NCBI GenBank assembly: GCA_032622095.1
Contig: CP136063.1
Location: 72,393,980 to 72,457,979 of the forward strand
Source of the DNA: Siphonodentalium dalli
Taxonomy: Eukaryota > Mollusca > Scaphopoda > Gadilida > Siphonodentaliidae
Reading direction: 5' to 3'
Length of the DNA: 64,000 nucleotides
This document shows positions 1 through 64,000 of the stretch, piece by piece. The stretch's first letter is position 1; every line of letters starts with the position of its first letter. The notes under the pieces were generated by a model. The model worked only from the letters and a program-made list of their open reading frames with translations, was not told the DNA's origin and ran no database searches. The translations under genes were made by a program, and so were the position numbers.

Positions 1-119
1 GCTATCGCTTTCCACAATAACTCAACGACATATTAATTGATAGAGAGGTAATCTCCATCTTGATGGAGTTCTCCATATTGATTGTTATTTATGCACAATG
101 GAGGAAACGTTAAACGATT

Positions 120-620
120 TCCCCCTGGCAATAGTTGATAAATTTTGAAGCTAATGGGCAGGTGATTCAAGTCGGTGATATCGAGATGTCAAATATACAG
201 AAGAATGCACTTATTGGGTTCCATTCCTTCACGGGTAATGATCATCTTCCAAAAAGGAAAAAAACTGGAAGTTTCTGGAAAGACGATTAAAATATTTGGA
301 AGTCATGGCTTATTTAAGAACGGATTGGGTTTTGGACACTCGAGAAGTTAGCATGTGCCTTATATGTTCAATGAATCAAGCTAGGTGGAAAATGATGTTC
401 CAGCTGAAGTTCGAGAATCAGCAGAAGGTACTTTATCTTTCTGTACAATCTTTAATTCTACACTCAAAACGGGCCAACATGATAGCAAAAAACAGTGGAG
501 TCGTGCAACCGTTGCCAAATGAACCACTCCCGGTGTAGCACTTCATTGGTGGACGGTCAATAGGCAACCTGAGTTGTTTGAACCATTCTTCCCTGAAGAT
601 GTTGCACATAAATTCTATTG
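120..620 (+). pseudogene. Relic of a transposon-derived protein gene
   Basis: A broken reading frame, not a living gene. From 207 one frame reads ALIGFHSFTGNDH. In a second frame (296-538) come a segment with MNQARWK and then LILHSKRANMIAK followed by a proline-rich PLPNEPLPV. These pieces resemble, in order, the 'HxFTGxD' block, the 'N..RW' block and the 'H..RAxY.A..W' block of a transposon-associated protein common in aquatic invertebrates; I make this match from memory. In-frame stops and at least one frameshift separate the blocks. The relic probably lies in an upstream iGluR intron, because the next exon on this strand continues an already started receptor domain. It could instead be a chance run of similar residues. 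Confidence 0.4.
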
Positions 621-639
621 ACTGATACCATCACATTTG

Positions 640-1800
640 ATGGAATTTACAGCGATAGTGAAGATGAGATTGGATAATCCGTGAGCAGAACTATTGCAAT
701 ATATGGTATGAATTATATCAACTAGTCTGAATGACCTTTCGAGTTCAGTAGCCTATAGCATAAAATTGAAAGCATTAAGAAAACTATATTGGGGTAGGGT
801 TAAGTTTTACTTTATTTCTTAATTCAGATCTGGTACATGATTATAGCATTTCATGTCTGGTATTGGGAATGAATTTTTGCTGATTGTGGTGCATGTCGTG
901 CAGCTATATCCATAAAGCTGACAAAGTCATGGGAATTTTTCAGACATTTTTCACTTAAAATAATCAAAACATTAGCTAATTTACCACCAAAAAAATCAAA
1001 TATTTATACAAAATAGACTGTCCCATGACATAAACCTCCTCAGATACATGCTAATTCCATGATATATGATAAGACTCTGAATTGGTTAACAAAACGGAAC
1101 GAAAACGGGCTATTCTGACAGATAGAAAATCAGTTTTAAGGGGGAGGGTTAAGTTTTTGGAAATATTTCGGCTTGTTTGATATCAGTGCTTGTGATGTTG
1201 ATATTATTAAATCAGGTATATAATGCTGAAAATTTTGATGCACCACTGAGAAATGAAAATAATAAATCTTCTGGAAAACTTTTTTGAAAAAGCACTGCAA
1301 TTTATGCATTTTTTTGGGCATTTTCGTGAATTTTTCACAAAAATTGTTGGAGAATATAATGCTTTGAACATCATTAATGTTAAGCAACCCAGATAGAATA
1401 AATATCTGATATTCAAGTATATTTTATTCGACATTTGTCTTATTTTATTCGTTTTCCTGATTATACTGAAATTTGCAGGTCAAAAAAACTAAAAAGGTCA
1501 AAACAATATATTTTCCACCTGCTCCGCCGTGGATACCTCAGTATTTTGGAACCCCCCATGGGACAAGGATAATTGGAGATAGCGTCAAAATTTCTACCCT
1601 TTCGTGCCACACTACCCTCATCTGGGGCAGGTCTATCGAGAGTCATTGCATTTAATTAATATATCAGAATGACGGTGTGTGTTGTCAATTTGGATTAATA
1701 TTTGTAAATATAACTACTTTGAGCAAGATTATTCTCCATTTCTATTTGATCACCCTACCAGAGTGTTTCACATCACTTTAAACTAAGCGGACATTTTATG
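640..1800. other. Intronic, nothing recognised
   Basis: AT-rich sequence with short open frames on both strands but no domain, repeat or splice-bounded exon that I can support. It directly precedes the first visible iGluR exon, so it is probably intron. Confidence 0.5.
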
Positions 1801-1807
1801 CTTTCAG

Positions 1808-1989
1808 GTTCAAACGAATTGGAAACCATGTTCAAGGCGACATCTAAAAATTATATTAGCGTGCTTGCCATTAAACTTGAACAAAAATGGTCGCCCAAAA
1901 AGAACTCTTTGATCGAAAAAGCTATAACACATTCAAGAATTATTTTTGTTGATACGAACGCAGCCAACCAACAATGGATCTTCAACTTG
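1808..1989 (+). CDS. iGluR exon: amino-terminal domain, lobe 1
   Basis: The acceptor is a T-rich tract ending ctttcag at 1807 and the donor gtatgtgt begins at 1990. The exon starts with two bases of a split codon and ends in phase 0. The peptide (SNELETMFKATSKNYISV onward, including KNSLIEKAITHSRIIFVD) matches the stretch of kainate-type receptors where a line of 'LLKEMK....VIFDC' follows a loop after 'IRQL'. It runs straight on into the next exon, 11.9 kb downstream, with no residues apparently missing. Exons coding the signal peptide and first ~150-200 residues are not in the window. Confidence 0.7.
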
Positions 1990-4900
1990 GTATGTGTGTT
2001 TGTTGCTGGAAACGTGTGTACAGTTCTGGGTGGTGGTGGAATTCCATCAAACTTGCATATACCCTTATAAATCTGTATCACATACAAACATGTTGTAAAT
2101 ATACGGATGGCCTTCGCGAAGGGTATTGCTGTTACAATACGCATCTGTTGAAACCGCCATAAACAGAAAGAATTTTAAAATATAGACATATTTTGTTCTT
2201 ATACCATTCATAAATATAGCATAAGTGGCATGATAGTGTCAAGATCGTATTCCTTGGTAGTTAACAGAAGCCATATTATGAATGGTTTATACTGTACAGT
2301 GAGTAAAGAGTGTGTGATATGCAAAACAATCAACACCGGGGAGACTCCTTAGTTAAACTTTGATTAAAATTGACACCATATTGTTTACATCATGCAGATA
2401 TGACGCTCGATAGTCATCGCCACTCAAGATTTCGATGTTGAATGGGTCACCGTGAATTACACTAAAAAAAAATCGCCACGGTGTTGAGTGTTTTGCTTAC
2501 CACGTACACCTTTTACGTGCTGTATATAGACAAATGCTCGGTTCACACAGAGTGTGTTTTGTGGATAATACCGCATTCATACTATCATTATACTATAGTA
2601 TAATAATTTGGTAACGTGTATTTCTTAATGATAACCTACACTCAAGGCCATCCGGGCCTTTAACATTTATCACGAACTTATGATTATTACATGATGTATC
2701 ATGTTGCAACATGATTTATCACACAAAATAACATGTTGTTATTAACATGTTATGTTTTTTTTTTATTATAAAATTTGGACATAAACCCATGTTTATAACA
2801 TGATTTAGCATGATGTATCATATTTTAAACAGGAGTTTTTAAAACTCAAAACAATCTGTTAATTAACATGTTAAATTGTTATATGGTCACATGGCACAAT
2901 CGTTTTAACGATTCTGCGTCCAATTTCACGATTCTGCGACTTGAAAACAACGGTGCTACGGCAGTTTAACGATTCTGCGACCTTATTATACATGATATTT
3001 TATGACAAACTTAGATAAAGGGGCTTTTTACTGAATTGGGACGACAAAAGTGGGCTTCTTCTTGTTTTCATTGTATACCGAGTAGACTTTGCAAGTCCAC
3101 GATTGTGCTGTGTGATGGGTAGGCATCGCCGTGACACACGAAGTGTCTATAATTGTGTAGTCTACATTTTCTGAAGTGACACCGTCCGGGTCAGGGATCG
3201 CACACAATTTATAAGAACTTTTTTGTTGCCGATTTCCACCGATTTTCCATCCATTAAACAGGGAATCTAATTGGTTTGATTCAAAGTTGCCATATATATA
3301 TAGGCATGTCCCATGATAAGCGTATTCTGATTGTTTTGTGGTGGTGCAGTTCGGATCAAGAATGTGGGTCAGTATAGAGGTGGCACCAAATTGATGAAAC
3401 AGCTAGGTTTTCCCCGATTTTATACCAGCCAGGAATGGAGATATGGGAAGGGGCACGTATACATATCTCCATGATATCAGAAGAATAGGGGCCTCCTTAC
3501 CGTCACATCTAAAAATAGAATCTTTGGGGTCTAAAATTGGTTGTGGGTGTCTCGTTCGCGTCACATCTAAAAATAGAATCTTTGGGGTCTAAAATTGGTT
3601 GTACTAAAATATTCCCAAAATATCAAAAACCCAAAAATTATTTTTCCAAAAATTATTTTTTCCAAAATATTTCAAAATCCCAAAAAATTTTAAAACCCCA
3701 AAATTTCAAAAAAGAAAAAAATTCAAAACCCTCAAAATTATTTCTCCAAAAAAAAGTTTAAATAAAAAATTTATAACGAGTTTTCGGTTTCTGATAATCT
3801 CGATATTAAAATGTCGAATGTTAAATTATTTGCGTGTAATATCTTTCGTTATTTTTTTTTTGTTCAAATATTTTTCATGAAATTATTAATCGATGTTTAG
3901 AAATAGCTTTTATTGGACATTGTGACCATCGATATGAATGCATACATTCCAGTGTTTTATCGGACGCAGTTCATATAATTGTCATACCTGAAAATAGACA
4001 CTATTACTTTTACATAAATAATAAAGAGCGTTTATTCTTTACACTCTCTCTATCCCATATGACAGGTGTGTATTATCGTGAATTATTGGAAGTTTTGAGA
4101 TGTACTATGTTCAATCCCTAACGGTCGAAAATTGTAATGTGAAATTACAACCCTCCAGAATGAATTGTCATATTCGCTGTACACGCAATCACACGCGACA
4201 TTGGTGGTAACAATGTGTCTTTCACACCTTTGCTTTACCAAACGAATTATATTATTTCCCCGGTCACAGTTATATGCTATTCAGAAAACATATCGATTTA
4301 ATGTCTGAACAAACGAGTTAGTATCAATTAAGGTTGATAAACTGTGTCATTCACATGATAATTAGTTAGCCAAAAATATGCATACGTCCAGGACACTCAA
4401 TTATAGAAATTGCTTTGATGACATTGTTATAACAACATTACGTAATAACCACTTATCGCCCCACATTCATACTTACGCTTTTGGACATTTTATCAGTTTA
4501 TCACGTGATCACTAAATGTGGCAATCGGGTATCCACCGATGCCTGCAATTTATTATTTATAATAATTGGACTCATTGATCTCACGTAAATAATACTCTTA
4601 GTTGTTCCAATAAAATAGTTATCAAATTCGATCACCAATAGATTTGACTGTGGAATGTAATGACCTTTAACTTATTTATCGATCTAAAGGGACACTCATT
4701 ATGAATGAATGTTAACAATACAAGCGCGCGAATGAAGAGCGTTGAACATATACGAAATTACTACACGAATGAATTGAACCTTGAAATTTATATTTCACAT
4801 CTTACCAACAACAGTTACAGACATAATCATAGTATTATACTGTCTTGCATGTACACACGCTATGACATCATTAAAGGCGGACAATCCACTCACGGTGTGA

Positions 4901-7900
4901 CAACAGATACGGACATAGGCATAGTGTTATACAGTCTTCTATGTACCCACGCTATGACACCATTAACGTACATTGGATGTTAGGTCTATGACTCTTGAGT
5001 ATGCACCAATCAATGAGCAAATGAGCAAAAAAATGAGCAAATGAGCAAAAAAATGAGCAAATGAGCAAGAAAATGAGTAAATGAGCAAGAAAATGAGCAA
5101 ATGAGCAAGAAAATGAGCAAATGAGCAATAAAAATGAGCAAATGAGCAAAAAAATGAGCAAATGAGCAAGAAAATGAGCAAATGAGCAAGAAAATGAGCA
5201 AATGAGCAATAAAAATGAGCAAATGAGCAAAAAAATGAGCAAATGAGCAAGAAAATGAGCAAATGAGCAATAAAATGAGCAAATGAGCAAGAAAATGAGC
5301 AAATGAGCAATAAAAATGAGCAAATGAGCAAAAAAATGAGCAAATGAGCAAGAAAATGAGCAAATGAGCAATAAAAATGAGCAAATGAGCAAAAAAATGA
5401 GCAAATGAGCAAGAAAATGAGCAAATGAGCAAGAAAATGAGCAAATGAGCAATAAAAATGAGCAAATGAGCAAATAAATGAGCAAATGAGCAAAAAAATG
5501 AGCAATAAAATGAGCAAATGAGCAATAAAAATGAGCAAATGAGCAAAAAAATGGGCATACCTGTATGTAGGCCTATCAGTGGATGAATAGTCTGCCGGAG
5601 AAGTACTGTGTAGACAGGTCTTGACGGTAAGAGAGTCAGACGAGAAGTGAAGGCTTGGCTATTAAAACATAGTAATGCGATAGCGAACATCAAACGAGTC
5701 TGCGCAAAGGATACAATAGCAGTCATTGGTCAATTTATCCCCGGTGTCAGCTCAGTACCCAATCGGGACGAAGCCGAAGGTCAACTCATTTTTTTTTTTG
5801 CTCATTATAGTACGTCACTTGGACATTTTATCAGTTTATCACGTGATCACTAAATGTGGCAATCGGGTATCCACCGATGCCTGCAATTTATTATTTATAA
5901 TAATTGGACTCATTGATCTCACGTAAATAATACTCTTAGTTGTTCCAATAAAATAGTTATCAAATTCGATCACCAATAGATTTGACTGTGGAATATAATG
6001 ACCTTTAACTTATTTATCGATCTATGTTAGAACATGGTCTTAACAAAAAACTTGACCATAACAAAAATTACCTTACATTTATGCATGAATCTAATTAGAC
6101 CATACGTAAATATTGTCAGCTTATCGTCTGATGAGCAAATCCGATGTTTATCAAAAATAGTACAACTTCCAGTTGGTAATTACTCTTACGAATGAAGAGC
6201 GTTGAACATATACGAAATTACTACACGAATGAACTGAAATTTATATTTTCACATCTTACCAACAACAGATACAGACATAGTCATAGTGTTATACTATCTT
6301 ACATGTACCCATGCTATGACATCATTCGAAGGGGCAATACACTCAATGAGTTAAAGTGACACGAAACAAGGGACGTGATGTAATATTGGTATTTGAATCT
6401 TAAAGGAACACAAGACACTCTAAAGGGACACTCATTATGAATGAATGTTAACAATACAAGCGCACGAATGAAGAGCGTTGAACATATACAAAATTACTAC
6501 ACGAATGAATTGAACCTTGAAATTTATATTTCACATCTTACCAACAACAGTTACAGACATAATCATAGTATTATACTGTCTTGCATATACACACGCTATG
6601 ACATCATTAAAGGCGGACAATCCACTCACGGTGTGACAACAGATACGGACATAGGCATAGTGTTATACAGTCTTCTATGTACCCACGCTATGACACCATT
6701 AACGTACATTGGATGTTAGGTCTATGACTCTTGAGTATGCACCAATCAATGAGCAAATGAGCAAAAAAATGAGCAAATGAGCAAAAAAATGAGCAAATGA
6801 GCAAGAAAATGAGTAAATGAGCAAGAAAATGAGCAAATGAGCAAGAAAATGAGCAAATGAGCAATAAAAATGAGCAAATGAGCAAAAAAATGAGCAAATG
6901 AGCAAGAAAATGAGCAAATGAGCAAGAAAATGAGCAAATGAGCAATAAAAATGAGCAAATGAGCAAAAAAATGAGCAAATGAGCAAGAAAATGAGCAAAT
7001 GAGCAATAAAATGAGCAAATGAGCAAGAAAATGAGCAAATGAGCAATAAAAATGAGCAAATGAGCAAAAAAATGAGCAAATGAGCAAGAAAATGAGCAAA
7101 TGAGCAATAAAAATGAGCAAATGAGCAAAAAAATGAGCAAATGAGCAAGAAAATGAGCAAATGAGCAAGAAAATGAGCAAATGAGCAATAAAAATGAGCA
7201 AATGAGCAAATAAATGAGCAAATGAGCAAAAAAATGAGCAATAAAATGAGCAAATGAGCAATAAAAATGAGCAAATGAGCAAAAAAATGGGCATACCTGT
7301 ATGTAGGCCTATCAGTGGATGAATAGTCTGCCGGAGAAGTACTGTGTAGACAGGTCTTGACGGTAAGAGAGTCAGACGAGAAGTGAAGGCTTGGCTATTA
7401 AAACATAGTAATGCGATAGCGAACATCAAACGAGTCTGCGCAAAGGATACAATAGCAGTCATTGGTCAATTTATCCCCGGTGTCAGCTCAGTACCCAATC
7501 GGGACGAAGCCGAAGGTCAACTCATTTTTTTTTTTGCTCATTATAGTACGTCACTTGGACATTTTATCAGTTTATCACGTGATCACTAAATGTGGCAATC
7601 GGGTATCCACCGATGCCTGCAATTTATTATTTATAATAATTGGACTCATTGATCTCACGTAAATAATACTCTTAGTTGTTCCAATAAAATAGTTATCAAA
7701 TTCGATCACCAATAGATTTGACTGTGGAATATAATGACCTTTAACTTATTTATCGATCTATGTTAGAACATGGTCTTAACAAAAAACTTGACCATAACAA
7801 AAATTACCTTACATTTATGCATGAATCTAATTAGACCATACGTAAATATTGTCAGCTTATCGTCTGATGAGCAAATCCGATGTTTATCAAAAATAGTACA

Positions 7901-10900
7901 ACTTCCAGTTGGTAATTACTCTTACGAATGAAGAGCGTTGAACATATACGAAATTACTACACGAATGAACTGAAATTTATATTTTCACATCTTACCAACA
8001 ACAGATACAGACATAGTCATAGTGTTATACTATCTTACATGTACCCATGCTATGACATCATTCGAAGGGGCAATACACTCAATGAGTTAAAGTGACACGA
8101 AACAAGGGACGTGATGTAATATTGGTATTTGAATCTTAAAGGAACACAAGACACTCTAAAGGGACACTCATTATGAATGAATGTTAACAATACAAGCGCA
8201 CGAATGAAGAGCGTTGAACATATACAAAATTACTACACGAATGAATTGAACCTTGAAATTTATATTTCACATCTTACCAACAACAGCTACAGGCATTATC
8301 ATAGGGTTATACTGTCTTGCATATACACACGCTATGACATCATTAAAGGCGGACAATCCACTCACGGTGTGACAACAGATACAGACATAGGCATAGTGTT
8401 ATACAGTCTTCTATGTACCAATGCTATGACATAATTAAAGGGGGATAATACACGCACGGTGTGGAATGTTAAAGTGACACGCGGTAAGGGACGTGATGTA
8501 ATATTGGTGAAACCCCCTCCCCCACTTATAGATATATAACGAAGACGAGAATAACATGTTGATGAAGTTTATTGAAATTTAATCATTGTCTGAATCTTCG
8601 CCCGTTAGATTTACTTCTAAGAGTTTCTTGAATTTTCTCATCGCTTCATCCGCAGCCCATTCATTATTATATCCGTGTTTGGTCAGTTTGACCATTTTCT
8701 TCATGATAGCGTTATGTATGCGGGATGTTTTCAATCGATGCTGGTATTCTAGAAGTTTATTGAAATTTAATCATTGTCTGAATCTTCGCCCGTTAGATTT
8801 ACTTCTAAGAGTTTCTTGAATTTTCTCATCGCTTCATCCGCAGCCCATTCATTATTATATCCGTGTTTGGTCAGTTTGACCATTTTCTTCATGATAGCGT
8901 TATGTATGCGGGATGTTTTCAATCGATGCTGGTATTCTATCAATCGTCTGTAACTTTTGAGAAAGAGAGAAAACTCTGTGTCGATGCGTTCTAGCTGAGC
9001 TTTTCCATCATCCTCTTCTCCCGACACGCCCTCTTCTTCCATCAGTTGATCAAACTTATCAGACAATGCTTTCACATCATCGATGACGCGTTTCATCATA
9101 TACTTTTGAATGTGTTCATCTCATTGACGCATCGCGCAGCTTTCTTACGGCCGAATACCGTTCTACTACCGGCGATAGTATCATCCTCTGAATCTGATAG
9201 AGTTCCCCGTTCATCTTCATCTGAATCTAGACCCTCTTCGTCAGATTCATCGGTATCTTCTCCGAAGAGAGTTGGTTTTGTCTCGGACATAACTCCGTGT
9301 TTAATCTGTTTATGTCTTTGTAGATTGTAGTTCGTCGATAAAATAATGCCACATAAATCACACCCGTGCATTATCGCGAATTATTGGAAGAACCATCACT
9401 CTTATAAGTAGTTGTTGTTGTTGTTGTGGCTGATGTGGCTGATGATACTGTTGTTGTTGTTGTTGTTGTTGTTGTTCTGAAGGTGTGTGTTTAACTTTGA
9501 TATGACGCTTCAAACTATCTTGCCAAGCATAGACACTTAAGCACTCTTCACATTGATACTTCATTTTCCTATATAATCAGTGAAATCGAGCGTTCTTCTA
9601 TGCACCTATATTTATATAGAACAGAAACAAGGGAAACGTGGTGGACTAGTTAACTAGTTCAGGCTGTCGTTCACAACGTCTCTTATTGTTGTTTGTACTG
9701 GATACAAATTTATCACATTAGCTACAATACAACCTACCTATCCAAATGTCAATGCAATTATGAGTGATTTCAATATGAACACTCTATTATATAGATATGT
9801 GTAACCTGGTGACTGACATGATGATACAGTTATGCACTAAATAATGGACTGCTTAACCACAGCAGAATTATAGGTAACTTTTCAGGAGTTAGTCGGAAAT
9901 ATGGCTTGTTGCCATTCATCGGAAAGCTCTCACCGCCGCCGGCGGCGGCGGCGGCGGCGGCATTGCAGTATTTTACTGTGGGGTCCGACGGCGGCGGACC
10001 CCGGCGGCGGTGGCGACACCGCCGCCGCAGTAAAATATCGCAATGACACAGTTTATCAACTCGTTTGTTCAGACATTAAATCGATATGTTTTCTGAATAG
10101 CATATAACTGTGACCGGGGAAATAATATAATTCATTTGGTAAAAAGCAAAGGTGTGAAAGACACATTGTTACCACCAATGTCGCGTGTGATTGCGTGTGC
10201 AGCGAATATGACAATTCATTCTGGAGGGTTGTAATTTCACATTACAATTTTCGACCGTTAGGGATTGAACATAGTACATCTCAAAACTTCCAATAATTCA
10301 CGATAATACACACCTGTCATATGGGATAGAGAGAGTGTAAAGAATAAACGCTCTTTATTATTTATGTAAAAGTAATAGTGTCTATTTTCAGGTATGACAA
10401 TTATATGAACTGCGTCCGATAAAACACTGGAATGTATGCATTCATATCGATGGTCACAATGTCCAATAAAAGCTATTTCTAAACATCGATTAATAATTTC
10501 ATGAAAAATATTTGAACAAAAAAAAAATAACGAAAGATATTACACGCAAATAATTTAACATTCGACATTTTAATATCGAGATTATCAGAAACCGAAAACT
10601 CGTTATAAATTTTTTATTTAAACTTTTTTTTGGAGAAATAATTTTGAGGGTTTTGAATTTTTTACTTTTTTGAAATTTTTGGGTTTTAAAATTTTTTGGG
10701 ATTTTGAAATATTTTGGAAAAAATAATTTTTGGAAAAATAATTTTTGGGTTTTTGATATTTTGGGAATATTTTAGTACAACCAATTTTAGACCCCAAAGA
10801 TTCTATTTTTAGATGTGACGCGAACGAGACATCCACAACCAATTTTAGACCCCAAAGATTCTATTTTTAGATGTGACGGTAAGGAGGCCCCTATTCTTCT

Positions 10901-13900
10901 GATATCATATATTTACATATAACAATGTTGTTTAAATACTCCTTAGTCGAACCGAGCGAGCAAAGAATTTGGTCCGTGTCCCATACAGTTAATGACATGG
11001 GTTAATGCTTGACAGTGAGTCAGGATACAGAACTACATGTATCTAACATATTCTTATGTACATGCTACATACTTGTGTTAAGCATAAGCAAACCTACCAA
11101 TAGTATTGCTGAATGGGTCTTTGTTGCCACATTGTCGTGTGTTGGGTACCAATGTAGCTTTACGAAAAGGTGTGTTACCCCAGCTTGACCTTTGCAGTGT
11201 TTTCAGCATACAGTTGATAACAACATCTTGCATCCGATCACATGGCGCATGCGTATAGACAACTTTAAAACTGTCATCCCTGCCTCACATTTGCTTTGTA
11301 TCGGCGGCATGACCCGATTAAAGGTGGTAATAATTTATATAGCATATAGACCGCAAATGTCAAGCTGGGTACACAAAAACACATTTTCGTATATAAAGTG
11401 TGGCGACAATGACATCTTCAACAATAGTATTGGTTACTGTCTAGGGTCTATTCTCATTGCACACGCGCGTGCGATTAATCGCAGCGTTTTTTAAGGTGCG
11501 TGTTAACATAACACAGATTCGATTCGTGATCAATTACCTTCTCAAACAACCACGTCCTATTCGTGACCAATCATCTTATGCAATCAACCTCGTCATCGAG
11601 ATAGCCGTTACAGAGAATGGCATGGTTCACTCGGTCACATATACTATCCGGGTACAGTCATTCTCATAACTGATGGGCGATAAAATAATAAATGAAGTAC
11701 GGAAAGGAAATGGCTTGGAAAGAAGTTTCCAACGTATAGCTAGCATCAGTGGTGATTTTTGTAGAATTCAGTCGAATTATATTACCTGTCAGTCTCGCGC
11801 AACACTGTACCCAAGATTGTGAATATATAGATTGATAGTAATGTGGCGTTTAGCATGTGCGATCACTGATGATAAGCCGCCAATGGCGATCAAATTGAAA
11901 TCAATCGCTCATGCATGCGAACAGCGTCCTGGCGACAGAATTCGACCTGAAACGGCGCGTGTGTGACTCTTAAGGTCGAATTCTGAGTCCTATGCATCAC
12001 TTATTCTATTTGAATGGTGGTTCGTCAATTATAGTACCGCGTTGTCGCTGTTGACAGCGGCTATACTAATGAGCACTCGATGATGGGGGAGGGGGGTCTG
12101 AGAGAAGAAAAAAACGTTCATACACAGGGTTGAACATAAAAATCCCTCCCAACCATGGGTCTACCATCCTCCCTACATGCAAATCTATTTGTTTTTCTCC
12201 CAACAAATTGGGGTCTCATCCCCTCTTTCCCCATAAATTTTACTGGATATCATATGTTTGAGTACAAATGTTTTAAATGAGCTTTATTCAGAAAGACGAT
12301 ATTTGTCAGACCTAGCTAACTATAAGGTAAAACGTTGAAAGATCTAATTTAACCACTTGAATCGAACACTTTTGATAATCTTGAGTGATAATAACAATTA
12401 TATACATAAAACTCCTCTAATCTGGGTTGTGAGCGTACTAGATTGTGTTATATACGTTTCAAGCTGCAATAAAATATGCATATTTATGCCCAACTACATG
12501 GAATTGAACCCTCTATTTCTAATTATAATTAGCTAGATATAATTGTGTCCTCAAAACTTATGTCATTTTGATGGCATGGCTCGTTATACTCAACTTATAT
12601 CTGAGTAAATCTAACTGAGAAAAATTAAAGTTAATGTGTCAGCATATATAGGCCTGTATGTGGTCACCCCAACCGAAAGTACTTTATCATCCTCCAACCT
12701 ACCCTAGACCTGTGTATGAATGTGTTCGTCAGACCCCACCCCTATTGGGGGAACTCTTAGCAGTGGGATGAAGGAATGCCATCGAACACACATATAGAGC
12801 CGCTCGACCTTAAAAAACGCTGCGATTAATCGCACGCGCGTGTGCAATGAGAATAGACCCTATCTGAGGGAAACGCAGATAAACCCTGCTAGTTTTCTAT
12901 ATATGTGACCCGCCATATCAAATCCAGTCGTAAGTCGGGATTTTTTTTACCCTGTGCCAATGCATTCTCTTATATATGCGAGTCGACCATAGGTCGCCTC
13001 GCATATAAAAGAGAATGCATTGGCCTAACAATTTTTTACAATTTTATTAATTTTTTCTTGTATTCTATAATTTCTACAATTTTATAATTTAACACATACA
13101 GAGCCCCAGACAAACATGAGCAGACGACACTCTTCTATATGCTTCTATATATGTGTGGAGCTCCCTGCAGGGTAATGGACGTTTTTTTATTTTATGTCCT
13201 AAAAATTGTAAGAAATATTTATTTAAAAAAAATTATAAAAAATTGTTAGGCCAATGCATTCTCTTATGTATGCGAGGCGACTCGCATATATAAGAGAATG
13301 CATTGGCACAGGGTAAATAAATCCCGTCTTACGACTGGATTTGATATGGCGGGGGCACAGTTGACATTATATTGGCTATTTGTACTTTTGCTTCTAGTTT
13401 TAATTATTATAGAGTATGCATACTACCATAAAAAGTGAAATGTATGCACAAGGACATCTTAAAAGTATGTCCCTGTTCGTTCTTAACCCTTTACCCAACA
13501 AACCGGCCAAAACCGGCCAAATAAAGCTTCAACAGCCTAAAATATCTTCGGTCTGTCTCAATAGAACCATACAAATATGGATATCATTGGAACCGGCTCC
13601 TTGTCCACATTGTGATAGTTGCAGTTATGCCCTGTGCCAATGCATTCTCTTATATATGCGAGTCGACCATAGGTCGCCACGCATATATAAGAGAATGCAT
13701 TCTTACATTCTTTAACAATTTTATAATTTTTAATGTGTTAAGCCAATGCATTCTCTTATATATGCGAGGCGACCTATGGTCGACTCGCATATATTAGAGA
13801 ATGCATTGGCACAGGGCCGTTCTGTTGGGTAAAGGGTTAAGAGGCAATCTTCTGAATGTCACGGGTTTTTGTTTTTCAGAGTGTAACTAACAACTGGCTG

Positions 13901-16900
13901 ACAAAAGAATATTTCTGGGTATATTTGAATGGCGATATATCGAGCCTTCTACAGACTCTTGGAGAGACACCGCTTCCGATGAGCTCTAACGTTATTTTGT
14001 CTAGCTGGTGTTCGGGAATAATCCGAGACAAATCGACATTATGCACCGATATTGGACCAGTAACAGACATAGGACGAATTTATGGGCTGGTAAGAATGAG
14101 TTGGCACTATCTAATTATTTTATGGTATAGAAAACTTACCACTGGTATAGCGTTATGGTGTCAGACCGGACAGTGAATCATTAAATTAATTCCGTTTATT
14201 CAGTATTGCTGAATCGGTATTGTGATCCATCTCGAAAGTCAAGCAGCTACAAAGTTGGGTGTTGCTCATTTTGTGCATTAGAAATTATTGCCAGTTTAAA
14301 AAAAACGTCAGATGCCATCGAGGAGTAAGTTGTTGCACCTAATATCAGTGGGTAATAATCTGTAGAATATTCCTCCATCATCGACCAATAATTAGAACAG
14401 AATTAGAAGTAGGAACTATATTACCCAAGAACAAAACTATTATAACTAATACAATTAACGAATTGGTGAACTATATGGCATTCAAAAAATATTTACACTC
14501 CTACAAGCATTCGATCGCGCTGAGGAACCTGCATGGAGGACGCTGGTTGGTTGGAATCACGTCATGTGCCGTCGCGCGCAGACCCCAACTCGTTTTCATA
14601 TTGTATGGACGCAACTTGTTCTGCATGCTGGGAATCCAGAATATTGTTCGAAACGGACGCTGCATGGATGCGCCTTTAATTTGCAAGTTGTTTGTAATTA
14701 TAAGAAATTGATGTTCATTGTGTTCCATGATTGGGGTGTGTGTGCAAGCTGGTCCATCCATACTCCATGGCACGCAACAAAATTAATATCCATTCCTTAA
14801 TAATGTGATGTACTGTATATTGAACCTTACGATCAAGACACTCTGATTGCCAACCAACTTGAAGTCTCACCGTTACGGATAGCATATGTATAGAGCGTCA
14901 GATGTTAATGGACCGAGAATTAACTCATGCATAATAGTTGAAGGGGTCACTATCATCACGCGACGTGCGATTGAGTACCCAGCTTAATATTTCGTACAGT
15001 CGAGTACATCGCTTAACGAATCAGAGCGGTTGAATACCTCGCTTTATGAAATCTCACAGCTAAACCATATTCACGATATCGTCCGCTAAATTGCTTTTAT
15101 TTTCGTAGAATTCCAATGTCCAAAACAAAATGAAAATGCAAGCTGGTGTCTAAAGACGCACCCTATCCTTACAATTATTTTTTACCCTGTGCCAATGCAT
15201 TCTCTTATATATGCGAGTCGACCATAGGTCGCCTCGCATATAAAAGAGAATGCATTGGCCTAACAATTTTTTATCATTTTTTTTAAATAAATGTTTCTTA
15301 CAATTTTTAGGACATAAAATAAAAAACATCCATTACCCTGCAGGGAGCCCCACACATATATAGAAGCATATAGAAGAGTGTCGTCTGCTCATGTTTGTCT
15401 GGGGCTCTGTATGGGTGAAATTATAAAATTGTTAAAGAATACAAGAAAAAATTATTAAAATTGTAAAAAAATTGTTAGGCCAATGCATTCTCTTATATAT
15501 GCGAGGCGACCTATGGTCGACTCGCATATATAAGAGAATGCATTGGCACAGGGTAAAAAAATCCCGACTTACGACTGGATTTGTAAAAATTCCATTTGTA
15601 TCATGTTATCCCAGTTCGAGATTTCGTAAAGCGAGGTATACTCAACCGCACATATTCGTTAAGCGAGGTACTTGATCGCACGAAATATTAAACTGGGTAT
15701 ACTCAGCCGCACGTCGCGTGATGATAATGACCGCTTCAGATGCAGTGCAGTGGCTCCACTTAACGCTCAGACGTCGATCGTTGCGAAGTGGAAGCGTTTT
15801 TGTAAAATTGGATGAATCTTTTGTGGGGGGAATATATAAAACCTATAATCATTCTGCATAATCACACGGCACAATAGTTTTAACGATTCTGCGACCAATT
15901 TCACGATTATGCGACTTGACAACCACGGTGCTATACGGCAGTTTAACGATTCTGCGACCTTATTATACGTGATATGTTATGACAAACTTAGATAAAGGGG
16001 CTTTTTACTGAATTGGGACGACAAAAGTGGGCTTCGTCTTGTTTTCATTGTATAGAGTAGACTTTGCCGGTCCACCAGGTTGACTCAAGGATCTATACAT
16101 AAAATGATTCACAATCGGCTCGGTCAAATCGGGACCATCAGACCAAACTGTAAACCGATCGCAAAAAGTCATTTCTTGGGCTACAGAGGGACATTAACAG
16201 TGCGAAAATTAACATCCAACGTAAGCTTTGATAAGCATAAATGGAGCATTTGTCATATTCGTATACCTCAGTTGACGCAATATTCGATTAAACTCGACAC
16301 AGAAATGCAGTAACAATGTCAACTATTTGGCAACGCCCGGGTTCGACCATGGCAACGACGATTGTGCGACTCGTTGAACGGTAATTTTCATTTGTATACG
16401 ACGTATCTGACACTGATCGGGCAGCTTAGGTGCCGTTTACACATAGCCGGTGAGCGATCTAAGCGGCGAACCCGTTCACCGGCGAAGGTTACTGCAGATT
16501 GTCCTTTAGTTCCTGTATCAATAATGTTAGGCACCATGTCTTCGCTGTAATCAACATATCATGGATTCAATGCAGTACTGTGTATACACTGATCCCCACA
16601 TGTGATACCATAGAGTCGAAGTCACATAAGAGATGTCCACATGTCACTAACCGAGCGTTCTGATATTTGAACATGACCAAATGTTTTTTTCTATATATTA
16701 GCTATATTAGATCGTTGTTATTACTGGGAATTTGTTGAAAATAACAGTACCCCTTTAACGTAAGCATTTTAACAATTAAATCTATAACCGATTTTCGACA
16801 GAAGGATATTCTATAATGATTTGACCGAGCCGATTGTGACTCATTCTATGTATATATCTCATCCCCGTATGTATTCTGTGAGTCAACCTGTGGACCTGCT

Positions 16901-19900
16901 AAGTCTATTCTATGGAACGAAAACAAGAAGAAGCCCACGTTAGTCGTCCCAATTCAGTAAAAAAAAAACCCTTTATCTAAGTTTGTCATAAAATATCACG
17001 TATAATAAGCTCGAAGAATCGTCAAACTGCCGTAGCACCGTGGTTGTCAGGCCGTAGAATAGTGAAATTGGTAATTGGTCGCAGAATCGTCAAAACGATT
17101 GTGCCGTGTGATAATGCCCCTGGAAGCAAATAATATAACACAATGAGCATATTGCGGTATCGGCTGGTAGGGACAATAGTATAGAGACTCATTTTTAATA
17201 ATAATAATAAAACGATCGCGACATCAGACTCAGCGCCAGTAATTGATATCGCAGCATGGGTAGATTGAACACGTTTATAAATTACCGAAAATCAAACAGG
17301 AAGTACCTAATCATACCCGTACTTAACGTAAACCGTGCCTAGCTGGCACACATGATATGAAATGTAGCACATTGCATGGCGTATAGTATCCTGCATTAAA
17401 AGCATGTTAAATAAACGTAATAAAGACCATTAGTGAATTTAGCGTCGTGTCCCACAAGTGATATCCTAATTACTAATTACACATTGGAGCAGGTTGAATC
17501 GGGCCGTATATACACAAGGGCGCCGACTTCCGATGTAAATAGCGCAGATCCAGCACACGTTGCATTATTAAAGATACGGGTGGTCTTCGCGGTGGATATT
17601 GCTGTTAACATAGTCCGATCCGCTAAAACCGCCATAAACAGAAAGAATATTATTTAATAGACCTATTTTGTTCTGATACCAATCATAAGTATGCCGTACA
17701 TTGCATGCTATTAGATAGGGTTATTGTCACGTTTGTTCGCTTTGTTATGTAAACAAACATCAAACACGTTACAGAACCATTTGTATATAGACAAATACTC
17801 ATAACTACCGGATCGTCCAAAGAAAATGCTCCGTTGCGCTGTGGCAGACGAAAATATAATTATTATCGCCATCAACAATCGCATTCAAATCATACCAAAT
17901 TTTATTTCTAATCGACCCATTTAACCCGATGTCAGTTCAAAATCCAGCTAATCCACGTTACTTCGTGATTGCAAAATGATCAGACAGAAAACGTGTACAT
18001 AATATAATTGTTCTTGCAAAGAGATGAATATTTTTTAACCCAATTAGTATTTTCTCCTAACCTATATGGTAATTACGTTACATACCGAATAAGGAGTTTT
18101 CTATGATAGTATTGTGAGTTGTAAGTTGTAGACGCACCAAGAAATAGGTTTTTACAACCGATGTATAATGCGCGCGATTCTAAATAATTAAATCGTGCAA
18201 TATCGTGACTCTGCTTATAAACAATTCACTGTATTTTTTTGCAGGAAACTAAACAACACTCGACCTTCATTTTCTCTGACACAAAGCGTGTTTTGTGAAT
18301 AATATCGTATCCATATCATCATTATGCTATGCTATTAGTATATTCTTGAGGAAATTATCATAATTTAAAATTGTTTTATTTCTAATTATAACCTATAACG
18401 AGGCCATCCGTCTCTTTAATATGCTCACAAGAAGGGAACTGGAATTTTTCTTGTAACTGATGTTCCATCTCATATATAACAACAATATCTCATATTATCA
18501 ACAATTTGTACTTACATGTATATATGGATGCCCAACAAACATGTTAAATTAATACTGGAATTTCTTGCAATTGGTACCAGCCGGTATATTATTGAAACAC
18601 GGTTAGTTCCTCCATTTGTTTATAGAGAGACGACGTCCGGAAGTCTATCGATATATCGTTAGATATCATTGGGTCGTCCGCTGTTGACACTGATGATGCC
18701 ATGATTCACGACGTAGACTCGTCTGGAAAACAATCGGCATGCGATGGACCACATGGCTCGAAAGAAAAAACATCAAAAACAACTGAAATCTGGAAAAAGG
18801 TCGGTTTCATTCTGCATGTGATTTATCCAAAAACTAGTTAGAACTAGTAACCCCCAAACAAGGAGATCTCCCAAACAAGCGCCGTATGTCTCGGTAAACT
18901 TTAGGGAATTTCCACGGTGACGCATGTGCACTTAAGGGGATACTGTACTCAAATGTTGTTGTTGGTTTCTATAGTTTCTGAGTCGTAGAATAAGGCAATC
19001 AGATTTCCACTATTTGAAAGTCTGTTGAGTACGAAGTAATGTCACGATTGCAGATTAGCCTGAATGCGAAATTACCAATTGTCGTTGTCGAGTAATTTTT
19101 GGACAGTTTTCAAGCAATGTATCAAATAAATGTTATGTTATATGCATACTGGTCACATATACTCATTTAAGCCATTGTATACTCACTAATCAGTAAATGG
19201 CTTGAGTTTACACCCCCGGTCGCCCCGTATCAACATAATTGTTTACACGACCATGTGCATGTGCCACGCTTGCCCAATTCACTATCTGTGAATTATTTTG
19301 ATTACGTCTTGTACACGTAAATTCGTAATTTAATTTATGGCTCAAGCCAGCTCTCAAGCCAGAAATTAAATTTAATTCAAATTATTAACTTTGATTTGAA
19401 GATAACATATTAAAGATACGGGCGGTGTTGGCGGTGGGTACATACTGTTAAAATATTCACATCCGTCAAAAACCGCCATAAACAGAAAGAATAGTAAACT
19501 ATAGACAGACTTTGTTCTTATACCATATAGAAATATGGCATAAACAGTATGCTATTGTCAATTGTTTTCACGTTGTTATGTAAACAAAAGCAAAAAACGT
19601 TACGTTTCCTGGCTTTTATTTAGATCTGGATATGGTCAACATCATAAAGAGCGTAATTTGTTACTGATTTCCTGATATGGAAATAATAAAGAGCATTTAT
19701 ATAATTTGTGTGTGATTAACCAATAGAATTGCGCAACTTCTGTAAGACGAGCAGGCTGTTGTTTACGTCCATGCACCATCGCACGTCTTGACGACAATAT
19801 ACTATGTACGCGCTGATTATGTTTGGCATATGAACAAAACTATATATATTTTAATATTCCTTCTGTTGATGGCGATTTGAACAAATATGAATAATGCAAC

Positions 19901-22900
19901 GAATGCCGCCCGTGCCTTTAACCAGAACGTTTACAGAATACATCTTCGACTCAAATTACTTAGTTTTATATGTATAGTATCGATATTATAGATCATTGTC
20001 ATCACCGGGAATTTATTAAAAATGGCGTACAGTACCCATTTAAACCCCTGTATATACTAAATACTCACTGCTGAGTAGTTCCATTTGGAAATGTTTGGAT
20101 AATAAGTTCAATAAACGACAGGTCATTTGTTGAACCTATTATCTGAGCATTTCCCTCCAATGTACATGAATCATAGAGATCATCTGAGTTGAAAGACATG
20201 CAAATAATTCACTGATTGGCTTGATGCATTTATGACAGATATTTTCCACACATTGATAGTTACATTAATGTTTGAGACAGTTGCTCGCTCTTTTTACATG
20301 CAGACCGTTACCAGGCATTAGTTACATCAGGACAAGTTTACTTATATATGCGAACTTAGGTCATTGTACAGGATACACACAATTCCAAAACTTCTGATCA
20401 TTTCCCGATTAGTCTCAACCAGCCCATTATCTAGCATTATGCCTTAACACTTTTGTTAGTCTACTGGAGCAACCTCTGTTATAATAAATGGCAAACAGTC
20501 ACCATGCCAGACTTGGATAGTGTAGGTGTTGTGAGAGTAACAGATCATATGAGTTGATAGACATGCAAATATTTCACTGATTGGCTTGATGTACTGATGA
20601 ACAGTGTGATGACAGTTATATTCTAGCCATTGGTAGTCACATTAATGTTTGAGACAGTTGCTCGCTCTTTTTCCATGCACACAATGATCTTGGCTTTAGT
20701 TACATCAAGACAAGTTTATTTATTTCAGTTTTCATTTCTCGAATCTACTTTCCGAAGGGTGTCGGGAAGATTTTTTTTCACCCCACCGCCCCATATGCAA
20801 CATGCCATATATAGCTCAATGTCATCTCTACTAAGGCTCATATGAGGTCCCAGTAACATAAATATGGTGTTTTTGCAGTTACAAATTCTTATAATATGTT
20901 TTAAACTGTTAGAAATGTCATATAATGACACAAATGGTCTTTAGTGAAAAATATGCACGAGGGTGTAAAAAACGCGTTTTGCCCCTCAAGCCACCCACCC
21001 ACACCGGCATACCTTCCTGCAATTTTTTTTACTACCCCCCTGTTTCTATGGACCTTTTTTATGCCTCTATCATTTGCCCCTACTTGAATTGCAGTCAAGT
21101 GGGCCCGGGCCGCGCTATTGTCAAGGGAGAGGGCTTCAAATAAGTCTATGGCTTGTTGCCTACTCCCATTTTCTTATTAATTTGTACCTATTGTAATTAT
21201 TTATCTGAATGTCCATAGAGGGAAAAATAAATACTGAATATCATTATCACCTCTTTCAGATGCCGAGGGATGACGCACCACACTTCAGTTCAGCGAATTA
21301 TCTCACCGGATCCAGTCACAAACTTTACAGTGTATTTGGTGGACTCAATCCCCACCAGATCCTCAAAGAAATCGGACAGTGGAAGAATAGAACAGGACTC
21401 AAGCTTACTGAAAACGAACTGTTCAAGAATATCCTGAGGGATTTTGGGGATATGAGTCTATTGATAACGTCATCAGAGGTATGTGTTTTTATCCTGAGGG
21501 ATTTTGGGGGTTATCAGTCTATTGATAACGTCATCAGAGGTATGTGTTTTTATCCTGAGGGATTTTGGGGGTTATCAGTCTATTGATAACGTCATCAGAG
21601 GTATGTGTTTGTATCCTGAGGGATTTTGGGGGTTATCAGTCTATTGATAACGTCAGCAGAGGTATGTGTTTGTATTGGTCACTAAGAATAATGTACGTGT
21701 CACGTTCACGAACACGATAGCTTCACTTAAAGCCATACACTGTTACTAGAATGTAGAAATAAAAAATGACGAAGAGAAAACTCATTCCACGGAGCTGGCA
21801 ACTGCGTTCAACGCGTTTCAGTTGTGGACCAATAATAATGGACATTAATTACCAGATAATAGAAGTAATGGATGTTAATGTTATAAACAAGTGAAGGTGA
21901 ATCACGTGTATTCTGAGAATTATAGACCGCTTAGTTTGGCTTATGTATTATGTAATGACCTTTGCAATCCAGATGATTACTCAAAATCTTACCTCAGACA
22001 CAGTCCCGCGGTGATCTGAGTTCCATCATGTACGGAAGATGAGCATTGTATATATACAGTGATTCACAACGCCACCATCGATGACAAGTAATTGACAACA
22101 TTGAAAACTGACAAGCATTACGGAAATCAAAAGACGGGCGAATGGAGTGGGATGCATGATATACACTTTACAAATTTATTTCTGGAAGTTAAAGCATTCG
22201 CGGTGATAAAATTTGACACATAAGAGATGTTTTCATTGGAATCGATTGGTGCTATTTTCCAATTTTCACCACTTCTGAGATGCATCGCAGGCTGCGGAAA
22301 TAAATTAACAAATTAACACTTCCACGACTGGAGCTTCCTGAAATTTTGCGAACACCCTATTCCAATGCCAATAGGGAGCCTCGCATATATAAGAGAATGC
22401 ATTGGCCTAACATTATTTACCTTGACTTGGTAAAGCGCATTCTCTTATATATGGGAGACTCATATATATAAGAGAATGCACTGGCAAATGATATTTCATG
22501 CTGCACCAGCGCAGCTCCCGTTATGAAAGGGTTAACAATTTTCAATCACATCATTGTAGGCTGATCCCTGGGTGAGAACGCCATCTAAACACAACGAAAC
22601 ACGATACACAGGCTTGTGTATTGACATGCTAGATGAGTTGGCGACACGGCTAAAATTTAAGTAAGTGATACTGTGAACGGCTTTGATTTGGCCGGCAACA
22701 ATTTTCGTGGTTTATCATCAAAAGGCTTTTTCGTCGGGGCATGAATTCGTGGATCAGATATCACATCAACGGGTCCAACACAATAGCAGCTTCGTGACAT
22801 ATCTGAGCGGTCACTATAGAGAAATTAGATCCCAAGGTATTAAGGCGCTGAAATCACATCACGCAATCACACACCATATAGCTGTCACTAACCCGCGGCC

Positions 22901-25900
22901 ATATTGGATCCACCAGGCCCCGTTCCGTGGGTTTTGTGCTGCAGGTCAAAGTTCCGGAGTAGCAATTCCATATATGGAGATATGAATTATTCATGAATCC
23001 CATGTATGGCAATGCTACTACATAACTTTGATCTGTATCACTCAAACCACGGAACCGAAGCTGGATGAATCTCTGAACCACGGAACGGAGCTAGATTTAT
23101 CCAATACGGATGCCACTCGGTGATCTCGCTTATTACCCTAATAGCTACCAGCTTCATTTTAAACGTTGACCAGGTAGTTATTTATTGTTTATGTAGTCTG
23201 TACATGGTGTATCCATTAGCCTTTATTGAGATATCAATACTGTACATAGAGTATAGTTTATACAACCTTTTATATAATTGATCAGATGATCAGCACATAC
23301 ATTTTGTATTCGGTGAATGAATGCTATTTTATTTTAAAAGATTATGTTTCATCTCGTATAATGCCCGATCTTCATCTCGTATAATGGTATATACTAATTC
23401 AACTCAAGACAGGGGGGGGGGGTCTGGAAAAAAATTGCACATATAGGGCCCAAAATGTTTTTTTCCGACCTCGAGGGACCCACCACCCCGTTTCTCATGT
23501 TTTTATCAAAATTTCAGAGGTTTTTTTAGCCGTTCTTCAATAACTGTGTTAACTGCCTTACTAATTGGTAAACACAGATCATAAAAACGAAAAATATACT
23601 GTATTTCCATGTGTTTCCTGGTGTTTTCAGTATCTAACAACAATATTAATTAAGCATTGTGTAGGTACACTATATGTCACAAATTGCCCTAGACCCCATT
23701 ATAGCCTTAATATATCGAGTGTGTTGTGTCTGACAGAGAACACTAGCCAGTGTAAACAGTGGTAAACAGGTCAGGGGTTCCACAATTATATGTGCATGAT
23801 CAAAGAACTCTTTAGTCTTATCCAACGGGATGGGGTGGGGAGGGTAATTGTTTTTTGGTTAGGTATATATACACATAGATATATGGTTATTATACTGCCC
23901 GATATTAGTCGGCGGGTATATAGTTGACGTCTCGAGCCGTCTGTCCGTACAAACATTTTGAATTTTAACTCAAGAGTCAGTTGTCATATTTGATGCCCTA
24001 TGGCATGGTGACGGACCAGAAATGGGGGACGAATATGCATAATATTGCGGGTTGTGACCACCAATGCCTACCAGAGTTATGGGCCTGTTCGACTTTATGA
24101 AATTCAGTCCATACAAAGTTTTTGCAATATAAGTTAAGTGTCGGTTGTCAAATTTTGATGTGGTTTGGTATGGTGATAGACCAGAATGAAGAATTGAATG
24201 TCATTTCTCAATGCATCTGAATGCATCACATTATTTCAGTTCATCTATTTGTAAGTGATAACAGTATACAATTAGTATTTTAGTTTCGTCTTGTTGAGCA
24301 GTAAAGCTCCCAGATGAAGTTCGGAAATTCAATGAGAAAAGCGTCACCTTCAGTTGGGATTGTCTGAGCAGTAAACAGTAATGTCATTCATCATAACCAA
24401 TTCAGTTTTATTTGGATAATTGTTGCAAATTAACATTACTTGCAATCATTCAAGATGAGAAATAACCAGAAGGAATGAATTTGATTACATGCCAGAACAA
24501 GACAGTATTTCAGACATTAGAAATTTATGAGATACCCTTTTCAATTTCATGTTATGCAACAATCAGGTTAATGATATCTACTAGTAGTCATCATTGAGTA
24601 TTCACCATGTAGTATCCAATTTGTGATAGAGTTTGTTTTGTTTTATTACTTTTATTCAGATAATACAACTGGGTAATATATTAATTTTGTTACTAAATAT
24701 TTCTTCCGTTGATCATAAGTTTCCTGAACGTTATTACGGTGGTCCACTGTGAAGTTTTCCGGGATACTGTGAAATCCAGAATGTTGCTAAATCTGAGGCT
24801 AAAGAGTCACTTTAGCTGCCTATATAGCCCTATACCAACAAGCATGGTACTAACATGCTTACAAACAACATTACATGGTCAGTACTTGTAAATTGTTTGA
24901 AAAAAGCCCATTTTGGAAAAAATTTACATGCACCATTTATTCCGCCTCTGGATGACCCACCCACCCCGGCCCTATATACGGAATTTTTTTGCAGACCCCA
25001 CCCTGCTCAAGAGTCAATTATTTCGTTGAATTTTGATTTCGTGGTTGAGCCAAACCACGAAATCAACGAATAACAGAGCCCCGCGAATTAAAGGATTTTT
25101 ACAGTTGTCAATTACGTGGCCATACATTTGAGGACCTCTCACACACGCACGCATGTCCGTCCGCCCGCACAAGGCCCAACGTGTTTCTAATCAACCACCA
25201 ATTCAAAAATGAAAATTGAACAGTAAGCAATTATTTCATGTGTCTTTTGGGAACAGTCAAAATTGTTGTCCCGAGGTATCAGGAATAACTATCGAACTGT
25301 TGCCCAAGGCCGAAGGCAGAGGGCAACAGTTCGATAGTCAATACATCTCTATTCTCTAACAAGTTATTGATGTCATCCTCGGAAATATCAGAAAATCGAG
25401 ACATATTCAGCGATTAATTCAAAATTATTGTGTTGTTTTTCAAGCGTGACAGTGACAATGCGGAAATCCGGTATAATTAAAAAACGAAACCGGAAATTTC
25501 CGGAAATAGCCGAAACGTCACGGAAATTGCAAACCATGTAACAGTTCGTTCGGGCCAGTCAACAGTTCGCTCTGGTCGGGCAACAGTTCACTCGTGACGT
25601 CACAAAAGCTGACCGTGATTGCAACCCGGGCAACAGTTAATTCAGGGCGGGCAACAGATCGTTGTGGTGTTACGAACGCGAATTTGGGGTTAACCAGTTA
25701 ATTCTAAATCCCAATGATTTACGAAGTAAAACTCTACTATTGGGTAACAACAAGAAATGGTCCATTATTATAATATGTTGTATAAGAAAAATGAAGAGTA
25801 ATTTCCCACCATTCGTTGAATAAAACATGGGATGTGTGTTCCCGCATACATTTTTGTCCCCATAAAAAACAAGTCGCATGACTATTATACTCAGAATGTC

Positions 25901-28900
25901 CATGCGTTCGTCCGATCATAACTGCTACAATATTAGTCACATTCCCCGTGAAATTTGTCATGTAGTTGGTATTTGAGAACGCATAGATCACTGTTGAATT
26001 TGATCACAGTCCGATGAATTCTGGTATATAGTTACGTCCCCTTTTCGATGGTCAATGTTTTTAATGGAGTTAAATCATGCCCCTTCGAACTTAGAGTTCA
26101 TTTTCTTGTGTTAGCCGTGTGATAACTTGAGCAATATTCAACATAAGTGCATGACATGGTTCATATTTTAAAAGACGGAGATCAACTTCAAACGTGGTCA
26201 AGATATATCGATTTTTGACAGAAAGTTATGCCGCCTTTTCGTCTTAGAATTTACAAATTTGTGATTGTCCAAATGATAACACGGGCAATATTCAGCCGAA
26301 TTGCATCATGATACAATGGTGGTATGTTGTTCGTCCCGAAAAGACGCTGGCCGCGTCCCAAATTGGGCACGATCTGATGGTTTTTTACGACGTTATATAT
26401 GTGCCTTTTTCGACTTAGAAATCACAATGAACAATATTCAACACAAGTTCATAATTGGTATGTGGTTCAAGTTTGAGACGACACAGGTCAAGTTTGAAGA
26501 TGGTCACGGTCCGGTGATTTTCAGCAGTCAATATCAAGTGTAAATAAATGTTTGTTCGAAGATTTTTGCCAATATTATATATGTTTTGGTTTCCAAACAA
26601 AGCCAACTCAACAAACAAGCCACATTTTCGGAAGAACGTGGGGTCAGTAACCTTTTATTTGCACGAACATGAGCACCATCGCTTTTAGTTTTTATTGGTG
26701 TTATCAAAGAATATTAGATAATGACAATTCAGTAATGTTGTAGAGCGGATATTTGCTACATTGCAGCACACGAGAAAAGCTGATATGCAAAGACTGAGGG
26801 GTGAATTTGTTCTGTGAATAACGCAATCACATGTTTTGTTTTCCTCACTATCGACACTATGCCACACAAGGTAATGATTGTCCCCTTCTTGGAATAAAGA
26901 TGGATTCAAACCCGCAATTCAATGCACTAAGTCAGCAGTTGGTATGGCTGTATCATTGCTGCCATACAATGGCTGCCAATGTTTGTGGAGCCAGGCATGT
27001 CCATGCAGCAAATCATCTCCGAAGTTAAAATATTTGCTGTCAGTTATGGTATATATCTATCTAAATATAAGTATTATGTGCACATATGTGTTATCAATAT
27101 AGAATTAATGGCGACATTAACCTGACCATTCTAGTGAGATGTAACATATTACTGACCATATGATAGACAATGGCGGATAAAAAAAGAATATTATATAGTA
27201 TTCTTTCTGACCACTCTGACATCAATAACAATATACTATGTATTAATGGCAATCTACTATATGTATTGTCTTACTCTGTATTCTGTCTTGTTGTTGTGTG
27301 AGTTTCAATATTTTTACTCATATCTGGTTTTTACCATTGCAGTTACACAATTGTCGAGCCGCCAGATAATCTATGGGGGTCACAGAACGATGATGGTTCT
27401 TGGAACGGCATGGTCGGGATGGTCTTGAGAGGGGTAAGAGGAATATCACTTACATTACATGTAGAATGTAGTACTATGTATTGAGGTGTATTGACTGTTA
27501 ATGCAACTATGCAACGAGATGGTACACTATTAGATGGTAATTATTAAAGGCATGTACGGATGGCCTTTGATGTGGGTATGCTGTTGAAATAGCCACACCA
27601 GTTAAAATTGCCATTAAGAATATTAAAATATAGATATATTTTTTTCTTATAACAATCATAAATATCGCGTAAATAGTATGTTATTGTCAAGTTCATATGC
27701 TGGGTTATGTAAACAAAAGCCAGGTTCTGTAACGTTTTTGGCTTTTGTTTACACAACAAAGCTTTGAACTTGACAATAACATACTATTATATCCCAACAT
27801 TACGAGTTGAAAAACACAAGAAAAAACTAGAGCTTTATGACTTTTTAACAAATCAAATTCTTTAAAAGAAGCTGTGAAATGCATATATTTACTGCTTTGG
27901 CTGATACGCTTCATAAACGTACACGACAGTATTGCGCGTTCTGGGGCTGGCGAGGGAAAATGTAGTCTCCCAATATGCCTCTTTGTTTTTGTGTCTGTTT
28001 TCGTTAGTGCAACGAAGTTGGACAATAATGTAACTTTAATGAACTAAGTTCATTTTGCATTGTCTGGTGTTAGTGTCATTCGCCGCTTTTCGAAATAGTA
28101 TTAATCCACCTGAATCAATATAAAGACGCGCGGTCATCTTGTTGGTGCGATGCCAAGTGATTTGTAACTAGCGATATATAAGGAAATTTGTAATGGTTTC
28201 GTGTGATATTATTACAAATGTATTCGTGTGTCACCTCTCTATATTTCATGGCAGTTGAGTTCACATTATCGTTCCAGGAAGTAGCATTGGGTGCAGGGCC
28301 TTTCACAATAACGTCAGACAGAGATAGGGTGATAGACTACACCAAACCCTTCATGGACATCGGCGAAGGAATCCTGACTCTACGGCCTCAAGAACACCGC
28401 TTTGAACGAATGTTCAAGATGTTCAAACCTTTCGTATGGACCACCTGGCTGTATATAGGGATTTCCATTATTGTGTTCGGATGTGCTCTATTCATTAACA
28501 ACCGACTTTCTCCATTCGTTAGCCCAGACTCTAAGACTGACGGCTCAATACAGAATGAACTGAAGTTTTTTGATAATCTTTGGCTTGTATTTGGAACCTA
28601 TATGGAACAGGGTAAGTATTTGTAATCAAAACAAGGAGACAGAACAAGTGTACCACATATAGATACCTATAATTATGTTCGTAAAATATTTTATTTTTTA
28701 AAGTTGTTTTAATCATGATTTTATTCTGAGTAACAAATACAGTTTAAAACAAATATTTAAGTCATTAATTTTGAACCGCTGAGAAAAAGAGGATTTAATT
28801 TGACCAATGTTTTTTTTTTAATTTGGCCAAAAAACATTTGGCCAAAGTTTTTTCTAATTTGTCCGATAAAAGTCTCATTTGGCCAAACTTTTGGCCACAA

Positions 28901-31900
28901 GATTTTTCGGTCCAGCGCGAACACAGCATAGAGTATCCCCCGCAAAGGAGGCTTTTTATGGAGATTTATTAATTTACTGAGGTGGCTTAATTCCAAAGAT
29001 GTCTCGAGTCATCATTCACACCCGCTCTCGGGTAAGACGTTCATTACCTTTCCGATTGAATCATGGTGTTTCTGAGTTCAAACTGTTTATAGATTTCGTC
29101 ACGGCTTCTGATATTAACCCTTTACCCAACAGAACGGCCCTGTGCCAATGCATTCTCTTATATATGCGAGTCGACCGTATATGTCGCCTCGCATATATAA
29201 GAGAATGCATTGGCTTAACATATTAAAAATGATAAAATTGTCAAAGAATGTAGAAAAATATTATAAAAATTGTTAAAAAATGTAAGAAAGAATTATAAAA
29301 TTGTTAAAGAATGTAGGCCAATGCATTCTCTTATATATGCGAGGCGACCTATGGTCGACTCGCATATATAAGAGAATGCATTTGCACAGGGCATAACTGT
29401 AACCATCACAATGTGGTCAATGAACCGGTTCCAATGATGCATATTTGTATGGTGTTATTGAGACAGACCAAAGATATTTTAGGCTGTTGAAGCTTTATTT
29501 GGGCGTTTTTGGCCATTTTGTAGGGTAAAGGGTTAACCCAGTTTTACAGAATGGATTTGAACTCATCTGAACAGTTTACATATAAAACTGTATATGTTTT
29601 GAGACAATGCACTTGTATTGGAATTGGTGGGTTTAGAAACCCTGCCCGTGTCGGTGAGCCCGCCTCAAAGTCCGACGTCAATACCACACGGACATCGAAG
29701 CGACCCCTCATTACGTGCAATGTCTCAAATGATGTACGTATGTATCTAATATGGCCGCTGGGAACGATACGCGCGCCGTTTGGAATAGTTTTAAAGATGG
29801 ATTTTCTCTTTAAATAACAAATTTGAAATAGTTGCGTGGGTATAAAATAATAAATATGAACTGAAGACCCCTTTCCGGAAAGAGTTCTATCAATTAATAT
29901 TGATTTTATTTCGAATATTTTATTATGAAATGAGATGATTAATTGGGACACTTTATTTGTCTATTGTTAGAACAGACCATTCAGGCGATACCATATTGCT
30001 ATAGAGAACATTAGGCTATTACTATAGCTACGTTCCGAACTTCAAATGTCCCAGATTTATTGATTGTATTGTTTTGTTTCGTAGTTATACGCGATAATGA
30101 GTCTAATTAACGTTTATTTGTGACAAAATTTCACAATAAAATTTCTGGCCTCTGTTAACAGTAAACACGATTGTTCGTTAGCTAAACAACCACACCTTTT
30201 TAGACCAGAAAATATTCGAAATAAAATCAATGTTAATCGATAGAAGCATTCATGGACAGGAGTCTTCGATTCATATCTAATATTTTATATCCCGGTAACT
30301 ATATAATACTTGTTTACAAAGAGATAATCCACCTTTAATTCATCCTACACGACATATACGACATAATTATATTTTATAACTTACAGGTGGTGAGGCACGA
30401 CCGACAACTGTTTCTGGTCGGTTGTTGTTGGCTTCCTGGTGGTTATTTACGGTCATAATGATATCCACATACACGGCAAACTTGGCTGCGTTTCTGGTGG
30501 TATATGTACCACATAAACCCATTAACAGTGTCAAGGAATTGGCAAACCAGAACGATATTAAACCAATCGCGGAATATGCCACGAACACCTACACGTTCAT
30601 CAAGGTAAGTGCACATGTTTAGGTTCTGTTGAACGGCACACATGTTCATGCAGGCACATTCGGTGTGTATATTACGAGTTATAAACCTCATTATATGTCG
30701 TTAGCTACAACCGGCATTTAGGTTCCTATATATGCTGTCCGAGTGTGCCGTATACGTTTCGGCACCTGGTTTTGCAATCAAGTAATTCGCCCTGTCACTA
30801 ACTCGTGGCTATATTTGATCCACCAGGTTCGGTTCCGTGGTTTTAGTGCAACGGGTCAAAGTTTTGTAGTAGCATTCCATATATGGAAGTCATGAATAAT
30901 TCAAAAGCTCCATATATGGAAATGCTACTTCAAAACTTTGGCCAGTAGCAATAAAACCACGGAACCGGGGCTGGAAGAATCGCTGACACCACGGAACGGA
31001 GCTGGGTGAATACATTACAGCTGCGACTCAGTGACCTCGCTTATTAAGTGAAGATATCTCCCTGGATGCCACCGTCTCCGGATTTTAAATACAACATGCC
31101 AATATATCCGCCAAAATCTATACTCAACACTACACCATGCGTGACCGTAAGTAGTAAGAACGTCCGATAAGACACACGTATTGGATCATCATATTAACTC
31201 CTATTTATATAACCATATTAACTCCTATTTATATAACCATATTAACTCCTATTTATATAGCCATTCATTTATTTCATGAGAAATTATTATCAATACTCGT
31301 CAAAATTAGAGAAGAATGAGATTGAAACACATATAGGTCGGAGGGTAAGTAAACACATATAGGTCGGAGGGTAAGTAAACACATATAGGTCGGAGGGTAA
31401 GTAAACACATATAGGTCGGAGGGTAAGTAAACACATATAGGTCGGAGGGTAAGTAAACACATATAGGTCGGAGGGTAAGTAAACACATATAGGTCGGAGG
31501 GTAAGTAAACACATATAGGTCGGAGGGTAAGTTACTTTTGAGTGCATGAATTTCATTATCTGACCCACCCCTCCCCTGCACAATTATCTAATTTACCGTT
31601 TACATAAATATCTGTCAATAATTGTTATGTTGTATACTGTATGTTATATAAGTCTAAAAAACGAACAGTTTAGTTTATTACATATCAAATATATAAAGGA
31701 TCGACAACGAGTCCCCTGTTTATAACGGAATGAACAAAAGGAGTCCAGTACATTAGGTGTGAACCTAACCTTTGGCGAGTTTTGTAATTCCGCTATAAAC
31801 TGGGTATGAGTTGTAGATTATATTTATTGCATGATCCAAAACCTCGACAAAACATACTTAAATCAACAAATGGGACGTAAAACTAACATCAGCGTGGCAT

Positions 31901-34900
31901 ATGGCGTATATTTAATGAAATAACTTTTCAAGCTTTTCATTCATTAGATTTTGTTGGAAAAATATTGGAAGACATAGTATTTTGAGACGTATGGAATATA
32001 AATATACGACAAACCGGAAGTCAAAGGTCAGCTGACAGTATTTCCTGTTATGCAATGAACGTTTCATATCACAATTTATAGAATGGGTTTATTGAAAGAA
32101 TAAGGGTATATCATGTAATAAATTTTATACTAAATAACCGTATTTTAGGTGAGCAATATAATACAATAGCTGATGTGCATGACTTCGTCCGGGCTATTTA
32201 GGGATTTCTTTGTGATCGCCTCCGTCTGGGCAGAATGTACAGCTTCTCGACAAACTATTGTTTGATCGGTCCAGAAACATGCCTATATGAGCGCGGTCAA
32301 GTTCAAGGTTACGGTCGCGCGTGAAATTGGACCCACCCATATTGTTCCCGGGATCAAAGTAGGCATACATACCATATTTGAGTCGGATCGGTGGAGCAGT
32401 TTTCGAGTCTATAGGACACATACATACAAACATACAGAAGTTCCAAAATATACTATGCTATAACATGAGCTAAGTCTCAATTTGCAAATCTCAACTGTTT
32501 AGTGGATATATTTGCCGATATTCCCCCTATCCCAAAATTGCCGAATTAAACGTTGAACAAAGTGCCGTTGAAACATTTACATCCAAAGTAGAAATGTATA
32601 CACAGTTTGTTCTAAAGCTGAAATTTACAAAATAGATGTTATACCAACAATTATAGTGGTATATATATAATTCCAGTACCTACCTCGACTAACCTATTTT
32701 TTTTCCGCTGCAGGAATCATCTGATGAAGATTTTAAAAAAATGTGGAGCGTAATGAGGGACGGTCCGCGCATTGTCGGAATAGAAGAAGGGATAGAACAT
32801 GTCTATTCAGGGAAATATGCATTCATAGCAAGCAGTGCGGGCGTGGATAGAATTGCATCAGATCCAAATCACTGCGGTAACTTCACTGTGGCAGAGGAAT
32901 CATTCAACACAGCCGGGTTGGGGTTCATTCTACCTGAAGATGGCCCGTTCAAAGAACTTTTTGACAAAAAGTAAATTGAACCTACACAAGCTGATGTCAA
33001 ATCGTTGTGAAAGCCACAAGTGGCGGTTAGAAGCCTGGAATTATGTTCGGTTTTACTGCATGCTGGTCCGGTTCGGGTGAAAATAGGTCGATAAATACAT
33101 GAAGTATATAGAGGATATGAAATGAGTGTTTCTCTCATATGATATTTATGAAACGAGTCTAAGAATTTTCAGTTTTCTCGAGCCTCCGGCGAAAGAAAAC
33201 TGAAAATTCGTGACGAGTTTCATAAATATCATATGAGAGAAACACGAATTACATATTCTATTTATCATATGATACCTATAAATTGATTATGATGTCCAAA
33301 ACGCACACAAATCACTAAATAGCTATATGACATCGGCAGCAAAAGGTTAATGTGACGTCATTTCATTGCACCGGAAGCCCAATTACACCTGGTGAACTAG
33401 CAGAAATAATATGCACGCGAAGATATAGTGCGCTATTCTGTTCTCAGTTTGTGACATTATATCGTATGTTTATTAGATAAATACGAATTACATATTCTAT
33501 TTATCGTATAACATGCAATGTCCAAAACTATATATTTCAAGATTATAATTGCGAGAATTTCGGAATCGCGTTGATTGACGCGCACGAATTTGACCTGCAT
33601 TTAGTTAGAGATACGGCTCAGTCGCGGCTGCCATTCAGCCAATCAAAACACACTTTTTGTCAACAAACCAATCAAATTATCGGAAGGTGATATGAACTAG
33701 TAGTTCATATGAATTTGATTTATGACATTCTTTCCAACGTAAATAATGATTGAGTCATATGATAAATAGAGGATCTCACATGAGTTTCTATTTTATACGG
33801 AATTTATCAACCGAGTTCACTAAATTCGATTTGAGCCGAGGTTTACCGAGGCTCAAATAGAATTTAGAGGACGAGGTTGATAAATTACGTATAAAATAGG
33901 ACGAGTGTGAGATACCTTTTATCACATGATCAAATAAAACCGATGCAACGCGAAATATTCATCGAAAACAACATTTATAAACTACAGCGATCGCAAGTTA
34001 TTTGAAGAACGCCGTGACGTCATCGCACGCGCTGATATTAAACGTGTCTATTACCGATACTTACGTGCGCTCGCGCAACAGTGTGGCGATCAGACAGATT
34101 CGTAGGTTGGTGTCACCCTACTCCGTTTCACTCCATGACGTCACCAAAAACGACGTAAAACCTCGTGGCGTTCTGACATTTTTACTGTGCCGCGTTTTTG
34201 CTATGTTTATTTTATGTGTTGTTTTCGATTATTTGTTTGTCGCCGATATCGCCATTTGTCGGGATTCCCTGTTTCTATATTTAAAACTGGCATGCTCGTA
34301 GTGAGCCTCGATTTCGATTTTTTCTCCCAGGTCAAAATACGTCAGAGTTATGACAAAAATAGATCGACCTACATTTTCTCCATCAGAACTCTACACCAAA
34401 GAGTCTATTGACTCCTTCGGGACCTACATAGACTCCTTCATTTGGGTATTTTTACGTATAATTAGGAAGTTTTATCATTTTTGGTTCGTGCGAAGACCTC
34501 TTTTTATCGTGCGGGGAAAGAGAGACATTCAAAACGCGATTTCGTAATTCGACGCAATAGGCTGAATAACCTAACCTTCAGCCGAGTTCCGGGTCAAATA
34601 CGACGAATGACGTAACACAAAACAAAACGCATTTGTTGACACAAACACCGTTTGAAGAGTTAATTATTACATAAAATGATCGTTATTGATTAATTATTGA
34701 TTAATTATTGATATTTATTGTTGCATATTGGCTGCTATCAATATTTACACAAATAGTATTAATTATTTCTTATAATTGCTCCTTTGGTCAACTTTGACTA
34801 TCGGAAAATGAAAATGAAAATATGCCGCTGAAAAAAATGTAATCGATATTAAAGTCTCATTCTTTCGGCAACATGGAATTGGTTTTAATTACTTAAATGA

Positions 34901-37417
34901 TTAATATAGTAATTTGCATTTATCTGTGATGAAATGAGAAATGGTAATTTTTCTAACATTAAATTAAATAAATTAAGTAAAATACAGTGAAATTATTTTT
35001 TAAATTATTGTTTATTACATTTTTGCGCACGTTGGCATCTCTCTGAGTGCATTCTAGTTATGAAACTGCTTTTATGGCCAAATTATGTGATAAACGTATA
35101 TACGGACTTTATATGCCACCGAAAATACTTCATTGTTAGTGTATTCCTGATATGGTGAAACAAACGATTGTGAGCAAATTCTAAAAACTTTTTACTGAAA
35201 TAAATACACATAAAAATTGTTTTCTTAATATTTTAATGCACAACTGCACGATGAAACCTCACCAATAAATGTAAAAAAGCTTATTATGTTCTCTTTAAAT
35301 GATAACCATGACAAGTTTGGAAAATAATTGAAACAGTAATTGAATTACGTGCTATATATCAAAGTAATTAAGTAAATAATTAATTAAGTAACTAATTACT
35401 TTCAATTACTTGTAATTGAGAATTGAAATGACTCAATTACAAATTACTGTCAATTACTTGAGAAAAAGTAACTAATAACAGCCAATTGCAATTACAAATT
35501 ACTTCATGACTGACTGGTAATCCATCCGAGGAGTACATGGGCATTTTGGGAGAATCTCAGCGGGATATAACAATGAAACAATGAACGATAATGTTCCGTT
35601 TCCATCGCCTAATTTTTCCTGCGTCATGTAGAAGGAGAAATAATTTAGGTCAATAAATACACGGAATACCTATCTATATATTGAAATTCCATCCCTATAT
35701 ATATATAAATTTTCAAACTGGATTCCATTTGTAAATTCTATGGCTGATAAATTTCGCAAAGATTATCGACCTATTTTCATCATCGGAACCGGACCATGTC
35801 TGAGTTTAGTGTGCATGTCATTTGCAGAATGAGGTCCCCAGAGGGTGAATTTAGTGATGCTATCCGGCGGGCTAGCATCACCAAATTCACCCTCTAGCCG
35901 CCTCATCCTACATGGCCTCATCTGCTATGGGAGACATAGAATCAGATTGGTGTTCCCAAATGGTGAATATTGTGATGGACATCCATTGGGACCTCGATTA
36001 TACAATGTGTCGTCTGCCAATTTGGGGATATAGAGAAACTAAACTAAAACAGAAATAGAATCTATGTGAAGAAGTTTCTATAGAAATTTGATAATAAAGA
36101 AACTTTCGATTGAATTAAGATGAGGCCTAAGCAGAATGAGGTCCCCAGTTGGTGAATTTAGTGATGCTAGCCCGCTTTTTATTGTTGCAATTTCAGGAAT
36201 TTTTAATGGCTAACTACTAACGTCCTTTGTTTGTTCATGATACCGAATAATCGGAATCCGATTTAGAAAAGTTCTAGTACTAGAATAGGTATTTCTTTTT
36301 CATTTAAAGTCCTTGTAAATGTATTTCACGTATTTGTCGACTTGTTTTAGTCACCGGAACCGCGCCATATTGTGACAATCGAACATTATAGGAATAATTC
36401 GAGGATCAAATATGCCATGTGGCCTTAAATAGATTATACTACATATTTGCTTGTATGTTTTGTAGCTGTTTCATTATATATGTGATGTTAGATCATGCCA
36501 TGAATTTCTACTCTGGCTAATGGCCCGTAGATATCATATTCCACCAGTACAAAACCTTGGATCTTTTTGAAGTTTTGACTAGGAACTTTATACAGTAGAA
36601 AAAATAACACGGGAAATATATTTCTTAATTATTATCTGTATATACGTTAATAATGTACTTCACTGTAGGTGAATGTCCAGCTCGAAATTGCATGCTTTTC
36701 TGTGAATTTTGTCAGCCATTATAACAAACATTCAATTTATTACCCAGGAGAAATTCCATAATTGTAAGAAACGCAAAGCAAAATCGCTCACAAATTCACT
36801 TAAAACGTGAAATTTTGAGTTTGGACCTTCAATTACAGTGAAGTATATTATTAAGAAACAGATAATAACAAAGAGATATATTTTTTATTTTTTTTCGATT
36901 TTATAAGGTTCCCTGTCAAAACTTCAAAAAGTTCCCTAGGTTGTGTACTGGTGGAATATGATCTCTACGAGCGTTAGCCTAGAGTAGAGATTCATGGCAT
37001 GATCCAATGTGATGTATATACCACTGTTTTATTTTTTCCAGCATAATGTCGATGCAAGAGGCTGGCTTGATTAAACTTTGGTTGAAAAAATGGATGCCTT
37101 CCTCTGAGGGTTGCCTCAAGGCCGAAACAACGAGAGACGCCACTACGTTAGGGATGGACAGTCTAGCCGGACCGTTTCTAATATTCGCTGGAGCAGCCAC
37201 AGTCGCAAGCATTTGTTTGATTCTGGAAATCGCGTTGAAGCGAATCATTAGGACGCCTTGCTCGGCCGACGGCGCTAACATAAATGCCGATGATAATACA
37301 CAACCTGGAACTGATATGACCACAAATATAACATATATGACAATCAGCTTACCAGAACTTGGCACTGACCAAGAAATGAACCCCTCAGTTTTGACGCCAG
37401 AACCTCATGAAAAATAA
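1808..37417 (+). CDS. Ionotropic glutamate receptor gene, 5' end missing, ten exons
   Basis: A ligand-gated cation channel subunit of the plasma membrane. Joined exons: 1808-1989, 13880-14089, 18626-18799 (tentative), 21260-21478, 22560-22660, 27343-27433, 28278-28611, 30387-30604, 32714-32970, 37042-37417, giving about 719 visible residues. Every intron has AG acceptor and GT donor ends and compatible phases (0,0,0,0,2,0,1,0,2). Domain order is amino-terminal domain, S1, M1, pore loop, M3 (STYTANLAAF), S2, M4, short C-tail. The signal peptide and the start of the amino-terminal domain are upstream of the window. The ligand pocket keeps PFTITSDR, whose Arg binds the carboxylate in this family. 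The positions matching GluA2 Tyr450 and Glu705 read Trp and Ser, and the Q/R pore position reads Glu. The class (AMPA/kainate/delta-like or the invertebrate Epsilon group) cannot be decided by eye. Introns are loaded with transposons; a related gene probably starts at 61488. Confidence 0.9.
2094..2663. mobile_element. TTAA-type MITE, family A, copy 1
   Basis: About 570 bp, non-coding. It starts with atacggatggcctt and ends with aaggccatccgggccttTAA, an inverted repeat of ~18 bp. The same ends and inner blocks (ccgccataaacagaaagaa; gtgttttgtgaataata) recur at 17568-18419 and 19410-19921 and partly at 27545-27790. In this copy the left TTAA has decayed to GTAA. It begins about 100 bp inside the intron after the first visible exon. 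Confidence 0.7.
2685..2880. repeat. ACATGA/ACATGTT-rich degenerate repeat
   Basis: Irregularly repeated acatgatgtatcatg and aacatgtta motifs, many of them short palindromes. No unit length is constant, so I call it low-complexity sequence between two MITEs. Confidence 0.45.
2884..3116. mobile_element. Short internally deleted copy of family D
   Basis: The left end matches the left TIR of the element at 15861 (gcacaatcgttttaacgatt, then two more cgattctgcga motifs, then ttgggacgacaaaagtgggc). The right end, ccacgattgtgctgtgtgat, is the inverted terminus of the same family. Only ~233 bp remain, so this looks like a minimal deletion derivative that kept both ends. Confidence 0.6.
3479..4351 (+). 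repeat. Left terminal inverted repeat of the 7.4-kb element
   Basis: Matches the reverse complement of 10042-10900 almost base for base. It contains a direct duplication of a ~43-bp block (gtcacatctaaaaatagaat...) at its outer end and a run of AAAATT-rich sequence. The main difference is ~12-14 extra bases near 4320 (gtatcaattaag). The high arm identity suggests a fairly recent insertion. The open frame at 3537-3761, mirrored in the right arm, is a by-product of this A-rich repeat. Confidence 0.9.
5013..5552. repeat. ATGAGCAA minisatellite, array 1
   Basis: About 540 bp of atgagcaaatgagcaa separated by short spacers (aaaaa, gaaa, taaaa), giving a ~20-22-bp unit. All three - strand frames are open across it (runs of LLICSF and AHFLAH), which is a consequence of the repeat and not a membrane protein. 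Confidence 0.95.
6749..7288. repeat. ATGAGCAA minisatellite, array 2
   Basis: A second copy of the array, 1736 bp downstream of the first. Spacer order is the same unit by unit, so the whole array was duplicated as part of the macro-repeat rather than growing independently. Confidence 0.95.
8564..8939. repeat. 188-bp tandem duplication of the 3' end of the zinc-finger gene
   Basis: 8564-8751 and 8752-8939 are near-identical head-to-tail copies. The copy nearer the gene carries the in-frame C-terminus and stop; the other is a non-functional tail duplicate just downstream of that stop. Confidence 0.9.
8767..9564 (-). pseudogene. C2H2 zinc-finger protein of the long-TIR element, frameshifted
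   Basis: Three consecutive - strand frames together make one protein-like product. Frame 1 (9564-9358): a C2H2 finger, YQCEECLSVY...H-x4-H, then a polyglutamine/HQP stretch. Frame 2 (9371-9096): a second finger, CDLCGIILSTNYNLQRHKQI-KH, then a highly acidic Asp/Glu/Ser tract. Frame 3 (9099-8767): a helical, charged tail with RLIEYQHRLKTSRIHNAIMK and the end VNLTGEDSDND. Both fingers have C-x2-C-x12-H-x4-H spacing. I recall similar finger + acidic + 'IHNAIMKKA' tail proteins in invertebrate mobile elements, but I cannot name the family. The two frame changes (near 9370 and 9098) suggest a dead gene; programmed shifts or sequencing errors are less likely alternatives. It is the only coding signal inside the element. 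Confidence 0.65.
9931..10044. repeat. GGC-repeat and nested hairpins at the inner edge of the right TIR
   Basis: A strikingly GC-rich island in AT-rich DNA: (cgg)n at 9938-9960, a perfect hairpin ggggtccg/cggacccc at 9980-10002, then more ggcggcgg and its complement gccgccgc. The whole is enclosed by the inverted pair cattgcagtattttactg (9961) and cagtaaaatatcgcaatg (10027). Confidence 0.8.
10042..10900 (-). repeat. Right terminal inverted repeat of the 7.4-kb element
   Basis: Reverse complement of the left arm, ending CCCCTATTCTTCT and followed by GATATC. It carries the mirrored duplicated outer block and the mirrored spurious frame at 10618-10842. Confidence 0.9.
10907..11442. other. Intronic, nothing recognised
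   Basis: Unique-looking AT-rich sequence between the long-TIR element and the next inverted-repeat element. No exon with splice ends was seen. Confidence 0.45.
11443..12861. mobile_element. 1.4-kb element with perfect 55-bp inverted termini
   Basis: 11443-11497 (agggtctattctcattgcac ... cgttttttaaggt) is an exact inverted copy of 12807-12861. No transposase frame lies between. A second, smaller inverted pair sits inside (12081 and 12752). This is either a non-autonomous DNA transposon or an inverted duplication. Confidence 0.7.
12081..12752. mobile_element. Inner inverted-repeat element, ~670 bp
   Basis: Left gggggaggggggtctga...cgttcatacacagggt and right cctgtgtatgaatgtgttcg...tcagaccccacccc form imperfect ~45-bp inverted ends. 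It lies wholly inside the element at 11443-12861, so it probably inserted into it. Confidence 0.5.
12909..13353. mobile_element. Two-hairpin MITE, second class, copy 1
   Basis: Outer TIRs cgccatatcaaatccagtcg / cgactggatttgatatggcg. Inside are two near-perfect palindromes of 60-75 bp built from ccaatgcattctcttatata...gcgag and its complement (12957-13023, 13249-13307). The hairpin arms are the same as in the TTAA family at 13483, 29114 and 44110, but the outer ends and centre differ. Confidence 0.8.
13483..13840. mobile_element. piggyBac-like MITE with two palindromes, copy 1
   Basis: 358 bp including flanking TTAA (13483-13486, 13837-13840). Ends are CCCTTTACCCAACA and TGTTGGGTAAAGGG. TTAA targeting and CCC termini are piggyBac hallmarks. 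Two palindromes, each with ~28-bp arms and a short asymmetric loop (tcgaccataggtcg), occupy about half of it. Orientation is opposite to the copies at 29114 and 44110. It ends 39 bp upstream of an iGluR exon. Confidence 0.85.
13880..14089 (+). CDS. iGluR exon: amino-terminal domain, middle
   Basis: Acceptor gtttttcag ends at 13879 and donor gtaagaatg starts at 14090; 70 codons, phase 0 to 0. WLTKEYFWVYLNGDISSL lines up with the 'MTEYYHY.FTTLDL' segment of kainate-type receptors, in register with the end of the previous exon. The later part (CTDIGPVTDIGRIYG) is less conserved. A piggyBac-like MITE ends just upstream, leaving only the pyrimidine tract between. Confidence 0.75.
14100..14940. other. 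Intronic, nothing recognised
   Basis: Several short frames occur on both strands around 14463-14800, but none has splice ends in a compatible phase or a recognisable domain. Confidence 0.4.
14943..15733. mobile_element. TIR element interrupted by a two-hairpin MITE
   Basis: Left 14943-15060 (ggtcactatcatcacgcgac, aagcgaggta-type motifs) and right 15616-15733 are diverged inverted copies of ~118 bp. Each arm has repeated 'ttaagcgaggta' and 'gagtaccc' motifs. The MITE at 15179-15583 lies between the arms and is presumably a later insertion. Confidence 0.6.
15179..15583. mobile_element. Two-hairpin MITE, second class, copy 2
   Basis: Same family as 12909-13353 in the opposite internal orientation. 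It shares the gagccccagacaaacatgag/ctcatgtttgtctggggctc centre, the two palindromes (15188-15258, 15478-15546) and the right end cgacttacgactggattt. The left outer end is truncated. Confidence 0.75.
15861..17112. mobile_element. Family D element, ~1.25 kb with ~270-bp TIRs
   Basis: 15861-16140 is mirrored at 16810-17112. The outermost ~90 bp of each arm carries three copies of an acgattctgcga motif, the spacing expected of transposase-binding subterminal repeats. A fragment of family B (atattagatcgtt...cagtacccctttaa) sits inside at 16693-16758. No transposase frame was found. Confidence 0.8.
17568..18419. mobile_element. TTAA-type MITE, family A, copy 2
   Basis: 852 bp bounded by TTAA at 17568-17571 and 18416-18419, with inverted ends agatacgggtggtcttcg and cgaggccatccgtct. 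It is the longest copy of the family in the window; the short frame at 17433-17657 runs into it by chance. Confidence 0.75.
18626..18799 (+). CDS. Candidate iGluR exon: amino-terminal domain, late part
   Basis: Found by reading, not as an ATG-started frame. A strong pyrimidine tract with acceptor (tcctccatttgtttatag, ending 18625) is followed by 58 open codons beginning RDDVRKS and including DTDDAMIHDV. That segment resembles the 'TTDAALMYDAV' stretch expected exactly here between the flanking exons. The exon is phase 0 at both ends, as required. The donor (gtcggt at 18800) is weak, and the peptide after DAMIHDV is low in similarity. If it is wrong, another exon of phase 0-0 is likely missing between 14090 and 21259, since the exons on either side would otherwise leave the domain short. 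Confidence 0.45.
18932..20043. mobile_element. TTAA-type MITE, family B, interrupted by family A
   Basis: Ends TTAAGGGGATACTGTAC (18932) and GTACAGTACCCATTTAA (to 20043) match the uninterrupted copy at 41478-42128. Inner blocks shared with that copy include gactcaaattac/g and tgtcaccgggaatttatt. It is split by a family A element at 19410-19921. Confidence 0.8.
19410..19921. mobile_element. TTAA-type MITE, family A, copy 3, nested in family B
   Basis: 512 bp including both TTAA. The left junction is gataacata-TTAA-agatacgg and the right junction cgtgcct-TTAA-ccagaacg. The empty paralogous site at about 41992-42011 reads gatagcctg-TTAA-ccggaacg, which shows directly that family A targets and duplicates TTAA. 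Confidence 0.85.
20169..20725 (+). repeat. ~180-bp direct repeat, two copies ~370 bp apart
   Basis: 20169-20345 and 20539-20725 share blocks such as gacatgcaaat, ttcactgattggcttgatg, acattaatgtttgagacagt and tgctcgctcttttt. Nothing else is recognised between 20044 and 21200. Confidence 0.75.
21260..21478 (+). CDS. iGluR exon: end of amino-terminal domain and linker to S1
   Basis: Acceptor cctctttcag ends at 21259; the first donor gtatgtgt starts at 21479; 73 codons, phase 0 to 0. NYLTGSSHKLYSVFGGL corresponds to the '(W)GLTGRI.F' stretch. KEIGQWKNRTGLKLTE matches 'EKIGTW....GLNMTE', and MSLLITSSE matches 'SLIVTT(I)LEE', the first strand of the ligand-binding domain. The last ~48 bases of the exon, together with the donor, are repeated three more times downstream. 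Confidence 0.85.
21431..21662 (+). repeat. Four tandem copies of an exon end with its 5' splice site
   Basis: A 60-61-bp unit (atcctgagggattttgggg ... catcagag|gtatgtgttt) starts at 21431, 21491, 21552 and 21613. Each copy ends in a potential donor (GT at 21479, 21540, 21601 and 21662). Because 61 is not a multiple of three, use of a downstream donor would shift the frame. Confidence 0.9.
22313..22535. mobile_element. TTAA-type hairpin MITE, diverged
   Basis: TTAA at 22313-22316 and 22532-22535 with inverted ends TTAAcacttccacgactgga and ctcccgttatgaaagggTTAA. It contains relaxed versions of the cattctcttatata hairpins. The right end lies 24 bp from the first base of the following iGluR exon. 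A fragment with the same left end occurs at 51670. Confidence 0.65.
22560..22660 (+). CDS. iGluR exon: ligand-binding S1, first part
   Basis: A short exon without its own ATG. The acceptor ...catcattgtag ends at 22559 and the donor gtaagtgat starts at 22661; 33 codons plus AA (phase 0 to 2). ADPWVRTPSK follows directly on SLLITSSE. RYTGLCIDMLDELATRLKF is the canonical 'RYEGYCIDLL.ELA..L.F' segment. The AA joins the T of the next exon to make Asn, giving FNYTIVEPPD across the junction. The fit of sequence and phase on both sides makes this secure. Confidence 0.92.
22885..23130. mobile_element. Foldback MITE, family E, copy 1
   Basis: Left ccaggccccgttccgtgg and right ccacggaacggagctag form inverted halves, with a central ccatatatgg palindrome. 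A second copy lies at 30793-31042. The open frames at 22683-23081 overlap it by chance. Confidence 0.75.
23950..24200 (+). repeat. Diverged ~180-bp tandem repeat, two units
   Basis: tacaaacattttgaattttaa...tgtcatatttgatg...atggtgacggaccagaa is followed by a diverged second copy with tatggtgatagaccagaa. The rest of 23131-25020 shows an 11-base G run (23412-23422) and no gene. Confidence 0.55.
25021..25670. repeat. Hairpins and GGGCAACAGTTC direct repeats
   Basis: A short hairpin gatttcgtggtt/aaccacgaaatc lies at 25035-25062. Then actatcgaactgttgccc is inverted as gggcaacagttcgatagt (25288-25338), followed by at least four more caacagtt(c) motifs to 25650. It looks like the end of a MITE whose other end I did not find. 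Confidence 0.5.
25970..26540 (+). repeat. Diverged ~200-bp tandem repeats, about three units
   Basis: gataacttgagcaatattcaacataag..., gataacacgggcaatattcagccgaa... and acaatgaacaatattcaacacaag... recur with interleaved 'cgacttagaa' and 'gtccggtgattt' blocks. No gene is seen here. Confidence 0.6.
27343..27433 (+). CDS. iGluR exon: ligand-binding S1, middle
   Basis: Acceptor ttttaccattgcag ends at 27342 and donor gtaagagg starts at 27434; one base plus 30 codons (phase 2 to 0). YTIVEPPDNLWGSQNDDG, then SWNGMVGMVLRG, matches 'Y.I.....(D)GKYG.....G.WNGMVGEL'. The residue matching the ligand-stacking Tyr of GluA2 (Tyr450, in DGKYG) is Trp here (DNLWG). Confidence 0.92.
27545..27790. mobile_element. 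TTAA-type MITE, family A, partial foldback copy
   Basis: Starts TTAAaggcatgtacggatgg like the other family A copies and keeps ttattgtcaagttc...ttatgtaaacaaaagcc. That part is then followed by its own inverted copy (27733-27790), replacing the normal right half. It begins 112 bp after an iGluR exon. Confidence 0.65.
28278..28611 (+). CDS. iGluR exon: end of S1, M1 and pore loop
   Basis: The acceptor ttatcgttccag ends at 28277, chosen because it gives phase 0 and joins VLRG to EVALGAGPFTIT. Donor gtaagtatt starts at 28612; 111 codons plus one base. PFTITSDRDRVIDYTKPFM contains the carboxylate-binding Arg. M1 is about PFVWTTWLYIGISIIVFGC. The pore loop is LWLVFGTYMEQ, with the intron splitting the next Gly codon. 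The open frame continues 5' of the acceptor as far as 28203 but does not fit the family. Confidence 0.95.
28790..28925. mobile_element. Fragment of the hAT-like family F
   Basis: Repeated tttggccaaa blocks end in ggtccagcgcgaacacag, the right terminus of the family whose intact copy is at 54823-55314. Confidence 0.55.
29114..29536. mobile_element. piggyBac-like MITE with two palindromes, copy 2
   Basis: 423 bp between TTAA at 29114-29117 and 29533-29536. Ends are CCCTTTACCCAACAG and a mutated TTGTAGGGTAAAGGG. Palindromes lie at about 29142-29214 and 29319-29392, and the block gcttcaacagcctaaaatat is present in inverted form near the right end. It sits in an iGluR intron. Confidence 0.85.
30387..30604 (+). 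CDS. iGluR exon: post-pore, M3 gate and start of S2
   Basis: Acceptor ataacttacag ends at 30386 and donor gtaagtgc starts at 30605; two bases plus 72 codons (phase 1 to 0). GGEARPTTVSGRLLLASWW leads into M3, FTVIMISTYTANLAAFLVV, which carries the family gate motif YTANLAAF. PINSVKELANQNDI is the start of S2 (family: PI.S.EDLA.Q..I). Confidence 0.95.
30793..31042. mobile_element. Foldback MITE, family E, copy 2
   Basis: Same layout as 22885-23130: ccaggttcggttccgtgg on the left, ccacggaacggagctgg on the right, and a ccatatatgg centre. It lies in the next intron but one. Confidence 0.75.
31191..31262 (+). repeat. Three copies of a 24-bp unit
   Basis: atattaactcctatttatat plus aacc repeated three times; the last copy carries tagcc. 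Confidence 0.9.
31326..31532 (+). repeat. 26-bp minisatellite, eight copies
   Basis: acacatataggtcggagggt plus aagtaa repeated eight times with essentially no variation. All - strand frames are open across it and give a repeated YPPTYMCLLTLRPICV-type peptide, which I do not regard as coding. Confidence 0.95.
31540..32700. other. Intronic, nothing recognised
   Basis: No repeat family or splice-bounded frame was seen between the minisatellite and the next exon. Confidence 0.4.
32714..32970 (+). CDS. iGluR exon: ligand-binding S2
   Basis: Acceptor ccgctgcag ends at 32713 and donor gtaaattg starts at 32971; 85 codons plus two bases (phase 0 to 2). DFKKMWSVM matches 'VFDKMWTYM'. YSGKYAFIASSAGVD matches 'SKGKYAYLLEST', so the acidic residue that contacts the ligand amine in GluA2 (Glu705) is Ser here. 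NFTVAEESFNTAGLGFILPE matches the conserved '...GYGIA.P.GS' stretch. The open frame reads through the donor to an immediate stop, as expected of an intron. Confidence 0.95.
33126..33246. repeat. Foldback, ~55-bp arms
   Basis: gtgtttctctcatatgatat...aaaattttcagttttc-type left arm and its inverted copy gaaaactgaaaattc...atatgagagaaacac, around a centre of ctcgagcctccggcg. Confidence 0.85.
33755..33930. repeat. Foldback, ~80-bp arms
   Basis: gtttctattttatacggaat...aaattcgatttgagcc is mirrored by ggctcaaatagaattt...acgtataaaataggacg, with a centre near 33845. Confidence 0.8.
35341..35515. repeat. AATTAC-rich low-complexity tract
   Basis: Dense alternation of aattac/gtaatt motifs, each able to pair with its neighbours. 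Confidence 0.75.
35825..36175. repeat. Palindrome with a third, separated arm copy
   Basis: gagggtgaatttagtgatgc and its inverted copy gcatcaccaaattcaccctc form a hairpin at 35837-35897. The left arm (gcagaatgaggtccccag...) recurs in the same orientation at 36131-36175. Confidence 0.8.
36477..37020. mobile_element. Long-TIR MITE abutting the last iGluR exon
   Basis: About 200-bp inverted arms (36477-36690 and 36815-37020): gatcatgccatgaatttcta...catattccaccagtac...tttgaagttttgac on the left and its complement on the right. The right end is ~21 bp from the exon, so only the pyrimidine tract and AG of the acceptor lie between. Confidence 0.8.
37042..37417 (+). CDS. iGluR last exon: end of S2, M4, C-tail and stop
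   Basis: Acceptor ttttattttttccag ends at 37041; one base completes an Asn codon, then 124 residues and TAA at 37415-37417. NIMSMQEAGLIKLWLKKW matches 'AIL.LQE.G.L..L..KW', and a Cys follows (SSEGC), as in the conserved S2 disulphide region. M4 is about LAGPFLIFAGAATVASICLI. The tail of ~55 residues is Thr/Pro-rich and ends TPEPHEK, without a clear PDZ-ligand motif. Confidence 0.95.
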
Positions 37418-37551
37418 AGATTTTATATATCGACAGCCAGAATGAATTTTTATATAGGGCCATGGATATACTTATGTATAAATCAGTTATACTTAATCAT
37501 AAATAAATTATGCCATAATTATGTAATTCGGTCTTACTTAATCAATAAACA
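37413..37551 (+). terminator. Polyadenylation signals of the iGluR gene
   Basis: AATAAA occurs at 37413-37418 (overlapping the stop codon), 37504-37509 and 37546-37551. The latter two are the likelier signals, giving a short 3' UTR of about 100-160 bases. The cleavage site itself cannot be seen. Confidence 0.5.
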
Positions 37552-37592
37552 ATGCACAAATAAATAACAATACAAAATATATATGTTTACAC

Positions 37593-37616
37593 GGGGGGGG
37601 GGGGGGGGGGGGGGGG
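37593..37616 (+). repeat. 24-base G homopolymer
   Basis: An uninterrupted run of 24 G about 175 bp after the receptor stop codon. The length may be uncertain in the assembly. Confidence 0.9.
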
Positions 37617-37619
37617 TAA

Positions 37620-39380
37620 AAAGTTGCGAGACGTAGGGGTGTTTTTTTAACATTGCCATTTTTTTTACACCCACCCACCTTTTCTTGCATTTTTTTTCAT
37701 AAAATTTTAGACACCACCCCAAAACCCCAAAGCTTTATGTTGGTCCCCTCTGTAAAAACGACCAACCGCTCTATATTGGTCCCTTCTTTGAAAGACCAAA
37801 TTAAATGTTACTTCCTGTTTACAAACATGTGCAAGACAAATATTTTCTTGGCTGATAATTATGCGATAATCAGCAGTAATCAGCGATAATCTCAACTAAA
37901 TTGAACTCTAAGCAATCAACAAAGGTAGAATATGATGTGATTATATTGGCAAATTTATAACCCAGCCTATTCATCTATGTGAGTAGATGAAAAATATGTT
38001 GAATCCCCTGGAATGACAAAAAAAAATAACTAGGGCCAGTGTTAGGGCCTATAATAGAATGAAAAATTACACAAAATTAAATTTATCTTTTTTTCAGACA
38101 TCAACCGGCATCAACTAGTAGGCCTAGAGCCTATAGTGATACCATAAAGGAAAATGTGCATATGAACCAGTTTACGAATTAGCTTTTATGTATGCCTGCA
38201 TGACCACCGACCCGACCTCGCATTACGACTTAGGACTAGGCCTAAAATAATGTTTAACCCTTTGAGTTTGAACGCGGGATGGTCAATTTAGTGTCAAATC
38301 CATATACACGGATGTGCACTTTAGTGACATGGGACCGTGGAGACGAGGTCACAGTAAGCGTAACGTCATTGTGTTGGTGTAGGGACGATAATTCCAATTT
38401 GATCCTCTGTTTTCAGTATACCTGCTGTTCTCTTGATTTACTATTATATGTCTTCCTGTGTCTACTATATATTATTAACTATACATTATTCTGATACATT
38501 ATGAGAATAATCAATTTTAGTATACAAACACTGATACAAATACTTATTTCATTCATTACACTCATGCATCGACTAACTGTATGAGTAAAGAGACTGTCAT
38601 GAAGTATAAGAATTATTGTAATATTCTGTCATGAGTTGTTAGCTGATAGTGTCAGACTGCATTAAGTTCAGCCTACCCTAGAGCTATCTGAAGTATTTTT
38701 TTTATTGAACTACACCCTGAACTAGACAATTTTAAATATAAAAACTGCCAAGCAAGCTGAAATAGACGCTATAAAAAAAATTTGCGCGCAAAATAAATCA
38801 ATGAAAATTTTGGGACCCACCCCCTCAATATTCACTATTTTTCCATTTTATATCAACTTATGGGGGTAATTATAACAATATTGAATGTATTATTGTTTCT
38901 CATATTGCAACAAGCCACAACATATAAACAAATATGTTTAACACAGTTGAAAATATGTCAATGAAAAAAAAATGCAAAAAAAGTGGGCAAAAACTGTTTC
39001 CAGCCTCAGGTACCCACCCCCACCTCACGTCTCGTAATAAAATTTGGCCCCCCCCCTGGTTTACACTAAATTACATGGACACAATTTTTCCAAGTTCGAA
39101 TGAGCACATCCTGTCCGATTTGACACCATATTAACCATTTCAGTGCCAAGTCCGATTTTTGTATCAACCCATATTTCCTTGATCATTTTTAAAATGTATT
39201 GATTATAATAATGTGAAACATTGATGGAAAGAGCTCTTTCCATAAAAATCGGACTTGGCACTGAAAGGGTTAATACAAATTTTGTAAGTTAATCTTCAGC
39301 TTACTAGGAAAAAGGAACATGTAAAATACTTACAATCACCATCATTCGTATGATAAAAACATAATCCATCTGCTAACGTT
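37620..39380. other. Intergenic, nothing recognised
   Basis: C-rich patches of the type acccacccacc recur (37670, 38815, 39010) in otherwise AT-rich sequence; no gene was found. Confidence 0.4.
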
Positions 39381-39384
39381 CTGT

Positions 39385-40123
39385 TATGGTTTAAACCAGC
39401 ATGGCAAAGTGGATGTTAGACCTAGTAACTTCAAACTGGGTGCACCACACCGGCCCTCCGGACTAGCAGGAAAATACTAGTATGAAGGGTCGACTGGTAA
39501 CCGAGAGTGACCCCTCGGCTATCTACAAGTCAACAAAGGATACATTATAGTAAAATGGCTGATCATTATGGCGTCATACATGTAATTTTTCACGTGGTAT
39601 GTGTGTAAAATAGGTGTATGCACATCACGATGGAAAAGGAACGTAGCAGTAAGACATATTAAAGATAAGAGGATGTTTATGGTTCTGTTGCCCAATTTGT
39701 ACATGCAGGTACAGATTTCCTCGTCCATCGTGATAAAACAAATTGTGATGCATGATCCAGGAGCGGTTTACAGAAATTTGGAAAAGAGATTTGGAACGTA
39801 CATACCAAAGTAAAGTTAAATAGCCAAAAATAGACAATTTTGAACAGTTAAAAAAGGTTCCCACATTTTGGAAAGATCGAGATGACACCGGAGAGTGTCA
39901 TCAGTTGCTAGCGCTTGATTATATGGCTTCCTAAACTGTTATTATTTGTCGGCACTTTACTGTATCCTTTGTTGACTTGTAGATAGCCGAGGGGTAACTC
40001 TCGGTAACCAGTCGACCCTTCATACTAGTATTTTCCTGCTAGTCCGGGGCCGGTGTGGTGCTACGCACGCAATTTGAAGTTATTAAGTCTGACATCCACT
40101 TTGTCATGCTGGCATAAACCATA
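39385..40123. mobile_element. 739-bp TIR element
   Basis: Arms of ~150 bp: 39385-39545 (tatggtttaaaccagcatgg, ... gggtcgactggtaaccgaga ... gtcaacaaaggataca) mirrored at 39958-40123. The centre has no transposase. Confidence 0.85.
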
Positions 40124-41477
40124 AAACGTGTGGTAAAAAACATAGGGAAAGTAGTGAAAACGAATGCAAAGAATCACAGTTGGGAAAGCTCTTTATTTTC
40201 TACCGCTGTTAGGCGACGCAAGCACGGACGCTCTTTATCTCGCATTTTATGGTAAAACGCCAAATTTGGCACACATATACAACACAATATAAGTCAATTT
40301 GGATATCATGCCTAGCTGGAAAATGCCATATTTGCCATAGCAACCATTTTGGTGAAACGCCTGTTTATCTCCAAATGTCATTATGCAGTGCTGTTATCTG
40401 CGTTGAAAACTGCTCACTTTGTATCAATATGGGTTGGTCATCTACCAGGTCGTATTCTCGTTAACAACTTTAACTTTTATGTATGGGTAAAATCAAAATG
40501 GCGGATTAAATGGCCATTTTGAGTGAAAAATGCCGGTATCTATTGCGCGTACATGTATGCCTATAGTGGTGGAATTGGTGTATATATTTTTTATTTCATA
40601 TATAAAATTTGGCTAGACAAAGCACTAATTAGTGACTTTGATACATATGGCAATTTCGAGCATACCAGAGTGTGATTATATGCAAGGGAATGCTGGGATA
40701 GCGCTGGTGGAGTTCAAATACAGGCTAATTAGGTGTATCTACTAATAGCTTGTTTTAATGATCATAAATGATGCAACATGGCAAGCGTCACCATGGTAGG
40801 AAGTGATTTCATCGATGATTCTCGGGGTCCATCCATAAAATGTTCACCTTGAATTATAGCAAAGGTGGGTAGATCATGATGACATTTTACCTGGCTTGAA
40901 GTTCCTTGACTACCGTTGCTCTAGAGTAATCCGGTAAAACATTTTTTTATAGATTTGCACTGACTAGATTTGCAATATAGGCTACATGTTTTACCAAAAG
41001 CGGTTACTTTGTGAGCATATGAGTTATTTCTTCAAAAATAACTACAGTACAACCATGCAAACTAAGATCGACTTAACTTGGTAGATTATTATGTAAGAGT
41101 TTCCATGATACATACACGTGTGTGTATATGTGTATAACCACAATCGAAGGTATCAAGTATTATTACATATCTATCAACGTAATTCGCATGATCGCACGAG
41201 TTTCCAGGCGTGTGATAATTCTCAGAATCGCACTAGTGCAATCTGTCGAAGGAACTATTTCATTCAGTGTTGTTAGACTGGTTCTCGCCGTTACTATTTT
41301 TACTTGTTCAATCTCGACAATAAAGAAACAATAAGCGATCAATCGATGAGATGATTCATTCAAGTAGTTTCATTTCAAGAATATGTTTGTCGAGGCACAG
41401 AATTTAATTTCAATCGCATCATTAAAGATGGGTCAATGTCACTCGCGGATGGACGGGCTCCCTGTCTGATTGTTGCG
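40124..41477. other. Intergenic, nothing recognised
   Basis: No repeat family or coding signal that I can support. Confidence 0.35.
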
Positions 41478-42128
41478 TTAAAGGGGTACTGTACACAAAG
41501 ATAGGCGATTTTTTTATTTACTCCCATTGAAATAACTTTCAAGTTAGATTGTGTTCGTGTTATATGAGTTTCGTATAAACCTAATTTAGCGAAGAAAATA
41601 TTGATCTTGGAAACAAAAATACTACGATTTCAAACTACGCGCCATGTTTTTGACCTTCACCGGAGAAGACGCGGTCGCAGGAAGAACCGGAAGTTCATTG
41701 CTCACAGCTTCGATTGATGCATTCAATCTCTTCCATCGAACAATCTCACTCCCTATAAAATACTTGACGCTTTATGACTCTTTGTTTCTTTCTCCTTTTC
41801 TCCGAATCGGTTATAACGGGCCTTCTTTTGCAGGTAACATGTTTTGTTTGCAACTCAATAATGTTCGCGAACGGCCGTCGATAAAAGACACGCAACATAT
41901 GCGATTTCAAGAACGGTAACTCGTAATGGCATAATTCTCCATTTTATGACTCCAGCCATAAATGAATTTATATTAAATAATTCAATTTAACTTTTACGAT
42001 AGCCTGTTAACCGGAACGTTTTCAGTAGACATCGTCGACTCAAATTAGTTATTTTATAATATAATATTCATATTAGATCGCTATTGTCACCGGGAATTTA
42101 TTGAAATTGGGGTACAGTACCCCTTTAA
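41478..42128. mobile_element. TTAA-type MITE, family B, intact copy
   Basis: 651 bp between TTAA at 41478-41481 and 42125-42128, with inverted ends aggggtactgtac / gtacagtacccct. It is the uninterrupted counterpart of 18932-20043. The frame at 41644-41919 lies within it and has no domain. Confidence 0.85.
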
Positions 42129-42230
42129 CCCTAAAATGCCGTTAAAACTCAATTAAATTAACATTTTCTGTACCGGAGATGTACGATTGTGAGTCAACTT
42201 ACTAGGATACGGAGATATGTAATACAAATA

Positions 42231-42388
42231 GAACCGCATGAGTGTCTGGATTTTGACGAATTATCGCACTCGATTTGTTGGCGGAAAGCGATACCTCTCG
42301 TGCGAGACCATGTCCCGCACTCGAGGTATCGCTCCGCCAACAAATCTCGTGCGATAATTTCGTTAAAATCCAGACACTCATGCGGTTC
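42231..42388. repeat. 158-bp foldback
   Basis: gaaccgcatgagtgtctgga...gcgatacctc is mirrored by gaggtatcgc...tccagacactcatgcggttc, with a centre near 42308. Arms are ~75 bp with few mismatches. Confidence 0.9.
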
Positions 42389-43396
42389 AATCTATTGCAC
42401 GCATTTCTGTTCAAACCTGGTTATGGAATCTGTGCGAAAAGTTGATAATTAGCTGGATTTGTGTTAGATATGAAATACTTATATACGTATGGGAATTTTG
42501 TCTATACCCAGAAGTAATGCAGTGAAAAATAAATGGCACACGCCGGGGTCGTGAGTTTGACTTTATAATTAAGATCACATGCAGGTGAGCATTGACCCTC
42601 CAATTGGTACCGAGTGGTTTAGTGGCTATTTTTGATGACATAATGGACTACAAAGGGCGAAGGTTTGCTCCTATGTAGATTCAGACTTGGGGAAAACGTT
42701 ATTGCAATGGCATCATACATGTACATGTACATACTAATTAACTGATATCTTGTTTAATGACCTTATATTGATGCGACATGGCAAGCATCTTCAATATAAG
42801 ATAAATGACTGTCACAAGAAGACTAAGATCCAAGACACCACATGGGATTGTCATATTAATGAAGGTGCATGTCAATGACGTTGTAGCTCAACTTATTTGT
42901 ATTATAGTTATTTGTCGTTTTTTGTTGTTGCTGAGCAATGAATAGAATCATAAAGAAGAAGGAAAGTAAAAAAGTTACAGTAAAGGGGTTGTATTGTGTA
43001 GATGAAATTATTTTCATTTCAAACATTTCACCAATATATGTGGCAGCATGATCGATATGAAGTTTAGTGTTTATCGGATGAGGCCTGTGGCCAATGGAAA
43101 TTGTTCACGGACGACGTTTCCGAATCGAATGAAATTACAACATAATACGTGGGAGAGAAACAAATCACGAAAATGAAAACTATTTGAAAATTAAGTGAAA
43201 AATGACGGAGTTACGTGCCCTCAAATTTCGAGTATTGGTCGGGTTTGGCAAATTTCTAATCCTGTCACCCAATTTCGAGGCAAGGTTCGGTCACGCACAA
43301 AGGTTAGAATGAACACATACATTTCAACAATATGCACTTATGTGAATATTATAGGACCATTGTTAACCTATTTATACGAGCATAATAATGTTGAGT

Positions 43397-43874
43397 TTAA
43401 AGGTACTCCATCCTATTAAGCACCCCTAAATTACTATTTCTTTGGCTTCGGGGGTAAAAAATATTTGATTCGAGTCGAGGAACCCACACATCAAAGCTCA
43501 GAGTGATCAGATATCGATTTCTGAAGTTCGTTAATTTCTCGAGATGTGTGCCACTAATTTAGTCTGCCTCGTGCTCAAACAGACAAATTGCGGGTGTAAG
43601 GTGGATAACACTAAAATCAAGTGGTTATTATTGTTAATAACTAACCACTTGATTTTAGAGTTATCCATCTTACACCCGCAATTTGTCTGTTTGAACACGA
43701 GGCAGACTAAATTAGTGTCCCAAATCTTGAGAAATTAACGAACTTCAAAAATCGATATCTGATCACTCTGAGTTTTGATGTGTGGGTTCCTCGACTCGAA
43801 TCAAATATTTTTTTTACCCCCGAAGCCAAAGAAATAGTAATTTAGGGGTGCTTAATCGGAGTGATTACCTTTAA
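43397..43874. mobile_element. 478-bp near-perfect palindrome flanked by TTAA
   Basis: Arms of ~230 bp (43401-43634 and 43640-43870) differ at only a few bases. Examples are cacccctaaattactatttc / gaaatagtaatttaggggtg at the edges and aaccacttgattttag at the centre. TTAA at 43397-43400 and 43871-43874 suggests a foldback element of the TTAA-targeting group. Confidence 0.9.
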
Positions 43875-44109
43875 CAGGTATGGGGGCACTGTGCATTATC
43901 TTTGAGATATCTAAATGCATTCAATACATGAGGTGACAACAATAACGATACGCCCCAGATGAGCGATCATCACATTTTATTGCAATAAAGAAGTCAACAA
44001 CATGAATTTCTAACGATGGTTTGGTTTTCCACCTCTAACTGAATGAGAAGCTATCCGTACATATGCATGTATACACGGACTGGGTTATTGAAGTCTGCGT
44101 ATACATGCT

Positions 44110-44485
44110 TTAACCCTTTACCCAACAGAACGGCCCTGTGCCAATGCATTCTCTTATATATGCGATTCGACCATAGGTCGCCTCGCATATATAAGAGAAT
44201 GCATTGGCTTAACACATATTAAAAATGATAAAATATTCAAAGAATGTAGAAAAATATTATAATTTGTTTTAGGCCAATGCATTCTCTTATATATGCGAGG
44301 CGACCTATGGTCGACTCGCATATATAAGAGAATGCATTGGCACAGGGCATAACTGTAACCATCACAATGAACCGGTTCCAATGATATCCATATTTGTATG
44401 GTGTTATTGAGACAGACCGAAGATATTTTAGGCTGTTGAAGCTTTATTTGGGCGTTTTTGGCCGCTTTGTTGGGTAAAGGGTTAA
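44110..44485. mobile_element. piggyBac-like MITE with two palindromes, copy 3
   Basis: 376 bp between TTAA at 44110-44113 and 44482-44485. Ends are CCCTTTACCCAACAG and CTTTGTTGGGTAAAGGG. Two palindromes (44140-44214, 44272-44340) and the aagctttatttgggcgtttt block match copy 2 in the same orientation. Confidence 0.9.
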
Positions 44486-44489
44486 CCTG

Positions 44490-47400
44490 GTATGTTAACT
44501 ATTTATGAACTTTTTAATGAGCCAATATTTGTGCTGCATAATGTCTTTCTCATTAATCGAGAATCGTTTGGTATTCAATAAACGTAGACTGAAATTGTCT
44601 GACGTGCATTATTACACCAGGTCGTTAGCTAATTCTGAAGTCTTAATTATAATTAAGATTACTTGCGACAATTAAATCGAAGGTCTTGGGTAAATTCATT
44701 CATGTTCAAAGAGTCTTCACGCATCTACCAAACTCCAATTTCAAGCTAAGTAAGATTAAATCACGTAACTCTGGCAGTTTGGAGCTTGAATATTTAGGAA
44801 GACAGTGGCTACACAGAAGAAGTTGGCAAAGAAGCAATTTTGTTGAAATTAGACGCATACGAAATTTCCATAAAGCGACACATGTTAGTCAACGAAAACA
44901 ATATTGGAACTTGTTGAGAACAAATGAGAAAACTACGAATACTATTATATCATGAATTGTGATAGTCCAGGCACATTAGACATGAAAGTGGAAAAGTAAG
45001 GAAAAAAATCGGGGAAAGTTGATTTTTTTTATATTATTTAGGCCACAACATCGCGGACGCGTCACGAAAAGTCCCCTAAAATCCGAGTTATATCATTTTT
45101 CCATATAATTTAAAAAACAATATTTTTCACAATCATGGAAATAATTGGATGCTGTAACAATTTTTCAGCCGAAACGCATACAAAAGGCACTCAATATTGT
45201 TCCGTACACAATTCTCGAACCAAAGACACCCATTCAAAGGGAAACTTCGAATGAATTTCGCAGATATGGATATGAAATAAAACACTGAGCCAAAACAATG
45301 ACGATTTTGAAGGAAAACTGTTGTATTCGATGTCGGATTTCTCGGGCTTCTTAAAACATAGACACACGCTATCTATTTTAAAAATTGCACCACTCCGTCG
45401 CTATTATAGGCAGAATTAGCAAGTACGCATATAATAAGTGGTCAAAACTTGTTAAAACATAACCCTACCCCCCAAAACTGGTTGTCAACGCTCTGGCCGT
45501 ATTTTGCTCTTCTATTTTGTCTAATATAGTCATATGCATTACGCAGTTATACCAGTCTAGGTGAACTATGAGTACGAGAGCGAATACTGTTACACAGTGA
45601 CACGATCAGAATAATACAAACGCGGCCATGAAATGGCTGTCAAAATGGCCACAACCACAAAGCTAAGCCAAGACGAAAGCAATAACTACAAAGTATAGGT
45701 AAAATACGTATTAGTAATATACAAGTCTGTTGTTAAATATATTTAAAGGTACACAGATCATTAAAACAGATCCATATGGAGGATTTATCGGTCATTGCAA
45801 CGCAAGTTAAACCCAATGATTTACGTCTTTAAAATTTCGGGTTTTCTGTTTACAGTCGGGGCCAAAAATAATAATTTCGGGCATGCAACATACGAAGTAA
45901 TGTTTCGCCACACAGTGTATGGTAGTTTCATTCGTCGTGATGATAAATTATTGAATGTAACGCAGAAACTTAAATGCATATCCTTGCGGTATAAAGAGTA
46001 GTTACATTTCCGGCATTTTCAGCAATGTCCGTGATAATAAACCATACACGTATGTTGCAATGCTTATTATATTGCAAAGAAACCACCATCTCTTCAAAAG
46101 ATTAGCACTCCATCACACCAGATTATGTAGACAGTACATCGTACATTTTATATACGACTAATTTTCGTGCTACTTCCAAACCGACGTCTTAGTAGACAAT
46201 TTGTTCAACTTACTTCAGTCGGCAACTTGCAAAATTAATGGAATATGCTATTACGCAATGTACAATATTAGTTTTCCGTATTTTGTTGTTTGAAAATATC
46301 TGACCAAAACCACCCACGAACTTGTGCAAAATACCAGGTGACCAGCGTTTAAAGTTGTTATTTCAGCATTAGACATTGACTAAATATTGCTATTTATGGT
46401 TGTTAGTTCAGCAGTTATGTGTAACATTAGGGAGAAGGGATACACACGGTAATGCGGTTGTAGAAAACATAGTACCCTTCGCGTATATGTTACCTTGGTG
46501 AATATAACCAAATATTATGTCCATGTATAAAGACAGTCTCTGTCACAGAGTATGTGGGCAATTTTGGTCAAGTTTATATTTTTTTGAAGATAGTATATGG
46601 TACTCCTTTGTGTTTTGAAAAAATACGTTCATATTATACAACCATGCATTCTTGTGATAAAATCAAAATATTCGTGTTTTATTACTTGATCTTAGGCAAC
46701 TATGACTAATATTTTAAGACACGGAAAACATAATCTACACAATTCACCCATTACTCTATGAATACCTCTCATACTGCTCTGTAGCAGTGCATTTTACAAG
46801 GTTTGGTGGTGTATATATCAAAAGAAACGATGACCGGTCACATTAGTGATACTGCTATGAGCACATATATTTCGGCATCTAGGAAAGGTCACAGAATTAA
46901 TTAGTCGCTATTAAATTTCAATTTACAGTGTAGTATGCACATATATCACACGATTCAAGATAAAGAGTGCAGAAACAATTGCCTTATTCTTCCGTTTCTT
47001 TGCGCCCAAAAAGTCCAGATTTAACCATTGTATGAGACCTTGCTTTTCGCTATATCTCTCGCGAGATATATTAGAGATAATTCGTATATTCCCGTAAAAT
47101 GTTTCTCTTATACTCTGCAATCATTCTTCCTCAAATATTTCGAGCGTGTTGTCACTCTTATGGGACTAGCTATTCAATTATGCATAATATGTAATTTTCA
47201 TTCTATTTTGGCCATTTTGGGACATACATTCTACTTATATGGTTCACGACTATATAAGCATTGTTTGTATTAATCTCATTGTAATATGAATTTGGAATTA
47301 ATTGATCTACACATGACTGCATTCGCATATGGCCTGATGGAAATGCTTCAGAATTTGAACCACTCCGAAATATCAAGATATCTCAAAAAGCTCAACTCGG

Positions 47401-50090
47401 ATTTTAGGCCACATTGTTCATAAACATGTTCTTATTGGTCCATGAAAAAATCAGCTTTCCCCGATTTTTTCCCCTAGTGAAATTTAATAGCGAAGACGAT
47501 TTATACCTTCGTCGTTAACAAGTTCCCCTAACTTGATACAGTTTAAGATCATCATGAGAACACAAGACGCTGTATTAATACACAAATTGTGTTATTTTAT
47601 CAGAAATATAGAACTAACGGGTTCAGCGCCAAGACAAAGAAATACAATACAGTAATGTTTATATATTTAATAACCGTCATCGTCATATATTGTACATGTT
47701 ATATTATTTATGACCTCTTCAACTTGTCAATTTTTTTACCTATTGAAAGTGAATAAAGAATTGAATCAGTATAACACACCAAAGATCCTCTTTGGAGAAA
47801 CTTTATTAAGATAACAAGGATGTCAATACTTCATTTTGTTCTCAAAACCAGGCACGGTACTGGTGCGACAATGTATCATCGACACGTATTCAGTTACCTT
47901 TGGGTAGAGTGTCTTCTGTAACTAGACCGAACTGTTGAAGATCATAATTATTATACTTCCATGGTGTAACCAAGGAAGTATATTATTTTTCCATTTGTGC
48001 CGTTTTCTGTTTAATTGGAAATACTCATAAACTAATGGAAGTAGGAATGCGAAATATCTAGGGTCTTTATGTATTCGCCTGTGATATCGGAATTAATCAT
48101 TTTCGCAAGCAAATTGGTTTTAGATATATTTGGCAAGCTATTTTGTTTTAATATGGGTAGACAAATTATGATAATAATAACAATAGATACATTTTGAGAA
48201 TGAACATCACACTTTTGGAAACGACTGACGAAATCGAAAGAGAAGGTCGCAGGTGAGATTTCCGTTGTCTCGCGTCGGTTCAAGTGACAGCAGTCGAGCA
48301 TAGTCCACGTGCGACCACCGTAATATTAGTAGTTATATAAATACAATAAAAAACATATTTAAAACTTCAAAATGCATAGTTTCGATAAAATATAACTTGC
48401 TGAAAATCTCCCGATGATTCAGATAGGCTAATACGAATTATTGGGCTGACTTGGATAAACATAGTATAGGGCTGACGTGAAACTGGCCGCTATATTGGTC
48501 GTGTAACAGCTGTACCAAGGTGTACCAGTGATAAGCCAAGGTACGGCAAATGGATATATATTTTTCGATGCTCACGTTTCGTGCCATATATGCTAAAGAA
48601 CACCGAACATGAATGTATCGCGATTTCGGACCAACATTTTTTTTACTATTATTTTTTCATTATCGTTATTATTATACGCGACACTTTTGCAACCACTTTG
48701 TATCGGATCGGACGAGGAATGTTAGTACGTATGTTGGGGCTAATGAATTCTAACTAACTGTCTAAAACGGATATTGTCTGCATTTTATCCGTGGAGTTAT
48801 CTCGCTTTATCTGAAAAAATATCATATAATATCTCGGAAATTATAAGGAGCAGAGCATAGCAAATTGGACCCAATGCACACATCGTATGCCCTATTGGCC
48901 ACGGGCATCAACACTGGTGTCTGCGCTTTCCCTACGGAGTTACCGCCCATAGGTATGCACACCAATAATTGATTATACACAGCCCTTCACCCGCATCATT
49001 CCAGATAACTGAGTTTGGTCTAAGCGAGATCGTGGATGTGTGCTCGTATTTTGTCTCTTCCTCAATGGTGTTTCTTATAACTCATATACAAAATATAAAA
49101 ACTAAAAAATACGTATGTAGTTCCACTAGAAGCAATGCTGTCGAAATTTGCCTTTAAATGCATGTAGCATGTAATCATCTTGCAAGAATCAAGCATACTT
49201 GCTTAGCAAAACAAAAACAAAAAACAAAAACACACACACCACACTAGGGTGCATGTATAAACCCAGGTTTTCCTGTTTCCCCCCCAGTGCAGTGCCAAAT
49301 AATTTGTATTGCCTCATTTTAATGGGAATAGTAATTGGGACAGGAATCGAAGGTCTAAAATTGTTTTTGGCCAACGGCCTTCGATATATAGCGAAAGGCG
49401 GAATTCACCTATTTCCCCCACCGAATTCAAACGGACTAATGAAGGAGCGAAGCTAATTCGGGAACAGCTACCCTGGTATACCCTATATAGGTACAATCCC
49501 AAAGTTTGACGTGGTATAAATGCAACCCACCTAACGGAGAGCGCGCATCGGGTGGAAGTCGGTATCTCACCATAAAAACCTCCTAATATTGGTGCCATGG
49601 GTCCGATCTAATTATTTTCTGGTATAGGAGATTTTCAACTGGTATATTTGTGGTGTGAAATCGGACAGGGTATGTATTATTTGAGGCCACAGGGTGCTGA
49701 GTAAATATATCTATGGTTCAATATCGACTAAAAGAGGAACTGTACACGCATGTAGTTATTGTAAAAATGCATATTAATGGCAACATTATATGGCACATAT
49801 TTATGATGTCAGCGTTATATTACCACCGATTATAAGACAATGTGTTAATCAGTGAATGACGACGGATTAATTTATGGCTCATTCATTTCAGTGGTAATAC
49901 AAGGCGAAATAATATATATGTTTGGTGACTGTGTAGCAACATTAAACGTAGTTTGCAGGCAGGTGTCGCTTGGATAGTTATTGCTACTTTGATATTTATT
50001 AATCACTAACTTGCTTTTCTATTAGCTCATTTTACCTGTGTCTGTGGTTAGTTTTTAACAAAGATAAAAACACGATAATTTCCCAATTAT
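44490..50090. other. Intergenic, nothing recognised
   Basis: 5.6 kb with many short frames on both strands (for example 44686-44955, 48032-48301, 49314-49598), none with a domain, splice structure or repeat partner that I can identify. A short hairpin tatacttcc...ggaagtata lies near 47955-47985. Confidence 0.35.
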
Positions 50091-50099
50091 ACGCTCAAT

Positions 50100-50191
50100 T
50101 AAATGTGGCAAATATTTTTTTAATTTGGCAAAAAATAATTTCATTTGGCAAAAATTTGGCAAGAGAAAATTTTCGTCCAGCGCCAACCCTG
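50100..50191. mobile_element. Fragment of the hAT-like family F
   Basis: atttggcaaa-type repeats end in gtccagcgccaaccctg, the right terminus of the family at 54823-55314. Confidence 0.5.
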
Positions 50192-50454
50192 AATCCGACT
50201 AGTTATGGGACCATCTCCTTTCTTTAATTATACTCAACATAATAGATGCAACAAATGATTTATCGAAGGCATTTTCTCATAGAAAACCCATAATATGAAC
50301 GGCAATATGCATAGCACATTTATCAAAGCTAACGACATGACTCACATGAGACGTAAATATTTGATAGTTCCATGCACATCTTCTCTACTAGACTTGAAAT
50401 CAGACGGCGCGATAGGTGCAGGGAAAGAATCATTGAAATCAAATCGACCGCACT

Positions 50455-51080
50455 GATGGATTAAATACAAACAATTCCGTAACAAAGTTGATTAAACGAA
50501 CACTTTTCGAACAATAAATATCTCGAAGAAATTCAGACTCAGTTTGACAGCACATAAAATTCTAAGTGAGGGTTAGAGCATAAGAATTGTTCTTTACCAG
50601 AATCAATAGAGTCCTCTGACCGACTTAGAGCACAATTGATCCCACATAATGCAATCAACTGGAAATGTGAGCGTGTTTTGACCACGAAGCCAGCTTGGGA
50701 ATTGATGTGCTTTACCAAAATTCAGGGAACGATTGTAACAATGGGATTGTACTCTAAATCGTTTTAGAAAATCACAAAACTAGCGGCTCCGTGAAAACCA
50801 GAAATAAAATGCTATTCGGCCCCTTCAATCCAGCTCTATTATTGCGTATGACGATAAGAGAAAAGCAAATGTCCTCAACGAAATATTTATTAAGAACAGT
50901 AGAATAAATTATTATGGGCAGCCTCTTCCTGACTTCCCAAAACGAAAGCTCGCGAAACATGATTCAATCCCCATTACGCAAGATGACATCGAAAAAATGC
51001 TCACGGAACAAAAAGTCAACAAAGCAACTGGCCGAAATAGAATGAGCAATAGAATCCTAAATATACTGTTATTTTTTACC
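50455..51080 (+). pseudogene. LINE reverse-transcriptase relic
   Basis: From 50817 one frame reads AYDDKRKANVLNEIF, GQPLPDFPKR and ITQDDIEKMLTEQKVNKATG. This is the region between endonuclease and reverse transcriptase of APE-type LINEs, ending in the 'KA(T/P)GPD' block, here KATGRNR. Upstream, near 50465, KYKQFRNKV matches the 'Y...RN.V' motif of the same region. Stops interrupt the part before 50800. Nothing of the catalytic domain follows, because a foldback begins at 51096. Confidence 0.65.
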
Positions 51081-51095
51081 ATTTACCATTCGCTC

Positions 51096-51270
51096 TCTAT
51101 GGAGCCTCGACATCCGATTTGTTTGTAACGTCGTGGCCAAGAGAATGTGAAGTCGTGACCACGAGAATATGAAGTCATATACGAGTTCATATTCTCGTGT
51201 CCACGACTTTGTTCTCGTGGCCACGACTTTATAAAAAAAATTCGGATGTCACCTCCGGGGTTCCATAGCT
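51096..51270. repeat. Foldback, ~80-bp arms
   Basis: ctatggagcctcgacatccg...gtcgtggccaagag is mirrored by ctcgtggccacgac...cggatgtcacctccgg. The repeated (gtcgtgg)(ccacgag) motif fills the centre. Confidence 0.8.
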
Positions 51271-51276
51271 CTCACC

Positions 51277-51350
51277 CAGTGTTCGCGCTGTCGGTGGCCA
51301 AATCGAATTTGGCTAATAAAAATTCATTTGGCTAAAATTTTGGCTAAACA
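51277..51350. mobile_element. Fragment of the hAT-like family F, left end
   Basis: Begins cagtgttcgcgctgtcggtggcc and continues with tttggctaa repeats. It is truncated on the right. Confidence 0.5.
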
Positions 51351-51669
51351 TTTTTTTGCATGGTTGTACTATTCCGCAGAAAAACTAATCTGGAATAAGA
51401 CTAGACTAAGTTATATAATTCATAAAAGTCAGACCTTGACTTTTCATCAGTATATGGAACAATACAGAGCGTCCCTCATTCCTTTTTGCCTGAATGTCAC
51501 AATACCGTAAAGAGCGTTCTCCCACTTCAGTGTATTACTTTGGCATGTTCTTTCAGAGAATATGAATCTAGTCTATCAATGTGTATTGTATTTATCGGCC
51601 TACATTACTCCATTCCATATTCCGTCATAATTGTGGGTCTAAATTGGAGTTATAATTAGCCATATATGT

Positions 51670-51710
51670 TTAACCCTTCCATGACTGGAGCCTCCTGAAA
51701 TTCTATGCTG
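51670..51710 (+). repeat. Fragment of the TTAA hairpin MITE left end
   Basis: TTAAcccttccatgactgga plus gcctcctgaaatt matches the left end of the element at 22313. Confidence 0.5.
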
Positions 51711-51734
51711 TCGAACTCAACTTAGTGGTTGGAA

Positions 51735-51944
51735 GTTTTATGAATAGGATGATCCCCAGCGAACGTTGAATGTTTCAGTTTTCAACCAGTCTTTCAATAA
51801 ACGTACTATATCATATGGAACGTTTCACTCTTGAAGAATATCGAATAACTCTGCATGATTAGCACGATCAAATGCCTTGCTTGCGTCCACAAAGCACACA
51901 GGGCGGCGGTATCATTTATGCCGAATGGTTTCTTTCAATGCGCA
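51735..51944 (-). pseudogene. Reverse-transcriptase relic, second LINE
   Basis: On the - strand one frame reads CALKETIRHK, stop, YRRPVC, then FVDASKAFDRANHAELFDIL (51893-51832), stop, and NVPYDIVRLL...TFNVRWGSS. 'VDASKAFDR.NH..LF' is the catalytic block around the first Asp of a LINE reverse transcriptase, and 'VRWG' follows at the normal distance. Two in-frame stops show it is dead. It belongs to a different LINE lineage from the element at 57.5-60.9 kb, whose block reads DVSKAFDKVWH. Confidence 0.75.
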
Positions 51945-52729
51945 CATACACACCAATCTGTCAAATGGTTCCGTTTGAATCCCCGAATTGGTTGTCCGAA
52001 GAATTCAGATTGTGATGTATTTTCGACAAAAATGCTAGCATTTTCTCTGCAACTAAATATGTGTGACAACCAATGATGTTAGTATTTCGTGGTTTGAAAG
52101 CTTGTGATTAAATTATACTACTGTAACAACACCTGTTTACCGTCACAATATGATAAATGTGTTGTAATCATGTAAACCAAAAGTGGCTTATTAATTAAGT
52201 ATTCCACAGCAGGCGACTTTTTGAGCGGATTTGGCTTTCAGTCGCTTACAATCATGAAATTTCCTCCGGGTAATAAATACATGTCTATCGAAAAATCGGC
52301 TCACAAAAGTGGCATAAATCATGCAGCTAGGCAGAAACTCGTGGCATGATCTAAATATACTATACAATTGGCCCAAAATGCTAACATTTCACTCATACAA
52401 ATAGCCAAAATGCGAACATGCCAAGTTTTTGAAAATATTTGACTGAATAAATGTGTCTAGTATTCTGATATATTGATAATTAATAACTTTCACATAAAAA
52501 AACTTGTTTAGTTCGCTGTTATATTGTTGTTTCCGGTTCTTTTTATTTTTACAGATTATCTTAAATGCATGATACTGGGAAATAAGATCCTCTATCCTGC
52601 CTCATTCACGCTCAAATGAATACACTATACATGTAATACATTTGTGTTCATGTCGAATACCGGGAATTTCCACACATATACCCATATAGACAGCAATTTA
52701 TTTAAATATAGATAATTATATACAATGTG

Positions 52730-53180
52730 TATTTTGCATTAACTGTTAGGGGTCGACCACATCATCAATGCGGTTACAATCAAAACAAAAAACAACAACT
52801 TACTGAAATTCTCTTGAATGTATCGTATATGTTGGATCAATGCATTACTGTCTATAATGGCACAGTTTGGGCGTGCACCCAAATCACCAAACTCCTTAAT
52901 ATGTCTCATGCAGAGCAGAGCTTTAGAAGCATCTTGAGTTGCGATGAATTTTTCACCTCCAGACAAGACACTCCATATGGAACAGTATCCTAATTGAGTT
53001 GCACTCTGACTTCCGTGGTGACTTTCTCGTCTCCTTCATGTTTTCATTTTGAATGCCGAGAGGCTTCTTTGATTTTCGTTTGTTTGCAAGTTCAACTTTG
53101 TGAATGTTGGTGCACATCATAGTGCACATATAAAACACACAATAGCCAGTGAATTTCTGTGATAAAATAATATGTGACAC
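52730..53180 (-). other. Unidentified open frames
   Basis: Two overlapping - strand frames (53180-52953 and 52966-52739) could be one shifted frame. The first is Lys-rich (LANKRKSKKPLGIQNEN); the second includes SGGEKFIATQDASKALLCMR and ends in a hydrophobic stretch. I cannot assign a family. It may be a mobile-element relic. Confidence 0.25.
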
Positions 53181-53189
53181 TTACATTTT

Positions 53190-54814
53190 GTTGCGTGTGC
53201 ACGATAATTAGTTAATGGGGTGTCCCACAAAAAATGTGTTTCTATATAATAATATTAGGCTTCATTGTGGAAGTTGACAATGACCACTGATATCTTTTTC
53301 CAAATGATCTTTGATGAGACAGACAGGGACGTACGATGTGGATTCTAAGTGGGCGGTGTCCACCTGTGAATTTACGTCCGCACCCCCTGCAGTTTTTAGA
53401 CTACCTCGATCCAACACCTAGATGTCACAAAAAATCCGTTTGCTTGGACTGTTACATGATATGTTAAACAGTGTGAATAAACAACCATCACTGGCATTCT
53501 ATAGTTGGCAAGGTCAAATACCGAATTTACTTTAGGAATAATCTCCGTTTTCCTATGAAATTAGAGTGTATATATCGCGAGATTAAGTTTGTATATCCTG
53601 ATAATTGCGATGGAATGCCTAGTGTCCCTTTAAGATCGGTACCAATTCAGAAATGGAGCAGTCAATGTAGATTATTCATTCCCCAAAAGACTTAACAAGG
53701 CTATATTTGAGGCAACTCAAACATTTATACTAACTAGCAATCGATTTCGTTAGTCGCCAATTGTATTTCTGACTCACAATAAGTAGCTGCTCGAATTTGA
53801 TAATCTTCAGAGACACAAATCAAAAATGATATAGCTATAAATGATATATATAGCTAACAATGTGGTAACAATTTAAGAAACTCGATGCTGCACAAAACAA
53901 AAAACAAAAAGCCATATAAAGGTGCTGGCAAATAGTGACTCCACTCTACACATAGTTTAAATGTTTCCTATGTAAAACAGTATCACGCATAAGAGAAGTG
54001 ATCGCTGTAATTATATGTGCTGATTGCTTCCCCCCTCTGTTCTCACCAACTGTAATCCATCAGGTCACTAATCTTCTCATCATGCTCTGTATCTCTTCCT
54101 CTTACTTAATCTTGTCTTCCACTTCTCACTGACCAATATATGTAATCTGTTCTTTTCTGAGGAGATGGCTCTATATAAGCATCTGATTCTCTTCCTCCCT
54201 TCTAGTCTTCTATTCATACATGCGTCATGTTTTATAATTATATCTTTTTGGGAAGAAATAAATATTGTTCAAACCAAAAAGCGCTGAATAGATCGACATT
54301 CAATTCCGAAATATCGTACCGTAACGGTCCAATAAATATGCAGATTTGTGTTTATACGACGTCGATGACACCGACTATGTAAACATGTATACTTTGAAGA
54401 GAGTTATCAATGAGCACAATGAATACCTAGTGATGACGTTGTTGTTTTATGGAGTATTTTTGTAATGTCCAATACATTGGCGGATCGGAATAGTATCCAT
54501 CATTCACATTCACTGCACATAATAAAACATCACGAGACAGCAACAGGTAAGCTCTAACATTTAACCAGCCTAATCGTCAAAACGCTTAATCTGTACACTG
54601 GTTATGTAATATTTTGTTGATTAGGCAGTCTGTAAGATAAAACACCTAAATGCATTGTTCCATATTTGGAAGTACAGGCGAGAAATTCTTAACTCAATGG
54701 TTACGTAATGTGGCATAAACTGCTTCCCATCTAATAACCACATGGCTTCACATCAGTTGGCAACTTATCACAATTAAGTGAACACTTACTCCATTGCACA
54801 ATCCAGATACCTCA
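53190..54814. other. Intergenic, nothing recognised
   Basis: AT-rich sequence with a pyrimidine-rich stretch (54020-54210); no gene was found. Confidence 0.35.
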
Positions 54815-54822
54815 GCCATATG

Positions 54823-55314
54823 CAGGGTCCGCGCTGGACCGAAATTTACTTTTGCCAAATAATTTGCCAAATGAAAATATTGTTTTCAAAATTATATTAG
54901 CATTTGCCAAATGCTATCCCTATGATAGTATCATTTTCTGCAACGTTAATTATTGTGTTTCGACACTCTCGGTTTGAACGACTTTTGATATCGATAGAAA
55001 GCAGTTAGTTAATAATTATTTATACTCGCATATCTATTGTGGTTTATCATACAACAATAAGCCAATCACCGAACAGTACGATGGTAGAAGGGTTTCTAAG
55101 TGGTGTTAACTTTTCATAAATCTAAATAACACCACTAAAATAATTATGTTGGAAGAGTTTCCTGAAATAATGGGAATGATTGACCAATATTTTTCAAATT
55201 GCTTGAGGAATTAAAAAGTGACTTGCCAATACATTTGCCAAATGAAAATATTTTTTGCCAAATGTGAATTATTTTTGCCATTGGCAAATTTGGCAAGTGG
55301 CAGCGCGAACCCTG
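54823..55314. mobile_element. hAT-like MITE (family F) with 8-bp target duplication
   Basis: 492 bp with inverted ends CAGGGTCCGCGCTGG / CAGCGCGAACCCTG, flanked by GCCATATG at 54815-54822 and 55315-55322. An 8-bp duplication and CAGGG-type termini are typical of the hAT superfamily. Subterminal tttgccaaat motifs are repeated at both ends. The frames at 55144-55409 overlap it by chance. Confidence 0.9.
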
Positions 55315-55654
55315 GCCATATGTTGGTTTATGATGTATATAAGAAATTTTCCTCAATTGATATTAAAAGTATACAAAGGTATTTTCATCGCGTATTTTCA
55401 AACTATTGAGAAGGTGAACATTTACATATTTCTTCCAGCGTTTATAATCAAAGCTACGATGAAAGGCTTTGGTGACATCAGTCGCTATTTTTTTGCGAAA
55501 CTCGGGTGATTTAGAAAACTACATTCACACAATCTGGAATAATTCAAACAAATTTTGGATTACTTTAGCAAACGATATAAATGCAAGTGTCAATGATACT
55601 GTAGCTCAACTTGGGAGGATTGAATTTTTTGCTTAGCAATGAAATGAATGATAA

Positions 55655-56110
55655 AGAAGAAGTCACGTTGAAGATCCATATATAGTATGGTCATGATCCG
55701 ATGAGGGATATGGTATGCAGGGTGCGCCAAGGCATGTTGTCATACAAATAGTAATATTCCAAGATGGCTGCGTTTTTCAACGAATTTCGGTCAAAATAGG
55801 AGGCTCCCATCTAGAGGTCACCCTGAAGATACATATGAAGTTTGCCGATGATCGAGTGAGTGATGTTGTCTGTAGGGTGCGCCAAATTATTTAGTCATAC
55901 AAAGAGTAAATCCCAAGATGGCATCTGGCGGCCATGTATTTCAACGAATGTCGATCAAGATAGGAGACTCCTATCTAGAGGTCACCCCGAAGATTCGTAG
56001 TAAGTTTGGTGATCATCAGATAAGGATGAGGATGAGGATTTAGTCATGCAAAGAGTAAAACCCAAGATGGCTGCCGGTGGCCATTTTTTCATCGAAAATT
56101 GTTAACATTT
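55655..56110 (+). repeat. Diverged ~150-bp tandem repeat, about three units
   Basis: Repeats of cccaagatggc(t/a), gtcatacaaagagtaaa, ctagaggtcacccygaagat and aagtttg.tgatcat. No coding role is seen. Confidence 0.75.
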
Positions 56111-56119
56111 GATAGCTAA

Positions 56120-57500
56120 ATCTTGGGTGCATGGTATACAGGGTTGAACAAATGTACCGATCTCTTGTCACTTTTTACTTTTCTTCGGAATCTGTTCACG
56201 CCTCTGCGGGTGAACTCTTTTAAGTCAGCGGGTGTTGTTTTGTATTGGATGGTGCCCTACCCGGATTGCATATCGAGTTCGCCCGTAAACATTGAGTTAT
56301 AGTCGACAGGGGGCCAAGGGCCAATCATCAAAAATTGAGTTCAAACGTCTCACGCTATAATAGAATAAAATACCTTTGACGAGAAGAAAGTGGAATAACC
56401 AGGTTGTACGTTTGTGTCTATGCCACTGCCTGTGGGGATGACATTAAATGCACACCAATCAGTGCATGGGGGAAATCAAAGTAATCTGTTTTGCTGTATT
56501 ATTTATTCTGACCTTTTTGTAAGTGATACTTTATAACATACCATACAATCTCAATCAAATACATTCTTAGTTTCAACTACAACAGGCACCTGTATAATTA
56601 TACATCAATAGGTATGACCAAGAACAAAGATACAATGATATATGTTATATAATGTACTCACGGAATTACAAACGCCAAACCAAACAACCATCCCCATACG
56701 AACCATACGCGTATATAATATATACCTGCAAACTATTAGAATATATATTAATTATTTTTAATACAAATATGCAATCAAATGGGTGGGTGGCGTTTCTGAA
56801 ACGAATTATGTCGGCCATGTCCGTGGTTTGTGTCATGGCTAGTTTAGCGAGAAAATACGTTTGAAAATATTGCTTGATTATTCGAAATGAGTGGCTACTT
56901 GGATTACAATATTCGATTGATTTGTGCAGATTAGCATTATATCTGTCGATAAATAAAACTATGCACAAACTCGCAAATAAATTAAACTACAGATCGCGTT
57001 CAGTTATTATTATATTTTCGCTATATGTTAATACACCGCAATTTGTTTTTATTTGCGATGGCCAACAACAACTGTCATTGTATATGGAATCGTCTTGCAT
57101 GATGTTATTGTTAATTACATGTGCCATTGTTGATCCTAATACATTGTTATTGTTTTCTTTTGTCAATAAAATGTAATATACGTTCAATTTAAAAAGAACC
57201 ACAAATGATTGAATTACACCAGTGTACTAATCATTCATTGGTATTTTGCCTTAATTAGTGTAAACAATATTTTATTTCTCAAAAAGGCACTTAAATACAT
57301 ATATAACATACACAAACATACATATGAGATAAAGGGATCTGGGAGTAAGCCTAGGCTTATTGGTGGCCATTTCCGCGATATAAAATTGCTTCATGATATA
57401 TTTTGGTCTCGAGTGGTGAATTGTCCGATCCACAGACACCCGCGAGCATATCCGCTGCTGATCGCCGCAGTTCCGATCCCCCCGGATTACATAATTTTAC
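56120..57500. other. Intergenic and possible LINE 3' flank, nothing recognised
   Basis: The part next to 57500 may be LINE 3' UTR on the - strand. The frames at 56652-57202 show no domain. Confidence 0.35.
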
Positions 57501-57564
57501 TGTGAGAGCGCTCTTATTTATTTTCACTACTCTTTGGATGCGATATGTATATCTGTTAGTGGTG

Positions 57565-60500
57565 GAACTCAGTTAAATCGTTTGGTTCTATCTATGAATT
57601 TTTGGAGTGACATGAAAATGACTGTATTTTCACTGTACGTTGAATTAACCGACCCATTAAGTAAAGTGTTCACATTTAATGTCATAATAGGACCCACAAA
57701 ACAGTTATCTCTCTCTTTTTTTGTAAATTTGACAGTGAAGTAAAAACAAATGTTCGGCGGTCTCTGGTTCCCCACAATCGCAGAATGGATTATTATTTAG
57801 GTGGTTACAAAACAGATCATATTTCAAGTTACTGCAGTAGGTTCTCAGATGACAGTGGTAGATTTGACTTGGTCTTGTAAACGTTGTATAACAATATGAT
57901 GGTATGCTATTGTGATTTTTGGAGATATATCTCTTGAATTCTGATACTGTGTCACAACTTTTCGCTTCTGGTGGAAGGCTATTGACCGCTATTCCATAGT
58001 TTTACGGTGGCTGGCAGGAATGAATTTTCATATCTTGTCGCAAAAAACGGGGGCGCCTGAGGCCTTTTTGTCTGAAATCGTAATTGGTTTGGCTTCCAGA
58101 TACCGGAGGGACAAGCGTATATAAGTAAGGAGGCGTGTCTCGCTTAATCATTTTGAAAAATTTAATAAGTTTTGCTTTTTCTCTTCTGCTCGAAAGTGTG
58201 TCCCAGCCGGTTTCCCGTAATAAAGATTCCTTACTACAGCTTCTAGTTGCCCCTGTGACCAATCGCGCGACTTCGTATTGGATGTCTTCGAGATGGCCTG
58301 AATCCTCATCTGTACAATTATCCCATACCGATGAAGCATATTCCATTACTGGGCGGATGTAAGATAAGTATATACGTTCGAGGGTTCTCCTGTCCAAAAT
58401 GAATTTATACTTCCTCAGTATATAAAGTCGAATTGCAGCTCGATTTTCAATATCAGTTATATGATCATGCCAGGTACCATCCCCATTAAAAGTTAGACCT
58501 AGGTGCTTATGTGTTTCAATTTCTTCAATATTCTGCCCAAACATCTGAAGTGGTGGGTGGTCGATAGCGTTGGTCTTCCATGATATCAGAAGTGACTCTG
58601 TTTTGATGGGATTGAATTTAACTTGCCATTTTTGCGACCACTCGAATAACAACCTGATGTCGTTGTTAATAACTGCGGCCAATATGGGGTCTTCGATCGA
58701 AAGATATAGAGACGTATCGTCAGCAAAAAGCCTTATATTACTCGTCACATTTTCTACAATGTCGTTTATATTATGTAGACTAAAAATAGAAGAGGGCCAA
58801 GTATGGATCCCTGTGGCACACCAGCTGAGACACTCTTCAAGCTTGAATTGGAATTGGAAACAAATACTCGCTGCTGTCTATTATCTAAGTACTTTTCCAG
58901 AAGATCCTATGTCGCGCCGATAATTCCCATACTTTTGAGTTTAAACATAAGACCGCGGTGCCATACCTTATCAAAAGCCTTGCTAACGTCGCAGAACAGG
59001 CATCTAATTTATTTACCGCTATCAAGTGAAGATATTATATAATGATAGACGTCTGTTAACTGAAAGACTGTGCTGTCATTAGGGGTGAATCCTGACTGAA
59101 GATTTGTTAGGAGGTTGTTGGTCCTGAAGTATGTATTCAAGTGAGAGTAGATACACTTTTCGAAAAAGTTTGACAAGCAACAACGTAAAGAAACTGGGCG
59201 ATAATTTGAGGGTTCACTAGGGTCGTCTTTCTTATAAATGGGACAGACATTTGCAATTTTCCATTCAGATGGGAAGAATGATTTTTCAATTAGTTTATTG
59301 AAAACAAATTCCAATGGGGCAGCCAGCGAGGATGCACAGTGTTTCCATATGCGTGGGCTCATTTCATCGGGCCCACTAGCTTTCGCTGATTCTACGCTTT
59401 TCAGTGATTTGTATATTTCTTCACGTGTAACAAGAAATGAATCGATTCTAGATTCTGTTTTATAAGCAAAGGGTGGTAAGTCAATTGTGTTTTCATTGGG
59501 AAGAGATGATATCGAAGCGAAATAATTGTTAAATATTTCAGCTTTCGACGCGTTAGCTGTTACAATGTTGTCATTATATTTCAGTGCTGGTATACTTTTT
59601 TTCTCGGGGCCCTTGAGTCGGTTTAGAGTCTTCCACCAGAGCGAAGATTCAGTAAGGCAGTTTCCCAGTATAGACTGGGTTTTTTTCTATTAAGTTTTGC
59701 TTGGCACTTCTTATACACGATATCACCGCATTTCTCTTATTCTTATATTTTGGCCATGACTGGTCGTTTTTCTTTCTTTTTGCATTTGAATAAAGGCGAC
59801 GTCTCTGTCTAATAAGTCTTCGAATTTGGCGTGTCATCCAGGTGGGCTCATCGTATCGTATAGTAGCAATTTTGTTCGGTATATGTTTTGAAGCTAATTT
59901 CGATAATTTCTCTGTAAGTGTTCTTGCTATTCGTGTGAAGTCTATTTTAGACAGGTCCAATTTATAATTCCATTGTTCGAGTTCGTTGTTCATTGCAGTA
60001 AAGTCTGCAGCATCGTAGTTCCAGACTCTCCGTTTGATGACACGACTCGATTTCACTTTATTTAAACTTAATTTTACTAGTATGGGACAGTGAAAGCGAG
60101 TCAAGTCAGCAAAACAAGGATCTAAAACTTCCCATGATTCGACAAGATGTGGTTTATTTGTCATGACCACCACATGTGATAGGTTTTTGTCGTCCGTTGA
60201 CATTCTGGAGGGGTTACTACCTCAATCCATACACACTCTATACATGTTATTTCTAAGTCCCTGCGTCTTTTAAAATATAGTGAGTTAGATACATATACAG
60301 CGATACCACCTCCATGACATGTACGGTTAAGTCTCTCGGGTGCGTAGAAACCAGGAATAAGAATTTCGGAGTCTTGTATTTCGTCTGAGAGCCAAGTTTT
60401 ATAAAAGCTGCAATATCATAGCTTCCTATCTCAGCGGACAAAATGTCAAGTTTGGGTCTTATACTTTGAATGTTCAGACACATTAGTGATAGTTTTGTAT

Positions 60501-60900
60501 CATTTTTAGTGTCCGATAAGGATGGACCGGGATTTGAGTGCACGTCAGATGCTTGTTTCAAGATAGAATTAAGTTTTTCTGTTAGAGCCCTCAGTAAACT
60601 CGCTATAGATTCTTGAATTAGCATTGTGATCAAAACACGAGCTTTTTTACAAACAGTATGCCTTAGTGTCTAACAACTTGGTGTCGCTTATGTTCTAATT
60701 GTGACACAGGTTTAAAACTTTGCAAGTTTGTCCCCCATGTGCCATTGGTCATTATAAAATCAGGAGACTTTGCCACCGATATCTCTTTAGTAACGGTTAC
60801 TGAGCACTTACCCGGAATTTGCGGCAAAATGCAATTATAGCTTATGTCTATTTTACTCATTAAGCTATACTTTAGTGGCAATTCGACTTTACTTGACTGC
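57565..60900 (-). mobile_element. APE-type LINE (CR1/Jockey-like), nearly full length but dead
   Basis: - strand order: an N-terminal segment (60881-60523) ending in a DVHSNPGP motif, the start of an endonuclease (LSLMCLNIQSI, 60522 onward), the end of the endonuclease (FHCPILVKL, near 60080), the linker, reverse transcriptase, then a C-terminal tail with a CNHLNNNPFCDCGEPETAEH-type Cys/His block near 57800 and an end like 'KFIDRTKRF' (57569). The middle of the endonuclease is missing. At least one stop and several frameshifts interrupt the rest. The 5' boundary and target duplication were not found. The clade assignment (CR1 or Jockey group) is inference from motif style. Confidence 0.85.
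58002..60203 (-). pseudogene. LINE ORF2 remains: endonuclease end, linker, reverse transcriptase
   Basis: Frames in order: 60203-59649 (end of endonuclease, then the RQRRRLYSNAKRKKN linker); 59362-59009 with PIYKKDDPSEPSNYRPVSL (NYRPVSL at 59206-59186); a segment with DVSKAFDKVWH (58990 downward) and [15 protein letters not shown]; and 58748-58002 with the catalytic FADD at 58727-58716, NPIKTESL, and the thumb segment YLSYIRPVMEYASSVWDN. A TAG stop (58909-58907, after GIIGAT) and a small insertion before NDIVEN break the domain. Motif spacing is otherwise normal, so the loss is fairly recent. Confidence 0.85.
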
Positions 60901-60919
60901 CTCAGCTATACATAAAACG

Positions 60920-61370
60920 TGAACATTAATTGTGGTTAGAATTGTGATAATGAATGGTGGATTTCAGTCGCTGTACTGAAGTTCACCAAATGTAACTGGT
61001 GTGGGAAGTGTGAAAGCAAAGCCTATACTGCTATAGTAAAGATCTTGGCTGCACCAAAATGGCCATTAGCCAGTAGCGCAAATCCTGTGAAAACATAAAA
61101 TTTCCACAGTGTATGCTGGATAGACTTCGATGACAACGATGGATGACTATGGACGACTAACATTGACACAAGATCTCAATTTGCCCTATGGCCCAAGAGA
61201 CTCTAAAGTCTATTACGGTCATGGTCACAATCGGTCAGGGTTCCATACCAAAGAATAAGACGATACGCCATACTCATTGGATGCCCGTAGTCCTTGCGAT
61301 GGTCGAAGCTAGACATGATTGACGTGTTCGTCAGATTGGACTGTTATATGTGTATTGATTAGTGACATTA
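60920..61370. other. Intergenic, upstream of the second receptor-like exon
   Basis: No gene. It may contain regulatory sequence for the downstream exon, but no specific site can be supported apart from the TATA motif at 61379. Confidence 0.35.
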
Positions 61371-61378
61371 TGACACAG

Positions 61379-61385
61379 TATAAAG
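61379..61385 (+). promoter_or_regulatory. Candidate TATA box of the second receptor gene
   Basis: TATAAAG lies 103 bp upstream of the ATG at 61488. A start site ~30 bp downstream would leave a ~75-base 5' leader. Such motifs are common in AT-rich DNA. Confidence 0.3.
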
Positions 61386-61487
61386 TCTTGCCACGCGAGG
61401 ATGGAACAAGATTGATTGTTGTTATTAGCATCACAAGCATATTGTAATTATCCCTGCTGTCTAATGGTGGTTGACAGCCGACAAGAG

Positions 61488-61569
61488 ATGTGGAAAAACT
61501 TTCTTGTGGCATCCGTAACCATTCTCTTCATTGGATATAACTTGAGATCAGTAGAATGCGGAAAAATAG
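61488..61569 (+). CDS. First coding exon of a second, probably iGluR, gene (signal peptide)
   Basis: ATG at 61488 in a good context (G at -3), with 27 codons plus one base before donor gtgagtgt at 61570 (phase 1). MWKNFLVASVTILFIGYNLR is a clear signal peptide: a Lys, a hydrophobic core, then SVEC as a likely cleavage region. The exon breaks off at CGKI plus G, which would continue as 'KIG', like the first beta strand of iGluR amino-terminal domains (IRIG/IKIG). The same strand and closeness to an iGluR support a tandem paralogue. The rest must lie beyond the window, and any secreted or membrane protein is possible. Confidence 0.5.
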
Positions 61570-62033
61570 GTGAGTGTCAGGGGTGGGTCTTTGACTTTGC
61601 AAAGTAAAGAATTACCATTTCTAGTACTTGCCATTTGCTGCATCAACATTACCATTATCATTACTTTAAAAATGAGACGTAATAGATTACGATGATCATT
61701 ATTGTAGGTAAGTAAAGTAATGTGTTACTATTATCATTAAGGTCTAAACAATAAGAGTTAATTGTTGGATTACCATGAAGTCCCTTTGGGCTTGACTATC
61801 TATTGCATTAAGATATAAAGACTGGTTTGTATCTCTCTAAACCTACAATAAAAAGCATTACGACCCCATTTTATAAAATAGTATATACTTTTAGAAATGA
61901 AATCTCAACAAACAGCGTCCACGCACTACCTACATGCACGTAAACCAGATAATGGTAGAGGAAATTTGCCATGTCGCAAGAAATATGACGTATATACCCA
62001 ATTCAAAAGATATGGGGTCCGACTTATTTAGTG

Positions 62034-62740
62034 TATTCCCAATTATACAATAATGATAACACCATCATTGCCATCAAGCCGCGCCGGAGTCCACTAGGGG
62101 GTCGACATCAGCGTTTATTGGTATACATTCTTACAAGTTAAGGGACGGACACGTCTTCACATACAGGTTCATTACATCCTACTGTGTCTGCGTTGGCGGT
62201 CAGGAAAAACCAACGAAAAACCTCTTGGGAAAAACGATGGAAACCTGCTTTCCGAAACCAACATCACTAACGCAACTCGAATGTTCGGAAATTCATTCTA
62301 ATTGATCAATTGTGCAACACAAACCTGTACACACTATATAATACAAATATAAATTAACATATATAACATGTTCAGATATATACACTATGGTCGTGATCGG
62401 ATGACACATTTATATGCGTTTAATATAAATGACTACATATAAAACTATTACTTCCTGAATAAGGTGCGATATTCACATTTCAAAATTACAATTAACTTTT
62501 ATTAATGATAATTCAAGAAAATTCAACGTATACTTTCTATAATATGCATGATTTCATGCGTTATAAGAATATATGTTTCTCAGATATAGTTTCAACATAC
62601 GCATCTCATTACGTTATTGAACCGTCAATCCATAACATTACTGAAATGTTTGAAACAAAAAATTTGGAATGATCAGTATTCCCAATTCTCCAATAATGAT
62701 AACACCATCAGTGCCACCAAGCCGCGCCGGAGTCCACTAG
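62034..62740 (+). repeat. 64-bp direct repeat pair 643 bp apart
   Basis: 62034-62097 and 62677-62740 (tattcccaatt...ataatgataacaccatca...gccgcgccggagtccactag) differ at a few bases. They are too short for LTRs, and the interval has no coding sequence. Confidence 0.85.
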
Positions 62741-62940
62741 ATCCATTACAAAGAATTGGTCGTTGGAATCATTAAATATTAAACTTTAATCTTCTAATAA
62801 TGAAAAAATATATTTCATTATACCGAAAAGTTGATCATATTTGTGTATTCTACATGAACATTAATTCGTGTTTGCCCATGTTACAGACACCTTACAACAA
62901 TCCACATACATGTGCATATATACATACATAATCACTGATG

Positions 62941-63410
62941 CCTAGCATCTTGAGTATTATCATGGGCCTCACGCCCTTGCTCCGGTATGCTTCCAAATGC
63001 CGAGCATCTTGAGTATTATCATGGGCCTCAAAACCCTCGCACATACGTGCTTCCAAATGCCGAGCATCTTGGAAATTATCATGGGCCTCACGCCCTCGCA
63101 TCGGCATGCTTCAAAATGCCGAGCTTCTTGAGTATTATCATGGGCCTCAAACCCTCACACAGATGTGCTTCAAAATGCCGAACATTTTGAAAATTATCAT
63201 GGGCCTCACGCCCTCGCACCGGCATGCTTCCAAATGCCGAGCTCTTGAGTATTATCATGGGTCTCAAACCCTCACACAGACGTGCTTCAAAATACCGAGC
63301 ATTTTGAGAATTATTATGGGCCTCACGCCCTCTCATCGACATGCTTACAAATGCATAGTATCCTGATTATTATCATGGGCCTCAGACCCTCGTAGCGACG
63401 CGCACCAAAA
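62941..63410 (+). repeat. ~59-bp minisatellite, eight units in an A/B alternation
   Basis: The anchor catgggcctc occurs about every 58-60 bp (62961, 63020, 63080, 63139, 63198, 63256, 63315, 63374). Units alternate between cctcacgccctcgc... and cctcaaaccctc(a/g)ca..., giving a ~118-bp higher-order unit. Both strands are open over most of it; the frames at 62892-63366 are repeat translations. Confidence 0.9.
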
Positions 63411-63945
63411 TAACAACATGCTATAATAATGGCATGACGCCTTCGCCCTAAAGCGTTACATTACTACTAAAGCATATCACTCGCGTACCAAAACTCGATG
63501 CCAGTTCTAAATGCCGAGCACTAGTATATTTTGATTATCATCATGGGCCTCAAACCCTCGCACCGACGCGCTTCCAAATGCCGATCATCTTGGAAATTCC
63601 ACATGGTCCTCTAAAACGCACACAAAAGCGCCATTAAACATGCCAAACAAAATATTCGATGTTTAACATTTGGTTAAGTTATCATGGACCACATGCCATC
63701 ATATCAAAATTCTATACCTTGGCTTTATAAAACCCAGATTGTTAAAACCATGTTAACAAGGTCTAACACCTGTGCACCGAAGCGCTATCTTCAAGTGCTC
63801 GAACACCAAAATAACAACATGTATATCGGTTTTAACATCAATACACAATCGTAGGCTCTAATAATGGCATACCGCCTTCGCATTAAAGCGTTACATCACT
63901 ACCAGAGCATATCGCTCTCGTACCAAAACGCGATTCAAGTTCTTA
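63408..63945 (+). repeat. ~434-bp spaced direct repeat, end of window
   Basis: aataatggcat(g)acgccttcgc...aaagcgttacat...actaccaaaac-type block at 63424-63510 recurs at 63858-63940, and caaaataacaacatg precedes both. One further minisatellite unit (63538-63590) lies between, so this is an extension of the satellite array. Confidence 0.7.
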
Positions 63946-64000
63946 TAACGAAAATCCGTGCTAAATCCATATTACCACGACCTATTGTACATACCACAAA

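Follow-up and report, generated by a model that had tools for sequence, protein, structure and literature searches.

A seemingly intact, strongly diverged ionotropic glutamate receptor gene with an altered ligand pocket in the scaphopod Siphonodentalium dalli

Functional work on the ionotropic glutamate receptor (iGluR) family has centred on vertebrate receptors. The 64,000-nucleotide stretch of Siphonodentalium dalli DNA analysed here, hereafter the window, raises the question of whether a receptor with a changed ligand pocket is encoded by an intact gene, and what such a pocket may hold. A sequence-only reading of the window had placed a glutamate receptor with an altered pocket at 27343-32970. 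The gene portion that we detected is longer: it runs on the plus strand from 22560 to the stop codon at 37415-37417 in six exons. The earlier span covers four of these, and misses 22560-22660 and 37042-37417.

Exon limits were set from reading frames and splice sites, and the codon coordinates of the pocket and pore residues were counted by hand. The first exon (22560-22660) contains the start of S1 (ADPWVRTPSKHNETRYTGLCIDMLDELATRLKF), and is preceded by a TAG acceptor and followed by GTAAGT. It is the weakest-supported exon: tblastn with GluA2, GluK3, GluK5, and GluD1 matched 22602-22661 at E 0.28 to 0.012, and its frame scored 23 bits for Pfam Lig_chan-Glu_bd, under the cut-off. S1 continues in the second exon (27343-27433), which contains DNLWG and has a Trp at the Tyr450 position (codon 27374-27376). 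The third exon (28278-28611) encodes the remaining S1 with TITSDR, M1, the M1-M2 loop, and the pore loop; it includes Pro478, Phe479, Thr480, Arg485 (28320-28322), and a Glu at the Q/R/N site (28605-28607). The fourth exon (30387-30604) encodes the end of the pore loop (Glu590), M3 with TYTANLAAF, and the start of S2 with Thr653-Asn654-Thr655. S2 continues in the fifth exon (32714-32970) with YAFIASS, which supplies Ala704-Ser705 (32828-32833; Ser codon 32831-32833), followed by Gly708 and Leu732; the in-frame TAA past this exon lies beyond the splice donor. The sixth exon (37042-37417), 4 kb downstream, encodes the end of S2, M4, the C-terminal tail, and the stop codon TAA. The letters quoted in the sequence-only reading (DNLWG, TITSDR, and YAFIASS) are thus all present in the second, third, and fifth exons. 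The five introns are all GT-AG with consistent phases, and all ten splice sites are canonical. The joined frame of 458 residues ends in TAA, and has the order S1, M1, pore loop, M3, S2, M4, and C-terminal tail. Poly(A)-like AATAAA signals are found at 37413, 37502, 37544, and 37559.

The joined protein matched Pfam Lig_chan with 121 bits and Lig_chan-Glu_bd with 97 bits, far above chance level. The PDB search identified 367 distinct matching sequences (E <= 0.001), with a kainate receptor scoring best at 222 bits; the best 60 of the 367 matches were kainate, delta, and AMPA receptors, and NMDA chains were absent among these 60. When seven reference receptors were compared with the window by tblastn (E <= 1), every match fell within the six exons, but not each reference matched each exon. 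The joined protein itself recovered the six exons at E <= 2e-14 and nothing further under E 2.0; tblastn found no second S2 exon in the 64-kb window, nor any substitute that would supply the acid at 705. A profile search was not independent, because its alignment included the window protein. If stops occurred as often as they do across the window, 458 codons would stay open with a probability roughly estimated as ~1e-12, a figure that is too favourable because the exon borders were picked to preserve the frame. There was no Rfam match at gathering scores, and one IMG/VR scan found no relative.

A pseudogene was also considered and rejected, as no stops, frameshifts, or bad splice sites occur across the six exons. 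Doubt about the S2 exon in particular, raised in the sequence-only reading, was not borne out: this exon is in frame between open exons and has good splice sites, so that a pseudogene is unlikely. The wider explanation of a pseudogene, collapsed paralogues, or an assembly artefact is very improbable. The window contains 99% identical duplications (4683-6702 / 6419-8438), so an assembly error is possible, and the 5' exons were not found in the window searches; against this stand the 458 open codons, the ten canonical splice sites, the five in-phase introns, and the presence of poly(A)-like signals past the stop codon. The gene looks like an intact channel half of an animal iGluR.

The search for amino-terminal-domain exons used a Pfam scan of the three plus-strand frames at positions 1-22700, with stops read as X. 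Apart from the S1 exon, with its score of 23 bits under the cut-off, the scan of this region recovered a single row, SMIM43, at chance level (E 1). Two candidates for an exon directly before S1 came from a regular-expression search, and both were unconvincing. Both searches would miss divergent short exons, and the amino-terminal-domain exons may sit outside the window. On the minus strand, and on the plus strand past the gene, Pfam was applied to five single ORFs. A short minus-strand ORF at 9099-9380 has a weak C2H2 zinc-finger match (E 0.0015, under the cut-off), with an acidic stretch after it; for the ORF at 8770-9120, which overlaps it, Pfam gave no match at E <= 5. Reverse transcriptase pieces lie on the minus strand at 58005-59686 in two ORFs (weak Pfam RVT_1 matches, E 0.0098 and 0.00049, under the cut-off), and are probably a decayed non-LTR element; adjoining minus-strand ORFs extend to about 60900.

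The window also contains several repeats. A repeat family of ~360-445 bp is found at 12909-13353, 13483-13840, 15178-15583, 29114-29538, and 44110-44487, with copies 74-92% alike. Several copies are self-complementary, with ends like GCCAATGCATTCTCTTATATATGCGAG, and one lies in the intron between the third and fourth receptor exons. This family resembles a foldback or MITE-type element. The intron between the fourth and fifth exons contains a 26-bp unit in eight perfect copies (31325-31532), and a 546-bp stretch at 36475-37020, ~75% self-complementary, ends ~20 bp upstream of the last exon. The tandem duplication at 4683-6702 / 6419-8438 is ~2 kb long and 99.4% identical, and includes a minisatellite with a 20-bp period; it is a recent duplication or an assembly artefact. 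Inverted copies of ~850 bp (3471-4319 / 10058-10908) are 99.2% identical with near-identical ORFs, and 8564-8939 is a perfect tandem duplication of 188 bp.

Full-length alignment showed that the protein has the superfamily layout, with S1 and S2 around an M1-P-M3 pore, followed by M4. It shares 30-33% identity with five AMPA/kainate/delta references, 29% with GluN1, and 23% with GluN2A. In an eight-row tree, built without Epsilon, Phi, group II AKDF, or ionotropic receptor (IR) sequences, the two NMDA rows separate at 100/100 and the window protein pairs with GluD1 with a support of 83/80; the window protein forms the longest branch, and a tree with it beside the NMDA rows was not rejected (p 0.166). 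The protein is strongly diverged and appears to be broadly AMPA/kainate/delta-like (AKDF-like). With respect to the AKDF pore pattern, the Gln usual at 586 is replaced by Glu, and the acid four residues on is present as Glu590. The NMDA hallmark Asn at the Q/R/N site is absent, with Glu586 instead. At the Cys-Cys position of GluN1 and GluN2A, which we take to be loop 1, the window protein has Arg-Tyr, and the first exon has no Cys before that point; this comparison starts at the first exon, and residues upstream of it lie outside the comparison. The absent loop-1 cysteines would argue against NMDA and ctenophore Epsilon receptors. In GluA2 and all three kainate references the M1-M2 loop is longer than in the window protein; GluD1 has one of about equal length. 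Epsilon receptors are described with an insertion in this loop (PMC6307864), and the short loop may speak mildly against Epsilon, a class known here by description only. When S1 and S2 were searched separately, ctenophore Epsilon structures were absent among the best 60 matches listed.

Among known systems, the kainate receptors GluK1, GluK3, and GluK5 (PDB 7lvt, 7vm2, and 7ks0) can be aligned over the entire S1-M4 architecture, and give the top score of 222 bits. At 31-33% identity, the window protein differs from them in having Trp450, Thr653, Asn654, Ala704, Ser705, and Leu732, and a Glu where they have Gln at the Q/R/N site. GluD1 follows with 217 bits; it has a similar QGGE and SWWLFT pore-M3 stretch and is nearest in the best tree, but it has Asp705 and Gln at the Q/R/N site, and shares 32% identity. 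Likened by description, Trichoplax AKDF1 and some of the placozoan GluE1-alpha receptors are reported to lack an acidic 705 as well; the placozoan AKDF receptors described there have Gln at the Q/R/N site, whereas the window protein has Glu (PMC12226733). In the amphioxus Phi receptors, also likened by description, changes of ligand-anchoring residues are said to be common, and none of the Phi subunits covered by that earlier survey has Gln at 586 (PMC6307864). A non-Gln residue at 586 would be compatible with Phi.

The ligand pocket was compared in a MAFFT alignment of the window protein with GluA2, GluN1, GluN2A, GluK1, GluK3, GluK5, and GluD1, using GluA2 mature numbering. The pocket residues are Trp450, Pro478, Phe479, Thr480, Arg485, Thr653, Asn654, Thr655, Ala704, Ser705, Gly708, and Leu732. 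Position 450 is Tyr, Phe, or His in all seven references, and Trp in the window protein; position 705 is Glu or Asp in all seven, and Ser in the window protein. Pro478, Thr480, Arg485, and Thr655 are retained. The altered 450 and 705 and the kept carboxylate-binding Arg of the sequence-only reading are therefore confirmed against AMPA, kainate, delta, and NMDA references. Misalignment at 705 was ruled out, as phmmer alignments with five receptors (GluK1, GluK2, GluK3, GluK5, and GluD1) also put Ser opposite the acid, in agreement with MAFFT; the acidic residue that might have overturned the reading appeared in no alignment. Of the two residues of a standard amino-acid-gated iGluR site, Arg485 is present and the acid at 705 is absent. 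Judged from these alignments, the carboxylate side of the pocket is retained and the amine side is lost. The two S2 cysteines aligned with those of GluA2 are kept.

Further pocket changes, at 653, 654, 704, 708, and 732, had been missed earlier, as had the Glu at the Q/R/N site. Compared with GluA2, the residues at 704, 705, 708, and 732 are smaller, and those at 450, 653, and 654 are larger. Added up over 11 pocket positions, residue volume differs by about -142 cubic angstroms from GluA2, and the difference is also negative against GluK1, GluK5, GluD1, GluN1, and GluN2A; this sum is crude, as it uses approximate volumes, omits position 479, and is calculated from residues without a structure. 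The larger 450, 653, and 654 argue against a roomier pocket. A published rule for glutamate pockets covers 653, 655, and Tyr732 (PMC12226733). Thr653 and Thr655 satisfy this rule; its third part, Tyr732, is Leu here. Residues 485 and 705 are reported as well conserved in 94 of 122 newly grouped receptors, and changes at these positions in the remaining 28 are said to block amino-acid binding (PMC6307864). Further natural losses of the acid at 705 have been described (PMC12226733). The loss is already known natural variation; the receptor thus joins a known kind, and does not represent a new kind of protein.

The pore and the gate were compared with known receptors. The Glu at the Q/R/N site (586) is followed by a second Glu (Glu590) four residues further, and the gate motif TYTANLAAF matches SYTANLAAF in eight of nine letters. 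Gln at the Q/R/N site is described as a tendency in AKDF receptors, and other classes vary (PMC12226733). GluA2 Q607E, a change at the same site, is reported to enlarge kainate-evoked currents and to cause strong inward rectification, with less surface protein when co-expressed with GluA1 (PMC6626132). Simulations with Glu at this site are reported to give a higher conductance, the gain being modest with a partly protonated ring (PMC12637533, preprint). By analogy with these currents and simulations, a Glu at the Q/R/N site is compatible with a working channel. The combination of changes in this receptor is unusual. Searches of the open-access literature, not aimed at the pair, gave no account of a receptor with both Ser705 and Glu586.

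What such a receptor may do can be explained in several ways. The best explanation, held tentatively and a little short of probable, is a diverged iGluR subunit that would hold the carboxylate of its ligand on Arg485 without the standard alpha-amine contact. The subunit would assemble as a tetrameric cation channel; glutamate or glycine would not be held in the standard way; and the ligand would be gripped by its carboxylate, the standard alpha-amine contact being lost. The far side of the pocket (704, 705, 708, and 732) would be lined by residues smaller than in GluA2, and would have neither a charge at 705 nor a hydroxyl at 732. With its acidic pore ring, the channel might conduct cations well and, through polyamines, show strong inward rectification. 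The sequence-only reading had proposed that the receptor either binds something besides glutamate or glycine, or is an orphan or regulatory subunit. This is reasonable and fits the pocket, but the agreement of Thr653 and Thr655 with the glutamate-pocket rule counts against a non-standard ligand, and the sequence does not decide. A clearly less likely but serious alternative is a partner or scaffold that binds no agonist, either as part of the wall of a heteromeric channel or with a structural role like vertebrate delta receptors, its pocket being empty. The lost acid at 705, the changes at 450, 653, 654, 704, 708, and 732, and the pairing with GluD1 in the best tree (83/80) would fit it, as would the report that vertebrate GluD1 and GluD2 pass no ligand-gated current; the same report describes binding of D-serine and glycine by the GluD2 ligand-binding domain (PMC10861852). 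Pro478, Thr480, Arg485, and Thr655 are all retained, however, which hints at a ligand site still under constraint.

A constitutively open channel that is blocked by ligands is an unlikely alternative, drawn by analogy from Trichoplax AKDF1, which naturally lacks Asp705 and has a reported constitutive leak (PMC12226733, citing paper). The gate motif is preserved in eight of nine letters, and the pocket may differ elsewhere from that of AKDF1, which was compared by description; both points weigh against it. A protostome chemosensory IR, as opposed to a synaptic-type receptor, is improbable, and would overlap with the best explanation. IRs often lack ligand-contacting residues, and the window searches brought up no amino-terminal domain; both would agree with an IR. 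Molluscs and annelids both have such receptors, which are said to derive from AKDF-type ones (PMC2924276, PMC12837371). Nevertheless, the gate motif and the membrane segments are near those of classical receptors, and no IR-specific Pfam family matched at E <= 5. It is likewise improbable that the gene represents a conserved lineage which joins the loss of the amine anchor to a glutamate ring at the Q/R/N site; such a cation channel might respond to an acid outside the alpha-amino acids, or stand open until a ligand closes it, and its pore might be adapted to bind divalents or polyamines.

With the diverged subunit as the preferred reading, a pocket with the carboxylate anchor present and the amine anchor absent may provide a natural test of the contacts needed for gating. 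The human variant GluA2 Q607E would have its natural equivalent in the Glu at the Q/R/N site. Rather than a new principle, this receptor offers an additional data point and a useful test case for the family.
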